A stretch of 64,000 nucleotides of DNA from Panicum virgatum. Its lineage: Eukaryota > Streptophyta > Magnoliopsida > Poales > Poaceae. The DNA lies in contig NC_053150.1 of NCBI RefSeq assembly GCF_016808335.1, forward strand, positions 49,634,848 through 49,698,847. Reading direction: 5' to 3'. Position 1 is the stretch's first letter, and each line of letters starts with the position of its first letter. Position numbers and translations under genes: made by a program. This document shows positions 1 to 64,000 of this stretch, one piece after another. The notes beneath the pieces are model-generated. The model was not told where the DNA came from and did no database searches. It saw only the letters and a program-made list of their open reading frames with translations.

Positions 1-351
1 GAGCCTGCAAAACGCATCCACAGACACCTCCCCTCCGAAACTACGCACTACCCACAGAAACTTGGACAGTATAACAATCCCGTTCGGAGTGAAATGGTGC
101 AACTTCGCGTTGAATGGCTCCAAAAGCTTCGGCACAATTGGATCCATCGGAAGCCTAAGTCCCGCTGTAAAAAAATCCTTAAATACTACAACCTCGCCGG
201 TCTCCGGTACAGGAATCAATTCTGCCCCCGGAGGGCGGCAAACCCCCTCGGCGAAGTAGCCCTTCATAACGTAGAAGTCTATCATGCTCTGTGATACGAC
301 AGATGGCTCGAAAAGCAGAGTCTTACGTTTCTCTGGAGCCATCAGATCCGA

Positions 352-2038
352 TGTAAGGATCGATGGACCAAGAGGGGGGGTGAATTGGGCCTTTTTCAAT
401 TTCTAAAACAAAGTAAGGCAACCTTAACCTATGCAAAGCTAGTAGGGCACCAATTCACCAACCGGATAACTAAGCTACCTACACAAGCTAAGAGAGATAA
501 AAACAAAGTAAAGCCTAGCAAGGTAGAGCTAAGTTATGATCTCTAAGTCAAGCTCATGAATAAATTGCATGAAAGAAAATGCTTGAATATAAAGAGTGGA
601 CAAGAGACAACCGGATTTTTTCCGTGGTATCGATGTGTTGGCACACACCCCTAATCCACGTTGTGACACTCTCAAAGAGTCTTGTCACCTCCCAAGTCAC
701 CGAGACGAGGGCGCTCACTAAGAGTCTCCGTTCACCATCCCGGCGTGGTGGAGATCAAGCCACGTACAATCTTCTTCTCCGGGCTCCCACAATCCTTGGC
801 AAGCTCCGCGAGAAAACACCTCGATCACCAAGATCGCCTAGGTGATGCCAATCACCAAGAGTAACAAGCTAAGGCCTTCACTTGAGCAAGAACCGATCAC
901 CAAGAACGGATGCACACTAGCTTCTCTCTACTCAAGTCCTTAATCTTGCTTCTTGATTGATTGAATGCACAAGTATGTGAATGATGAAGCTCAAGGTGGC
1001 TCTTGACTATGGTATGAGTGTTTGGATGTTGCCTGGTGTCAAGAGTGGGCGAAATGACCCATTGGAGGGGTATATATAGGCAGCTCACACAAATAGAGCC
1101 GTTGGAGAAAAGCTGCCAGAAAACTGCGTATCGCCGGTTAATCCGACGTTCCCCCCATTGTCATCGTCGGTTTAACCGGTGAATGTAAACTGCCTCTTCT
1201 GAAAACTAGCCGTTCCAACTGGGGCAGATTAACCGACGTTCCATCGGTTTAACCGGTGAGTGTAGTTGTCCACTGAACCATTGAAAAACCAAGTCTCTGG
1301 ACAACTGCACCGACGTTAACTCAAACCTATCGTCGGTTTAACCGGTGAGTACAACTTTTAAATTCCTCTGAAAAACCATCTCACTGGTCAATTGCACCGA
1401 CGTCTTGATTCAAACAGCGTCGGTTAATCCGGTGAATAGAACTTGAATTTCCCTGGAAAAACCAACTCTGGACCAATGCACCGACGTTAAATTCAAACAC
1501 GTCGGTTTAACCGGTGTATTGAATTTGTCCAGACTCTGCTGACTTCGTTTAACCGACGTATAGAAAATTGAGAGCGTCGGTTAAACCGGTGTATAGACTT
1601 TTTCTGATTTTGTCTTTTCTGATTTGAGTCTTGAGTGAAATCCAAATATTCTTGAGATATAGTTTGAGAACCACTTATTTGAACTTCTAGAAACCTGAGT
1701 GACCATAGTGTGCATCCATTTTCAAATGACCATGTCCATGCTCAAGTTACTAAGCCTTAACCCCTCTTAATAGTGCGATCACTACAAAACTATAAAACCT
1801 ATACTAACCTAAGTGTCCTTCTCAACCTTGTGACACTTAGGACTAGAAAGATCCTTAGCCTTGACATATATATAAGTTGAAAACCGAGATCGCCTTTTAG
1901 AATAACCGAAATTGAGGGGCCTCTTTTGACATATGACCAAATGAGCGATAATGATCTATTAAGCTACACAAACTCATTAGTCACAATAATGGTTGTCATT
2001 AATCACCGAAACATACCTTGAGGGCCTAGATGCTTACA
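352..2038 (-). repeat. 3' LTR of the Sirevirus
   Basis: 1,687 bp, TGTAAG...CTTACA on the plus strand, so 6 bp inverted termini. Nearly identical to 11776-13463. Differences I can see: seven rather than eight G near 374, and single-base changes near 1215 and 1556. It contains the hairpin array 1129-1600. Small ORFs in it are repeated identically in the other LTR and are not genes. Confidence 0.95.
1129..1600. repeat. Array of palindromic CGGTTTAACCGG/CGTCGG motifs in the Sirevirus LTR
   Basis: About six units, spaced 65-95 bp. Each pairs a left half (ACCGACGT) with a right half (CGTCGGTTTAACCGGTG) across a short loop, so each can fold into a hairpin and also contains the smaller palindrome CCGGTTAAACCGG or a variant. 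The same array lies at 12553-13024 in the other LTR. Palindromic CpG-containing repeats are a known feature of Sirevirus LTRs; their role is unsettled. Bases between units vary much more than the motifs, which argues for selection on the motif or the hairpin. Confidence 0.8.
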
Positions 2039-2040
2039 AT

Positions 2041-2053
2041 CTCCCCCTTTTTG
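2041..2053 (-). other. Polypurine tract of the Sirevirus, with extra PPT-like copies at 2277-2340
   Basis: The minus strand reads CAAAAAGGGGGAG just before the 3' LTR. Three more GGGGGAG-type runs occur within 2277-2340 (two TTAGGGGGAG motifs and one AAAGGGGGAG). Multiple PPT-like motifs upstream of the 3' LTR are typical of Sireviruses. Confidence 0.8.
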
Positions 2054-2462
2054 GTGATTGATGACAACACAAACATAAATAACGAGAGAGCGAGAAAGAT
2101 AAAGCAGGATAAACACAAGCAAACTCGAAAGCAGGACCAAAGAGCTCAACGGCTCAAACGAAATCCATAGATATGTCTCAAAGAACGGCATACTCAAGCG
2201 ACAAATGTACATATCCATGAATTAACACCAAATGAGATACAAAGAATCAAAGTCCTGATAACTACGAGCTCTCTCTAGCTCTGCCCTCCCCCTAACTCTG
2301 GTGCTCCCCCTAACACCTCTCCCCCTTTGGCATCAAAGCACCAAAAGGCGAGCTACGGGTCGTGCTGTCGTGGTATGGCGACGAAGCGGTCCGGGTCGTC
2401 GTCGTCGGACGGAGAACTCTCACCCTCGGTGACAGACGGAAGCTGCTGGTCTGGGTCTGAGC

Positions 2463-4904
2463 TCACTGGGGGGGGGGGGGGGTGACTGTCGTGGAGGCTC
2501 TCGTGCTGGCACTGCCTGGTAGAGGGTCCGTTGAAGTCGTAACCGGGCCAGCGGAAGAAGTATCAATATCCGAAGAAGTGACTGCTGAAGCTGCCGGCTG
2601 CGTCGACTGTGGAAGCAGGGACTCCTCTACTGCTCCTCCCCCTGAAGGTGCTGCCTGAAGTGAGGAAGGGAGGGCGACCGACTGAACCGCTGACGGTGAG
2701 TCCTGAAAGAGTGTGGTCGCTGGCAGTGGAGAGAACAGTGGACGACCAGCAGACCCAAGTAATGCGGACATCGAGAACGTGGTCTCCGGTGTCGCTGAGG
2801 TAGCTGGAGCTGCAGTAGGGGCTGGAGCTGGTGTAACGGCAAGCTGAGGTGCTCCAACACCCTGAAGGCCTGGCTGTCCTGGCTGCTGCGGGGCGAGTCC
2901 GGTGTGAGAGTAAAGCTGTGAGATCATCCCGAACATCGCCATCATGCCCTGCTGCATCTGCTGGAACTGAGCGTCTGTCCTCTGTGAAACTCTGTCAATG
3001 AGGCCGACAAAACGCTCCTCTGTCGCTGCACGCTCTCGGGCTGCCTCTCTCTGAATAGCAGCAATCTGAGCCTCATGGGCTCTCCTGGCCTCCTCCTGAG
3101 CAAGTCTGTCCTCCCTCTGCTGGGTCACGAGCTGCTGTAGAAGTGAAGTGAGCTCGGACGGCTGAGTCACCTGAGACTCAGAGACTGTAGCAGCTGCTGG
3201 TGACTCTGGAGCTGGCTCTCTAGACCCCCCTGCCTCGTGGTCGTGACTAGCTGGGGCTGCTGCAGGGAAGTACTCTACGTCCTCGGAGGAGTCTGACTCA
3301 AGCTCAGACCAGTGTATCTCATCCTCTCCACCGGGAAGCTGTGCCTCGGCGGCAAGCAGTGCCTCGTCCTCCTGTGCTACACGGGCCTGTGCCTCTGGTG
3401 ACAACTGTGCCATGGCAGCTCTCTCTGCCTGTCTGCCCCTCCTCCGGTCCTGTGGAGCTGTCGGTCGGTAAACTGGGAACCGGGGAGCCTCGTCGTGACG
3501 GTAGGGAGCGCTGATGGGTGACTCTGCTGGCACAATCATAGAACATATATAGCTGATCCAGTGTGCAAAGGGAAACTGTCGCACCACACCCATCCCGTCT
3601 GTGATCACATCCTCTATCTCAGCCAGAATAAAGTCAACTATGTCAAACGGCTCGTGAGTGAGGATGTGTAGAAGCAGGAGCTGCTGCAGTCCTGTAAACC
3701 CCTCTGGGTAGCCACTCCTCGGTAGCAAAGTCCTCCGGAGTGCCATGTGTACTGCGTATGCCTCTGGGGTCAGCAGGCTGGGAACTCTGGCATAGGAGGC
3801 AGGGAACGGCTGGCGGAAACACTGAGAGATCGCCTCATGAGAGGGTGCAATCCCGCCAATCATCGCTCTGCGCGGTGGATCTGCATCTCCGTAAACCATC
3901 TCGTGCAGGGAGACGTCAACTAAGTCAACTCCGAGAATCCCTGCTATCGTCGCTCTCGACAAACCAAAGACCTGACCTCCATAAACAAAGTGTACTGCTC
4001 GACGCTCGGGAGCAATCCAGGCCGTGGCATAGAAGACTCTGACCCAGTCCTCAATATATCTGTTCTGCTCAATCTGGAGTAACCTGGGCAGGCCCCTGAA
4101 GTGAGCGAAGTGCTCTCTGACATCTGCTCCCCCTGCGGCTGTCCTCAGAGACACCCAGTCAAGCACTCTGTGCTTGAAGATCCTGTGACCCCGCCTCTGG
4201 TAGGTCTCGTAGAAACTGGCCTGAAGAAGCGTCCAGAACCTACGGTCAACTCGGCTGTCACGGGTCACGGGGAACCAGTCCTCCTCCTGAACACTCCACC
4301 TGAGCCTCTTGACCTTCGCCACATTGGCCTTGGTCAAGTTCTGGAGCAGCACACCTGGCTCCAGACGCACAACAGTGTCCATACGGAACACTGCGCGCTC
4401 GGCCTCTAGGGCCTCGGCTCTACGAGCTGCTGCTGCTGCAGCTGTGGACCTGCGAGGCTCCTGTGGCTGGTGACCTCCTCGCGTCCTCGGTCCAGTGCGA
4501 CGCTCGGTCGCTGGTGAAGTCTCTGCTGCTGGGGATGTCTGCCGAGTGCGGCCAGACCGTCGTAGAGTCGGTGACCCCTGTGTGCTCTGCCCCTGAGACT
4601 GCTCAGACTGCTCTGCCTCTGAATCTGAATCTGCAGCTGTATCTGACTGATCTGACTCTGCTGCTGCTGCTGTCGCGGCTCTGGTGGCCCTGGCACCTCT
4701 CACTCTACCCATACCCCTGCCTCTGCTTCTGCCTCTGCCTCTGGGGTCCTCCCTGATCTGGAACGGACGAGCACGGCCTGATGCCTGCTCCTCGGCGGCC
4801 TTGGCCACCATCTCGGCCCTCTCGGCCTCCTTTTCTGCGCGAGTCCGCTTGCGAGCGGGCTTCTCGACCACGACTTCCTTCCCCTTTCTCTTTTCGCGAC
4901 CCAT
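2463..4904 (-). CDS. Sirevirus env-like / third ORF, plant transposon-protein domain
   Basis: About 813 residues from the ATG at 4904 (MGREKRKGKE...). The frame is open further upstream to 5357, but that part is low-complexity Ala/Arg/Pro; I prefer 4904 because a basic Lys/Arg-rich start follows it directly. N-terminus: basic, nuclear-signal-like (KPARKRTRAEKE), then an Arg/Gly and Ser/Glu-rich linker. Middle: a conserved globular part with FYATAW, YGGQVFGLSRATIAGILGV and FPFAHWISYI, resembling the plant transposon protein domain found in Sirevirus and Athila-type extra ORFs. C-terminus: coiled-coil segment (heptads of Glu/Arg/Ala around EEARRAHEAQIAAIQ), then Pro/Ala/Ser-rich tail. I see no clear signal peptide or membrane segment, so 'env-like' reflects position only. 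The last codons cross a 15-base G run (2467-2481), whose length decides the exact C-terminus. Confidence 0.75.
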   Translation of the reverse strand: MGREKRKGKEVVVEKPARKRTRAEKEAERAEMVAKAAEEQASGRARPFQIREDPRGRGRSRGRGMGRVRGARATRAATAAAAESDQSDTAADSDSEAEQSEQSQGQSTQGSPTLRRSGRTRQTSPAAETSPATERRTGPRTRGGHQPQEPRRSTAAAAAARRAEALEAERAVFRMDTVVRLEPGVLLQNLTKANVAKVKRLRWSVQEEDWFPVTRDSRVDRRFWTLLQASFYETYQRRGHRIFKHRVLDWVSLRTAAGGADVREHFAHFRGLPRLLQIEQNRYIEDWVRVFYATAWIAPERRAVHFVYGGQVFGLSRATIAGILGVDLVDVSLHEMVYGDADPPRRAMIGGIAPSHEAISQCFRQPFPASYARVPSLLTPEAYAVHMALRRTLLPRSGYPEGFTGLQQLLLLHILTHEPFDIVDFILAEIEDVITDGMGVVRQFPFAHWISYICSMIVPAESPISAPYRHDEAPRFPVYRPTAPQDRRRGRQAERAAMAQLSPEAQARVAQEDEALLAAEAQLPGGEDEIHWSELESDSSEDVEYFPAAAPASHDHEAGGSREPAPESPAAATVSESQVTQPSELTSLLQQLVTQQREDRLAQEEARRAHEAQIAAIQREAARERAATEERFVGLIDRVSQRTDAQFQQMQQGMMAMFGMISQLYSHTGLAPQQPGQPGLQGVGAPQLAVTPAPAPTAAPATSATPETTFSMSALLGSAGRPLFSPLPATTLFQDSPSAVQSVALPSSLQAAPSGGGAVEESLLPQSTQPAASAVTSSDIDTSSAGPVTTSTDPLPGSASTRASTTVTPPPPQ

Positions 4905-5387
4905 CTTGACTGACGGTGTGCGGAACACGAACGCGGCGCGAAAGCAACGGCTCAGGCAAAACGTCGAGCACCTGGCGAGCACTGGGTGAAAAGGTGCTGC
5001 GGATGTGGCTGCGGCGCGGGGCTGCGGCTCTGAGCACGAGGATGGCGTGGAGTACGGCGGCGCTTGGCGAGGGAGACTCGTGCGGCGGTGAGGGCGTGGT
5101 GCGGCGGCGGCGGCGGCTACGCGTGCAGGCGGCGGCGCAGAGCTGTTGTGCGGGCGGCGCAGAGCTGTTGCGTGGGCGGCGCAGAGGAGAAGGGCTGCTG
5201 CGCGGTGGCGAGATGTGGCGGTTGAGGCGATGCGCAGGTGGCGGCGCAGTGGGACGGCGGCAGCGGCGCGAGCGGCGGCGCGTGGAGGCTTGAGTCGGGC
5301 GGCGGCGGCGTGAAGGGAGAAAAAGAAGCAGAGACCGGCTGAGCGGGCAAGACACATATATGACAGGTGGGCCCGCGATTTTCTTCA

Positions 5388-5710
5388 ACACCGGTTGATC
5401 CGACGCGTAGGGTTTGAACGCCGGTTGATTGCGTCGGTGTAGTTCACTCGAGACTCTACCAGATCCGTTTTTGAACGCCGGTTGAACCGATGCTGTCAAA
5501 AATGAACTCGTCGGTTGATTGATCAAAACACCGGTTGATTGCTAGGTCTGATTTGCATTTATGATCACCGGTTGATCCGATGCTTTGACTTTTGTATACG
5601 CCGGTTGAACGCCTGAAACTTGACTGAGCTGAGACAAACTTTAGTAACGCCGGTTAATCCGATGGGTATAAATCCTTTGAACGTCGGTTTAACCGGTGAA
5701 GCCAAAAACC
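5388..5710. repeat. Second array of CACCGGTTGAWCCGATG motifs, outside the LTR
   Basis: About eight copies of (CA)CCGGTTGATCCGACG-like motifs lie between the env-like ORF and pol. Some are followed by an inverted CGTCGGTT partner (e.g. near 5431 and 5510). One copy near 5682 (GTCGGTTTAACCGGTGAAG) is nearly the LTR form. The motif is the same family as in the LTR arrays but has mutated consistently to GGTTGATC/GGTTGAAC, so this internal array evolves on its own. Confidence 0.75.
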
Positions 5711-6333
5711 CCTCACTCAGCTCACTCTTCTATGCTAAGTCCAATAAACTTATAAGATTCAAATAAACTCAAGTTAATGGACTTGCATAGGCGACTTTAC
5801 CCCTCAAAATAAATAGGATAGCACACTTGCTTAAATAATTTTCTTTTCAAACAAAAAGGAAAGGCCGCAAGAGAGACAAAGCGCCAAATAAAATGTATGA
5901 GCCATGTCATAGGAATATTGAAGATAGAAAGCTTCAAACTCATCATGACATTGCTCACTAGGCAATAACGCACCTAACACTTTGCTCTTTTCACTTTTCA
6001 TGAATTAAGATCTTGTATATGAAACAAGTCTCATTTTCATCAAGTGATCTCCTTTGTGACCCTTACGCATGCAATGATGATGCAAACTACAACCACATGC
6101 GAAAGTAAAGTAAACATGAAGTGCACATCTATATGACAAGAAATGCATAACAAGAAATTAAGATCTACTTGTCAAGTTTGAACCCACGGGAAGCTTCTTC
6201 ATGATGAGCCTTTCTACAAGCCTAGAGGAAAACAAGTGGACCACCACCTCTAGCTAAACCCTTGCTCATCACTATCTTACCATGGTTAGACAAGTGTCCT
6301 ATATGTATGCATTTTTCTATATGACATGGCAAT
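5711..6333. other. Sirevirus spacer between pol and env-like ORF, no gene seen
   Basis: AT-rich, stop-rich on both strands, without conserved protein sequence. In Sireviruses the env-like ORF is thought to be expressed from a spliced transcript; the acceptor would have to lie between here and 4904, but I cannot choose one with confidence. Confidence 0.5.
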
Positions 6334-9300
6334 TTACATGACATTTGCCGCATCTAACACATTAAGCTCATTCCTTAGCCTAACAAAGGTACTCTCGTCT
6401 AATGGTTTTGTGAATATATCCGCCAATTGCTCCTCGGATCTCACACCTTGAAGGGAAATGTCCCCCTTGGCTTCGTGATCACGTAAGAAGTGATGGCGAA
6501 TATCAATGTGCTTAGTGCGAGAGTGTTGAACCGGATTCTTGGCAATTTTTACGGCACTTTCATTGTCACAAAGGAGTGGGATCCTATCTAGTTTCACACC
6601 AAAGTCCAAAAGGGTTTGCTTCATATATAGGATTTGGGCACAACATGCACCGGCCGCTATATATTCCGCTTCCGCGGTGGACAAAGCCACGGAATTTTGC
6701 TTCTTACTTGACCAAGAAACTAGAGAACACCCAAGCAAGTGGCAACCCCCGGAGGTACTCTTGCGATCCACACGGCTTCCGGCAAAATCCGAATCCGAGT
6801 ATCCCAAGAGATCTAAACTAGCGCCTTTGGGGTACCACAAGCCTATGCTAGGAGTGTGCTTGAGATACCGAAGGATCCTATTCACAGCCGAAAGGTGTGA
6901 CTCCTTTGGGTTAGCTTGAAAGCGGGCACATAAGCACACACTAAACATTATATCGGGCCTAGATGCGGTAAGGTAAAGCAAAGACCCTATCATAGAACGA
7001 TAGAGGGATTGATCAATTGGTTTACCGTCCACATCCAAGTCGAGATGCCCATTGGTTGCCATGGGTGTCTTGATTGGCTTGCACTCATCCATCTTGAACT
7101 TTTTCAAGATATCTTTAGTATATTTTTCTTGATGGATGAATGTCCCTTCCTTCATTTGTTTGACTTGAAAACCAAGGAAGAAGGTCAATTCGCCAATCAT
7201 GGACATCTCGAATTCCCTAGACATCATGGTAGCAAACTCATGGCTTAGTAAATCATTAGTTGAGCCAAAGATAATATCGTCAACATAAATTTGACAAATG
7301 AAAAGATCCCCGTTGACGTCTTTTGTGAACAACGTGGTGTCCACCCTCCCGATCTTGAAGCCTTGCATGATTAGGAAGTCACGAAGCCTCTCATACCAAG
7401 CCCTTGGAGCTTGTTTGAGCCCATAGAGTGCCTTGTGCAACCTATAAACATGGTTAGGATTCCTCGGATCTTCAAACCCGGGAGGTTGCTCAACCTAAAC
7501 AAGTTCGTTAATAACGCCATTTAAGAATGCACTTTTCACATCCATTTGATACAACTTAATGTTATGATGTGAAGAGTAAGCAAGAAGGATACGGATAGCT
7601 TCAAGTCTTGCGACCGGAGCAAAAGTTTCACCAAAATCCAAACCTTCGACTTGAGAGAACCCTTTTGCCACAAGTCTTGCTTTGTTGCGTATCACCACCC
7701 CATGTTCATCTTGCTTGTTTCGAAAGACCCACTTGGTGCCGATGATGTTCTTGTCTTTCGGAGGAGCTTCGAGGACCCAAACTTCATTGCGGGTGAAGTT
7801 GTTCAACTCATCTTGCATGGCCATCACCCAATCCGAGTCCTCAAGCGCTTCCTCTACGCTAGTGGGTTCAATACAAGAAACAAACGAGTGATATTCGCAA
7901 AATGAAGCATGTTTAGAGCGAGTTCTTACTCCCTTTGATGGACTACCAATGATTTGACCAATTGGATGATCCTTGGAGATGCGACCATGCTTCACTAGCG
8001 GTACTTGCGTGGATGCTTGTTGGGGTGGATCATGGGTGACTTGTGCTTGTGGTGGTACACTTTGCTCTTCTTGTTCTTGAACTTGGGGTGTTGGCGTTGG
8101 CACACCTTCTTGAGGTTGTGTATCATCTTTCTCTTGATCTTCATCCACTTGGGGCGCCGTGGAGGTGCTTGGAGTAGATGAGGAAGGTCCTCCCCCTTGA
8201 TCATTGTCTTCATGCACCTCTTCCGGCTTGATATCCCCAATGGACATATTCTTCAAGGCTTCATCAATCTCTTCATTACCTACATTTTCATAGCCAACAA
8301 CCTCCTCTTGGGAGCCATTAGATTCATCAAACTCCACATCACATGTTTCTTCAACTAACCCGGAGGTTTGATTGAATACTCTATATGCTTTGGAGTTTGA
8401 TGCATAACCAAGAAAGAAACCTTCATCACATCTACTTTCAAACTTACCGAGCCTTTTCTTCTTATAGATGAAGCATTTGCAACCAAAGACTCGAAAGTAG
8501 GATATATTTGGTTTCTTCCCGGTGATGAGCTCATATGGAGTTTTCTTGAGGAGTCGGTGGGGATACACTCGGTTGGATGCATGACACGCCGTGTTGATTG
8601 CTTCCGCCCAAAACTTCTCGGACGTGCCATAATCATCCAACATTGCTCTAGCTAGGGTGATGAGTGTCTTGTTCTTTCTTTCCACCACTCCATTTTGTTG
8701 AGGCGTGTAGGTGGCGGAAAACTCATGCTTGATGCCCTCTTCATCGCACCATTCTTCAATTTTCATGTTCTTGAACTCGGTGCCGTTGTCACTCCGGATC
8801 TTCACAATTGGGGAGTTGTACTCCCTTTGAGCTCTTCTTGCAAATGTCTTGAAGAGTTCCGGAGTTTCTCCCTTATCGCCTAGAAACATAACCCAAGTGT
8901 AACGTGAAAAATCATCAACGATTACTAGGCAATAGAGGTTACCACCAATGCTTTTGTATGTAGTTGGACCAAAGAGATCCATGTGTAGTAGCTCGAGCGG
9001 CTTGGAGGTAGACAACATCGTCTTGATGGGATGATGTGTTGCAACTTGCTTCCCGGCTTGACATGCTTTACATAGCTTGTTCTTGTCAAAGGTGACGTCC
9101 TTCAAGCCGGTGATCATCCCTCTCTTGTGGGCTTTCTTGAGGTTGCTCATGCCAATATGAGCAATTCTTCTATGCCAAAGCCATCCAAGAGAAGACTTGG
9201 TGAAGAGGCATGTCATGGTGCTTGTTTGCTTTGAAGAGAAGTCCACTAAATAGATGTTGCCATGCCTAAACCCCGTGAACACCAAAGACTTGTCTTTTTC

Positions 9301-9600
9301 ATGAGTTACTACAACACCATTCTTGTCAAAGGTACACGTTAGTCCAAGATCACACAATTGAGCAATAGAAATGAGATTAAAACTAAGTGCTTCTACAAAC
9401 AAAACATTAGAAATAGATAAATCTTTAGAGATAGCTATTCTACCCAAACCTAAAACCTTTCCCCTTGAGTTATCACCATAGGTGACATGTTCATGATCGC
9501 CGGGGTCTTCAAGGGAGGTGAACATGCTATCATTGCCGGTCATATGTTGAGAGCAACCGCTATCAAGTACCCAATGTTTTCCACCGGCTTTGTAGTTCAC
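6334..9600 (-). pseudogene. pol: Sirevirus pol (protease, integrase, reverse transcriptase, RNase H), one nonsense codon
   Basis: Reading frame 9600-6334 with a single in-frame TAG at 7497-7495, between ...GVINELV and VEQPPGF in the reverse transcriptase, where other copia pols have Tyr. Order: protease [11 protein letters not shown] at the very start; zinc-binding pre-integrase region (HRRIAHIG...CKACQAGKQ); integrase core with [23 protein letters not shown] and [11 protein letters not shown] (DDE residues present); Ser/Thr/Gln-rich linker; reverse transcriptase with [18 protein letters not shown]; RNase H with GYSDSDFAG, RKSTSGG, SSKKQNSVALSTAEAEY and KHIDIRHHFLRDH. The frame opens at a stop at 9603 and has no suitable ATG. 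It is in the +1 frame relative to gag, which ends 17 nt before, so it needs frameshifting or another route. Apart from the TAG it looks intact. Confidence 0.93.
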
Positions 9601-9616
9601 CTACACACATGAGAAT

Positions 9617-11719
9617 TCACTTTTGAGTTTTAGGAACCCAAACAAGCTTTGGGCCTTGCACATGTGTGACAAGAGCTTTTGGGACCCAAAGTTGCTTGGG
9701 GAGCTTCTTCTTTGACTCCTTAGTGAGTTTGCCAATGAATTTGGCCTTCACCTTGCCCTTCACTTTACTCAAGAGAAAATGGTTATTTTCAAACATTGAA
9801 GAGTAATTCTTGGGTAATTTAGGAAGAGGACATGATGGTAAAGTGCACTCCCTAGTGTGGTGCCCGGTGACTTGGCAATGTTGGCAATATGATCCAACTT
9901 CCTTGATGAAGCTAATCTTGATCTCCGGAGAAGGAGTAGTAGCTATGTTTGGCTCCGGAAATGAACCAAGACCTCTCTTGCCATAGTCACGGGCATTGTT
10001 GAAGAGAATCTCCTTGTGGATGTATTCTCCTCTTGAGAGCTTCTCCACACTACTCTTGAGGCTTGCAACTTGATCCATCAATTCCTTTTCCCTAGAAGGT
10101 GCAAGCTCGGACAAAGCATTAGTAGCATTTGCATTAATGAGTAGGTCATCACATGAAGTAGAAGCATTGACCTTCTCAATAGTTTCATGAGCAAAGTTCT
10201 CAAGACTTGGGTCAATTGCTTCATAGGCAAATTCAAGTTCTTGATACTTGTGAGCCAACTCCCTATGCTCTTGTTTAAGCTTTTTGTGGCTCTCTTCAAC
10301 TTGCTTAGCAAGTACAAGTGACTCATTGTGCTTTTTGAGCAAGTCATTGTACTTGCCAAGCAAATCGGAGTGGGCAAGCTCTAACTTGGCACGAGTGCTC
10401 TCAAGAACCTTGACTTTGCCCTTTTCCCTCTTGATGACGGATGTATACTCATTAATAAGATTAGCAAACTCATTAGGGTCAAGCTCATCATCACTATCAT
10501 CTTCACTCTCACATACCTTAGAGTTACCTTTGGCCATGAGGCACATTGGAGGTGGAGGTAGTGATGGTTCTTCATTTGTGAGGGCGATGGTGACTATGTC
10601 TTCTTTATCACTTGAATCTTCGCTTGATGAGACATCCGTCACCCACTCTTGTTTTTCCACCAAGAAGCTTCTCTTGGTGTGCCCTTTCTTCTTTGGGAAG
10701 AGCTTGGTCTTCTTGTCATGGCTCTTTTTCTTCCCAAGTCTCTTGTTTTTGTTCTTCCTTTCTTCTTCTTCATCATCGCTTGAATCATGGCGATGCTTGC
10801 TCTTGTGATCCTTGTTTCTTTTGTCCGGCTTGGGGCAATTTGGACGGATGTGACCTTTTTCTCCACAATTGTAGCAAATTTTGTTCTTGACATCCATTGG
10901 CCGGAACATTCCCTTTTTAGAGTCAAAGTTGAACCCCTTCTTGTTGATCTTGTCATTCAAGCGGGTGAACTTTCTCATCATAAGAGCGAGCTCTCCATCA
11001 TCTTCAACATCGGATGAGCTTTCATGATGATCATCTTCTTCATTGCTTGAGCTTGAATCTTGCTTGATCATCTTGAGCTTGCGGGCTTTGTTTGCCTTGG
11101 TCTTTAGAGCAATTGATTTGCTTGAAGTTGGCTCTTCGGACATACCAAGGATACTTATCTCATGAGCACGAATTTCGCCCACAAGTTCTCCTACTTCCAT
11201 TGTGTCAAGATTCTCCTTTTGAAGCATAGCATTGATAATGTTATACTTGGGCTTCGGGAGGAGCATGAGAATCTTGCGATTGATGGAGGCACTGTCAATT
11301 TTGGATATTTCAAGTGCATTAATGTCCTTGACAATGACATTCAAGCGAGAGTACATATCATTGCAATTTTCATGAGCTAGCATTTTAAAAGAATCATACT
11401 TAGCTCTAAACAAGTGATATTTTTGCTCACGAACTTTAGTGGAGCCTTCATGAATTTCAATGAGCTCCTTCCAAATATCACTTGCTAAGTCCATGCCATT
11501 AACTCTAGCAAAGACTTCCTCACTAATGGCTTCGAAAATTGCATTTCTAGCCTTGGCATTCCATTTTAATTGTTCGGCGGTGGGAGTTCCGGTGAATCCG
11601 GTCTTAGTGGCCAACCACACTTCGGGGGCAATCGCATCAAGATATGCGGCCATGCGAACTTTCCAATAAGCAAAGTTCTTGCCCTCGAAGTGGGGCGGCG
11701 AACCACCCATCTTGGCCAT
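9617..11719 (-). CDS. gag: Sirevirus gag
   Basis: 700 residues from ATG 11719 (MAKMGGSPPHFEGKNFAYWK). N-terminal copia gag domain (UBN2-like; YWKVRMAAYL, DIWKELIEIHEGS). Zinc knuckle CYNCGEKGHIRPNC near residue 280, followed by Lys/Ser/Asp-rich low complexity. A long coiled coil lies around residues 430-510 (many Glu/Lys/Leu). Near residue 625 is a second Cys/His cluster CQHCQVTGHHTREC, a further CCHC-type knuckle. Long gags with a coiled-coil C-terminal half are characteristic of Sireviruses; the smaller copia gags lack it. The ORF is complete and ends in TGA at 9619-9617. Confidence 0.93.
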   Translation of the reverse strand: MAKMGGSPPHFEGKNFAYWKVRMAAYLDAIAPEVWLATKTGFTGTPTAEQLKWNAKARNAIFEAISEEVFARVNGMDLASDIWKELIEIHEGSTKVREQKYHLFRAKYDSFKMLAHENCNDMYSRLNVIVKDINALEISKIDSASINRKILMLLPKPKYNIINAMLQKENLDTMEVGELVGEIRAHEISILGMSEEPTSSKSIALKTKANKARKLKMIKQDSSSSNEEDDHHESSSDVEDDGELALMMRKFTRLNDKINKKGFNFDSKKGMFRPMDVKNKICYNCGEKGHIRPNCPKPDKRNKDHKSKHRHDSSDDEEEERKNKNKRLGKKKSHDKKTKLFPKKKGHTKRSFLVEKQEWVTDVSSSEDSSDKEDIVTIALTNEEPSLPPPPMCLMAKGNSKVCESEDDSDDELDPNEFANLINEYTSVIKREKGKVKVLESTRAKLELAHSDLLGKYNDLLKKHNESLVLAKQVEESHKKLKQEHRELAHKYQELEFAYEAIDPSLENFAHETIEKVNASTSCDDLLINANATNALSELAPSREKELMDQVASLKSSVEKLSRGEYIHKEILFNNARDYGKRGLGSFPEPNIATTPSPEIKISFIKEVGSYCQHCQVTGHHTRECTLPSCPLPKLPKNYSSMFENNHFLLSKVKGKVKAKFIGKLTKESKKKLPKQLWVPKALVTHVQGPKLVWVPKTQK

Positions 11720-11760
11720 AGCTCTAGGCGGTGAAGCCTAATGATCCAAATGAGCAACGA

Positions 11761-11773
11761 GGCTCTGATACCA
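11761..11773 (-). other. Primer binding site, initiator Met tRNA type
   Basis: The minus strand reads TGGTATCAGAGCC, the standard copia primer site complementary to the 3' end of initiator tRNA-Met, 2 bp inside the 5' LTR. Confidence 0.95.
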
Positions 11774-11775
11774 AT

Positions 11776-13463
11776 TGTAAGGATCGATGGACCAAGAGGG
11801 GGGGGTGAATTGGGCCTTTTTCAATTTCTAAAACAAAGTAAGGCAACCTTAACCTATGCAAAGCTAGTAGGGCACCAATTCACCAACCGGATAACTAAGC
11901 TACCTACACAAGCTAAGAGAGATAAAAACAAAGTAAAGCCTAGCAAGGTAGAGCTAAGTTATGATCTCTAAGTCAAGCTCATGAATAAATTGCATGAAAG
12001 AAAATGCTTGAATATAAAGAGTGGACAAGAGACAACCGGATTTTTTCCGTGGTATCGATGTGTTGGCACACACCCCTAATCCACGTTGTGACACTCTCAA
12101 AGAGTCTTGTCACCTCCCAAGTCACCGAGACGAGGGCGCTCACTAAGAGTCTCCGTTCACCATCCCGGCGTGGTGGAGATCAAGCCACGTACAATCTTCT
12201 TCTCCGGGCTCCCACAATCCTTGGCAAGCTCCGCGAGAAAACACCTCGATCACCAAGATCGCCTAGGTGATGCCAATCACCAAGAGTAACAAGCTAAGGC
12301 CTTCACTTGAGCAAGAACCGATCACCAAGAACGGATGCACACTAGCTTCTCTCTACTCAAGTCCTTAATCTTGCTTCTTGATTGATTGAATGCACAAGTA
12401 TGTGAATGATGAAGCTCAAGGTGGCTCTTGACTATGGTATGAGTGTTTGGATGTTGCCTGGTGTCAAGAGTGGGCGAAATGACCCATTGGAGGGGTATAT
12501 ATAGGCAGCTCACACAAATAGAGCCGTTGGAGAAAAGCTGCCAGAAAACTGCGTATCGCCGGTTAATCCGACGTTCCCCCCATTGTCATCGTCGGTTTAA
12601 CCGGTGAATGTAAACTGCCTCTTCTGAAAACTAGCCGTTACAACTGGGGCAGATTAACCGACGTTCCATCGGTTTAACCGGTGAGTGTAGTTGTCCACTG
12701 AACCATTGAAAAACCAAGTCTCTGGACAACTGCACCGACGTTAACTCAAACCTATCGTCGGTTTAACCGGTGAGTACAACTTTTAAATTCCTCTGAAAAA
12801 CCATCTCACTGGTCAATTGCACCGACGTCTTGATTCAAACAGCGTCGGTTAATCCGGTGAATAGAACTTGAATTTCCCTGGAAAAACCAACTCTGGACCA
12901 ATGCACCGACGTTAAATTCAAACACGTCGGTTTAACCGGTGTATTGAATTTGTCCAGACTCTGCTGACTTCGTTTAACCAACGTATAGAAAATTGAGAGC
13001 GTCGGTTAAACCGGTGTATAGACTTTTTCTGATTTTGTCTTTTCTGATTTGAGTCTTGAGTGAAATCCAAATATTCTTGAGATATAGTTTGAGAACCACT
13101 TATTTGAACTTCTAGAAACCTGAGTGACCATAGTGTGCATCCATTTTCAAATGACCATGTCCATGCTCAAGTTACTAAGCCTTAACCCCTCTTAATAGTG
13201 CGATCACTACAAAACTATAAAACCTATACTAACCTAAGTGTCCTTCTCAACCTTGTGACACTTAGGACTAGAAAGATCCTTAGCCTTGACATATATATAA
13301 GTTGAAAACCGAGATCGCCTTTTAGAATAACCGAAATTGAGGGGCCTCTTTTGACATATGACCAAATGAGCGATAATGATCTATTAAGCTACACAAACTC
13401 ATTAGTCACAATAATGGTTGTCATTAATCACCGAAACATACCTTGAGGGCCTAGATGCTTACA
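11776..13463 (-). repeat. 5' LTR of the Sirevirus
   Basis: 1,688 bp direct copy of 352-2038. The minus strand has CTATATATACC near 12495-12505, the likely promoter TATA box, with the remaining ~700 bp of LTR downstream. The LTR end at 11776 lies 2 bp from the primer binding site. The hairpin motif array is at 12553-13024. Confidence 0.95.
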
Positions 13464-13687
13464 TCCGACACGTTCGCAGAAACAGCCGAGAGGCTTTCGC
13501 TGGACCGCTGCTGCTGAGAAGGCTGCGAACCACCCGCCTCTCCTTCGGAAGCTGCACCAGAGTCTGTACGGAGAACTGCCCTCTTAATAAATGCCATAAC
13601 TACAAAAGTAAACAAAAAAAAAACAGTCAAATCACAAACAAAAAAGCGAACCTTCGATCAGCCTCGCTGTCTGTTTAGTACGAGCCA

Positions 13688-14048
13688 TGAGCTGTAGTTA
13701 CTTACACCGAGGAAAACAAGCAGATTCACCACGCACAAGAACCTTCGGACAAAACGCTTTATAGCAAAAAGCGACGAAGGATAGCAAAGCTCGAAAGGGC
13801 ACAGGTTCTACCCCCCCTCTCCTCCGCTTATATAGATGGTGAAAAGGAACAGTTCCAGCGGTAAAAACGAGGAGACCCCAGCCCAAACGGCGCAATCAGG
13901 CAACGACACGTACACAACAAAAACCAACGGTTGCAGCCGACGGTTCGGGAGACGTTTTTCCTCGGGAGCTTCCCGAAGGTTACACGCAATCTTCTTCATT
14001 AACAAGGGTTCAGACCGTCGGCTTCGGACCTCGCCCTCGAGGGGCTAC
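13688..14048 (-). other. Leader and promoter region of the antisense gene; PPT of the Tat element
   Basis: This stretch between the antisense start codon and the 3' LTR has no conserved coding sequence that I recognise on either strand. It holds the antisense TATA box and, at its right end (about 14036-14048), the purine-rich tract CGAGGGGCTAC directly before the LTR, which fits the plus-strand priming site of the element. Confidence 0.55.
13826..13836 (-). promoter_or_regulatory. TATA box for the antisense gene of the Tat element
   Basis: The minus strand reads CTATATAAGCGG here, about 140 nt upstream of the antisense start codon at 13688 and about 215 bp inside the element from the 3' LTR. 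A TATATAA box at this distance from an ATG is usual for plant genes and supports real antisense transcription. No transcript evidence is available here. Confidence 0.55.
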
Positions 14049-14779
14049 TGTTGGGGATTGGACCTTCGGGTGAAGCCCTCACCCTCGGAAATGCTCCCTA
14101 ACCTGTTTGTAGGGCTATAACGAAATAGAGCTAAGCGCACCCGAAAGTATCGGATGAACGCTGAGAGGCGCAAGCTTGAAGACCATAACCTTCGGTCCGA
14201 AGGATATCACCTTCCGAAGTCCAAAGGTAACGGATAGCTACCCTGAAGCGAAAGCACAAGCTCCAAGACCTTCGGTCCGAAGGATTTAGTCTCCACCGCG
14301 CCGAAGGTGACGAACGTCCACCCGGAAGCGTAAACTCGAAGTTTGAGACCTTCGGGAGAAGAGCCCGCGACCGGGAACGGTGACAACTGAATGGTTGATG
14401 GGACCTTCAAGACCCAAGCTCCCGGAGGTACCCGAAGGTTTTGGTGACCTTCGTCGACTGAAGACGCGTGAGTAAAACGTGAGTATGTAAGAGGGTCGGA
14501 GTTGTGCACCCTCCAAATGCGTGAGGAGGTCGGATTTGTAAACCTCTCATCTTGTAATTTTACCCCGGAACCGGCCAAGAGTGAGCTGTAAATGAGTTGG
14601 GAGGGAGCAATTTAGTAAAACCTGGCCGAGGGCTAGGGGTATAAATAGCCCCCTCTCTCCACAGTGTGAGGGGTTCAATTTTCTGACTATTATTAGAGAG
14701 CTCGGTATTTACTTTCATTGCCACCTTTCTTATTGTTCATGCTCCCTGTTTGGGCATCTACAAAGCAAAGATCCCAACA
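14049..14779 (+). repeat. 3' LTR of the Tat-type gypsy element
   Basis: 731 bp, TG...CA, with inverted termini TGTTGGG / CCCAACA. TATAAATAG at 14640-14648 is the likely promoter, followed by GC-rich leader and a T-rich region. The left half contains three degenerate subrepeats of about 80 bp; the first two each carry the perfect palindrome CCTTCGGTCCGAAGG (14189-14203 and 14269-14283). Read on the minus strand, the last LTR bases supply a stop codon to the adjoining DUF594 gene. Confidence 0.85.
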
Positions 14780-17161
14780 TACATTAGCAGCAGGACATGG
14801 GTGATGAATTCACCGCCAGTGCTGAGATGCTGGCTGTGGAAAGCACCACCGCAGCGAGGCGCGACGAAGAAAAGCATCTCCAGCCACACAGCGGTGATGA
14901 GCTCCCAGCATTCATCTTCCTGGATAGCGATGAGCTCTTGGGCTACCTCACACGCGCGATTGGTCACTGCAGAATCCAGATCCTCGTATGTGCTTTGCAG
15001 AAGTTGCATATGAGCTGTCGGTTGTTGGCCGCTGCTGCCCTGGGGAAGAGCCACCGCTTCGGCTGGTCCACCGCCATGGACATTTTTCCCTGCTTTGAGG
15101 AGTTCCTCGTTCTCCATTACCACTCTTCCCCCAAGTCCATCCATAAGATGATTAAAGGCGAGCAACGGGTCCATTCCACTGCCTGTCTGTTTCCAGACCT
15201 GGAATACCATCCGGGCAGGGTTCCCCTCATGGGCCACACCTGATAGGTTACGGACCTTTTTTGCTTCCTCCAGTTCGCCGTGAGCTTTGCGATGTAAGAG
15301 CTGTGAATTGGTCTTGAGCATCACCCCGCACTTGAAGACGAGGTACATGATATAATTCGACACCTCTCTGCACATCCTCTTCTTCCCCTTCATATCAGGA
15401 CTGCTGCTGGACTGGGTGCATCCTTCATAGTAGCAGATATCTGTTGCCATGTGCCAGATGAGCACGCTCGTCTGGAAATCCATGGCGGCGTCGATGCTCC
15501 GGTGTAGCGCCGCCGTCCCTGGACGAGCAGAGGCCGAGTCTCTATGGTTGCCCGCCCACTTCTGGAGGGCCAGCAGACCACCGGTGCTGGCAAAGTTCCA
15601 ATCTTGCTGCCCGCCTGCTCCCAAGTCTAACAGCTTGTCTAGAACCAACTCCTTGAGATCCCCGGGGAGGGCGATGCGCGTCACATCGAGTGCCTGGACA
15701 CCACAGGCTTTGAGGGGCTTCTCTATCCATCTTCGTAGCACGGACCCCGCCGTTCCTTGAGCAGCAGAAGCATCGTCTTCCGCGGCAGCATGTTGCCCGA
15801 ACATGTTATACTGAGCTAGCTTCTCGGACCACTCGGCCCTGCTAGCCAAATGCAAATTTACATCACCATCCGTGGTTTCTCTCATACAGTCAGAAAACGA
15901 GATGAAGGCAGACGACACATCCAGGGCGACGGCTCCTGCCAGCAGGATGTAGGACACCACGACATCAGCTCTGCTGTAGGCTCGCAGCCCGCCGCCCTTG
16001 TCGGTGGCCACGAAGAGCGCCAGAGCGATCGGAGTGGGCAAGGTTGAGAAATACAGGACGGGTACGAGGAGCGCTACTAGTGTCAGGGTGACAAGACACC
16101 GGACATTGTTGAGCATACACCCATGGTCTTCAGCGTCAGGACTGCACGAGCATGCGTAGTCGAGCAGAAACCGCTGGCGGAGGTGGCTGAGAGGCTTTTT
16201 GGTGTAGAGGTCTTGGTAGAAGGGTACCAAGCGTTCGGCGACGTAGCCGTAGGCCTTGGAGCTGCGGCCTTCCCTGCGCCTGTACTGCTCGTGCAACTGT
16301 GGGATGATGTCCGACTCCGCGCATACCACAGTTGACAGGTCGTTGAGTGGAGCGTCCACGGACATGACGGGGTGGACATCGGAGCCGATGTCCAGCAGGC
16401 TGCCCTTTTCCTCCGGACCGGACCCAGAGTGGGCATTGAGCATGCGATCGAACCTTCTTCTCAGCCGCTCCCCTGCAAGTTCTGTTAAGTCCGAGCTATA
16501 GCCGCGGCGATCGACGCCTGCTGCGCCTGGGTTTCTACTACTACTACGCCGCTCAACTCTGCTGCTACGGTGCTGCTGTAGCACGAACGACATGCTGCCG
16601 AGGGAGTGGTCCCTGCGCTTCGCCGGGCTCGCAAGGTAGAGGCAGAGGGTGCGCTCGGCGTACTTGACGCAGCCGCTGAGGAACATGAGCACCATGGCTG
16701 CAAGCAGCCGCCCGTCCGACAAGGACGACTTGGAGACGACGTAGCCGGCCAGCGCCACCTGGGTGACGAGGCCCAGCAGGTGGCGCCCCCACAGCTCGTT
16801 GTCCTGCATGGAGAAGGCCGTGATGCTGCTCTGCCCGCCCAGGTGGACCAGCACGAACGGAGCCCAGAACGGCATCAGCTCGTGCCGCGGCCTGCTCGTG
16901 CAGCCGGACACCGCTAGATGGCCGAGCACGAAGACGGCCACAAGGTCGGCCGACACGTAGGCAAGCCACAGGAGCGAGTGGAGTACGCGCGACGCGCTGC
17001 GCGCTCCGGATGCCCGCTGCGAGGAAGAGGAAGACTTGCAAGGCCAAGCTTAGGAGGACCAGGCAGTGGATCTCCCATTCGTCCCACAGTTGTTCCACAG
17101 ACGCCAGACTCTTGAGTGCACTGATAATATTATATAATATATATATAAGCAACAAAGCCAT
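14758..17161 (-). pseudogene. DUF4220/DUF594 membrane protein gene, copy 1 (frameshifted, 3' end replaced by LTR)
   Basis: Single-exon plant gene of a large grass family, function unknown. It likely starts at ATG 17161, then LWDEWEIHCLVLLSLALQVFLF, the usual N-terminal membrane segment of DUF4220 proteins. Relative to copy 2, an extra base near 17005 in GCGCGCTCC (copy 2: GCGTCTCC) shifts the frame at about residue 60. The correct frame then stays open from 16956 for 732 residues. That part has several hydrophobic helices (FWAPFVLVHLGG, VSYILLAGAVALDVSSAF), the DUF4220 body, and at the C-terminus the DUF594 block (YIMYLVFKCGVML, NRACEVAQELIAI, WLEMLFFVAPRCGG, GGEFITHVLLLMY). The last five codons and the stop come from the gypsy LTR. 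An internal start at 16956 could still give a shortened protein. Confidence 0.85.
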
Positions 17162-17700
17162 GATTCATATATTTTTCAGATTTCATTCCAGTTTGCTGTT
17201 TATCTGTGCACAGATTCTTTTCTGAGAAAAAAACCATCTAATTGTTTGATGTTGCAAACATTATTCTTTGATGCTTCTAATCATTTCATGATTTTAGTGG
17301 ACGAAATATATATGACAGATTTTCTCATGTTACAAATGCTAGCATTATTGCTCTCGTATGTTTCATAATACTTCACGTTGCGGTAGAATAACACCCTGCT
17401 ACATTGGAGACAAACATATGCAAAATCATAAAATTCAACGGAATTTTACACAGTACCAAATTTGCAAAACCACCACAGGGGCCAAATTTGCCCGGTTTTG
17501 ACAGTTGGATGGCCTATGTTGTCCGGTTTCGTAAGTTAAAGGTTGAAAATCGGACTTTTGCGATATTTGGAGGGTGTAAACCGGATTTTTCCCTAATAAT
17601 AAATATGTAAATAATAACATAGATTGACAATCTTAGACTGATGTTTTTATTAGATTCATCATGTAAAATGCTTTTATATTTTTTTAGTTCGATACACCAT
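17162..17700. other. 5' flank of DUF594 copy 1, no gene
   Basis: AT-rich. A short (TA)n tract lies just downstream of the presumed start codon (17128-17151 region). 17440-17600 (GGCCAAATTTGCCCGG, GTGTAAACCGGATTTTTCCC) looks like a dispersed grass repeat, but I cannot name its family. Confidence 0.4.
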
Positions 17701-18687
17701 ATTTCGCTACTAATACAGTCGAGATTTTGGGAGGATACTTGGGTGGGCCAAAAGCCATTTAGAGAACAGTATCTATCAATTTACAACATAGCTCGCCAAC
17801 CACATACATCAGTAGCGAGTGTGTTAAGTTCAGAACCCCTAAACATTTCATTTAGAAGGGCATTGGTTGATGAAAAACTCTTAGAATGGCTTGATTTGGT
17901 AGCTAAGATAACCAACATCAATTTAGTTGAAGGGAGTGATCACTTTAGATGGAATTTACATAAATTCGGGGTCTTTACAGTTAGATCTATGTACCTCCAC
18001 AAGATGAACCAAAATGCTCCCTTTCGCCACAAATTGATTTGGAAACTAAAAATTCCTCTTAAGATAAAGATTTTCCTTTGGTTTTTCCAAAAAGGAGTTA
18101 TCCTAACAAAAGATAATCTAGCGAGAAAGAATTGGAAGGGGAGTTTGAAGTGTTGCTTCTGTAATTGTAATGAATCAATTACACATCTCCTCTTTGACTG
18201 TCACCATGCAAAGGAGATTTGGAAGATAGTCTATTTAGCTACAGGGTTAACCCCGCCAAGATCGATTTCCCATATGCTAGGAAATTGGCTCTCAAATTTT
18301 GATAACAACGAGAGGCGTGTCGTTTTGGTGGGGGCAGCTGCATTGTGTTGGGCTATTTGGAGGTGCCGTAATGATATTATTTTTAACAAAACCAAGTATT
18401 CATCATTTATGCAGGTTGTTTTCAAGGGAACCTACTGGTTGCACTTATGGGCGCAACTGCAACATAAAGATATGATAAAGATGATGTTCCGAAAGGCAAG
18501 TCTTGCATTGGAGGTCGTCGCCTTGGAGATAGCCAATTATGGGTGGAAGCATAACCTTAGAATTGGTTTAGATGATTTTCCCTTTGCTCATTCCCCAAGC
18601 TAGCCAATAGACGACTATATTTTGTAATAATCTTTGGGCTGTGTACACTTTGTAGAGGCCGGAACTCGTTTTCATTATCTAAAAAAA
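17700..18687 (+). mobile_element. 5'-truncated LINE (L1-type), 3' end with zinc-binding RT domain, copy 1
   Basis: The reading frame to 18603 encodes the C-terminal part of a plant LINE ORF2 downstream of the reverse transcriptase: SRFWEDTWVGQKPFREQY, then the zf-RVT domain (WKLKIPLKIKIFLWFFQKGVILTKDNLARKNW...CCFC...THLLFDCHHAKEIW). The 3' UTR ends in GAGGCCGGAACTCG...ATCTAAAAAAA at 18687, the usual LINE tail. The frame is open and nearly identical in the second unit, but the endonuclease and reverse transcriptase core are missing. The exact 5' break (about 17700) is uncertain. Confidence 0.85.
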
Positions 18688-20170
18688 TATTTCACACAAA
18701 CTCTTAGTAGTCAAAATGACAACCACTGTTCTAAACGGTCTTATATTTTCTAGAGAAATGCCTATCTAAACTAGAAAAGGTATCGAATTACACCGGTTGA
18801 AAGCGGCGCTCATGAGTATACATCATTCTTTTCTGTAATAATAAAAGTGAACACAATAAGCTAGTATACATCATTACCTTTGGCTGTTCACCAGACTTTC
18901 GCTGCCATGTTCCTCGCGATTTCTAGTCGGCCTCATCTTTGAATTGGTGGAGACATGCAAGCAAACCACATCGCAAGCCTCGCTGCAAGGGTTCTAAATA
19001 GCAAGTTTCGGGGTGAGAGAATAGATGCTTGCTTAAATGAAGAGCGAGAGTAGGCATCTATCCCAATACATCGATTAATATATGATTTGAATAATCTCAA
19101 ACTCTGTTAGCTACATATATGTTGCCATAACCTGACATATAAACAAAATGAAATTGACTTTTGGTGTGCGAGGTTTGGAGTATAACCTATGGATACGCAT
19201 GCATGCAGCTGGTCATCTGTGTTTGTACAATGTTTCAAACAAAAGTTTTTATAACAATATGGATGCCAGCATTGGTCTTATCCATTTTATTTGTCCGATG
19301 ATGGAGGGCAGAAAAGAATATTCTTTTCTGATGTTGCATTAAACAAGCAAGGTTGATTATTCCCGGCCCTTCGCTTGCCATGAGATATACTACTGATCTT
19401 GTCTGAACCGTCCTATGATGGAGGGAAGAAAAGAATATTCTTTTCTGATGTTGCATTAAACAAGCAAGGCTGATTATTCCCGGCCCTTCGCTTTCCATAA
19501 GAGATACTACTGCTGATCTTGTTTGAACCTTTTTTAGAAACCTACTGCTCCCTCCATCTTAAAAAAACAAGTCATCCTACGAATTCTAGAATAACTTTTA
19601 AAAAAAAAGATAAAATGACCATATTTGTCTATATTTACTATTTATATTTGGCACTAATTAATTTATTATCTTATTATTTGGCCAACAAACAGAGCCTCCA
19701 CGTTCGCTCTCAAGGTCTAGAAATTACTATGTTAATAGGAGAAAATAGAAAAATAAAAATTACCCACCACTGCCATTATAATAAAAATTAGCCTAAAATA
19801 CTCATACGCCTAATTAAAAATTACCCACCAATGCCATTATGAAAAATTAAATATAAAATACCATTTAGCAATGTATCAGTTACAAACATATTATTAATAA
19901 AAATTAAAGCTAACAACAATCAATCAACATAAAAAGAAAATAAAAATAATTATATGCATAATATTATTAAAGCTCAACAAATTAAATTGTTATTATAGGT
20001 AGATCATATTTGAATTGTTTTAATTAATAATAAAACATAATTTACGATAATAAACAAGGTGATGCATGGTAACAAATAGTATAATTTTTAAAAAATAGTA
20101 AGAATACAACGATATATAATTTTTTTAATTTTCAATACTAGCCGCCCAAATGCGCGGGTCATACGCCTAG
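18688..20170. other. AT-rich spacer with a 117 bp tandem duplication
   Basis: No gene seen. At 19298-19414 and 19415-19528 a 117 bp unit (starting ATGATGGAGGG) is duplicated in tandem with about 90 percent identity. A Stowaway-like end (CTCCCTCCATCTTAAAAAA) lies near 19547 without a clear partner. 19560-20140 is very AT-rich and ends in the Helitron-like terminus at 20170. Confidence 0.6.
20140..20170 (+). mobile_element. Helitron-like 3' terminus, unit 1
   Basis: CCGCCCAAATGCGCGGG (hairpin; perfect CCGCGCAAATGCGCGG in unit 2), then nine bases, CTAG, and a T. A 16-20 bp hairpin shortly before CTRR with a following T is the canonical Helitron 3' end. I did not find the matching 5' TC end, so element length is unknown. 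Confidence 0.5.
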
Positions 20171-20635
20171 TTCTTCTATGTCAGCCGTGCTGGCTGGACC
20201 AGCCTCCCTCCTCGTCTTCGGCAAGGGAGGGCATCCGGTCGTACCGGGAACGACGGCCACCGGCTTCTAGCAGAATCCGATGTACGCCGAATCTATCCCT
20301 TCCTTTACGCACGCCGAGAAGCGCATATACTGCTGTGTCTGCAGACCCGTAGTAAGGGCGTCTGCAGTGCGCCAGCGATTTGCGCCGGCGATTTGAAGGA
20401 GAGAAAGGGACGGCAGACGCTCGGGACTCACACGCGTGAGAGGGAGCTCTCTCGGCGAGCGTGCGAGCTAGCGACGAATTCGTCGCTAGCGACTACTGTG
20501 CAGCCACTATTCATCGATTAGAAAAATGAAATCGCCGGCCATCTCGTCGACCGTTGCAGACGTCCTAAACACCTTTGGGTCGCCGTTTCAGCTTGTCTGC
20601 GCTACTTTACGGTAAACAACTCTTGTGTTACTTCG
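20171..20635. other. GC-rich low-copy stretch, no recognised gene
   Basis: It follows the Helitron-like end. In unit 2 (51431-51634) a 67-codon frame is open; in unit 1 it is disrupted by a deletion of about 31 bp. I do not recognise the product. A palindrome GCTAGCGACGAATTCGTCGCTAGC lies at about 20469-20492 (absent from unit 2, which has a ~90 bp deletion here). Confidence 0.35.
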
Positions 20636-20745
20636 CGAGACGAATCTAATGATATCTTTGAACGCGTAATTAGATGATGGTTATTGTAGCATTACTGTAG
20701 CCAATCATCAATTAATTGCCGTCATTAGATTCGTCGCGAAAAATT
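20632..20745. mobile_element. Foldback MITE, unit 1
   Basis: CGCGAGACGAATCTAATGA on the left and TCATTAGATTCGTCGCG on the right are inverted copies around a loop containing ATTGTAGCATTACTGTAGCCAATCATC-type sequence, common in grass MITEs. Unit 2 (51808-51893) keeps the left arm only. Confidence 0.55.
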
Positions 20746-20920
20746 ACACACATCTCTAAAGAGGTTTTGCAAATAAACTTTATTTAGTACTTCATGCGGA
20801 GCCTAGAAGACGTATTCTAGGAATCATAGAATGCCACATGGCAAAGTTCAGATGGAAAACCGCGTCGGCTGACAGTTCTGCTACAACGTCACACGCAGCC
20901 ATCAGATACCTTATAAGAAC

Positions 20921-21158
20921 TTAGGCTGTGTTTAGTTCGCGAAATTTTTTGGGTTTGTGTACTGTAACACTTTCGTTGTTATTTGGTAATTAATGTCCAA
21001 TCATAGGCTAATTAGGCTTAAAAGATTCGTCTCGTCATTTACAGTTGAACTATGTAATTAGTTATATTTTTCAACTGTATTTAATACTCCATGCATGTAT
21101 TCAAAAATTCGATGTGACGGATACTGTTTGAAAATTTTTGGAACTAAACAGGACCTTA
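20921..21158. mobile_element. MITE with GTTTAGTTC / GAACTAAAC ends, unit 1
   Basis: Left end TTAGGCTGTGTTTAGTTC and right end GAACTAAACAGGACCTTA are imperfect inverted repeats. The interior (AGATTCGTCTCGT, CATGCATGTATTCAAAAATTCGATGTGACGG region) matches a very common grass MITE type. Copy at 52052-52285. Confidence 0.65.
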
Positions 21159-21398
21159 GCAGTACTACGATCGAAGGGGTTACATCTACTGTCAACAACA
21201 GAACAACTGTCAACAACGGGCAACAGAACTGAGGGGCAAAGTTAGACGCGCGCAAGCTCTCTGCATCTCTGGGCCTCTACGCAGCATCGTGAGCGCGATG
21301 GAGCTGAAGCCTGATGAAGCAATAGCTCGTACCCGAGACAAGCGGTGGCGCGCAACTAAAGCGAGGCAAAAAGAGTGCCCGGCGAAGCTGGATCATGT

Positions 21399-21819
21399 GA
21401 TTCTGTTCTGTATTTGATTATTCTACCGCAGAGATCATGCCAATCATCATGATCATGTGAACTCATTTCTGTGCATACATTGGTTTGGCGCATTTCCCTC
21501 ATGCTTTAGGGTCCGAAGCTGGATTGGATGGTAGCAGAAGATGAAGAAGAGGCACAATCAAAGTTCGCTTTTAAAGCAGCTTGAAATTTGCTTCACCTCA
21601 CCTAGTGTATGGGTTTGCAATGCCCCGACCGAGGCAACACCTTTTGACTTTCCAAGGATGTGAGTAGTAGTATGAACACGGAACGGACAGTAGGCTGCAT
21701 GCTGTAAATATGAAGGCTATGTAACTGCGAGCTGGCAGAATTTGCCCAGCAGCGACCTTTGCTGGAGAATGCACCTAGCGATGTTTCCCTCCTGGAAGGT
21801 TTGATCTTTGTTCAAACAT
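21399..21819 (+). pseudogene. Stray last exon and 3' UTR of the YrdC/YciO-like gene, unit 1
   Basis: It matches 39029-39487 of the intact gene: end of the last intron, acceptor TTTAG, the last exon 21510-21584 (GPKLDWMVAEDEEEAQSKFAFKAA, stop) and 3' UTR. It has lost one codon in the Glu run relative to the intact gene and to unit 2. No other YrdC exon is nearby, so this is a fragment carried by an internal duplication of the YrdC 3' region. Confidence 0.85.
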
Positions 21820-21833
21820 GCAAATCCATCCTG

Positions 21834-23351
21834 TTTTTTTTTTGTGGAAATGAGAACATTTTATTAATTTCAAGAAGTTACATCGAGTGGATACAACGCC
21901 TTGAAACCGTTCCCGGCCTCTGTTCATTGGGCACACAGCCTACTAGATTTTAGGTTTAACAGACACATTAATGACTTTCGATCCTGAGACTAGAACGTCA
22001 CCCATGTACCTAACTTCACCCATGTGCCTAGGTAAAAAAATCCTTTGCCACCCGCTCCAACCACCGAGAGGCCGCAACAAGCGCCTCCTGGGAAGTAGCA
22101 TGTTGTAGGGTAGCCCATGTACGAAGCCAGTGCATTGTCCTGTAAATAATATGCAAAAAATTAGATTGTTTGTTTTCAAATACAGTGTCATTCCTGCAGA
22201 GCCAGACAGACCAGCACATGGCTGCCGCTCCCACCATGATGAGTGATTTATGATGTTTTAAAATTCCATTCAGCCAGCTCCCGAACATGTTGGATATACT
22301 TGTGGGTTGGCGGAGACCCCATGCCATGTATACTGTGGCCCAAGCCATTCGCGCAAAACGATAGTATAGAAACAGATGCTGAATCGTTTTATTTTCATGA
22401 CAGAAGCAGCATTGTTGATTATCCTGCCAGTTCCTTTTCGCCAAGTTATCCTTTGTGAGGATGATGCCGCACCTAATGTACCAGATGAATATCTTAATTT
22501 TTAATGGTAGTTTCAGCTTCCATAGTTTCTTGTTGACATTGAGAACGTTCTGACTTATTAATCCCCAGTAATGTGACTTTACTGAGAAGACACATGCGGG
22601 GTCAAGATTCCATCTAAACTCATCCTCATCGTGGCTGAGTGTGATGGGAGCCAGTCGGGCTGCTAGGTTATTCCACATTGCTAGTTTATTTTCGATGAGA
22701 TCCATACGCCAAGATAGATTGGGTGTTGACGCTGAAAGTACTTGACCCATCGTATCATGTTTTCTCCTTGCAATATTATATAATTGCGGGTATTGTTATC
22801 TCAACGGTGTGTTACCTAGCTAAATGTCTTCCCAAAATCTAACTTGTGACCCATTCTTTATAACAAAGGTCCTGAACCGGAGGAACTCACCTTTTGCTTT
22901 CATCAAGCTTGCCCAGAAATGAGAGTCACCGCTTTTCCATTGGAGTTGAACCAACGGTTTAGTCCCTAGGTATTTGTTGCGTAGAATCTGCTGCCAAGTA
23001 CCATCTGTTGTCAACAGTCAGTATAGCCACTTGCTGAGCAATGCAATATTTTTAAGTTCGAGATTTTGTATCCCTAAACCTCCTTATTCTTTAGGTTGGC
23101 ACAGGATATCCCACTTTGCTAGCCGATATTTTCGTTTGTGCTCATCACTCTGCCAGAAGTACCGAGATCGGAAGTAATCCAACTTCTTGCGAACCCCTTT
23201 TGGAATCTTGAAGAAGGACATCATGTACGTCGGTAAGCTGCTAAGAACTAAGTTGATCAAGATTAGCCTCCCTCCCATGGAAAGGTTTTTCCCTTTCCAG
23301 CTACTAAGGTGCTTTTCAAAACATTCTTGTACTCTCAACCAATCATTGTTT
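21834..23351 (-). mobile_element. 5'-truncated LINE (L1-type) with 14 bp target duplication, unit 1
   Basis: Minus-strand LINE fragment. A T run at 21834-21843 is its poly(A) tail. Target duplications GCAAATCCATCCTG (21820-21833) and GCTAATCCATCCTG (23352-23365) flank it. The protein relics are the end of the reverse transcriptase region (SWKGKNLSMGGRLILINLVLSSLPTYMMSF) and the zf-RVT domain (LWKLKLPLKIKIFIWYIRCGIILTKDNLAKRNW, CCFC...LFLYYRFARMAW). Stops interrupt it at about 22818 (Trp to stop) and about 23087 (Gln to stop), which unit 2 lacks. The homologous YrdC 3' flank near 39488 is the empty site. Confidence 0.9.
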
Positions 23352-24400
23352 GCTAATCCATCCTGTGTCTGCTAAACATGCTAATTCGGGAGGCATACAC
23401 TGGTGAAGGAACGATGAAAATGGGCAAACGACTGAAAACCAGTGAGACGAGTTTAGAAAAGATTTCAAACTTGCATATCTATAGAGTATATTCAGAGATG
23501 TACTTTTGCTGCAAGAATGCACCCTCAAATTTATCATTGTTCATATGAGTTAGTCTAGAACAAGTTTGAACCTCAGCTGAAAGGATCCCGTCGCTGGTGT
23601 GATGTCAACACTCAACACACGCAACCATCCCTGACAACCTTGGCTGACACGGAGGTGGTTGCTTCGTTGCACCCGCCGCCGGACACAGGGGTGGTCGCCC
23701 AACGACCACGCCATGGGCTAGAGCGCCTCGCATCAGTCATCACTAACGCCGGCGGCGGATTGTATATCTATGGGAGCCGGCGCAGAGACGCCGGGACAGA
23801 ATAGAGGATTGGTCCTCCGATCATCTGAACTCGGAAGAGATTCATGCGGCCGCCGCCGCCGGCGGCTGCCTAGCTTGTCGTTCGATGCCACGGCTCTCCG
23901 GGCGGAGCCCGGACTCCGGAGCACACCGAGCGGCGAACCGTGGAGGGGAACGGCAAGCGATCGAGCAACAGTCCCTGCGAGGGTGGGAAGGGTCTCCGAT
24001 CGTTGCCATGGAGCACCCCACTGGTCCCGTTGGCACCTCCAGTTACTGGCAATCTGGCCGCACTCGGGGAACACTGGGACGCGCTCGCTCCTCGGCGCGG
24101 CACGCCTGATCGCCACGGATGACGCCGGGCGTCGCGCTGTCGGCAAACCGACGATCCTAAGATCAGGAACGCGAGATCCACAATACTGTCTAGCTGGGTG
24201 CCTCCCTGAGCAATCCAAACCGTGCGCTCACGTCGGTGAGGCCGTCCCCAGCTTGCGACGCAGTCCGTTACTTACTGTCCACCACCCGGCACCGGCGAGC
24301 GAGACCATGACCGCCGCCGTGGCCATCTCGACCCCACCTTGATACGCGTGAATGGCAGCGAGAGTTCCATCACTGATCAGGCATGGGCACTCCTGACTAG
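23352..24400. other. Copy of the YrdC downstream region, no gene
   Basis: Continues the homology with 39500-39886 and 44661-45000 (AAAGGATCCCGTCGC, CCATGGGCTAGAGCGCCTC, CACTAACGCCGG, GATTCATGCGGCCGCC). GC-rich, with long open frames in several phases on both strands as expected from base composition. None resembles a known protein. Confidence 0.6.
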
Positions 24401-26556
24401 GAGCTGCCTTCTTGGGCATCGGCGCTGTGCCGCGACTCACCGTCGAGCAGAGCGGCGAGTAGGGGACGGGGAGGAAGACGGAGAGTACATGACAAATCAA
24501 CTGGGAACATACGGGTCCATCTCAGCCGCACAAATGCCATCCAACGGCTGCAGGAGGCCCAGGGGGCGGACGGTATTCCATTTACCGTCCACCCGGTCGG
24601 TCCTCGACGACAAGCGCCGTCCCGGCGTCCGCCAGGAGGTCCGGCGGCTGAGGCCGGACAGCCCCAAGGTTCTCGCTTCGCGTCTGCATGGACGAGCGCT
24701 CCACGTCGTGCACTCGTGCTCCTCCCCGGCAAAGGCCATGCTCGCCGCGTCGTCGTCTTCCCCGTCAGACCTCGACCAGCGCGTCCATCCGGCGGCTCAA
24801 TCCGGATCAGTGTGTGTCGTTGAGTCCAAGGTCTCCGTTTGCTCTAGTTGGGCCCAGGCGGCGTCATCTCTCGTCTCTGCTCCAGAATCGATGATCTTGA
24901 TGCGCGCGTCGCCCATCCGCACCTTGCGTGCTGGCATGGCATGGCATGGCCACATGCCTGCATTCATGCACCGCGCTTCAGCTCTTCTTCAACATCGACC
25001 AGCATCCTCCATACCCTTGCAAGTGTCGGATCGGCGCTTAGCTTTCCTATGCGTCTGCTGCGCCAGCGAGGAAACGACGACCATCTTCCTCGACGAGGTG
25101 GACACGGCCGGTCACGACGGACGGCGTGGTTGTATGCTAGGAGCGGCCCAGGCGACGAGGCGCCTCGATGGAACGGATGGACAGGTTCGAGGGCCGATCG
25201 AGCGCACGACAGTGCTCATGGCGATCATCCATGGACACGCTGGATTAGGCATCTCGCGGCGCTGCTTCGGCAGGGGGACGCTTGCCGGCACGGTCGAGGC
25301 CCCGTGAGGCAGTTGAAGCGCGCAACTCGTGGTCCATGCGGTTGCGGAAGCGCTGTTGGTCTTGGCTCTCGATGAGGACCCGCGTTCGTAGGCAGTGGCG
25401 TGACTCGCCGTCGAGGAGAACGGCGGGTGGAGGAAGACGAAACGATCTCGCTGTCGGCCAGAACGAGGGATGGGGGAATACGCGCGTCAATCTCAGCCGC
25501 ACATTTGCGATCCAACGCCTGCGGGAGACCCAGGGGGGGACGGTATTTCATCTACCGTCCACCCGGACAGTATTCGAAACACCGTCCACCCCCTGGCTCC
25601 GAGCGCACCGTCCGCAGGCTGGCGTCCTCGACGACAAGCAGCGCCGCCCTGCGTCTGAAGTCAGTCGGGACTCGGGAGGTCCTGCTGCTGCGGGCCTGCG
25701 ACGGGACATCCCCCAAACTCTGCACCTCGCCTCCGAGTATAGGAGTCGCCGCGGCCGCCCCCAACGCCGTCCCTCCTTGGCGTGACCATGCTCACCACGC
25801 CGTCTGTCTTCCCCGTCAAGGCTGCTCGCCGCCGCGTTCTCGAGTCGAGATTCGAGAATCGAGCAATGCGTGGCGTCGGCGCGGCGCGCGCGCGCTCTGC
25901 CGCCGCATGTCCATCTGCAGCTACAATCAATTCGGTGACCCAACCTTCTGAAGTCGTCGATGACTCGCAGTAGCCGCTGTCTTGCTGACGTCCATTTCCA
26001 CGGAACACAGCTAGAGGGCTCGCTCGCACGGAGTCCATGCCGAGGTCGCGATCGACCGCGTCATCGTCGCTCCGGGTGCAGAGGGCGGCCGAGCGCTCCG
26101 TCGCGCACGCGCGGTGGCCGGCGTCACCGACTGCAACGACCGGACCGGCATTTGCCGCGGCTCTCGACCGCTCCCCGTTTGCCTTCCTCTGCTAGCATCA
26201 CACGCCGACACCGGCACGCGTTCGACATTTCGTTCTCTGAACTGCAGTGGCGTTCGACCCCGTGAAGGCAGATAAAGCGCGAAGCTCGTGGTCCATGCGA
26301 TTGCGGAGGGGATGACCTTCGACGGCGGCGCTGTTGGTCTTGGCTCTTGATGAGGAGCTGCATTCCTGGAAATGGCGTGACTCGCCGTCGAGCAGAACGG
26401 CGGGTGGAGGACGAAGGCGAAAGGATCTCGCCATATGAAAAATCAAGGCGCAATCTCATCCGCACAATAACGATCCAACGGCTGTAGGGGGCTCAAGGGG
26501 TGGACGGTATCCGCAGGCCGGCGTCCTCGACGACAAGCAGCCCCGTCCTGCTTCTT
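24400..26556. repeat. Degenerate tandem modules of about 0.97 kb, unit 1
   Basis: The anchor GACTCRCCGTCGAGSAGARCGGCG occurs at about 24434, 25401 and 26380. A second anchor, CGCACAAATGCCATCCAACG or a variant, occurs at about 24527, 25499 and 26460. Thus about 2.5 modules of 955-980 bp. Corresponding anchors lie at 45048 and 45857 in the other copy of this DNA. No coding potential that I can support. Confidence 0.6.
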
Positions 26557-26569
26557 AACGTCCACCGGG

Positions 26570-26857
26570 CCAAAGGACCTCTAGCTGACTTGTTTAGGGG
26601 AACCCAGCGGCACTCCTCAGATTTTGGGATCGACTCCTCATGGGAGCGAATTTCAGGTTGAGGTTAAAAAAATCCCCTCGCCTGTCTCATGTCCAAAGCA
26701 TTGTGGAGCCCGGCCTAACTCACAAGGCGACGGACCCCCGTGTACGGGTGGGGCAGGGGTTCGGGGGTTTTCTTGGCCTGCTGTGAGAAGGTCATTCTAC
26801 CTCTCAAAAACAATACCGTGGGGGCGGTCTTACCCCCGCAGGTCAAGTTTTTTTTTT
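26570..26857 (+). mobile_element. tRNA-derived SINE with 13 bp target duplication, unit 1
   Basis: 288 bp ending in a T run (26848-26857), flanked by exact 13 bp repeats AACGTCCACCGGG (26557-26569 and 26858-26870). An A-box-like CTAGCTGACTTGTTTAGG lies near 26581 and a B-box-like GGATCGACTCC at 26627-26637, spaced as in tRNA-derived RNA polymerase III promoters. The body (GGTTCGGGGGTTTTCTTGG, GGTCTTACCCCCGCAGGTC) is a common grass repeat. Confidence 0.8.
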
Positions 26858-26870
26858 AACGTCCACCGGG

Positions 26871-28425
26871 AGGTTCTGCTGCTGCCGCTGGACATGCCCC
26901 AAGCGTTGCAGCTCACCACTGCGCGAAGGAGCCACCGGCCGCGCCCAGCGCCCGTGCCCCTCCCCGGCATGACCATGCTCGCGACGGGTAAAGGTGGACA
27001 TGCGCAAGCTCTCTGCATCTCTGGGTCTCTACGCAGCACTGCGAACGCAACGGAGCTGAAGCCTGATGAAGCAAGCAATAGCTCGTACCCGAGACAAGCG
27101 GTGGCGTGCGCGCAACTATGCGAGGCAAAAAGCAAACAGTGCCCCGCGAAGCTGCGAACTGCGAAGCCACATCGCCGTGCTACGACGACGCGCTCGATCA
27201 CGCGCATCGGCCGGGATCCCGATCTCCATCATCCCACGGGCGACGGCGAGATGCGATGAGCCGCCTAGTGGGTTAATGGCTCGTCGGAGATACCATCTAC
27301 CCTGCATCGCACAAGGCATGCGCAAGAACGCCGTGTCATTGAAGATGGCCGGTGCGTGGCCGCGCCGGCTCGCCGCCGGACGCCAGCAGGCAGCGGCAGC
27401 AGCAGTACTAGGGTAACGGCCTCGGCAATAAAACCGGCGCTACCAGACAGCTGCAGCAATAGTGCCGGACTGGATCGCCGGCCCGGCCCGGACCTTTTGT
27501 TCATTACTCCCCGAACAAAGTCGTTACCGCTAGGGCATTGACGCCGCGGCAGGCAGCTAGCTAGGCTAGCGCCTAGCGCATTAGGCTTGCCGCCGGCGCC
27601 GAGACCCCACCCGGTGGCCGGAAGCAGCTGCCCGCCACGGCATATGCTGCCGTGCCGTTCCCCCAAGCCCGGTTGCTGTTGTCCAGATGTGCGTGCTGCG
27701 GCGCGGCCGGCCAGCCGGCAGAAAGCGGGATACGGCGGGGTGGCGCCCGGCGCACGTGGACGGACCGGGCTCCCGCCGGGTAGCCCATCCGCCCGTGTCG
27801 TGGCGGAGCGAGACAGGACACGGGAGGCGGGAGCGACTGGCTGGCTGGCTACTCGGCTAGCCCTCCCTGTCCGTCCCTGAAGTCCTGGTCCCTGCCTGGG
27901 CCAGCAGCATGGCAGGCGGCACCACCGCCGCCACATGGCCTCTCTGCAATCTGGATGGATGTGCGGGGGGGTCCTCGTGAGGGCGTGGGCGTGGGCGTGG
28001 CCGGCCTGGGCCCTGGGCTCGCGAGAGGGATTGGCATTTGGATGGATGGAGCCGTGGAGGCCGTACTAGGGTGTGTGTATGTACGGGCATCGTAGACGTA
28101 CGGTACGTGTGGAGAGAATCGCTTCGCTATTCCCACGGCCGGTACGCCACCTTCTTTTGTGCCTGCCGCCGCCATGGTAGCCATAGCTCTTAATTCAGAC
28201 ATTTAGTTTTTACCAGCTGCTGTTATTCTTCGAGGGACCGATTGATGATGACCGATTGAATCGGTCCATTGCGGCGGTCAGTACGGCGGCGCCCGGCGCG
28301 ACCACGGCGGCGGACCGATTGAGCTCTCTCTCATCGGATACACCGCAGAGGTTACGACGGAAGAAAAGGAAGGCAGCGGAAGTACCAGCGACCTAGCTCT
28401 CTCCCCGGCGACCTAGCTCTAAACG
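26871..28425. other. GC-rich DNA without a recognised gene
   Basis: The first 150 bp repeat the module sequence found at 25660-25800 (GAGGTTCTGCTGCTGC). 27000-27160 resembles 21239-21390 (GCAAGCTCTCTGCATCTCTGGG, GAAGCCTGATGAAGCAA). The rest, with (GGGCGT)n near 27983, shows only composition-driven open frames. Confidence 0.45.
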
Positions 28426-28463
28426 GTGTCCTCCCGGCCGCCGGCTCCGGCGAGCGGTGGCCC

Positions 28464-29762
28464 ATGCCGCATCAGGTCAAGCTCGCTCCTTCCGTCCGTC
28501 TTGCGCTGCGCCAGCGCACGGCCAAGGATGGCGATGCAACTTCTGATCCAGTCAAAGATCGATACATGCTCCAGCGCGCCAATGAGGAGATCGCCCTTCT
28601 CTCTTGTGCTAATCTGAGTGCGGGCATGGGGAAATTTTGGGCGTCGGATTCAGATTCTGAGTGTGATGATCTTGGGGAGGTTGAGCTGTTGTCTTCGGGG
28701 CGACGCGGTGCTCCTTGTTCGGGGAGTTCCTACACCCAAAAGGAGGCTTCATTTTCGACGGTGTCGCCACCATCCCGGCATTCCAAGCCGGGTTCGTCGG
28801 CATCGCCACCATCCCGGCAATCCAAGCCGGGTTCTCAGTCGGCGACGTCTCCTCCAGTGTTGCCGCCGTGGAAGAAGGTGTGGAGAGGACCTTTGCCGCC
28901 AAGGAGGGTCTCTTCGGCGAAGACCTTGGGCGATGTCATCCTTCCGGCCTTAGCGGCGGCCGGCGGCAGGACAGTGGCGAGGGTGGGCGATGATCCGAAA
29001 ATCTCGTCGGTCCAAATTTCAAATGCACCGACCCTCCCCAAGCGTGATTACCGTTCGGATTTGAAGCGGAACGAGCCCAGACTTTCCCACGGGTCTGGGC
29101 CTAGGCTTGAGCCCACGTTGGTTCGGCCTTCTCGGTCTCTGGTCAGACCGATTCTCATCCCCGACTCGCCGCCTCGGAAGACCTACGCCGCCGTCGTCGC
29201 CATGGCTGGTGGTCAAGGAGCCGGTCGTCGCGCGCGTGGGAAGGGTGCTGCACCTGGCCGCATTCCGCAGGGCCGCGGCATCCCTGGCCGCGATCATGCC
29301 CCTCCGCCTGTAGGAGGTATGGGGGCGGGGCACCCAGCGGGAGGCGGTGCTGGCAACCAGTCCACGCCCGGCGGTGGTCCTCAAGGCAACAGAAGCGGCT
29401 TTGGCGGTCCTCAAGGCAATAGAGGCGGCGGCTTTGGCGGACGTGGGGCACCTCAATCTGCGACGATCCCTGCTGGCAACCCTAACCAGCGTCGTGGTCG
29501 CGGCCAGAGGGGACGTGGGCGGGGTCGGGGTGCTCTGGGTGTGGATGAAGCACAGGCTGGTGGTGCTGAGTTCGTCGATCCCGTCGGTGATGCAGCTGAA
29601 CCGACGGATCATCCACACCTGATCAAGCAGAAGAGGAAGCGCAAGGACGAGACAAATTTCAAGCTGGAATGCACAATTTGTGCGGAGGACCACATATATA
29701 TAGATGATATGATGATACACATTCTTTTAAAATATCTTGTCCAAACTCGATTTCGTTTGTGA
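28464..29762 (+). pseudogene. Gag/ORF1-like retroelement protein ending in a half zinc knuckle, unit 1
   Basis: 432-residue open frame. N-terminus charged; middle Ser/Pro-rich with PWKKVWRGPLPPRR; then Gly/Arg-rich RGG-like repeats (GGGPQGNRSGFGGPQGNRGGGFGGRG, shown only as type); then QKRKRKDE and CTICAEDH, the first three ligands of a CCHC knuckle. This order is typical of ORF1/gag-like proteins of grass retrotransposons (LINE-type). A palindromic MITE inserted directly after the His codon ends the protein with 18 foreign residues. No RT follows. In unit 2 frameshifts break the frame. I am sure it is retroelement-like, less sure of the class. Confidence 0.55.
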
Positions 29763-29856
29763 GATATAAAAATAACAATTTTGTTATTTTTATATCTCAC
29801 AAACGAAGTCGAGTTTGGACAAGATATTTTACAAAATTGTTTATCATCATATCATC
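29703..29856. mobile_element. Palindromic MITE, TA target site, unit 1
   Basis: 154 bp, almost one perfect inverted repeat: arms of about 73 bp (start GATGATATGATGATA, end TATCATCATATCATC) around AACAATTTTGTT. Flanked by TA on both sides, which fits a Tc1/mariner-type (Stowaway-like) insertion, though the ends are not the usual CTCCCTCC. It inserted in the zinc-knuckle codons of the gag-like frame. Copy at 60125-60278. Confidence 0.8.
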
Positions 29857-29859
29857 TAC

Positions 29860-30762
29860 ATGTGTGATTTTTTTGGTGAATTTAGACGACATTTTTGCCG
29901 TGGTTTGCACGGGTTTTCACGAAGTTCTGGTTTCCACCAGATATGTTCCCAAAGAAAAATAATATGAAATTTGACAAAATGAGTGTGCAGGTACTTGAAT
30001 CTTTGATCCAATTATTCTTTTACGCAAAAATAAAGGCGTGTCAGAAATTCACTCTGTTCAGCTAGCTTGTCAGCCAGTAATGTTTTTCTCTCACACTAAA
30101 TCAGCATCAGTCATCAGCCAGACAGTAGCACTTTTCTTTTACAACAAATCAGCACCAGCTACCAGCCACAGCCAGCCGAACAAAACGATTGAATCTTGGA
30201 TCTAATTATTCTTTTATGCAAAACAAAGGCGGTAAGAAATTGATAGCACGGTACTCAAATTTTGGATCTATAATTCTTTTGGTGGGTTGTCGGTTGGAAG
30301 TATTCAAACCTCAAAAATGAAGGGTGTAGTGCGTTCTGGAATCTAGTAATTCTGAAAATCTGAAGACTCAAAAAGATTCGTATATATGCTATTCAAATCT
30401 TGGTTATGATGTTTTCATATGGAATGCTCTTACGTCCGCTTTAGAGTCGATCAAAAAAATCAGAACATTTGGAACGAAGGGGCAAGTTGCACAGGACAAA
30501 GAATCCAGTGGCATAAAAGCAGAAACCCCATTCGCACTCCATCAAGACTTGGATGACCGGCAGTTTCATTCGTGATATAGATAGAGCTTGAAATCGAGGA
30601 TATTACTCCTACACATTGGTAGGTTTCCGACTAATGCATTAGAAACGATCGAGAAAAGTTTGCAACAATGTGAAAACTTGTGACATCACTCCCTCTGGCT
30701 ATCTGTCAATTAGATTCAACGTGAACTAATACTGACTACCCAAAGATTCGCGACCGCTTGCA
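29860..30762. other. Spacer with a small MITE at 30055-30182
   Basis: No gene. 30055-30182 is a 128 bp element with inverted ends TGTTCAGCTAGCTTGTCAG and TGTTCGGCTGGCTGTGG (read inward), a frequent grass MITE; copy at 60477-60603. The remainder is low-copy AT-rich DNA up to the stop codon of the RIO1-like gene. Confidence 0.6.
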
Positions 30763-33700
30763 CTATGCTTTCGCCATTTTCTTGCTCCTCTTTTTCTTAG
30801 CCTGTGATTTCTTGGTCTTGCGAGCTTCCCTCTTCTCTTCCTTCACTTTCTTTTTGTGTTCCTTCCTAGCAGCTTTTCTTTCCTCAGGTCCTAGCTTGAG
30901 ATGAGTCTGATGCCATGAACCATCTCTTTCATCAGGTCCCAGCTTGGGATCAGCCTCATGCCATGAACCATCTTCATCATAAGTGGAGACGAATTCACTA
31001 TCATCTTCCCCCACTTCCGTGTTGTCCTCCAATGAGCAGTAGTTTTGCAGATCCAAGGTTGCTTCCGCTGTATTTTGTGGTAATTGATCTTGATGCTTTT
31101 CATTGTCCACATTTTTAGTCCGCACAAATCCTAATAGTGGCTGACCATAAAACTTATATGCTGGTGGCTCGTAACCAGAGGATGAACGCTGCATCATTGA
31201 CATGTTGACAATATCTGCCTCACATTGCTTCATGCAATCCAACATCTATGCAAAGAAATCAAGTGCATTAGTTGTACATTAGTAGAAACATTAGAAGGAA
31301 GAAATAAGATAGCTGCAAACTATTGTGCGACATCTGAAAGAGATCGCATTATGTGCCACCACATAGTGCGATTGTGCTTTATCGGAAGGATCTGCTACTT
31401 GAGATGTTAATAATTGCAGCAAAATTCATGGCATAGCTGCTTGCCTGCACCATGACTGTGGGAGTGATTTCATAATCGTTTGGAACTATACCTCCATTCT
31501 CCAAAATCTTTTGCTGAATCTGTGATTGAAAACAATAATGTTAAACAATTAGATTTCTGTCAAGTCATGCAGCACGGGAACTTCAAAAAGTGATGGTTAT
31601 TATGAAAGATTGACATGTATTGTCTTATACTCAAACATACAAGATACCTTTTCGAGGTAAGCATCAACATCTTCATCAGCAATATTTTGGTTAACAACAA
31701 AATTAAATAAATCCATTACTGGCATGACCGCAACACCTCGTGTTTTAAAAAAATCACCGCGCGCAATGTTGAACATGTCAATCACAGCAACATACGAGTA
31801 TACATGTGGTGATCAATTTAACTACCACTTACATAAATGTGCAGGCAATCTTCCTTCAAAAAGTCCAATGCTGAAGGATGATCAAGATCAACAGATTGTG
31901 AAACATCAATAATATACAAGTGGCTCTGAACAATAGGCAAAAAGGAGTATGGAGATACGGATCGGTTGACATTAAAATGATGATTGAAAAAAAATATAAT
32001 AAGTGTTTAATTACCTCGAAATAAAGAATGTTGTACTCACTCAAATCGCCATGGACTTGTTTGCACTTTTGGTAAAGAGTTCGCATTATTGTAACTATCT
32101 AAAAAAAAGGTGTCGGGAGTAATACGGGGAAGCTGAAAATAATACACATACACTGAAATATAATAATGAGAACTTCTGTCTGTATTGACTGGTGATTCTT
32201 TTCACCCCAATTTAGTATAAGACAATGCTTAGAAAATATTTAACAGTAATACACATCAGCAACGGAACACAAGGAGATAGCTAATAGCATGCTGCCAAGG
32301 TTTTCTCAAAGATTTTGCATGACAACTAGTAAAAATTTACAATCTCATTATAATTAGGTTCAAACTATAATCCACACAAAACTTACATTTTACACAAACA
32401 ACGACAAAGAAGCCTTTGTCCCAAGCAAATTGTGGTGGGCTCAATGGCCATAAAAACAAGAATAACTACCTCATCTATTTTAATTTGTGTGCTCTACTTA
32501 ATATGCAAGTAACGGAACATATCAAAGCACAATATTGTTCACAATAACATCATCATTCCCAAATAACAAGCAATATTCAAGACCAATATTATGATCAATA
32601 TGGTAAGATGGATCAATACTTTAATGGTTCCGATTGTTACTCCTTTGAGGTATTTAACTAGCATTTAGCTCAAATTCCCTTGTGGCCTGGAGGTCTGGGT
32701 AAGGCTGTCTAGGAATTCCCTGCACATTGACAAGGTTAATATTGTTTATGCTAATATGTAGTAATAATAATAATAATACTCAACCAGGAATCAGGGAAAC
32801 AGAGATCTGCAACTAGCAGGTTAAGATGCATTCTTCATCTTCTATTAAACATGAAAATTTCATTGATTTTTTGCATAATGTTTCTAAGCAAGCAAATAGA
32901 AGACTATGTCTTAAGGTACCTCTTTCCCAGTAGAAAGAGGTAACTAGCAGTAGCGGGTCAAGGTGCATTCATATTCCATTGATTATTCTCACAATAATGT
33001 TTCTATAGGTAAGCAAATAAAAGACATTGTTACAATAGTATGCACTGTATCTTAAGTTACCTCTTTCTCTGTAGAAATGCAGCCATTTATGTTACTAAAA
33101 GTACCACGGTTTAACATCTTGAATAAAACCATGTGTGTTCTTGGGTCAATAGCCTGAACATAAACAAAAAACATTTAGTGTTTCAGAAAATTATTTCAGC
33201 ACAATATCCTTCATTAGACATAACCAAGCATCAAGAAGGCCACACTTAATAATTCTATAAGAGAAATAAAATTCTGCATCCCGGTTGCACGTGTATAGCA
33301 GGCAACAAATAGTAAAAAGTTAGATTTGATCGTAACTATACAACAGTGAATAAACAAAGATCACTCCAGCAGAGAAATTTGTCAAACTTCGCCTTTCTGT
33401 ACGATTCTTTTGACTCTTAGTGCCATCTGAGACACGTACATAATCTTAAATGGAGCAGATTTTCAGAATGTTGCCATGGAAGGTAGTACATGATGAGTTC
33501 AGATGAGCTGATACAAATTATTATTTTGTATAGCGTACGTCCAAGGGAAACAAGAAACAACATACTGGTATAATAAATTTCAATTTCTAGCATAGATGTA
33601 TAAGCGATAAAGGAACCATGCAGTACCAACTTAACATGAAAACGAGCTAGGTTGAGTATAGATAAATGATACAGCCGGATTATGCAAGTGCAAGTGGAAC

Positions 33701-34520
33701 AACTTAAATTCCGAGAGGCACAGGACAAAACAAACATTACCCAAACGAGAAACATTTACAAACCTGTTTCCACTGTAGCACGATCGGCCTTCTCAGTGTT
33801 CCGTATCTTCCTAATTGCTGTGTCTCTTATGCTATCCCTGATTGTAGTGGTGACTGAATTTGACATCCCCACGTTCATCCTGCCTTCCCACTTCCTGAAT
33901 CATTCCAAACACATCACGAGAAACATTCAACACGGACTACAGCAACACTGCAATGCACCCTCCCATAACATCAAGTGCTCTATTATGTTTCCTAGAACAA
34001 TGTTCTTTTTTTTTGCGAAACTATAACCATATTATATTAGACATGCACATGCTCCAAAATGATACATGTATCGAATCTAAACTAGGAACTGATAGGTTAT
34101 CATGTCACGCTACGATATTTCAGTAGACGCAGCTTCTAGGCTTCTAGCCCTCTCACATGTAAATGACCTGCTTTCTCATTCACAAGTACAACACGACAAA
34201 CTCCGAATTGAGTTGAAGCTCCAGACCTCCAAGGCGGTAGCACGAATGTGCGAGGCCAGCTTCTGGGTGGCACGGTTGGAGAGCGGCTGGAGTGGCCAGT
34301 GCGCGGGAGAGCACTCCGCCGTGAGCGTTCGGCCGGCGCGCCGGGGCCCCGCCTCCGGAGGCCGAGAATGCACCGGCACAGGAGGCCCCGGCCGAGCCGT
34401 CGGGGCCCTCGACTGCGTCAAGCCAATCGAGGGCATCGCCGACCTCGGTGTCCAAGGCGTGTCCAGGTCGGAGTCGGACCACTTCTCCTCACCGTCGGAC
34501 TTCACGTGGGCCATTGGCAT
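30763..34520 (-). pseudogene. RIO1-type protein kinase gene without the ATP-binding exons, unit 1
   Basis: RIO1 is an atypical kinase/ATPase in late 40S ribosome maturation. Exons seen on the minus strand: 34520-34227 (SDSDLDT, GDALDWLDAVEG, RRPNAHGG, LSNRATQKLASHIRA), 33890-33764 (WEGRMNVGMSNSVTTTIRD), 33153-33061 (AIDPRTHMVLFKMLNRG, GCIST.KE), 32098-32015 (MRTLYQKCKQVHGDLSEYNILYFE, catalytic loop), 31925-31833 (HLYIIDVSQSVDLDHPSALDFL, metal-binding IDVSQ), about 31766-31648 (FFKTRGVAVMPV), 31519-31445, and 31245-30763 (acidic, then Lys/Arg-rich tail ending KKMAKA). Between 33061 and 32098 there is no exon for the segment with the ATP-anchoring Lys and the RHGYC...KTWAEKE region, roughly 115 residues. 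Exon 1 has frame changes, and exon 2 has an extra A before its donor. Very probably a pseudogene, or it encodes a non-kinase fragment. Confidence 0.85.
32811..33080. repeat. 131 bp intronic tandem duplication that includes an exon end
   Basis: 32811-32941 and 32942-33080 are tandem copies. The second contains the end of RIO1 exon 3 (minus strand ...ST E KE then GTAAC); the first carries a relic of the same exon end reading STGKE, the usual RIO1 form, followed by GTACC. It lies where the missing kinase exons should begin. Confidence 0.65.
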
Positions 34521-36320
34521 AGAGCTAGAGGGCCGGGAAGCGGTGAGCTGCGTGGCCTATCGGCGAGGGAAGACGTCGGCGGAAGTAAGGCCGGCGTGAC
34601 GTCGCCGGTGGTGACTGGTGAGGCAGGGGAAACCCTAGAATCTCGTGAGTACTTATTTCTTTTGGGCCGCAATCTCCTGTAGGTAGAATGTAGGCCCAAT
34701 ATCTTGAAAGTATCTAATGCCCGTTCAGAATAAAAGTATCTAAGGCCCAATTTCCGCCAGGCTGGATTTGTCCTTGGGCCGGGCCTATTTTTAGTCCTCT
34801 GGGGATTGATTGATCATCATCTTTTTCTATACTATAAAGATCGAAAATAATTGAAAACATTTCTCACTCATATTGGGTCCACCGTACCCCTCACGCCGGA
34901 CCCACCTGTCAGGGCCGAGGGAGGGTGTGGAGACCCATAAAAACCGCGAGTTAGGGGATGATTCTGTTCAAAACTAATTGTTTTTTCGCACCGATTCCAC
35001 ATGTACCCGCCGTGCCGCACGCCCCGAGGGCCTCCTCCCCGTCCTGGCGCTCATAACGGAAAAGGATCGAAAATATCGAACTTTTCTGAAACAGGTGAAA
35101 GACTTTCTAATCAGAAGAACCGGAAGGTCATGTCACCTTGGGTTGGAAGAGGTCCCGGCGCGGTGCGCTTCTCCGCTTTGCTCCCCCCCCCCCCCCCCCC
35201 GTCGGTTGCAAGCAAGCAGCGATCGAAAACCAGAACCAACCCTACCCCTAGAAATCGAGAGGGAGAGAATCTTTTTTATCTTTTGTGTGGGTTTTTTTTC
35301 TTCGTGGGAGGGTTCATATTCAGGTGGTGCGCGGTGTGTGCGGCTGGATACATGCCGCTGAGCTGGCCGGGTCCGGCAGGTGGGGGCCGCCTGCAGGCCA
35401 GCGCGGCTGCTGGGCTCACCGCGCCCGTGCGCTCACCGCCCTCAACAGTCAACAGCCACTGCAGGTGGGGTCCTTGCGGTTGGGGGCCGCGGGTGAGGAA
35501 CGTCCGGCGGCGTCGTCAAAATACCGAATTAACCCTTGGACGCGACAGGTTGCGGATGTTGGGGGCGGGGCGGCGGTTTGCAGCGACAACCCCTGAACGA
35601 CCTGAATATCGAAACTATTTTACATTCCCCCCCCCAAAAAAACAAACTATTTTACATGGTTTATGAATTTTATTTTGTTGGTAGCGCCAGTGCCCCCTCC
35701 TTTTTCCACCGCAAGCAACCTTTTTTTTTTCTTTTCTTTTGGATCCCAATATAAGCATATCTCTCAATGGTGCCAATGTTTCTACATATCTTTTGGGGAT
35801 ATATGATGTGTCAAGCTCAATCGTCGCCATTACATTAGGTCGGCAGTGCATGTTCTTAGGATCTTTATGATACTATGGCAGTGCTTATGGAATTGCATCA
35901 GTTTTCTGTCTTCTTTAAATTTGGGGTAGGGATGACTCAACGTTTTGGAGAGAAAGATGCAGTAGCACTATAATGAGCATGAGGAAAAAGATCTAAATTC
36001 CTTTTTGTATCATGACGGGCTTCTATGGCCATTGCGATCCGTATGTTATCATGCTATGGGCCTATTGTGAAACAGACCTCCAGAGTCCAGAAGGACCGGC
36101 AGTTGTGAATGACGTTGTAAGTTAATAGTGTATTATTTATGTTTCTAAAATAAGCATAGAAATTTATGAATATCAAATTATGATAGAAAGATAGTCTAAG
36201 ATTTTTTGAAAATACGTGCGACGTACATTTTACTAGTGCGGAGGAAGGAATCATCCATCTTCCTTCCGGCACATTCCACGGCACCGAGCTCCGAGCTCGG
36301 ACCAGACCACACCGGCTTCC
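34521..36320. promoter_or_regulatory. Head-to-head promoter region of RIO1-like and YrdC-like genes, split by a Helitron
   Basis: The RIO1-like start (34520, minus) and the YrdC-like start (36321, plus) face each other. Without the 1417 bp Helitron the start codons would be about 383 bp apart, compact enough for a shared bidirectional promoter. GGCCCA elements (site II-like TGGGCC/AGGCCCA) occur near 34662, 34694, 34751 and 34778, typical of promoters of ribosome and organelle biogenesis genes. No clear TATA box next to either start. Confidence 0.5.
34820..36236 (+). mobile_element. Non-autonomous Helitron
   Basis: 1417 bp. 5' end A|TCTTTTTCTATACTATAAAG at 34820 matches the grass Helitron start. 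3' end: TACGTGCGACGTA hairpin (36213-36225), seven bases, CTAG at 36233-36236, then T. Insertion between A and T is as expected. It has no Rep/helicase ORF. The interior includes an 18-base C run at 35183-35200 and open frames up to 36 codons past 200 residues, with no similarity I recognise; captured gene pieces are possible. It ends 84 bp before the YrdC start codon. Confidence 0.75.
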
Positions 36321-39210
36321 ATGGCCGCTGCTGACCTCGCCACCACGGCCTCCTTCTCGCGGGTCTCCTTCCGCGGCGCGGTCCGCCCCTCCCCGTTCCG
36401 GCTCCCCTTATCGCGGGCCCATCCGCCCGGTCGCCTCCGCGTCTCCTCCACCGTCGTCGCTCTCCACAAGCGCAACCCCAAGCGGCTCAAGTACGCCGCC
36501 GAGCGCCAGTTCAAGGTACTTTCTGCCTCCAGCGCCTCCTCCTCTTTCTTTTCCCAGTCCCACGGAACCACGCTCGCCTTTCGCGGGCTTTCTGCCTTTC
36601 TGGAGCTGACTGCTATGCGCGACACGAAGAGAGAGGACACCGGGATGCTGCGGGTGAAGGTGGAGCCCTCCGGCGAGGACTTCTGGAAGCTGGACCCGGT
36701 TATCGACCTCATCAATCGCGGCGCCTTCGGGGTGATCCCTACTGACACCGTGTACGCTCTTCCGCTTCACTTGGCCGTTTTTTTTTAGTTTCGTATGAAG
36801 AATCACACATACCTACCGAATTTATGTAATAGTGGCACTGTAGCAGCAGCAGCAATGTCAACATTTGCAAATAATTTCTATGCGCATGCTTTGTTGCATG
36901 TTCTTTGTTTTGGGGTAGCTTTAGTTTCACTGAATTAGAGTCTAGGAAAAATAGCACGGTGAGATTGATGACCTGCATATGTGCATAAGTGCATTTATCC
37001 TATTTGATTGTGTGGGTTCTGTTGACCATATTCTAGTTTTTTTTCCTTTTCTATTTGATCTATGCTCTGTTGGACACAAATAACATGGAGTGATACTTTT
37101 GACAGCTACTCCATCGTCTGTGATCTGAGTAACAATGAATCTATTGAGCGCCTTCGCAGGTAAATTCATTTCTTTGACCAGTTTGGTAGTATGAGTGATC
37201 AAATCCAATCTTTTCTCACTCTCTTAGACATGAAGCAAGGCATTTCATCTCTAACTGCTATTATATGCTTGTTCTCAATGCAGAGTGAAAGGCATTGGAG
37301 ACTCAAAGGCATGAATATCACAGCTACGAAATCAATTTGAGTCAAGATTTTTCTGCAACGAAATATTACTTGCAGAGTGTAGTTTCCCGTCTGCATATGC
37401 ACCGTGTTCTTATACAAATTCTGAATTATGCAGCCTCTCAGCATCCTGTGTCGCTCATTACGTGATATCGATACCTACACAACAGGATTTCCTCGAGGTA
37501 CCAACCAAGGGCAAGCTAACATTTTCCGTGCTGTCAAGCGTGTAATACCTGGGCCTGTAAGGATATGTTCTTATTCACCTTGTACTGCATTTTGTACTTG
37601 ATTACTACACAAGTAACTTGGTTATTTTAATCATCTGCAGTACACCTTTATTTTACCTGCAACCAAGCAATTTCCCAAACAATGCATTAGGCATGGTTCT
37701 TCCACAAGGTATGCAAAAAGGAGACAGGTTGGCGTCCGAATTCCAGATGATCCCATCTGCCAGGCAATATTGCAAAATTTGGATGAACCTTTGATCTGCA
37801 CAAGGTTTGTATTATAACTCAAGTCTTCTCTTACTTTTGCTTCCTGTTCCCACCTGTGGTCTAGTGGGATTATGGTGTATAAGATCATAGGATCTGGAAC
37901 TGAAAATGCAACAAAGTAGTATGTCTGCCATATTGCTGGATGTCCCGTTAGAAGGAAGTAATTTATGCTTTGCTTGCTTGTATGAGCATTCTCAATACTT
38001 CTTACTTCACTATGTATGCCACATGGCTCTCTGTCTCTCCATATTGTGGTTAACTACATTAAGAAAAGAAGAAAGTATTTTACTTGAAATTATAGAACAA
38101 TTTCCGTGCTGTTCATCATTGATTTTGTTAGTATTTATAATAATCATATGTTCCCTTAGTATTTGTGAGGAAGTGGTTATTATATATAAAATAATTGGTA
38201 TCATGGTGCCATCTTGTTGTTCCCAAGTTCTATAATCATTCTTCATTTCCTTCATTTATAGTGTCAAATATCTATCAGAGGATGAATGGATACTTGATCC
38301 AGTAATCATTGCCGATCTCTATGAGCCACTGGTATCTTCTTCAGTCTTAACGTTATACATGAAACTCTGTATTCTAATTGTTGGTACCACCATCATAGTT
38401 TCGCTTCTCTTAGGGCAAGTTAGCTTGTATCTGAATCGTTGTTATCTACAATTCTCTTATATGATGTACAAGAATTGGTGATTGGTTAGAGATTATTGCT
38501 GAAAAAAGTTTCCATCTGTCTCCTCTTTCCATCAGTTTCCATACCATGAATTATATTTATAAACAATTGCTTGCCTGGAGATACCAGCCACTCAGTCATA
38601 TGAGTGTATTCTAGAAAAAAATTCTATTTCCAGTAACTGTAGCTGCAAATAAATGTGTATTGAAGTAGTTTTCTTTAAAACATGCATAAAATGGTAACAG
38701 ATCACTGCAAGCGGCTAGTTAAACCATTGTTGAACGGTTTGATGTCCAGTTGTATCCCAAATCGTGCATGGACAAAAGCAGGTCCGGAAGATGCCTTGGC
38801 AAGCATTATATGCTTCAATGTTTCAAATTTTCAGGGCCTTGATTTCATTGTTGATGGTGGTCCTAGAATTGCTGATCCTTCTACTGTGGTAGATATGACA
38901 GGAACAAACCCTACTGTAATTCGTCAGGGAAAGGTAGACATTTTATACCTTCGCCTTTTGACTGTGCATTGTTTAACCCCTCTACTTATCTAGCATATTG
39001 AACCATATCATCCATAATGTGTGTCGTTCTGTTCTGTATTTGATTCTACCGCAGAGATCATGCCAATCAGTGTGATCCTGTGAACTCATTTCTGTGCATA
39101 CATTTGTTTGACGCATTTCCCTCATGATTTAGGGTCCAAAGCTGGATTGGATGGTAGCAGAAGATGAAGAAGAGGATGCACAATCAAAGTTTGCTTTTAA
39201 AGCGGTTTGA
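36321..39210 (+). CDS. YrdC/YciO-domain protein (threonylcarbamoyl-AMP synthase superfamily), probably plastid
   Basis: Nine exons that join in frame to 309 residues: 36321-36515, about 36630-36751, 37106-37159, 37284-37308, 37434-37556, 37641-37804, 38262-38331, 38835-38933, 39133-39210. The N-terminus is Ser/Arg-rich without acids, like a plastid transit peptide. YrdC fold motifs: GVIPTDTVY, SKPLSILCRSLRDI, GPYTFILPATK, VGVRIPDD, ICTS, LDFIVDGG, PSTVVDMTG and VIRQGKG. YrdC enzymes make threonylcarbamoyl-AMP from Thr, bicarbonate and ATP for tRNA t6A37; this sequence is closer in pattern to the plant YciO-like branch (as Arabidopsis At3g01920), whose activity is less certain. Intron 4 uses a GC donor (AAAG|GCATGA). 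The acceptor of exon 2 is the least certain: intron 1 has no stop in frame, and acceptors at 36557 or 36605 would add residues in frame. Confidence 0.88.
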
Positions 39211-39886
39211 AAATTTGCTTCGCCTCACCTAGTGTATGGGTTCGCAAATGCCCCAACCGAGGCAACATCTTTTGACTTCATAGGATGTGAGTAGTTAGTA
39301 TGAACTCGTACGGAACGGACAGTGTGCTGTAAATATGAAGGCGATGTAACTGCGAGATGGCAGAATTTACCCAGCAGCTACCTTTGCTGCAGAATTGGAG
39401 AGTTGGGTGCTGATTCTCTTTAACTTGATGCCATGTGCGCCTAGCGATGTTTCCATCCTAGAAGGGGTTTGATCTTTGCTTAAACATGCTAATCCATCCT
39501 TCGTCCTTGCTAAAACGCGCAAATTTGGGAGGCATAGCTTCACTCGTGAAGGAACGATGAAAATGGGCAGACGACTGGAAACCAGTGAAACAAGTTCCGG
39601 AAAATATTTAAAACTTTGCATATCTATATCCATAGATGTACTTTTGCTGCAGGAATGCACCCTTAAATTTATCATTCTTCGTATGAGTTAATCAAGAACC
39701 AGTTTAAACCTAAACTGAAAGGATCCCGTCGCAGTTGTCGTTGTGTCAACCCACGCATCCATCCGATCCGACCATCCCTGACAACCTTGGCTGACGCGGA
39801 GGTGGTTGCTTCGTTGCAGCGGCCACGAAACGATCACGCCATGGGCTAGAGCGCCTCTTATCCAAGTTCTCATCGTCAGTCATCAC
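39211..39886. other. 3' UTR and downstream flank of the YrdC-like gene
   Basis: Matches 21585-23750 of unit 1 apart from the LINE. GCTAATCCATCCT at 39488-39500 is the empty LINE target site. No gene. Ends at the copia insertion. Confidence 0.7.
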
Positions 39887-40004
39887 TAATTGATCTTATT
39901 CTATCTTTAGGACTTCTATCTTTAGGACTTCTATCTCTAGTAGGACTCGGTGTATTTTTTATTACAACTCATGCGCTACTATCTATTCTAACATCCCCCC
40001 TCAA

Positions 40005-43000
40005 TCACAACTTGATTAAGTTGAGATTGTGTTGAAATTCTAAGAATCTTCTTTGAGGTAGCGCCTTAGTGAAGCCATCAGCTAATTGATCTTCCGTAGA
40101 TATAAATCTGACATCAAGCAGCTTCTTACCAACTCGGTCTCGAACAAAGTGATAATCTATTTCAACATGTTTCATCCGCCCGTGAAAGATAGGGTTCGAT
40201 GCTAGATACTTGGCCCCCATATTGTCACACCAAAGCCTTGCACTTTTTGGAGATGAAATATTCAACTCGGCTAATACCGATTGCACCCACATGATCTCAG
40301 CAGTAGCATCTGCCATTGCTTTGTATTCAGCCTCGGTACTGGATCGAGAGACTGTTTTCTGTTTCTTAGCACACCACGAGATCAAGTTAGGACCAAGAAA
40401 AACCGCAAAACCACCTGTAGATTTCCGGTCCTCAGTACACCCCGCCCAATCGGCGTCAGAGAAGGCACTGACCATGATAGAAGGAGACCGCCGAATGTGA
40501 AGGCCAACGCCTATGGTGTGCTTAAGAAATCGAAGTATACGCTTGACTGCAGTCCAATGATCAGTTGTTGGTGAATGAAGGTATTGACAAACCTTGTTGA
40601 CTGAGAACGCAATATCTGGACGGGTAAGTGTGAGGTATTGTAAAGCACCAACAAGACTCCTGTACTTGGTAGCATCTTCAGGTGACAAGGGCTAACCTTC
40701 ATGTGCCGAGAGTTTCCTGCTGGCAGATAATGGCGTCGGAACTGGTTTACACGAAACCATAGCCGCACGATGCAAGAGATCATTAGTGTACTTTGTCTGT
40801 GTAAGAATTATACCAGAAGAACCATAATTGACCTCGATGCCCAAGAAATAGTGCAGAGAACCCATATCTTTCAGTGCAAAGTCATCTTTGAGAGCACGAA
40901 GCAGAGCATCAACAGCATACTGAGAAGACCCTGCCACTATAATGTCATCGACATAGACAAGAAGAAATATTGTTACCGAGCCCTTGCAAAAATAGAATAA
41001 TGATATATCTGCCTTGGACGGAAGAAAACCAAGAGACTGCAATTTATCATTTAATCGAGAGTACCACGCACGAGGCGCTTGTTTCAATCCATATAAAGCC
41101 TTGTCCAACTTGCAATGATATGATGGAAACACAGGATCAATAAACCCAGGTGGTTGCTTCATGTATACTTCCTCCTCTAGAATGCCATGAAGGAACGCAT
41201 TCTGCACATCTAATTGGCGAAGTACCCATCCGTGAGACACTGCAAGAGATAGAATCAACCGAATAGTAGCAGGCTTAACAACTGGACTGAACGTGTCATC
41301 ATAGTCAATGCCAAGACGCTGCTTGAATCCTTTAGCAACAAGCCGAGCTTTGTGACGATCAATGGAACCATCTGCTTTATATTTCACTTTATAAACCCAC
41401 TTACAGTCAATTAGGTTACGACCCGCTTGAGGAGGAACCAGATGCCAAGTCTTGTTGCGCATTAATGCATCATACTCAGCTTGCATAGCAGCCTTCCACT
41501 CGGGAGAGGACAATGCTTCCTGCAGATTATATGGTTCAGCAGAGGTGGTAAGACACGCATAGCGGATCGTACCATCAGTATAAACCTTCGGCTTGCGAAT
41601 CCCGTCCTGTAGGCGTGTTCTTGGTGCAGCAACAGGAGGTGGCCCCGGGATGGGATCCGGTGCTGATGTAGAAGAGCCGGGCAGCGGAGTCGAGGTAGAT
41701 GGCATGGACCTGCCAGCAGCTGCATGTGCTGCGCCGGACGCCGGGTCAGGTGACGATCTTGAAGTAGGTACCCTGACTGCTGTCGGAGACAATGCGGGAG
41801 CGCCGCCCGAGGTTGATGCGCCAGCTGTAGGCGCAGGCGCAGCTGACGGATCCACGCCAATCGGAGGCGCTGTCGGCATGCAAACAGATGGAGCTGCGCC
41901 AATCAGAGGCACTGTCGGCATGCAGGGAAACTGTGCTGATGGACACGATGGACCATCGACATGGTTCTGTTCCTGGCGTGGTCCTGTAGCAGAACTGGTC
42001 CCTGGGAGCTGCGGCTGCACAACAAGGTCAGCAGGCAAAATAGATATAGCAGGATCATTAGTCGAATTAGTAAAATTAGTATCCCCTGAATCTGTGGAAG
42101 GAAGAAGAAGGATGTCTGAGGTATAACGGGTGCCGGCACTAGGATGAAGGGAAGCAAATGGGAAAACGGTTTCATCAAAAATGACATCCCTCGAAATATA
42201 GACTCTGCCCTTAGATACATCAAGGCACTTGAACCCCTTATGCATGTTACTATAGCCCAGAAAAACACAACGTGTGGATCGGAGTTCAAGTTTGTGCTGA
42301 GTGTAGGGACGAAGGTTAGGCCAACAGGCGCAACCGAAGACACGGAAGCTGGAGTAGTCAGGTGTGGCGCCAAGAAGTTTCTGTAGTGGAGTTTCATAGG
42401 CAAGAAGCTTGGTGGGAGTGCGATTAATGAGATAGGTGGCGGTAAGAAAAGCTTCATCCCAATATTTGAGAGGCATGGAAGCATGAGCAAGTAGGGCGAG
42501 GCCCATCTCAACAATGTGACGATGCTTGCGTTCGGCAACTCCATTTTGTTGATGGGTATGAGGACATGAAACTTGATGAGAGATGCCGATTGAGCGAAAA
42601 AAGGAATTAAGTTTTTCATATTCACCTCCCCAATCAGACTGCACAGCAAGAATTTTTCGATTAAGTTGGCGTTCAACGAGTTGTTGGAACTCAAGAAAAT
42701 ATTTAGAAACCTCAGATTTATGACGCAACAAATAAATCCAGGTAAACTTGCTGTAATCATCAATAAAGCTAACATAATATTTTTTTCGACCAAAGGAATC
42801 TAGTGCCGGACCCCAGACATCTGTAAAGATAAGCTCTAAAGGAGCGGACGACCGACTAGTGGAGACACTATATGGTAGCTGATGGGCCTTGGCACAGGCA
42901 CATGCATCACAAACAGACTCATTAGTACTATCAAAAGAGGCACACGGCAAATTATTTTTGGAGACTACCCGTCGAACAATATCACGGGAGGGGTGACCTA

Positions 43001-44366
43001 AACGACTGTGCCATCGATGACTGGAAATTTTGATGGCACTGAACACGAGCTTCCGAAACTTGGATGTGGAGGGCGGTAGTGGGTAGAGGCCACCCCTACA
43101 TGGTCCGTGCAGCAGCACCTTCTTCGTTTTTCGATCCTTAATCAAAAAGAAGTAGGGGTGAAACTCAATAAAGGTGTCATTATCAAGAGTAAAGCGATGA
43201 ACGGAAATCAGATTTTTGTGTGTGGATGGGACATGAAGGACATGATTAAGAACAAGATCACGATCGGAAGTGGGAATAATAGTTTTACCAATGCGATTAA
43301 TGTCCATACCTGACCCGTTTGCTGCATGAACTTGATCGTTGCCGGTGTAAGGCTCATGCATGGTGAGCCTGTCGAGATCGCCAGTTATGTGATCGGTAGC
43401 ACCAGAGTCGGTGTACCAATTGTTGTCGCCGGTGGTTGCTACAGCCGCAGTGCGCTGTTCAGGGGCATCATCTTCATCGTACCGGTACCAGCAAGTCTTG
43501 GCACGATGCCCAAGCTTACCACAAATCTGACATTCTGGTCTGGATGAGTTACCAGAGCCACCACCCCGGTTAGATGAACCGCCACGGCCACGACCGCGAG
43601 CCCGGCCACGACCACGACCGCGATCATAACCAGCAGGGGCACGGCCAGCACCAGGACCACGACCGCGGGAAGCAGACATGGCCGAGGATGGGCCGCCAGT
43701 AGATGAATTTGCCTGAAGATTAGTGTGATGCTCAAAACTGAGAAGTTGGCTATAAAGCTCACTTGGTTTGATGGGATCCACCCGGGCAACCACCGCAGTG
43801 AATACTGGATTGAAGTCTTCATTGAGGCCGGCGAGAATATACGCGATGAGTTCATCGTCACGAAGCGGTGCACCAGACGCCGCAAGCTCATCGGCGTAGG
43901 TGCACATCTTGGCGTAGTAGTCAGACACCGACAGGTGATTCTTCTTTGTTGTAGCCAGTGCAATTCGCGTGTTCACAGATCGTGCCCGCGATTGCGAAGC
44001 GTAGAGGTCGCTGAGGAGACTCCAGACTTCCGCCGAAGTCGGGCACCGAGCGACATGCAGCATGGTCTCTCTGGTCAGAGACGCAAGGAGATACCCGAGG
44101 ACAGCTTGGTCCCGGATAACCCAATTCGTGTACGCCGGGTTTGGTTGTTTGACGGTTTTACCGTCGACGACGACATCAATAGTCTTCTCCGGCAGCTTTT
44201 CAGCGCCGGTGACGAGATCTTCAAGCTGTGCTGCTCGAAGGGGCGGCATTACCTGAGCACTCCATAGGGGGTAATTGGATTTCGTGAGTTTCTCGCTGAT
44301 CGGGACGGCGAGGATGGAGGGGATGGCGGTGGTCGATGAGGTTGATGGCACGATGGTGGAACCCAT
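40005..44366 (-). pseudogene. gag-pol: Ale-type copia gag-pol, one nonsense codon
   Basis: A single frame from ATG 44366 ([20 protein letters not shown]) to the stop at 40005, with one internal TAG at 40694-40692 just after SAHEG, where GAG is the likely original. Gag ([32 protein letters not shown]), Gly/Arg-rich stretch, knuckle [14 protein letters not shown], protease [12 protein letters not shown], integrase ([58 protein letters not shown]), Ser/Pro-rich linker, reverse transcriptase ([34 protein letters not shown]), RNase H ([43 protein letters not shown]). About 1,450 codons, normal for this lineage. Without the TAG it would be full length. Confidence 0.93.
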
Positions 44367-44438
44367 GGCGAATAGCAGTTCGTCGCTGGAGGAGGTGCTC
44401 GGCGGGATTGGATGTGTAGAGGAGTTGGCTCTATACCA

Positions 44439-44660
44439 TGTAAAACGTATGGATGAGTATGCGTGCCTACCTGGACAACAGCGGCCGCCCTTGCTTCATT
44501 ATATAGAGGCTTCACGATACAGGGATCACTGAGTCCTAATTAGTTACAGATCGTAATTGATCTTATTCTATCTTTAGGACTTCTATCTTTAGGACTTCTA
44601 TCTCTAGTAGGACTCGGTGTATTTTTTATTACAACTCATGCGCTACTATCTATTCTAACA
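44439..44660 (-). repeat. 5' LTR of the Ale-type copia element
   Basis: 222 bp, TG...CA. Contains TATATAGAGGC-type promoter sequence (minus CTCTATATAATG near 44503) and three short internal repeats of TTCTATCTYTAGGAC near 44569-44610, also present in the truncated LTR at 39887-39993. Confidence 0.85.
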
Positions 44661-46799
44661 ACCACTAACGCCGGTGACGGATTGTATATCCATGGGAGCC
44701 GCCGCGCAGACGCCGGAACAGAATAGAGAATTGATCCGATCATCTGAACTCGGAAGAGATTCATGCGGCCGCCGCCTTGTTCGTTCGATGCCGCGGCTCT
44801 CCGGCCGGAGTCGGGATCCGGATCGGAGCACACGGCGCGCGGCGCGAACCGTTGAGGGGAGCGGCAAGCGATCGAGCAACGGTCCCGGCGAGGGTGGAGG
44901 GGAGCGAGACCATGAATGATCGCCGTGGCCGTCTCGACCCCACCTTGATACGCGTGAATGGCAGCGAGAGTTCGCGTGCGATCACTGATCAGGCATGGGC
45001 ACTCCTGACTAGGAGCTGCCTTCCTGGGCATTGGCGCTGTGCCGCGACTCACCGTCGAGCAGAGCGGCGAGTAGGGGACGGGGAGGAAGACGGAGAGTAT
45101 CTGACAAATCAACTGGGAACATGCGGGTCCATCTCAGCCGCACAAGTGCCATCCAACGGCTGCAGGAGGCCCAGGGGGTGGACGGTATTCCATTCACCGT
45201 CCACCCCCGGTCGGTCCTCGACAACAAGCGCCGTCCCGGCGTCCGCCAGGAGGTCCGGCAGCTGAGGCCGGACAACCCCAAGGTCTCGCTTCGCGTCAGC
45301 ATGGAGGAGCGCCCCACGTCGTGCACTCGTGTAGTCTTGCTCCTCCTCGGCAAAGGCCATGCTCGCCACGCCGTCGTCTTATTCCCCGTCAGACCTCGCC
45401 CGGCCGCGTCGATCCGGACTAGTATGTGTCCGTCGACTGCCGCGTGTCCGAGGTCTCCGTTTGCTCTAGTTCGACCCAGGCGCCGGCGTCATCTCTCGTC
45501 TCTGCTCCAGAATCGATGATTGCGCGTCGCCCATCCGTACCTTGCATCAGCTCTTCTTCAACATCGACCAGCATCCTCCTTCCCCTTGCAAGTGTCGGAT
45601 CGGCGCTTAGCTTTCCTACGCGTCTGCGCCAGAGAGGAAGCGACCACGACATGCGCGTGCTCATGGCGATCAGACACGCTGCATAAGGCATCTCGGCGCT
45701 GCTTCGGCCGGGGGACGGTTTGCAAGCACGGTCGAGGCCCCCGTGAGGCAGATGAAGCGCGCGGCTCGTGGTCCATGCGGTTGCGGAGGGGAGCTTGGAC
45801 GGCCGCGCTGTTGGTCATGGCTCTTGATGAGGAGCCACATTCCTAGGCAGCGGCGTGACTCGACGTCGAGGAGAGCGGCGGGTGGAGGAAGACGAAAGGA
45901 TCTCGCTGTCTGACAAATCGAGGTGGAATACGGGCGTCAATCACTGGCCGCACACGTTCGATCCAACGGCTGCGCGAGACCCAGGGGTGGACGGTATTTC
46001 ATCCACCGTCCACCCAGTCTTTCAAAGAAACACACCGCCAGCCCCAGCTCCGCGCGCACCGTCCGCAGGCCGGCGTCGTCGACGACAGGCAGCGCCGTCC
46101 TGCGTCTGAAGTCAGCCGGGAGGTCCTGCTGCTGCGGCCGGAAATCCCCAAACTCTGCACCTCTCCTCCGCGTGGAGGAGCCGCCGGCCGCGCCCCTCCT
46201 CGGCGTGAGACCATGCTCACCGCGCCGTCTGTCTTCCCCGTGGAGGCTGCTCGCCGCCGAGTTTTAGAGGACGCCGGTTGCTCCTGTTCAGTACTCCAGG
46301 CGGCCATCATCTTCTCTGCTCGAGTCGAGTCGAGATTCGAACGATGCGTGGCGGAGCGCTCTCTGATCTGCTGTCGCCGCATGCGGGATGATGCCCGCAT
46401 CCATGCAGGTACAAACAATCAGTTCTCTTCTTCTTCAATGTCAGCCGTGCTCCTCGCTGGATGTTCTCCACGGAACACAGCCAGCGGGCTCGCTCGCGCG
46501 GAGTCCATGCCGAGGACACCATGGACCGTACCGTGTCGTCGTCGCTCCGGGTGCAGATGGGGGTCGAGCACCCCGTCGCGCACGCGCGGTGGCCGATGGC
46601 CGGCATCGCCCGCTGCAAGTCTGCAACGGCCGGACCAGCATTTGCCGCGGCTCTCGAGCTCGACCGATGCGGGTCTGCCTTCCTCTGCGGACCAGCATTT
46701 GTCACATCTTAGTATATCTGGGTTCAATTTACTGTTAAGACCTGATAATTTTTTCTTCTTCTTTTCAAAACACGTGCGTAACGCACCTGCACATTACTA
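44661..46799. other. Second copy of the GC-rich YrdC-downstream DNA, ending in a Helitron-like 3' terminus
   Basis: Homologous to 23745-26200 of unit 1, with two module copies (anchors 45048 and 45857). No recognised gene; many composition-driven open frames. It ends with ACGTGCGTAACGCAC (hairpin), ten bases and CTAG at 46796-46799 followed by T, a canonical Helitron 3' end on the plus strand. Its 5' end was not found. Confidence 0.6.
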
Positions 46800-46845
46800 G
46801 TAATAATAATGATATGTATACAATACTGACAGTACCCAGATGTAG

Positions 46846-48319
46846 CTATTCACTACGGGATGGTAGAAAAGGGCCTAGAAAGTACATTAGCAGCAGGACA
46901 TGGGTGATGAATTCACCGCCAGTGCTGAGATGCTGGCTGTGGAAAGCACCACCGCAGCGAGGCGCGACGAAGAAAAGCATCTCCAGCCACACAGCGGTGA
47001 TGAGCTCCCAGCATTCATCTTCCTGGATAGCGATGAGCTCTTGGGCTACCTCACACGCGCGATTGGTCACTGCAGAATCCAGATCCTCGTATGTGCTTTG
47101 CAGAAGTTGCATATGAGCTGTCGGTTGTTGGCCGCTGCTGCCCTGGGGAAGAGCCACCGCTTCGGCTGGTCCACCGCCATGGACATTTTTCCCTGCTTTG
47201 AGGAGTTCCTCGTTCTCCATTACCACTCTTCCCCCAAGTCCATCCATAAGATGATTAAAGGCGAGCAACGGGTCCATTCCACTGCCTGTCTGTTTCCAGA
47301 CCTGGAATACCATCCGGGCAGGGTTCCCCTCCTGGGCCACACCTGATAGGTTACGGACCTTTTTTGCTTCCTCCAGTTCGCCGTGAGCTTTGCGATGTAA
47401 GAGCTGTGAATTGGTCTTGAGCATCACCCCACACTTGAAGACGAGGTACATGATATAATTCGACACCTCTCTGCACATCCTCTTCTTCCCCTTCATATCA
47501 GGATTGCTGCTGGACTGGGTGCATCCTTCATAGTAGCAGATATCTGTTGCCATGTGCCAGATGAGCACGCTCGTCTGGAAATCCATGGCGGCGTCGATGC
47601 TCCGGTGTAGCGCCGCCGTCCCTGGACGAGCAGAGGCCGAGTCTCTATGGTTGCCCGCCCACTTCTGGAGGGCCAGCAGACCACCGGTGCTGGCAAAGTT
47701 CCAATCTTGCTGCCCGCCTGCTCCCAAGTCTAACAGCTTGTCTAGAACCAACTCCTTGAGATCCCCGGGGAGGGCGATGCGCGTCACATCGAGTGCCTGG
47801 ACACCACAGGCTTTGAGGGGCTTCTCTATCCATCTTCGTAGCACGGACCCCGCCGTTCCTTGAGCAGCAGAAGCATCGTCTTCCGCGGCAGCATGTTGCC
47901 CGAACATGTTATACTGAGCTAGCTTCTCGGACCACTCGGCCCTGCTAGCCAAATGCAAATTTACATCACCATCCGTGGTTTCTCTCATCGTTGTCCTGCA
48001 TGGAGAAGGCCGTGATGCTGCTCTGCCCGCCCAGGTGGACCAGCACGAACGGAGCCCAGAACGGCATCAGCTCGTGCCGCGGCCTGCTCGTGCAGCCGGA
48101 CACCGCTAGATGGCCGAGCACGAAGACGGCCACAAGGTCGGCCGACACGTAGGCAAGCCATAGGAGCGAGTGGAGTACGCGCGACGCGCTGCGTCTCCGG
48201 ATGCCCGCTGCGAGGAAGAGGAAGACTTGCAAGGCCAAGCTTAGGAGGACCAGGCAGTGGATCTCCCATTCGTCCCACAGTTGCTCCACAGACGCCAGAC
48301 TCTTGAGTGCACTGATAAT

Positions 48320-48373
<54 letters not shown>

Positions 48374-48383
48374 ACAAAGCCAT
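46846..48383 (-). pseudogene. DUF4220/DUF594 gene, copy 2, with a 911 bp internal deletion
   Basis: Same gene as 14758-17161. The N-terminal part (about 48289-47989) keeps the frame that copy 1 lost: EQLWDEWEIHCLVLLSLALQ through FVLVHLGGQSSITAFSMQDN. A deletion equal to 15886-16796 of copy 1 follows (911 bp, not a multiple of three). The C-terminal part, 47988-46846, is then open for 380 residues including the whole DUF594 block. It ends with MYFLGPFLPSRSE, the tail that copy 1 lost to the LTR. A long (TA)n expansion after the presumed start codon also breaks the frame. Confidence 0.85.
48327..48368. repeat. (TA)n microsatellite at the start of DUF594 copy 2
   Basis: About 20 TA repeats, versus about five in unit 1 at the same place (17136-17150). 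It lies inside the codons directly after the presumed ATG, so its length decides the frame. Confidence 0.85.
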
Positions 48384-48935
48384 GATTCATATATTTTTCA
48401 GATTTCATTCCAGTTTGCTGTTTATCTGTGCACAGATTCTTTTCTGAGAAAAAAAACCATCTAATTGTTTGATGTTGCAAACATTATTCTTTGATGCTTC
48501 TAATCATTTCATGATTTTAGTGGACGAAATATATATGACAGATTTTCTCATGTTACAAATGCTAGCATTATTGCTCTCGTATGTTTCATAATACTTCACG
48601 TTGCGGTAGAGATATGCAAGAGAATAACACCCAGCTACATTGGAGACAAACATATGCAAAATCATAAAATTCAACGGAATTTTACACAGTACCAAATTTG
48701 CAAAACCACCCCAGGGGCCAAATTTGCCCGGTTTTGACAGTTGGATGGCCTATGTTGTCCGGTTTCGTAAGTTAAAGGTTGAAAATCGGACTTTTGCGAT
48801 ATTTGGAGGGTGTAAACCGGATTTTTCCCTAATAATAAATATGTAAATAATAACATAGATTGACAATCTTAGACTGATGTTTTTATTAGATTCATCATGT
48901 AAAATGCTTTTATATTTTTTTAGTTCGATACACCA

Positions 48936-49923
48936 TATTTCGCTACTAATACAGTCGAGATTTTGGGAGGATACTTGGGTGGGCCAAAAGCCATTCAGAG
49001 AACAGTATCCATCAATTTACAACATAGCTCGCCAACCACATACATCAGTAGCGAGTGTGTTAAGTTCAGAACCCCTAAACATTTCATTTAGAAGGGCATT
49101 GGTTGATGAAAAACTCTTAGAATGGCTTGATTTGGTAGCTAAGATAACCAACATCAATTTAGTTGAAGGGAGTGATCACTTTAGATGGAATTTACATAAT
49201 TTCGGGGTCTTTACAGTTAGATCTATGTACCTCCACAAGATGAACCAAAATGCTCCCTTTCGCCACAAATTGATTTGGAAACTAAAAATTCCTCTTAAGA
49301 TAAAGATTTTCCTTTGGTTTTTCCAAAAAGGAGTTATCCTAACAAAAGATAATCTAGCGAGAAAGAATTGGAAGGGGAGTTTGAAGTGTTGCTTCTGTAA
49401 TTGTAATGAATCAATTACACATCTCCTCTTTGACTGTCACCATGCAAAGGAGATTTGGAAGATAGTCTATTTAGCTACAGGGTTAACCCTGCCAAGATCG
49501 ATTTCCCATATGCTAGGAAATTGGCTCTCAAATTTTGATAACAACGAGAGGCGTGTCGTTTTGGTGGGGGCAGCTGCATTGTGTTGGGCTATTTGGAGGT
49601 GCCGTAATGATATTATTTTTAACAAAACCAAGTATTCATCATTTATGCAGGTTGTTTTCAAGGGAACCTACTGGTTGCACTTATGGGCGCAACTGCAACA
49701 TAAAGATATGATAAAGATGATGTTCCGAAAGGCAAGTCTTGCATTGGAGGTCGTCGTCTTGGAGATAGCCAATTATGGGTGGAAGCATAACCTTAGAATT
49801 GGTTTAGATGATTTTCCCTTTGCTCATTCCCCAAGCTAGCCAATAGACGACTATATTTTGTAATAATCTTTGGGCTGTGTACACTTTGTAGAGGCCGGAA
49901 CTCGTTTTCATTATCTAAAAAAA
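48936..49923 (+). mobile_element. 5'-truncated LINE with zf-RVT domain, unit 2
   Basis: Copy of 17700-18687, open to 49839, with a handful of amino-acid changes (e.g. Ser for Leu near the start, Asn for Lys in the HNFGV segment). Ends in ATCTAAAAAAA. Confidence 0.85.
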
Positions 49924-51423
49924 TATTTCACACAAACTCTTAGTAGTCAAAATGACAACCACTGTTCTAAACGGTCTTATATTTTCTAGAGAAATGCCTA
50001 TCTAAACTAGAAAAGGTATCGAATTACACCGGTTGAAAGCGGCGCTCATGAGTATACATCATTCTTTTCTGTAATAATAAAAGTGAACACAATAAGCTAG
50101 TATACATCATTACCTTTGGCTGTTCACCAGACTTTCGCTGCCATGTTCCTCGCGATTTCTAGTCGGCCTCATCTTTGAATTGGTGGAGACATGCAAGCAA
50201 ACCACATCGCAAGCCTCGCTGCAAGGGTTCTAAATAGCAAGTTTCGGGGTGAGAGAATAGATGCTTGCTTAAATGAAGAGCGAGAGTAGGCATCTATCCC
50301 AATACATCGATTAATATATGATTTGAATAATCTCAAACTCTGTTAGCTACATATATGTTGCCATAACCTGACATATAAACAAAATGAAATTGACTTTTGG
50401 TGTGCGAGGTTTGGAGTATAACCTATGGATACGCATGCATGCAGCTGGTCATCTGTGTTTGTACAATGTTTCAAACAAAAGTTTTTATAACAATATGGAT
50501 GCCAGCATTGGTCTTATCCATTTTATTTGTCCGATGATGGAGGGCAGAAAAGAATATTCTTTTCTGATGTTGCATTAAACAAGCAAGGTTGATTATTCCC
50601 GGCCCTTCGCTTGCCATGAGATATACTACTGATCTTGTCTGAACCGTCCTATGATGGAGGGAAGAAAAGAATATTCTTTTCCGATGTTGCATTAAACAAG
50701 CAAGGCTGATTATTCCCGGCCCTTCGCTTGCCATAAGAGATACTACTGCTGAGCTTGTTTGAACCTTTTTTAGAAACCTACTGCTCCCTCCATCTTAAAA
50801 AACAAGTACATCCTACGAATTCTAGAATAACTTTAAAAAAAAGATAAATGCCAATAGATAAAATGACCATATTTAGTCTATATTTACTATTTATATTTGG
50901 CACTAATTAATTTATTATCTTATTACTTTGGCCAACAAACAGAGCCTCCACGTTCGCTCTCAAGGTCTAGAAATTCCTATGTCAATAGGAGAAAATAGAA
51001 AAATAAAAATTACCCACCACTGCCATTACAATAAAAATTAGCCTAAAATACCCGTACGCCTAATTAAAAATTACCCACCAATGTCATTATGAAAAATTAA
51101 ATATAAAATATCATTTAGCAATGTATCAGTTACAAACATATTGTTAATAAAAATTAAAGCTAACAACAATCAATCAACATAAAAAGAAAATAAAAATAAT
51201 TATATGCATAATATTATTAAAGCTCAACAAATCAAATTGTTATTATAGGATAGATCATATTTGAATTGTTTTAATTAATAATAAGACATAATTTACGATA
51301 ATAAACAAGGTGATGCATGGTAACAAATAGTATAATTTTTTAAAAAAATAGTAAGAATACAACGATATATAAATTTTTTAATTTTCAATACTAGCCGCGC
51401 AAATGCGCGGGCCATACGCCTGG
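49924..51423. other. AT-rich spacer of unit 2 with 117 bp tandem repeat and Helitron-like end
   Basis: Copy of 18688-20170. The tandem units start at 50534 and 50651. The Helitron-like hairpin CCGCGCAAATGCGCGG lies at 51395-51410 with CTGG at 51420-51423 and a T after it, which also fits CTRR-T. The hairpin is perfect here. Confidence 0.55.
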
Positions 51424-52285
51424 TTCTTCTATGTTAGTCGTGCTGGCTGGACCAGCCTCCCTCCTCGTCTTCGGCAAGGCTGGGCATTTGTTCGCGAACC
51501 ACGTCTGCGACGTCCGGTCGTACCGGGAACGACGGCCATCGGCTTCTAGCAGCATCTGGCATACGCCGAATCTATCCCTTCCTTTACGCACGCCGAGAAG
51601 CACATATACTGCTATGTCTGCAGACCCGCAGTAAGGGCGTCCGCAGTGCGCCAGCGATTTGAAGGAGAGAGAGAGAGGGACGGCAGTCGCTCGGGACTCA
51701 CGCGCGTGAGAGGGAGCTCTCGTCGACCGTTGCGGACGCTCTAAACACCTTTGGGTCGCCGTTTCTGCTTGTCTGCGCTACTTTACAGTAAACAACTCTT
51801 GTGCTACTTCGCGAGACGAATCTAATGATATCTTTGACCGTGTAATTAGATGATGATTACTGTAGCATCACTGTAGCCAATCATCAATTAAAGAGGTTTT
51901 GCAAATAAACTTCATTTAGTACTTCATGCGGAGCCTAGAAGACGCATTCTAGGAATCATAGAATGCCACGTGGCAAAGTTCAGACGGAAAACTGCGTCGG
52001 CTGACAGTTCTGCTACAACGTCACAGTAGCCATCAGATACCTTATAAGAACTTAGGCTGTGTTTAGTTCGTGAAAATTTTTGGGTTTGGGTACTGTAACA
52101 CTTTCGTTGTTATTTGGCAATTAATGTCCAATCATAGGCTAATTAGGTTTAAAAGATTCGTCTCGTCGTTTACAGTTGAACTATGTAATTAGTTATATTT
52201 TTCAACTGTATTTAATGCTCCATGCATATGTTCAAAGATTCGATGTGACGGATACTGTAAGAAATTTTTTGGAACTAAGGCCTTA
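51424..52285. other. Low-copy stretch and MITEs of unit 2
   Basis: Copy of 20171-21158 with deletions. The open frame 51431-51634 (67 codons) has no recognised similarity. MITE half at 51808-51893; MITE with GTTTAGTTC end at 52052-52285, right end damaged. Confidence 0.5.
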
Positions 52286-52527
52286 GCAGTACTACGATCG
52301 AAGGGGTTACATCTACTGTCAACAACAGAACAACTGTCAACAACGGGCAACAGTACTGAGGGGCAAAGTTAGACGCGCGCAAGCTCTCTGCATCTCTGGG
52401 CCTCTACGCAGCATCGTGAGCGCGATGGAGCTGAAGCCTGATGAAGCAATAGCTCGTACCCGAGACAAGCGGTGGCGCGCAACTAAAGCGAGGCAAAAAG
52501 AGTGCCCGGCGAAGCTGGATCATGTGA

Positions 52528-52949
52528 TTCTGTTCTGTATTTGATTATTCTACCGCAGAGACCATGCCAATCATCATGATCATGTGAACTCATTTCTGTG
52601 CATACATTGGTTTGGCGCATTTCCCTCATGCTTTAGGGTCCGAAGCTGGATTGGATGGTAGCAGAAGATGAAGAAGAGGAGGCACAATCAAAGTTCGCTT
52701 TTAAAGCAGCTTGAAATTTGCTTCACCTCACCTAGTGTATGGGTTTGCAATGCCCCGACCGAGGCAACACCTTTTGACTTTCCAAGGATGTGAGTAGTAG
52801 TATGAACACGGAACGGACAGTAGGCTGCATGCTGTAAATATGAAGGCTATGTAACTGCGAGCTGGCAGAATTTGCCCAGCAGCGACCTTTGCTGGAGAAT
52901 GCACCTAGCGATGTATCCCTCCTAGAAGGTTTGATCTTTGCTCAAACAT
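52528..52949 (+). pseudogene. Stray last exon and 3' UTR of the YrdC-like gene, unit 2
   Basis: Copy of 21399-21819. The exon 52637-52714 keeps the same length as in the intact gene (26 codons with stop), with acceptor TTTAG. No other YrdC exon nearby. Confidence 0.85.
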
Positions 52950-52963
52950 GCAAATCCATCCTG

Positions 52964-54467
52964 TTTTATTTTTTTGGAAATGAGAACATTTTATTAATTT
53001 CAAGAAGTTACATCGAGTGGATCGATACAACGCCTTAAACCGTTCCCGGCCTCTGTTCATTGGGCACACAGCCTACTAGATTTTAGGTTTAACAGACACA
53101 TTAATGACTTTCGATCCTGAGACAAGAACGTCACCTATGTGCCTGGGTAAAAAAAATCCTTTGCCACCCGCTCCAACCACCGGGAGGCCGCAACAAGCGC
53201 CTCCTGGGAAGTAGGCTGTTGAAGGGTAGCCCATGTTCGAAGCCAGTGCGTTGTCCTGTAGATAACCTGCAAAAAATAAAATTGTTTGTTTTCAAATACA
53301 GCGTCATTCCTGCAGAGCCAGACAGACCAGCACATGACTGCTGCTCCCACCATGATGAGTGATTTATGATGTTTTAAAATTCCATTCAGCCAGCTCCCGA
53401 ACATGTTGGATATACTTGTGGGTTGGCGGAGACCCCATGCCATGTATACCGTGGCCCAAGCCATTCGCGCAAAACGGCAGTCTAGAAACAGATGCTGAAT
53501 CGTTTTATTTTCATGACAGAAGAAGCACTGTTGATTACTCTGCCATTTCCTTTTCGCCAAGTTATCCTTTGTGAGGATGATGCCGCGCCTAATGTACCAG
53601 AGGAATATCTTAATTTTTAATGGTAGTTTCAGCTTCCATAGTTTTTTGTTGACATTGAGAACGTTCTGACTTATTAATCCCCAGTAATGTGACTTTACTG
53701 AGAAGACACCTGCTGGGTCAAGATTCCATCTAAACTCATCCTCATCGTGGCTGAGTGTGATGGGAGCCAGTCGGGCTGCTAGGTTATTCCACATTGCTAG
53801 TTTATTTTCGATGAGATCCCTACGCCAAGATAGATTGGGTGTTGGCGCTGAAAGCACTTGACCCATCGTATCATGTTTTCTCCTTGCAATATTATATAAT
53901 TGCGGGTATTGTTGTCTCAACAGTGTGTTACCTAGCCAAATGTCTTCCCAAAATCTAACTTGTGACCCATTCTTTATAACAAAGGTCTCGAACCGGAGGA
54001 ACACACTTTTTGCTTTCATCAAGCTTGCCCAGAAATGAGAGTCACCGCTTTTCCATTGGACTTGAACCAACGGTTTAGTCCCTAGGTATTTGTTGCGTAG
54101 AATCTGCTGCCAAGTACCATCTGTTGTCAACAGTCAGTATAGCCACTTGCTGAGCAATGCGATGTTTTTAAGTTCGAGATTTTGTATCCCTAAACCTCCT
54201 TGTTCTTTAGGTTGTCACATGATATCCCACTTTGCTAGCCGATATTTTCGTTTGTGCTCATCACTCTGCCAGAAGAACCGAGATCGGAAATAATCCAACT
54301 TCTTGCGAACTCCTTTTGGAATCTCGAAGAAGGACATTATGTACATCGGTAAGCTGCTAAGAACTAAGTTGATCAAGTTTAGCCTCCCTCCCGTGGAAAG
54401 GTTTTTCCCTTTCCAGCTACTAAGGCGCTTTTCAAAACATTCTTGTACTCTCAACCAATCGTTGTTT
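52964..54467 (-). mobile_element. 5'-truncated LINE with target duplication, unit 2
   Basis: Copy of 21834-23351, flanked by GCAAATCCATCCTG (52950-52963) and GCTAATCCATCCTG (54468-54481). The zf-RVT frame 54130-53135 (331 codons) is open here, whereas unit 1 has a stop. In turn unit 2 has a stop (WDIM*) near 54215 where unit 1 reads through. Confidence 0.9.
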
Positions 54468-54481
54468 GCTAATCCATCCTG

Positions 54482-56970
54482 TGTCTGCTAAACATGCTAA
54501 TTCGGGAGGCATACACTGGTGAAGGAACGATGAAAATGGGCAAACGACTGAAAACCAGTGAGACGAGCTTAGAAAAGATTTCAAACTTGCATATCTATAG
54601 AGTATATTCATAGATGTACTTTTGCTGCAAGAATGCACCCTTAAATTTATCATTGTTCATATGAGTTAGTCTAGAACAAGTTTGAACCTCAGCTGAAAGG
54701 ATCCCGTCGCTGGTGTGATGTCAACACTCAACACACGCAACCATCCCTGACAACCTTGGCTGACACGGAGGTGGTTGCTTCGTTGCACCCGCCGCCGGAC
54801 ACAGGGTGGTCGCCCCACGACCACGCCATGGGCTAGAGCGCCTCGCATCAGTCATCACTAACGCCGGCGGCGGATTGTATATCTATGGGAGCCGGCGCAG
54901 AGACGCCGGGACAGAATAGAGGATTGGTCCTCCGATCATCTGAACTCGGAAGAGATTCATGCGGCCGCCGCCGCCGGCGGCTGCCTAGCTTGTCGTTCGA
55001 TGCCACGGCTCTCCGGGCAGAGCCCGGACTCCGGAGCACACCGAGCGGCGAACCGTGGAGGGGAACGGCAAGCGATCGAGCAACAGTCCCTGCGAGGGTG
55101 GGAAGGGTCTCCGATCGTTGCCATGGAGCACCCCACTGGTCCCGTTGGCACCTCCAGTTACTGGCAATCTGGCCGCACTCGGGGAACGCTGGGACGCGCT
55201 CGCTCCTCGGCGCGGCACGCCTGATCGCCACGGATGACGCCGGGGGTCGCGCTGTCGGCAAACCGACGATCCTAAGATCAGGAACGCGAGATCCACAATA
55301 CTGTCTAGCTGGGTGCCTCCCTGAGCAATCCAAACCGTGCGCTCACGTCGGTGAGGCCGTCCCCAGCTTGCGACGCATGGCATGGCATGGCATGGCCACA
55401 TGCCTGCATTCATGCACCGCGCTTCAGCTCTTCTTCAACATCGACCAGCATCCTCCATACCCTTGCAAGTGTCGGATCGGCGCTTAGCTTTCCTATGCGT
55501 CTGCTGCGCCAGCGAGGAAACGACGACCATCTTCCTCGACGAGGTGGACACGGCCGGTCACGACGGACGGCGTGGTTGTATGCTAGGAGCAGCCCAGGCG
55601 ACGAGGCGCCTCGATGGAACGGATGGACAGGTTCGAGGGCCGATCGAGCGCACGACAGTGCTCATGGCGATCATCCATGGACACACTGGATTAGGCATCT
55701 CGCGGCGCTGCTTCGGCAGGGGGACGCTTGCCGGCACGGTCGAGGCCCCGTGAGGCAGTTGAAGCGCGCAACTCGTGGTCCATGCGGTTGCGGAAGCGCT
55801 GTTGGTCTTGGCTCTCGATGAGGACCCGCGTTCGTAGGCAGTGGCGTGACTCGCCGTCGAGGAGAACGGCGGGTGGAGGAAGACGAAACGATCTCGCTGT
55901 CGGCCAGAACGAGGGATGGGGGAATACGCGCGTCAATCTCAGCCGCACATTTGCGATCCAACGCCTGCGGAGAGACCCAGGGGGGACGGTATTTCATCTA
56001 CCGTCCACCCGGACAGTATTCGAAACACTGTCCACCCCCTGGCTCCGAGCGCACCGTCCGCCCTGCGTCTGAAGTCAGTCGGGACTCGGAAGGTCCTGCT
56101 GCTGCGGGCCTGCGACGGGACATCCCCCAAACTCTGCACCTCGCCTCCGAGTGGAGGAGTCGCCGCGGCCGCCCCCAACGCCGTCCCTCCTTGGCGTGAC
56201 CATGCTCACCACGCCGTCTGTCTTCCCCGTCAAGGCTGCTCGCCGCCGCGTTCTCGAGTCGAGATTCGAGAATCGAGCAATGCGTGGCGTCGGCGCGGCG
56301 CGCGCGCGCTCTGCCGCCGCATGTCCATCTGCAGCTACAATCAATTCGGTGACCCAACCTTCTGAAGTCGTCGATGACTCGCAGTAGCCGCTGTCTTGCT
56401 GACGTCCATTTCCACGGAACACAGCTAGAGGGCTCGCTCGCACGGAGTCCATGCCGAGGTCGCGATCGACCGCGTCATCGTCGCTCCGGGTGCAGAGGGC
56501 GGCCGAGCGCTCCGTCGCGCACGCGCGGTGGCCGGCGTCACCGGCTGCAACGACCGGACCGGCATTTGCCGCGGCTCTCGACCGCTCCCCGTTTGCCTTC
56601 CTCTGCTAGCATCACACGCCGACACCGGCACACGTTCGACATTTCGTTCTCTGAACTGCAGTGGCGTTCGACCCCGTGAAGGCAGATAAAGCGCGAAGCT
56701 CGTGGTCCATGCGATTGCGGAAGGGATGACCTTCGACGGCGGCGCTGTTGGTCTTGGCTCTTGATGAGGAGCTGCATTCCTGGAAATGGCGTGACTCGCC
56801 GTCGAGCAGAACGGCGGGTGGAGGACGAAGGCGAAAAGGATCTCGCCATATGAAAAATCAAGGCGCAATCTCATCCGCACAATAACGATCCAACGGCTGT
56901 AGGGGGCTCAAGGGGTGGACGGTATCTGCAGGCCGGCGTCCTCGACGACAAGCAGCCCGTCCTGCTTCTT
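54482..56970. other. YrdC-downstream DNA and tandem modules, unit 2
   Basis: Copy of 23366-26556 with a deletion of about 669 bp at 55375 (equal to about 24261-24930 of unit 1), next to a GGCAT repeat, and a 32 bp deletion near 56060. No recognised gene. Confidence 0.6.
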
Positions 56971-56983
56971 AACGTCCACCGGG

Positions 56984-57268
56984 CCAAAGGACCTCTAGCT
57001 GACTTGTTTAGGGGAACCCAGCGGCACTCCTCAGATTTTGGGATCGACTCCTCATGGGAGCGAATTTCAGGTTGAGGTTAAAAAAATCCCCTCGCCTGTC
57101 TCATGTCCAAAGCACTGTGGAGCCCGGCCTAACTCACAAGGCGACGGACCCCCGTGTACGGGTGGGGCAGGGGTTCGGGGGTTTTCTTGGCTGCTGTGAG
57201 AAGTCATTCTACCTCTCAAAAACAATACCGTGGGGGCGGTCTTACCCCCGCAGGTCAAGTTTTTTTTT
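56984..57268 (+). mobile_element. tRNA-derived SINE, unit 2
   Basis: Copy of 26570-26857 with the same 13 bp target duplication AACGTCCACCGGG (56971-56983 and 57269-57281) and T tail 57260-57268. Confidence 0.8.
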
Positions 57269-57281
57269 AACGTCCACCGGG

Positions 57282-58884
57282 AGGTTCTGCTGCTGCCGCT
57301 GGACATGCCCCAAGCGTTGCAGCTCACCACTGCGCGAAGGAGCAACCGGCCGCGCCCAGCGCCCGTGCCCCTCCCCGGCATGACCATGCTCGCGACGGGT
57401 AAAGGTGGACATGCGCAAGCTCTCTGCATCTCTGGGTCTCTACGCAGCACCGCGAACGCAACGGAGCTGAAGCCTATGAAGCAAGCAATAGCTCGTACCC
57501 GAGACAAGCGGTGGCGCGCGCGCAACTATGCGAGGCAAAAAGCAAACAGTGCCCCGCGAAGCTGCGAACTGCGAAGCCACATCGCCGTGCTACGACGACG
57601 CGCTCGATTACGCGCATCGGCCGGGATCCCGATCTCCATCATCCCACGGGCGACGGCGAGATGCGATGAGCCGCCTAGTGGGTTAATGGCTCGTCGGAGA
57701 TACCAGCTACCCTGCATCGCACAAGGCATGCGCAAGAACGCTGTGTCATTGAAGATGGCCGGTGCGTGGCCGCGCCGGCTCGCCGCCGGACGCCAGCAGG
57801 CAGCGGCAGCAGCAGTACTAGGGTAACGGCCTCGGCAATAAAACCGGCGCTACCAGACAGCTGCAGCAACAGTGCCGGACTGGATCGCCGGCCCGGCCCG
57901 GACCTTTTGTTCATTACTCCCCGAACAAAGTCGTTACCGCTAGGGCATTGACGCCGCGGCAGGCAGCTAGCTAGGCTAGCGCCTAGCGCATCAGGCTTGC
58001 CGCCGGCGCCGAGACCCCACCCAGGTGGGTCGGAAGCAGCTGCCCGCCACGGCATATGCTGCCGTGCCGTTCCCCCAAGCCCGGTTGCTGTTGTCCAGAT
58101 GTGCGTGCTGCGGCGCGGCCGGCCGGCCGGCAGAAAGCGGGATACAGCGGGGTGGCAGCCCGGCGCACGTGGACGGACCGGGCTCCCGCCGGGTAAGCCC
58201 ATCCGCCCGTGTCATGGCGGAGCGAGACAGGACACGGGAGGCGGGAGCGGCTGGCTGGCTGGCTACTCGGCTAGCCCTCCCTGTCCGTCCCTGAAGTCCT
58301 GGTCCCTGCCTGGGCCAGCAGCACGGCAGGCGGCACCACCGCCGCCACATGGCCTCTCTGCAATCTGGATGGATGTGCGGGGGGGGGGGGGGTCCTCGCG
58401 AGGGCGTGGGCGTGGGCGTGGCCGGCCTGGGCCCTGGGCTCGCGAGAGGGATTGGCATTTGGATGGATGGAGCCGTGGAGGCCGTACTAGGGTGTGTGTA
58501 TGTACGGGCATCGTAGACGTACGGTACGTGTGGAGAGAATCGCTTCGCTATTCCCACGGCCGGTACGCCACCTTCTTTTGCGCCTGCCGCCGCCATGGTA
58601 GCCACAGCTCTTAATTCAGACGTTTAGTTTTTACCAGCTGCTGTTACTCTTCGAGGGACCGATTGATGATGACCGATTGAATGGTCCATTGCGGCGGTCA
58701 GTACGGCGGCGCCCGGCGCGACCACGGCGGCGGACCGATTGAGCTCTCTCTCATCGGATACACCGCAGAGGTTACGACGGAAGAAAGGAAGGCAGCGGAA
58801 GTACCAGCGACCAAGCTCTCTCCCCGGTGACCTAGCTCTAAACGGTGTCCTCCCGGCCGCCGGCTCCGGCGAGCGGCGGCCCAT
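57282..58884. other. GC-rich DNA without a recognised gene, unit 2
   Basis: Copy of 26871-28463. A G run of 13 at 58380-58392 replaces seven G in unit 1. Confidence 0.45.
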
Positions 58885-60184
58885 GCCGCATCAGGTCAAG
58901 CTCGCTCCTTCCGTCTGTCTTGCGCTGCGCCAGCGCACGGCCAAGGATGGCGATGCAACTTCTGATCCAGTCAAAGATCGATACATGCTCCAGCGCGCCA
59001 ATGAGGAGATCGCCCTTCTCTCTTGTGCTAATCTGAGTGCGGGCATGGGGAAATTTTGGGCAGTCGGATTCAGATTCTGAGTGTGATGATCTTGGGGAGG
59101 TTGAGCTGTTGTCTTCGGGGCGACGCGGTGCTCCTTGTCCGGGGAGTTCCTACACCCAAAAGGAGGCTTCATTTTCGACGGTGTCGCCACCATCCCGGCA
59201 TTCCAAGCCGGGTTCGTCGGCATCGCCACCATCCCGGCAATCCAAGCCGGGTTCTCAGTCGGCGACTGTCTCCTCAAGCGTTGCCGCCGTGGAAGAAGGT
59301 GTGGAGAGGACCTTTGCCGCCAAGGAGGGTCTCTTCGGCGAAGACCTTGGGCGATGTCATCCTTCCGGCCTTAGCGGCGGCCGGCGGCAGGACAGTGGCG
59401 AGGGTGGGCGATGATCCGAAAATCTCGTCGGTCCAAATTTCAAATGCACCGACCCTCCCCAAGCGTGATTACCGTTCAGGATTTGAAGCGGAACGAGCCC
59501 AGACTTTCCCACGGGTCTGGGCCTAGGCTTGAGCCCACGCTGGTTCGGCCTTCTCGGTCTCTGGTCAGACCGATTCTCATCCCCGACTCGCCGCCTCGGA
59601 AGACCTACGCCGCCGTCGTCGCCATGGCTGGTGGTCAAGGAGCCGGTCGTCGCGCGCGTGGGAAGGGTGCTGCACCTGGCCCGCATTCCGCAGGGCCGCG
59701 GCATCCCTGGCCACGATCATGCCCCTCCGCCTGTAGGAGGTATGGGGCAGGGGCACCCAGCGGGAGGCAGTGCTGGCAACCAGTCCACGCCCGGCGGTGG
59801 TCCTCAAGGCAACAGAAGCGGCTTTGGCGGTCCTCAAGGCAACAGAGGCGGCGGCTTTGGCGGACGTGGGGCACCTCAATTGCGACGATCCCTGCTGGCA
59901 ACCCTAACCAGCGGCGTGGTTGCGGCCAGAGGGGACGTGGGCGGGGTCGGGGTGCTCTGGGTGTGGATGAAGCACAGGCTGGTGGTGCTGAGTTCGTCGA
60001 TCCCGTCGGTGATGCAGCTGAACCGACGGATCATCCACACCTGATCAAGCAGAAGAGGAAGCGCAAGGACGAGACAAATTTCAAGCTGCAATGCACAATT
60101 TGTGCGGAGGACCACATATATATAGATGATATGATGATACACATTCTTTTAAAATATCTTGTCCAAACTCGACTTCGTTTGTGA
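58883..60184 (+). pseudogene. Gag/ORF1-like protein, unit 2, frameshifted
   Basis: Copy of 28464-29762. An extra A near 59063 (GGGCAGTCGG) and further small indels near 59267, 59478, 59682 and 59750 break the frame. The C-terminal half (to CTICAEDH) is still readable. The same palindromic MITE ends it. Confidence 0.6.
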
Positions 60185-60278
60185 GATATAAAAATAACAA
60201 TTTTGTTATTTTTATATCTCACAAATGAAGTCGAGTTTGGACAAGATATTTTACAAAATTGTTTATCATCATATCATC
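60125..60278. mobile_element. Palindromic MITE, unit 2
   Basis: Copy of 29703-29856 with single-base differences in the arms, flanked by TA. Confidence 0.8.
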
Positions 60279-61167
60279 TACATGTGTGATTTTTTTGGTG
60301 AATTTAGACGACATTTTTGCCGTGGTTTGCACGGGTTTTCATGAAGTTCTGGTTTCCACCAGATATGTTCCCAAAGAAAAATAATATGAAATTTGACAAA
60401 ATGAGTGTGCAGGTACTTGAATCTTCGATCCAATTATTCTTTTACGCAAAAATAAAGGCGTGTCAGAAATTCACTCTGTTCAGCTAGCTTGTCAGCCAGC
60501 AATGTTTTTCTCTCACACTAAATCAGGCATCAGTCATCAGCCAGACAGTAGCACTTTCTTTACAACAAATCAGCACCAGCTACCAGCCACAGCCAGCCGA
60601 ACAAAACGATGAATCTTGGATCTAATTATTCTTTTATGCAAAACAAAGGCGGTAAGAAATTGATAGCAACAGTACTCAAATTTTGGATCTATAATTCTTT
60701 TGGTGGGTTGTCGGTTGGAAGTATTCAAACCTAAAAATGAAGGGTGTAGTGCGTTCTGGAATCTAGTAATTCTGAAAATCTGTTCGTATATATGCTATTC
60801 AAATCTTGGTTATGATGTTTTCATATGGAATGCTCTTACGTCCGCTTTAGAGTCGATCAAAAAAATCAGAACATTTGGAACGAAGGGGCAAGTTGCACAG
60901 ACAAAGAATCCAGTGGCATAAAAGCAGAAACCCCATTCGCACTCCATCAAGACTTGGATGACCGGCAGTTTCATTCGTGATATAGATAGAGCTTGAAATC
61001 GAGGATATTACTCCTACACATTGGTAGGTTTCCGACTAATGCATTAGAAACGATCGAGAAAAGTTTGCAACAATGTGAAAACTTGTGACATCACTCCCTC
61101 TGGCTATCTGTCAATTAGATTCAACGTGAACTAATACTGACTACCCAAAGATTCGCGACCGCTTGCA
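60279..61167. other. Spacer of unit 2 with small MITE 60477-60603
   Basis: Copy of 29857-30762; no gene seen. Confidence 0.55.
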
Positions 61168-64000
61168 CTATGCTTTCGCCATTTTCTTGCTCCTCTTTTT
61201 CTTAGCCTGCGATTTCTTGGTCTTGCGAGCTTCCCTCTTCTCTTCCTTCACTTTCTTTTTGTGTTCCTTCCTAGCAGCTTTTCTTTCCTCAGGTCCTAGC
61301 TTGAGATGAGTCTGATGCCATGAACCATCTCTTTCATCAGGTCCCAGCTTGGGATCAGCCTCATGCCATGAACCATCTCATCATAAGTGGAGACGAATTC
61401 ACTATCATCTTCCCCCACTTCCGTGTTGTCCTCCAATGAGCAGTAGTTTTGCAGATCCAAGGTTGCTTCCGCTGTATTTTGTGGTAATTGATCTTGATGC
61501 TTTTCATTGTCCACATTTTTAGTCCGCACAAATCCTAATAGTGGCTGACCATAAAACTTATATGCTGGTGGCTCGTAACCAGAGGATGAACGCTGCATCA
61601 TTGACATGTTGACAATATCTGCCTCACATTGCTTCATGTAATCCAACATCTATGCAAAGAAATCAAGTGCATTAGTTGTACATTAGTAGAAACATTAGAA
61701 GGAAGAAATAAGATAGCTGCAAACTATTGTGCGACATCTGAAAGAGATCGCATTATGTGCCACCACATAGTGCGATTGTGCTTTATCGGAAGGATCTGCT
61801 ACTTGAGATGTTAATAATTGCAGCAAATTCATGGCATAGCTGCTTGCCTGCACCATGACTGTGGGAGTGATTTCATAATCGTTTGGAACTATACCTCCAT
61901 TCTCCAAAATCTTTTGCTGAATCTGTGATTGAAAACAATAATGTTAAACAATTAGATTTCTGTCAAGTCATGCAGCACGGGAACTTCAAAAGTGATGGTT
62001 ATTATGAAAGATTGACATGTATTGTCTTATACTCCAAACATACAAGATACCTTTTCGAGGTAAGCATCAACATCTTCATCAGCAATATTTTGGTTAACAA
62101 CAAAATTAAATAAATCCATTACTGGCATGACCGCAACACCTCGTGTTTTAAAAAATCACCGCGCGCAATGTTGAACATGTCAATCACAACAACATACGAG
62201 ATACATGTGGTGATCAATTTAACTACCACTTACATAAATGTGCAGGCAATCTTCCTTCAAAAGTCCAATGCTGAAGGATGATCAAGATCAACAGATTGCT
62301 GAAACATCCAATAATATACAAGTGGCTCTGAACAATAGGCAAAAAGGAGTATGGAGATACGGATCGGTTGACATTAAAATGATGACTTGAAAAAAATATA
62401 ATAAGTGTTTAATTACCTCGAAATAAAGATGTTGTACTCACTCAAATCGCCATGGACTTGTTTGCACTTTGGTAAAGAGTTCGCATTATTGTAACTATCT
62501 AAAAAAAAGGTGTCGTGAGTAATACGGGGAAGCTGAAAATAATACACATACACTGAAATATAATAATGAGAACTTCTGTCTGTATGACTGGTGATTCTTT
62601 TCACCCCAATTTAGTATAAGACAATGCTTAGAAAAATTTAACAGTAATACACATCAGCAACGGAACACAAGGAGATAGCTAATAGCATGCTGCCAAGGTT
62701 TTCTCAAAGATTTTGCATGACAACTAGTAAAAATTTACAATCTCATTATAATTAGGTTCAAACTATAATCCACACAAAACTTACATTTTACACAAACAAC
62801 GACAAAGAAGCCTTTGTCCCAAGCTAATTGTGGTGGGCTCAATGGCCATAAAAACAAGAATAACTACCTCATGTATTTAATTTGTGTGCTCTACTTAATA
62901 TGCAAGTAATGGAACATATCAAAGCACAATATTGTCCACAATAACATCATCATTCCCAAATAACAAGCAATATTCAAGACCAATATATGATCAATATGGT
63001 AAGATGGATCAATACTTTAATGGTTCCGTTTGTTACTCCTTTGAGGTATTTAACTAGCATTTAGCTCAAATTCCCTTGTGGCCTGGAGGTCTGGGTAAGG
63101 CTGTCTAGGAATTCCCTGCACATTGACAAGGTTAATATTGTTTATGCTAATATGTAGTAATAATAATAATAATACTCAACCAGGAATCAGGGAAACAGAG
63201 ATCTGCAACTAGCAGGTTAAGATGCATTCTTCATTTCTATTAAACATGAAAATTTCATTGATTTTTTGCATAATGTTTCTAAGCAAGCAAATAGAAGACT
63301 ATGTCTTAAGGTACCTCTTTCCCAGTAGAAAGAGGTAACTAGCAGTAGCGGGTCAAGGTGCATTCATATTCCATTGATTATTCTCACAATAATGTTCTAT
63401 AGGTAAGCAAATAAAAGACATTGTTGCAATAGTATGCACTGTATCTTAAGTTACCTCTTTCTCTGTAGAAATGCAGCCATTTATGTTACTAAAAGTACCA
63501 CGGTTTAACATCTTGAATAAAACCATGTGGTTCTTGGGTCAATAGCCTGAACATAAACAAAAAACATTTAGTGTTTCAGAAAATTATTTCAGCACAATAT
63601 CCTTCATTAGACATAACCAAGCATCAAGAAGGCCACACTTAATAATTCTATAAGAGAAATAAAATCTCATCCGGTTGCATGTGTATAGCAGGCAACAAAT
63701 AGTAAAAAGTTAGATTTGATCGTAACTATACAACAGTGAATAAACAAAGATCACTCCAGCTAGAGAAATTTGTCAAACTTCGCCTTTCTGTACGATTCTT
63801 TTGACTCTTAGTGCCATCTGAGACACGTACATAATCTTAAATGGAGCAGATTTTCAGAATGTTGCCATGGAAGGTAGTACATGATGAGTTCAGATGAGCT
63901 GATACAAATTATTATTTTGTATAGCGTACGTCCAAGGGAAACAAGAAACAACATACTGGTATAATAAATTTCAATTTCTAGCATAGATGTATAAGCGATA
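61168..64000 (-). pseudogene. RIO1-like kinase gene, unit 2, partial and frameshifted
   Basis: Copy of 30763-33609; the 5' exons lie beyond the window. Extra lesions relative to unit 1: one base lost near 61377 in the acidic C-terminal exon; one base lost in the IDVSQ exon at about 62260 (CTTTTGAAGG) plus insertions near 62300; two bases lost in the AIDPRT exon near 63527. The HGDLSEYN exon near 62460 has also lost bases. The ATP-binding exons are absent here too, so that loss predates the duplication. Confidence 0.8.

Follow-up and report, generated by a model that had tools for sequence, protein, structure and literature searches.

The locus and its features

On the minus strand of the window, the whole 64,000-nucleotide stretch of Panicum virgatum DNA analysed here, an ATG at 13688 opens the frame MARTKQTARLIE, in which residues 1-9 equal the start of histone H3, MARTKQTAR. 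The minus strand from 13688 to 13652 reads ATGGCTCGTACTAAACAGACAGCGAGGCTGATCGAAG; the GT of an intron follows at 13651, its AG ends at 13600, and the downstream sequence TTATGGCATTT contains an ATG at 13597. When the predicted 52-nt GT-AG intron is removed, the joined frame continues as VMAFIKRAVLR into a TRP28 (PF04195; Transposase_28) protein. An earlier note on this DNA had described the ATG, the intron, the in-frame TRP28 protein and the nine-residue identity, and the sequence bears out each of them, the splicing of exon 1 to exon 2 being a prediction. The main features are:

1..346, minus strand: remainder of exon 2 past the copia insertion (TRP28 region), which leaves the window; PF04195 is matched by the homologous second exon of locus L006
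352-13463, minus strand: copia element inside exon 2, with LTRs at 352-2038 and 11776-13463 and TCCGA duplicated at 347-351 and 13464-13468
13464..13599, minus strand: first part of exon 2, with the second in-frame ATG at 13597 (MAFIKRAVLR...), interrupted by copia
13600..13651, minus strand: predicted 52-nt GT-AG intron; from sequence reading and splice sites kept among copies
13652..13688, minus strand: exon 1, coding MARTKQTARLIE and the first base of a split codon; from sequence reading and purifying selection
13700..13707, minus strand: conserved GTGTAAGT, a strong candidate 5'UTR donor about 17-20 nt before the tail ATG
13827..13834, minus strand: TATATAAG, putative TATA box for the antisense gene (-158), in a low-diversity stretch
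14049..14779, no strand assigned: 731-bp repeat at the end of the host element, TGTTGGG...CCCAACA; the terminus is common to copies and the flanks differ

Since exon 2 is interrupted at 13464 by the copia element, which the earlier note does not mention, the TRP28 part falls in 346-1 and runs past the window edge. In locus L006 the homologous second exon matches Transposase_28 at 2.6e-10 (40.8 bits against a cut-off of 26.2). The two copia LTRs are near-identical, with two mismatches and one gap in 1688 positions, and the element is flanked by the 5-bp TCCGA duplication. Because this young element sits in exon 2, the gene copy in the window is dead. A back-translation of MARTKQTAR matches the window once and none of 100 shuffled windows, and the tail recurs in related copies, so that chance at the level of the single window is ruled out.

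The remainder of the window has features of its own. The copia element at 352-13463 carries gag, pol and, downstream of pol, a sense ORF of 964 aa (2463-5357), which resembles Transposase_32 weakly (30.3 bits, under the cut-off of 45). A second copia element at 40005-44366 has an open gag-pol frame of 1224 aa. A direct duplication, 14780-33000 and 46883-63000, has a spacing of about 30-32 kb and an identity of 95-100% in most among the 20 repeat families listed; the retroelement LTR adjoins one of its copies at 14780. Each copy contains an inverted repeat with 86-nt arms, 2 nt apart and 91% complementary (29693-29866 and 60115-60288), which makes a hairpin and is perhaps a MITE.

The host element

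Similarity between the window and 78 of 90 other copies starts at 14776-14784 on the minus strand, in 59 of them exactly at 14779, and the 8 bases outside the TGTTGGG terminus are of 81 kinds among 84 copies. Among 83 copies, a few of whose edges are misplaced, 0 have a TGG primer site in the 6 nt next to the LTR inner edge, and no clear polypurine tract is seen at that edge, where the mean purine content is 0.47 over 15 nt. As a tRNA-primer site is missing from its inner edge, the 731-bp repeat is read as the 3' LTR, with the sense strand of the element as the plus strand. The TRP28 gene would then be antisense to the element, an orientation that we infer from the LTR edge and from the literature on Retand elements, pol lying outside the window. 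Retand elements are described as carrying antisense TRP28 genes in the available part of PMC11963269. The host element is probably a Ty3/gypsy element of the Retand type, and the tail exon the first coding exon of its accessory TRP28 gene.

Copies of the tail in the genome

In the whole genome searched (1.13 Gb), the back-translated tail has 144 exact matches, and the reversed pattern used as a control has none. Eight of the 144 sites were inspected: seven look like element copies, and one (L004) is a true H3 gene, which runs on as KSTGGK after the tail. One of the seven, L008 (G000:C1:48412349-48415374), belongs to a divergent subfamily that reads MARTKQTARLIG and differs at the start of exon 2.

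A second sample was located through the beginning of exon 2, so that the tail played no part in the choice; it gave 209 places, with 0 in the control. The 91 copies analysed (90 and the window) are those most similar to the window where exon 2 begins, among the best 100 of the 209, and are therefore biased to window-like copies. MARTKQTAR is exact in 60 of these 91 and the full MARTKQTARLIE in 57, while K4 is present in 82. Silent variants occur between copies at R2, K4, Q5, A7 and L9 (H3 numbering). With foreign stretches masked, divergence among copies with an exact tail reaches 27% in exon 2 and, upstream, 25%, the latter value replacing 44% from unmasked sequence. In 14 of the 91 copies the exon-2 frame stays open throughout the sequence examined. 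Six exact-tail copies (L026-L030 and L093), each with 960-1095 bases masked as foreign, lie within 155 kb at G000:C8 3459090-3613192. Four of them have one common 8-nt flank, and the cluster is a local amplification.

Exon 1 is recognisable in 89 copies, and among these the GT of the intron is kept in 87 and the AG in 88. The intron varies from 39 to 63 nt between copies, with differences in frame, and is short by plant standards.

Selection on exon 1 and exon 2

A tree from which exon 1 was left out served for parsimony counts of the changes; foreign stretches were masked, and expected values were taken from the noncoding spectrum. In codons 2-9, the internal branches have 2 amino-acid changes (15.0 expected) and 12 silent changes (4.9 expected), and the terminal branches look neutral, with 39 amino-acid changes (42.8 expected) and 14 silent (15.0 expected), giving p=8.5e-5. 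The two internal amino-acid changes are K4R and A7T. At T3, Q5 and R8 together there are no internal amino-acid changes (5.9 expected) and 3 silent ones, the difference between internal and terminal branches having p=0.062. Codons 10-12 (L-I-E), which have no counterpart in H3, likewise show 0 internal amino-acid changes (4.4 expected) and 3 silent, so that the constraint extends beyond the H3-like residues. Shifted frames across exon 1 carry no signal, with 12 amino-acid to 5 silent changes in one and 16 to 1 in the other (unmasked data). Without masking, the tail itself gives 5 amino-acid changes to 19-20 silent on a tree of upstream DNA alone and 2 to 13 on a tree of exon 2 alone.

The deficit of amino-acid changes on internal branches, together with the loss of signal in shifted frames, indicates that the tail is translated and kept by purifying selection. 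As judged from this pattern of changes, exon 1 is protein-coding and is selected during the activity of the element, and copies drift after insertion. The ratio of amino-acid to silent changes in exon 2 is 0.13-0.18 on internal branches and 0.49-0.60 on terminal branches; the low internal value points to selection on the whole protein. After masking, the constraint on the tail is not significantly tighter than that on exon 2 (p=0.12, 0.17). The tighter constraint given by unmasked data (p 0.0037-0.0073) was an artefact of foreign sequence in exon 2, namely the copia insertion in the window and alien segments of other copies; masking removed it.

The tail motif in related proteins

Three protein searches gave at least 202 related database proteins, two of the lists being the best 120 of 128 and the best 120 of 674. 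The motif pattern is matched near the N-terminus in 33 of the 202 proteins listed, which represent 22 distinct tail types. The tails include MARLKETAKLIE, MARIKQTASLIE, MARVKITAKEI and MARLKVTARPI, which define a wider motif, MAR-x-K-x-TA; further types are MARLKETAKLI, MARVKETAKLV, MARIKQTASLI and MARVKQTAKDI. Similar tails are present in the Panicum miliaceum records P0016, P0044 and P0137, and in P0192 a homologous N-terminus, MARLKETAKLIEG, lies in one continuous frame with the rest of the protein. Fifty-eight relatives extend into the segment that precedes the domain; 21 of them have the tail pattern, 25 have MTTEEL- or MTSEEL-like starts and a predicted protein without the tail, and 12 are different or too short. 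In P0012, P0015, P0018, P0028 and P0070 the frame extends upstream of a MARxKx-like start, and the upstream residues resemble a translated pyrimidine-rich intron end, perhaps with an acceptor before the start.

Among the 22 types, the numbers identical to H3 at positions A1 to R8 are 20, 20, 1, 15, 3, 19, 20 and 5. Position 4 is Lys in 15, Arg in 5, Glu in 1 and Asn in 1. None of the types has the exact H3 nine-mer, positions 3, 5 and 8 being variable. The column frequencies, derived from proteins that the motif pattern itself had selected, give an exact nine-mer a chance of 4.6e-4 per type, or about 1% over 23 types. On the sequences compared, the exact MARTKQTAR is one lineage's form of the older MAR-x-K-x-TA motif. 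The H3 identity thus lies at one extreme of the tails seen in relatives and is not a foreign insert.

In the AlphaFold model of the relative P0008, whose mean pLDDT is 79.8, the core is ordered and residues 1-18 fall below a pLDDT of 50. If these residues are disordered, as the model makes probable, the tail would be free for binding. The TRP28 fold has no PDB match in a structure search, and no relatives of P0008 were found among viral contigs.

These results bear in different ways on what the earlier note had proposed. The conservation of the tail with synonymous changes, which it named as a sign of selection, is present in the exact copies, the silent variants and the internal branches. The contrary case it had described, of relatives without the motif and translation from 13597, disagrees with the retention of the nine-mer and splice sites among the copies, as it does with the protein-level selection on exon 1 and the continuous N-terminal frame of P0192. 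Its argument that a nine-residue match at a start codon must exceed chance has lost force, because relatives carry MAR-x-K-x-TA tails, from which the exact match has the chance of about 1% given above and in which position 4 is not fixed. The decoy or anti-silencing role that it considered possible is a hypothesis.

Candidate promoter and possible isoforms

Over the 185 nt that precede the ATG, diversity is lowest in two regions, the candidate TATA box (-158) and GTGTAAGT (-21). The donor in GTGTAAGT (GTAAGT), which we take from the usual consensus to be a strong one and which looks stronger than the donor of exon 1, is kept among the 91 copies at G in 90, T in 91, A in 91, A in 87, G in 88 and T in 90. 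Splicing from this donor to the exon-2 acceptor could skip the tail exon and leave translation to start at MAFIKR, and two isoforms, tailed and tail-less, seem likely. The tail exon might even be mostly intronic and the tail a minor or alternative isoform, which would be compatible with any of the meanings of the H3 identity considered below. The conserved donor, the exon-2 ATG retained in the anchor sequence, and an acceptor that, by eye in translations, seems to lie just before the start codon in several relatives agree with such a predominance of the skipped form. However, the amino-acid selection on exon 1 requires that the tailed isoform is made and is important, and both isoforms may exist; a mostly intronic tail is a credible minority view.

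Meaning of the histone H3 identity

The preferred account of the tail protein, to which we give a probability of roughly 0.8 as a whole, together with the assignment of the host element and its accessory gene, is as follows. An internal promoter would drive an antisense transcript from the gene adjoining the 3' LTR, in which the 12-residue and TRP28 exons would be joined by splicing in vivo. The Met is probably removed, which would leave A-R-T-K-Q-T-A-R-L-I-E exposed as a flexible, basic N-terminus. The protein bearing it would be nuclear, would probably bind DNA and would serve the element as a regulator. Its tail derives from the family-wide MAR-x-K-x-TA motif, has become identical to H3 residues 1-8 in this lineage, and has since been kept so. 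The simplest reading is thus that the element encodes a regulator whose N-terminal motif is functional.

What this motif does is a separate matter. An ordinary basic N-terminus, serving in nuclear targeting or nucleic-acid contact and having reached the H3 sequence by drift within MAR-x-K-x-TA, has slightly better than even odds. The 22 family types, none of them exact and differing among themselves at positions 3, 5 and 8, speak for such drift; against it, the coincidence would be an improbable one of about 1%, and T3, Q5 and R8, once they had arisen, were held on internal branches. The latter residues are those that complete the match, and their conservation speaks for true mimicry, in which the Met-free tail would occupy readers or enzymes of the H3 N-terminus and so shield the element from silencing or recruit activators. 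Candidate partners for such a tail are PHD fingers, LSD1-like demethylases and H3K4 methyltransferases. The exact identity with H3 1-8 points the same way, as do the family-wide prevalence of A1, R2, K4, T6 and A7, the positions most shared with H3, and the disorder in the model of P0008. A precedent is GFI1, whose SNAG domain, according to the available part of PMC5896174, imitates the tail of H3 and blocks LSD1. Against mimicry, L-I-E, absent from H3, is kept as well, and the constraint on the tail is not significantly above that on the rest of the protein. Position 4 is Arg, Glu or Asn in 7 of the 22 types, the two internal changes in codons 2-9 are K4R and A7T, and the match was spotted after the fact. 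Given that an exact match is still a matter of about 1% within that pattern, mimicry is possible, though we consider it rather unlikely.

If the element had captured part of an H3 gene, the nine identical residues would be accounted for, but this is very improbable and was rejected. The relatives have graded variants of the tail, the codons agree with those of host H3 genes at 21-23 of 26, which 34-93% of random synonymous tails also reach, and the frame goes on as LIE and an intron, not as the KSTGGK of H3. A bolder form of the mimicry idea, about as unlikely as mimicry itself, is that Retand-type elements have long carried a ligand resembling the H3 N-terminus (A-R-x-K-x-T-A) on antisense TRP28, which in this lineage would have been perfected to H3 1-8 with Leu in the place of K9. 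The DNA-bound protein would then show a methylatable K4 without the silencing K9 and compete for or recruit H3 readers, with the tail-less isoform acting as a switch. If true, a retrotransposon protein would be imitating a histone tail. The role of the Retand antisense TRP28 genes is not yet known, according to the available part of PMC11963269, and a conserved N-terminal motif that is disordered in a model and equal to H3 in one lineage makes a possible action of TRP28 on host chromatin sharply and cheaply testable.

Comparison with known systems

As far as the available parts of the sources describe them, the antisense TRP28 ORFs of Retand (PMC11963269) and the genes of Grande (gene23) and RIRE2 (PMC7264820) have the same PF04195 domain. 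DNA binding is predicted for the TRP28 proteins of Retand (PMC11963269), and the Grande gene23 protein is nuclear and has its own promoter (PMC7264820). Like the Retand and Grande genes, the present gene lies beside the putative 3' LTR, runs antisense to the presumed strand of the element and has a candidate, promoter-like TATA box upstream. The words histone and intron have no occurrence in the main text of PMC11963269 or PMC7264820. Unlike the Retand and Grande genes, in so far as their sources cover them, the gene described here has a separate 12-residue first exon and a tail identical with that of H3.

VANDAL elements are of another type, and their VANC is another protein. If the tail counters silencing, the VANC proteins, which the element encodes and which act against silencing by the host, would be its functional analogue; the available parts of the VANC sources (PMC5735166, PMC10398659) do not mention an H3-like tail. 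No description of a retrotransposon protein with an H3-like tail was found in the available parts of the open-licence literature, subscription journals being mostly outside its coverage. In the SNAG domains of GFI1 and SNAI1, which act at LSD1 (PMC5896174, available part), the binding has been shown experimentally, whereas for the TRP28 tail the likeness is one of sequence; in both, a short H3-like peptide is placed at the N-terminus of a regulatory protein.
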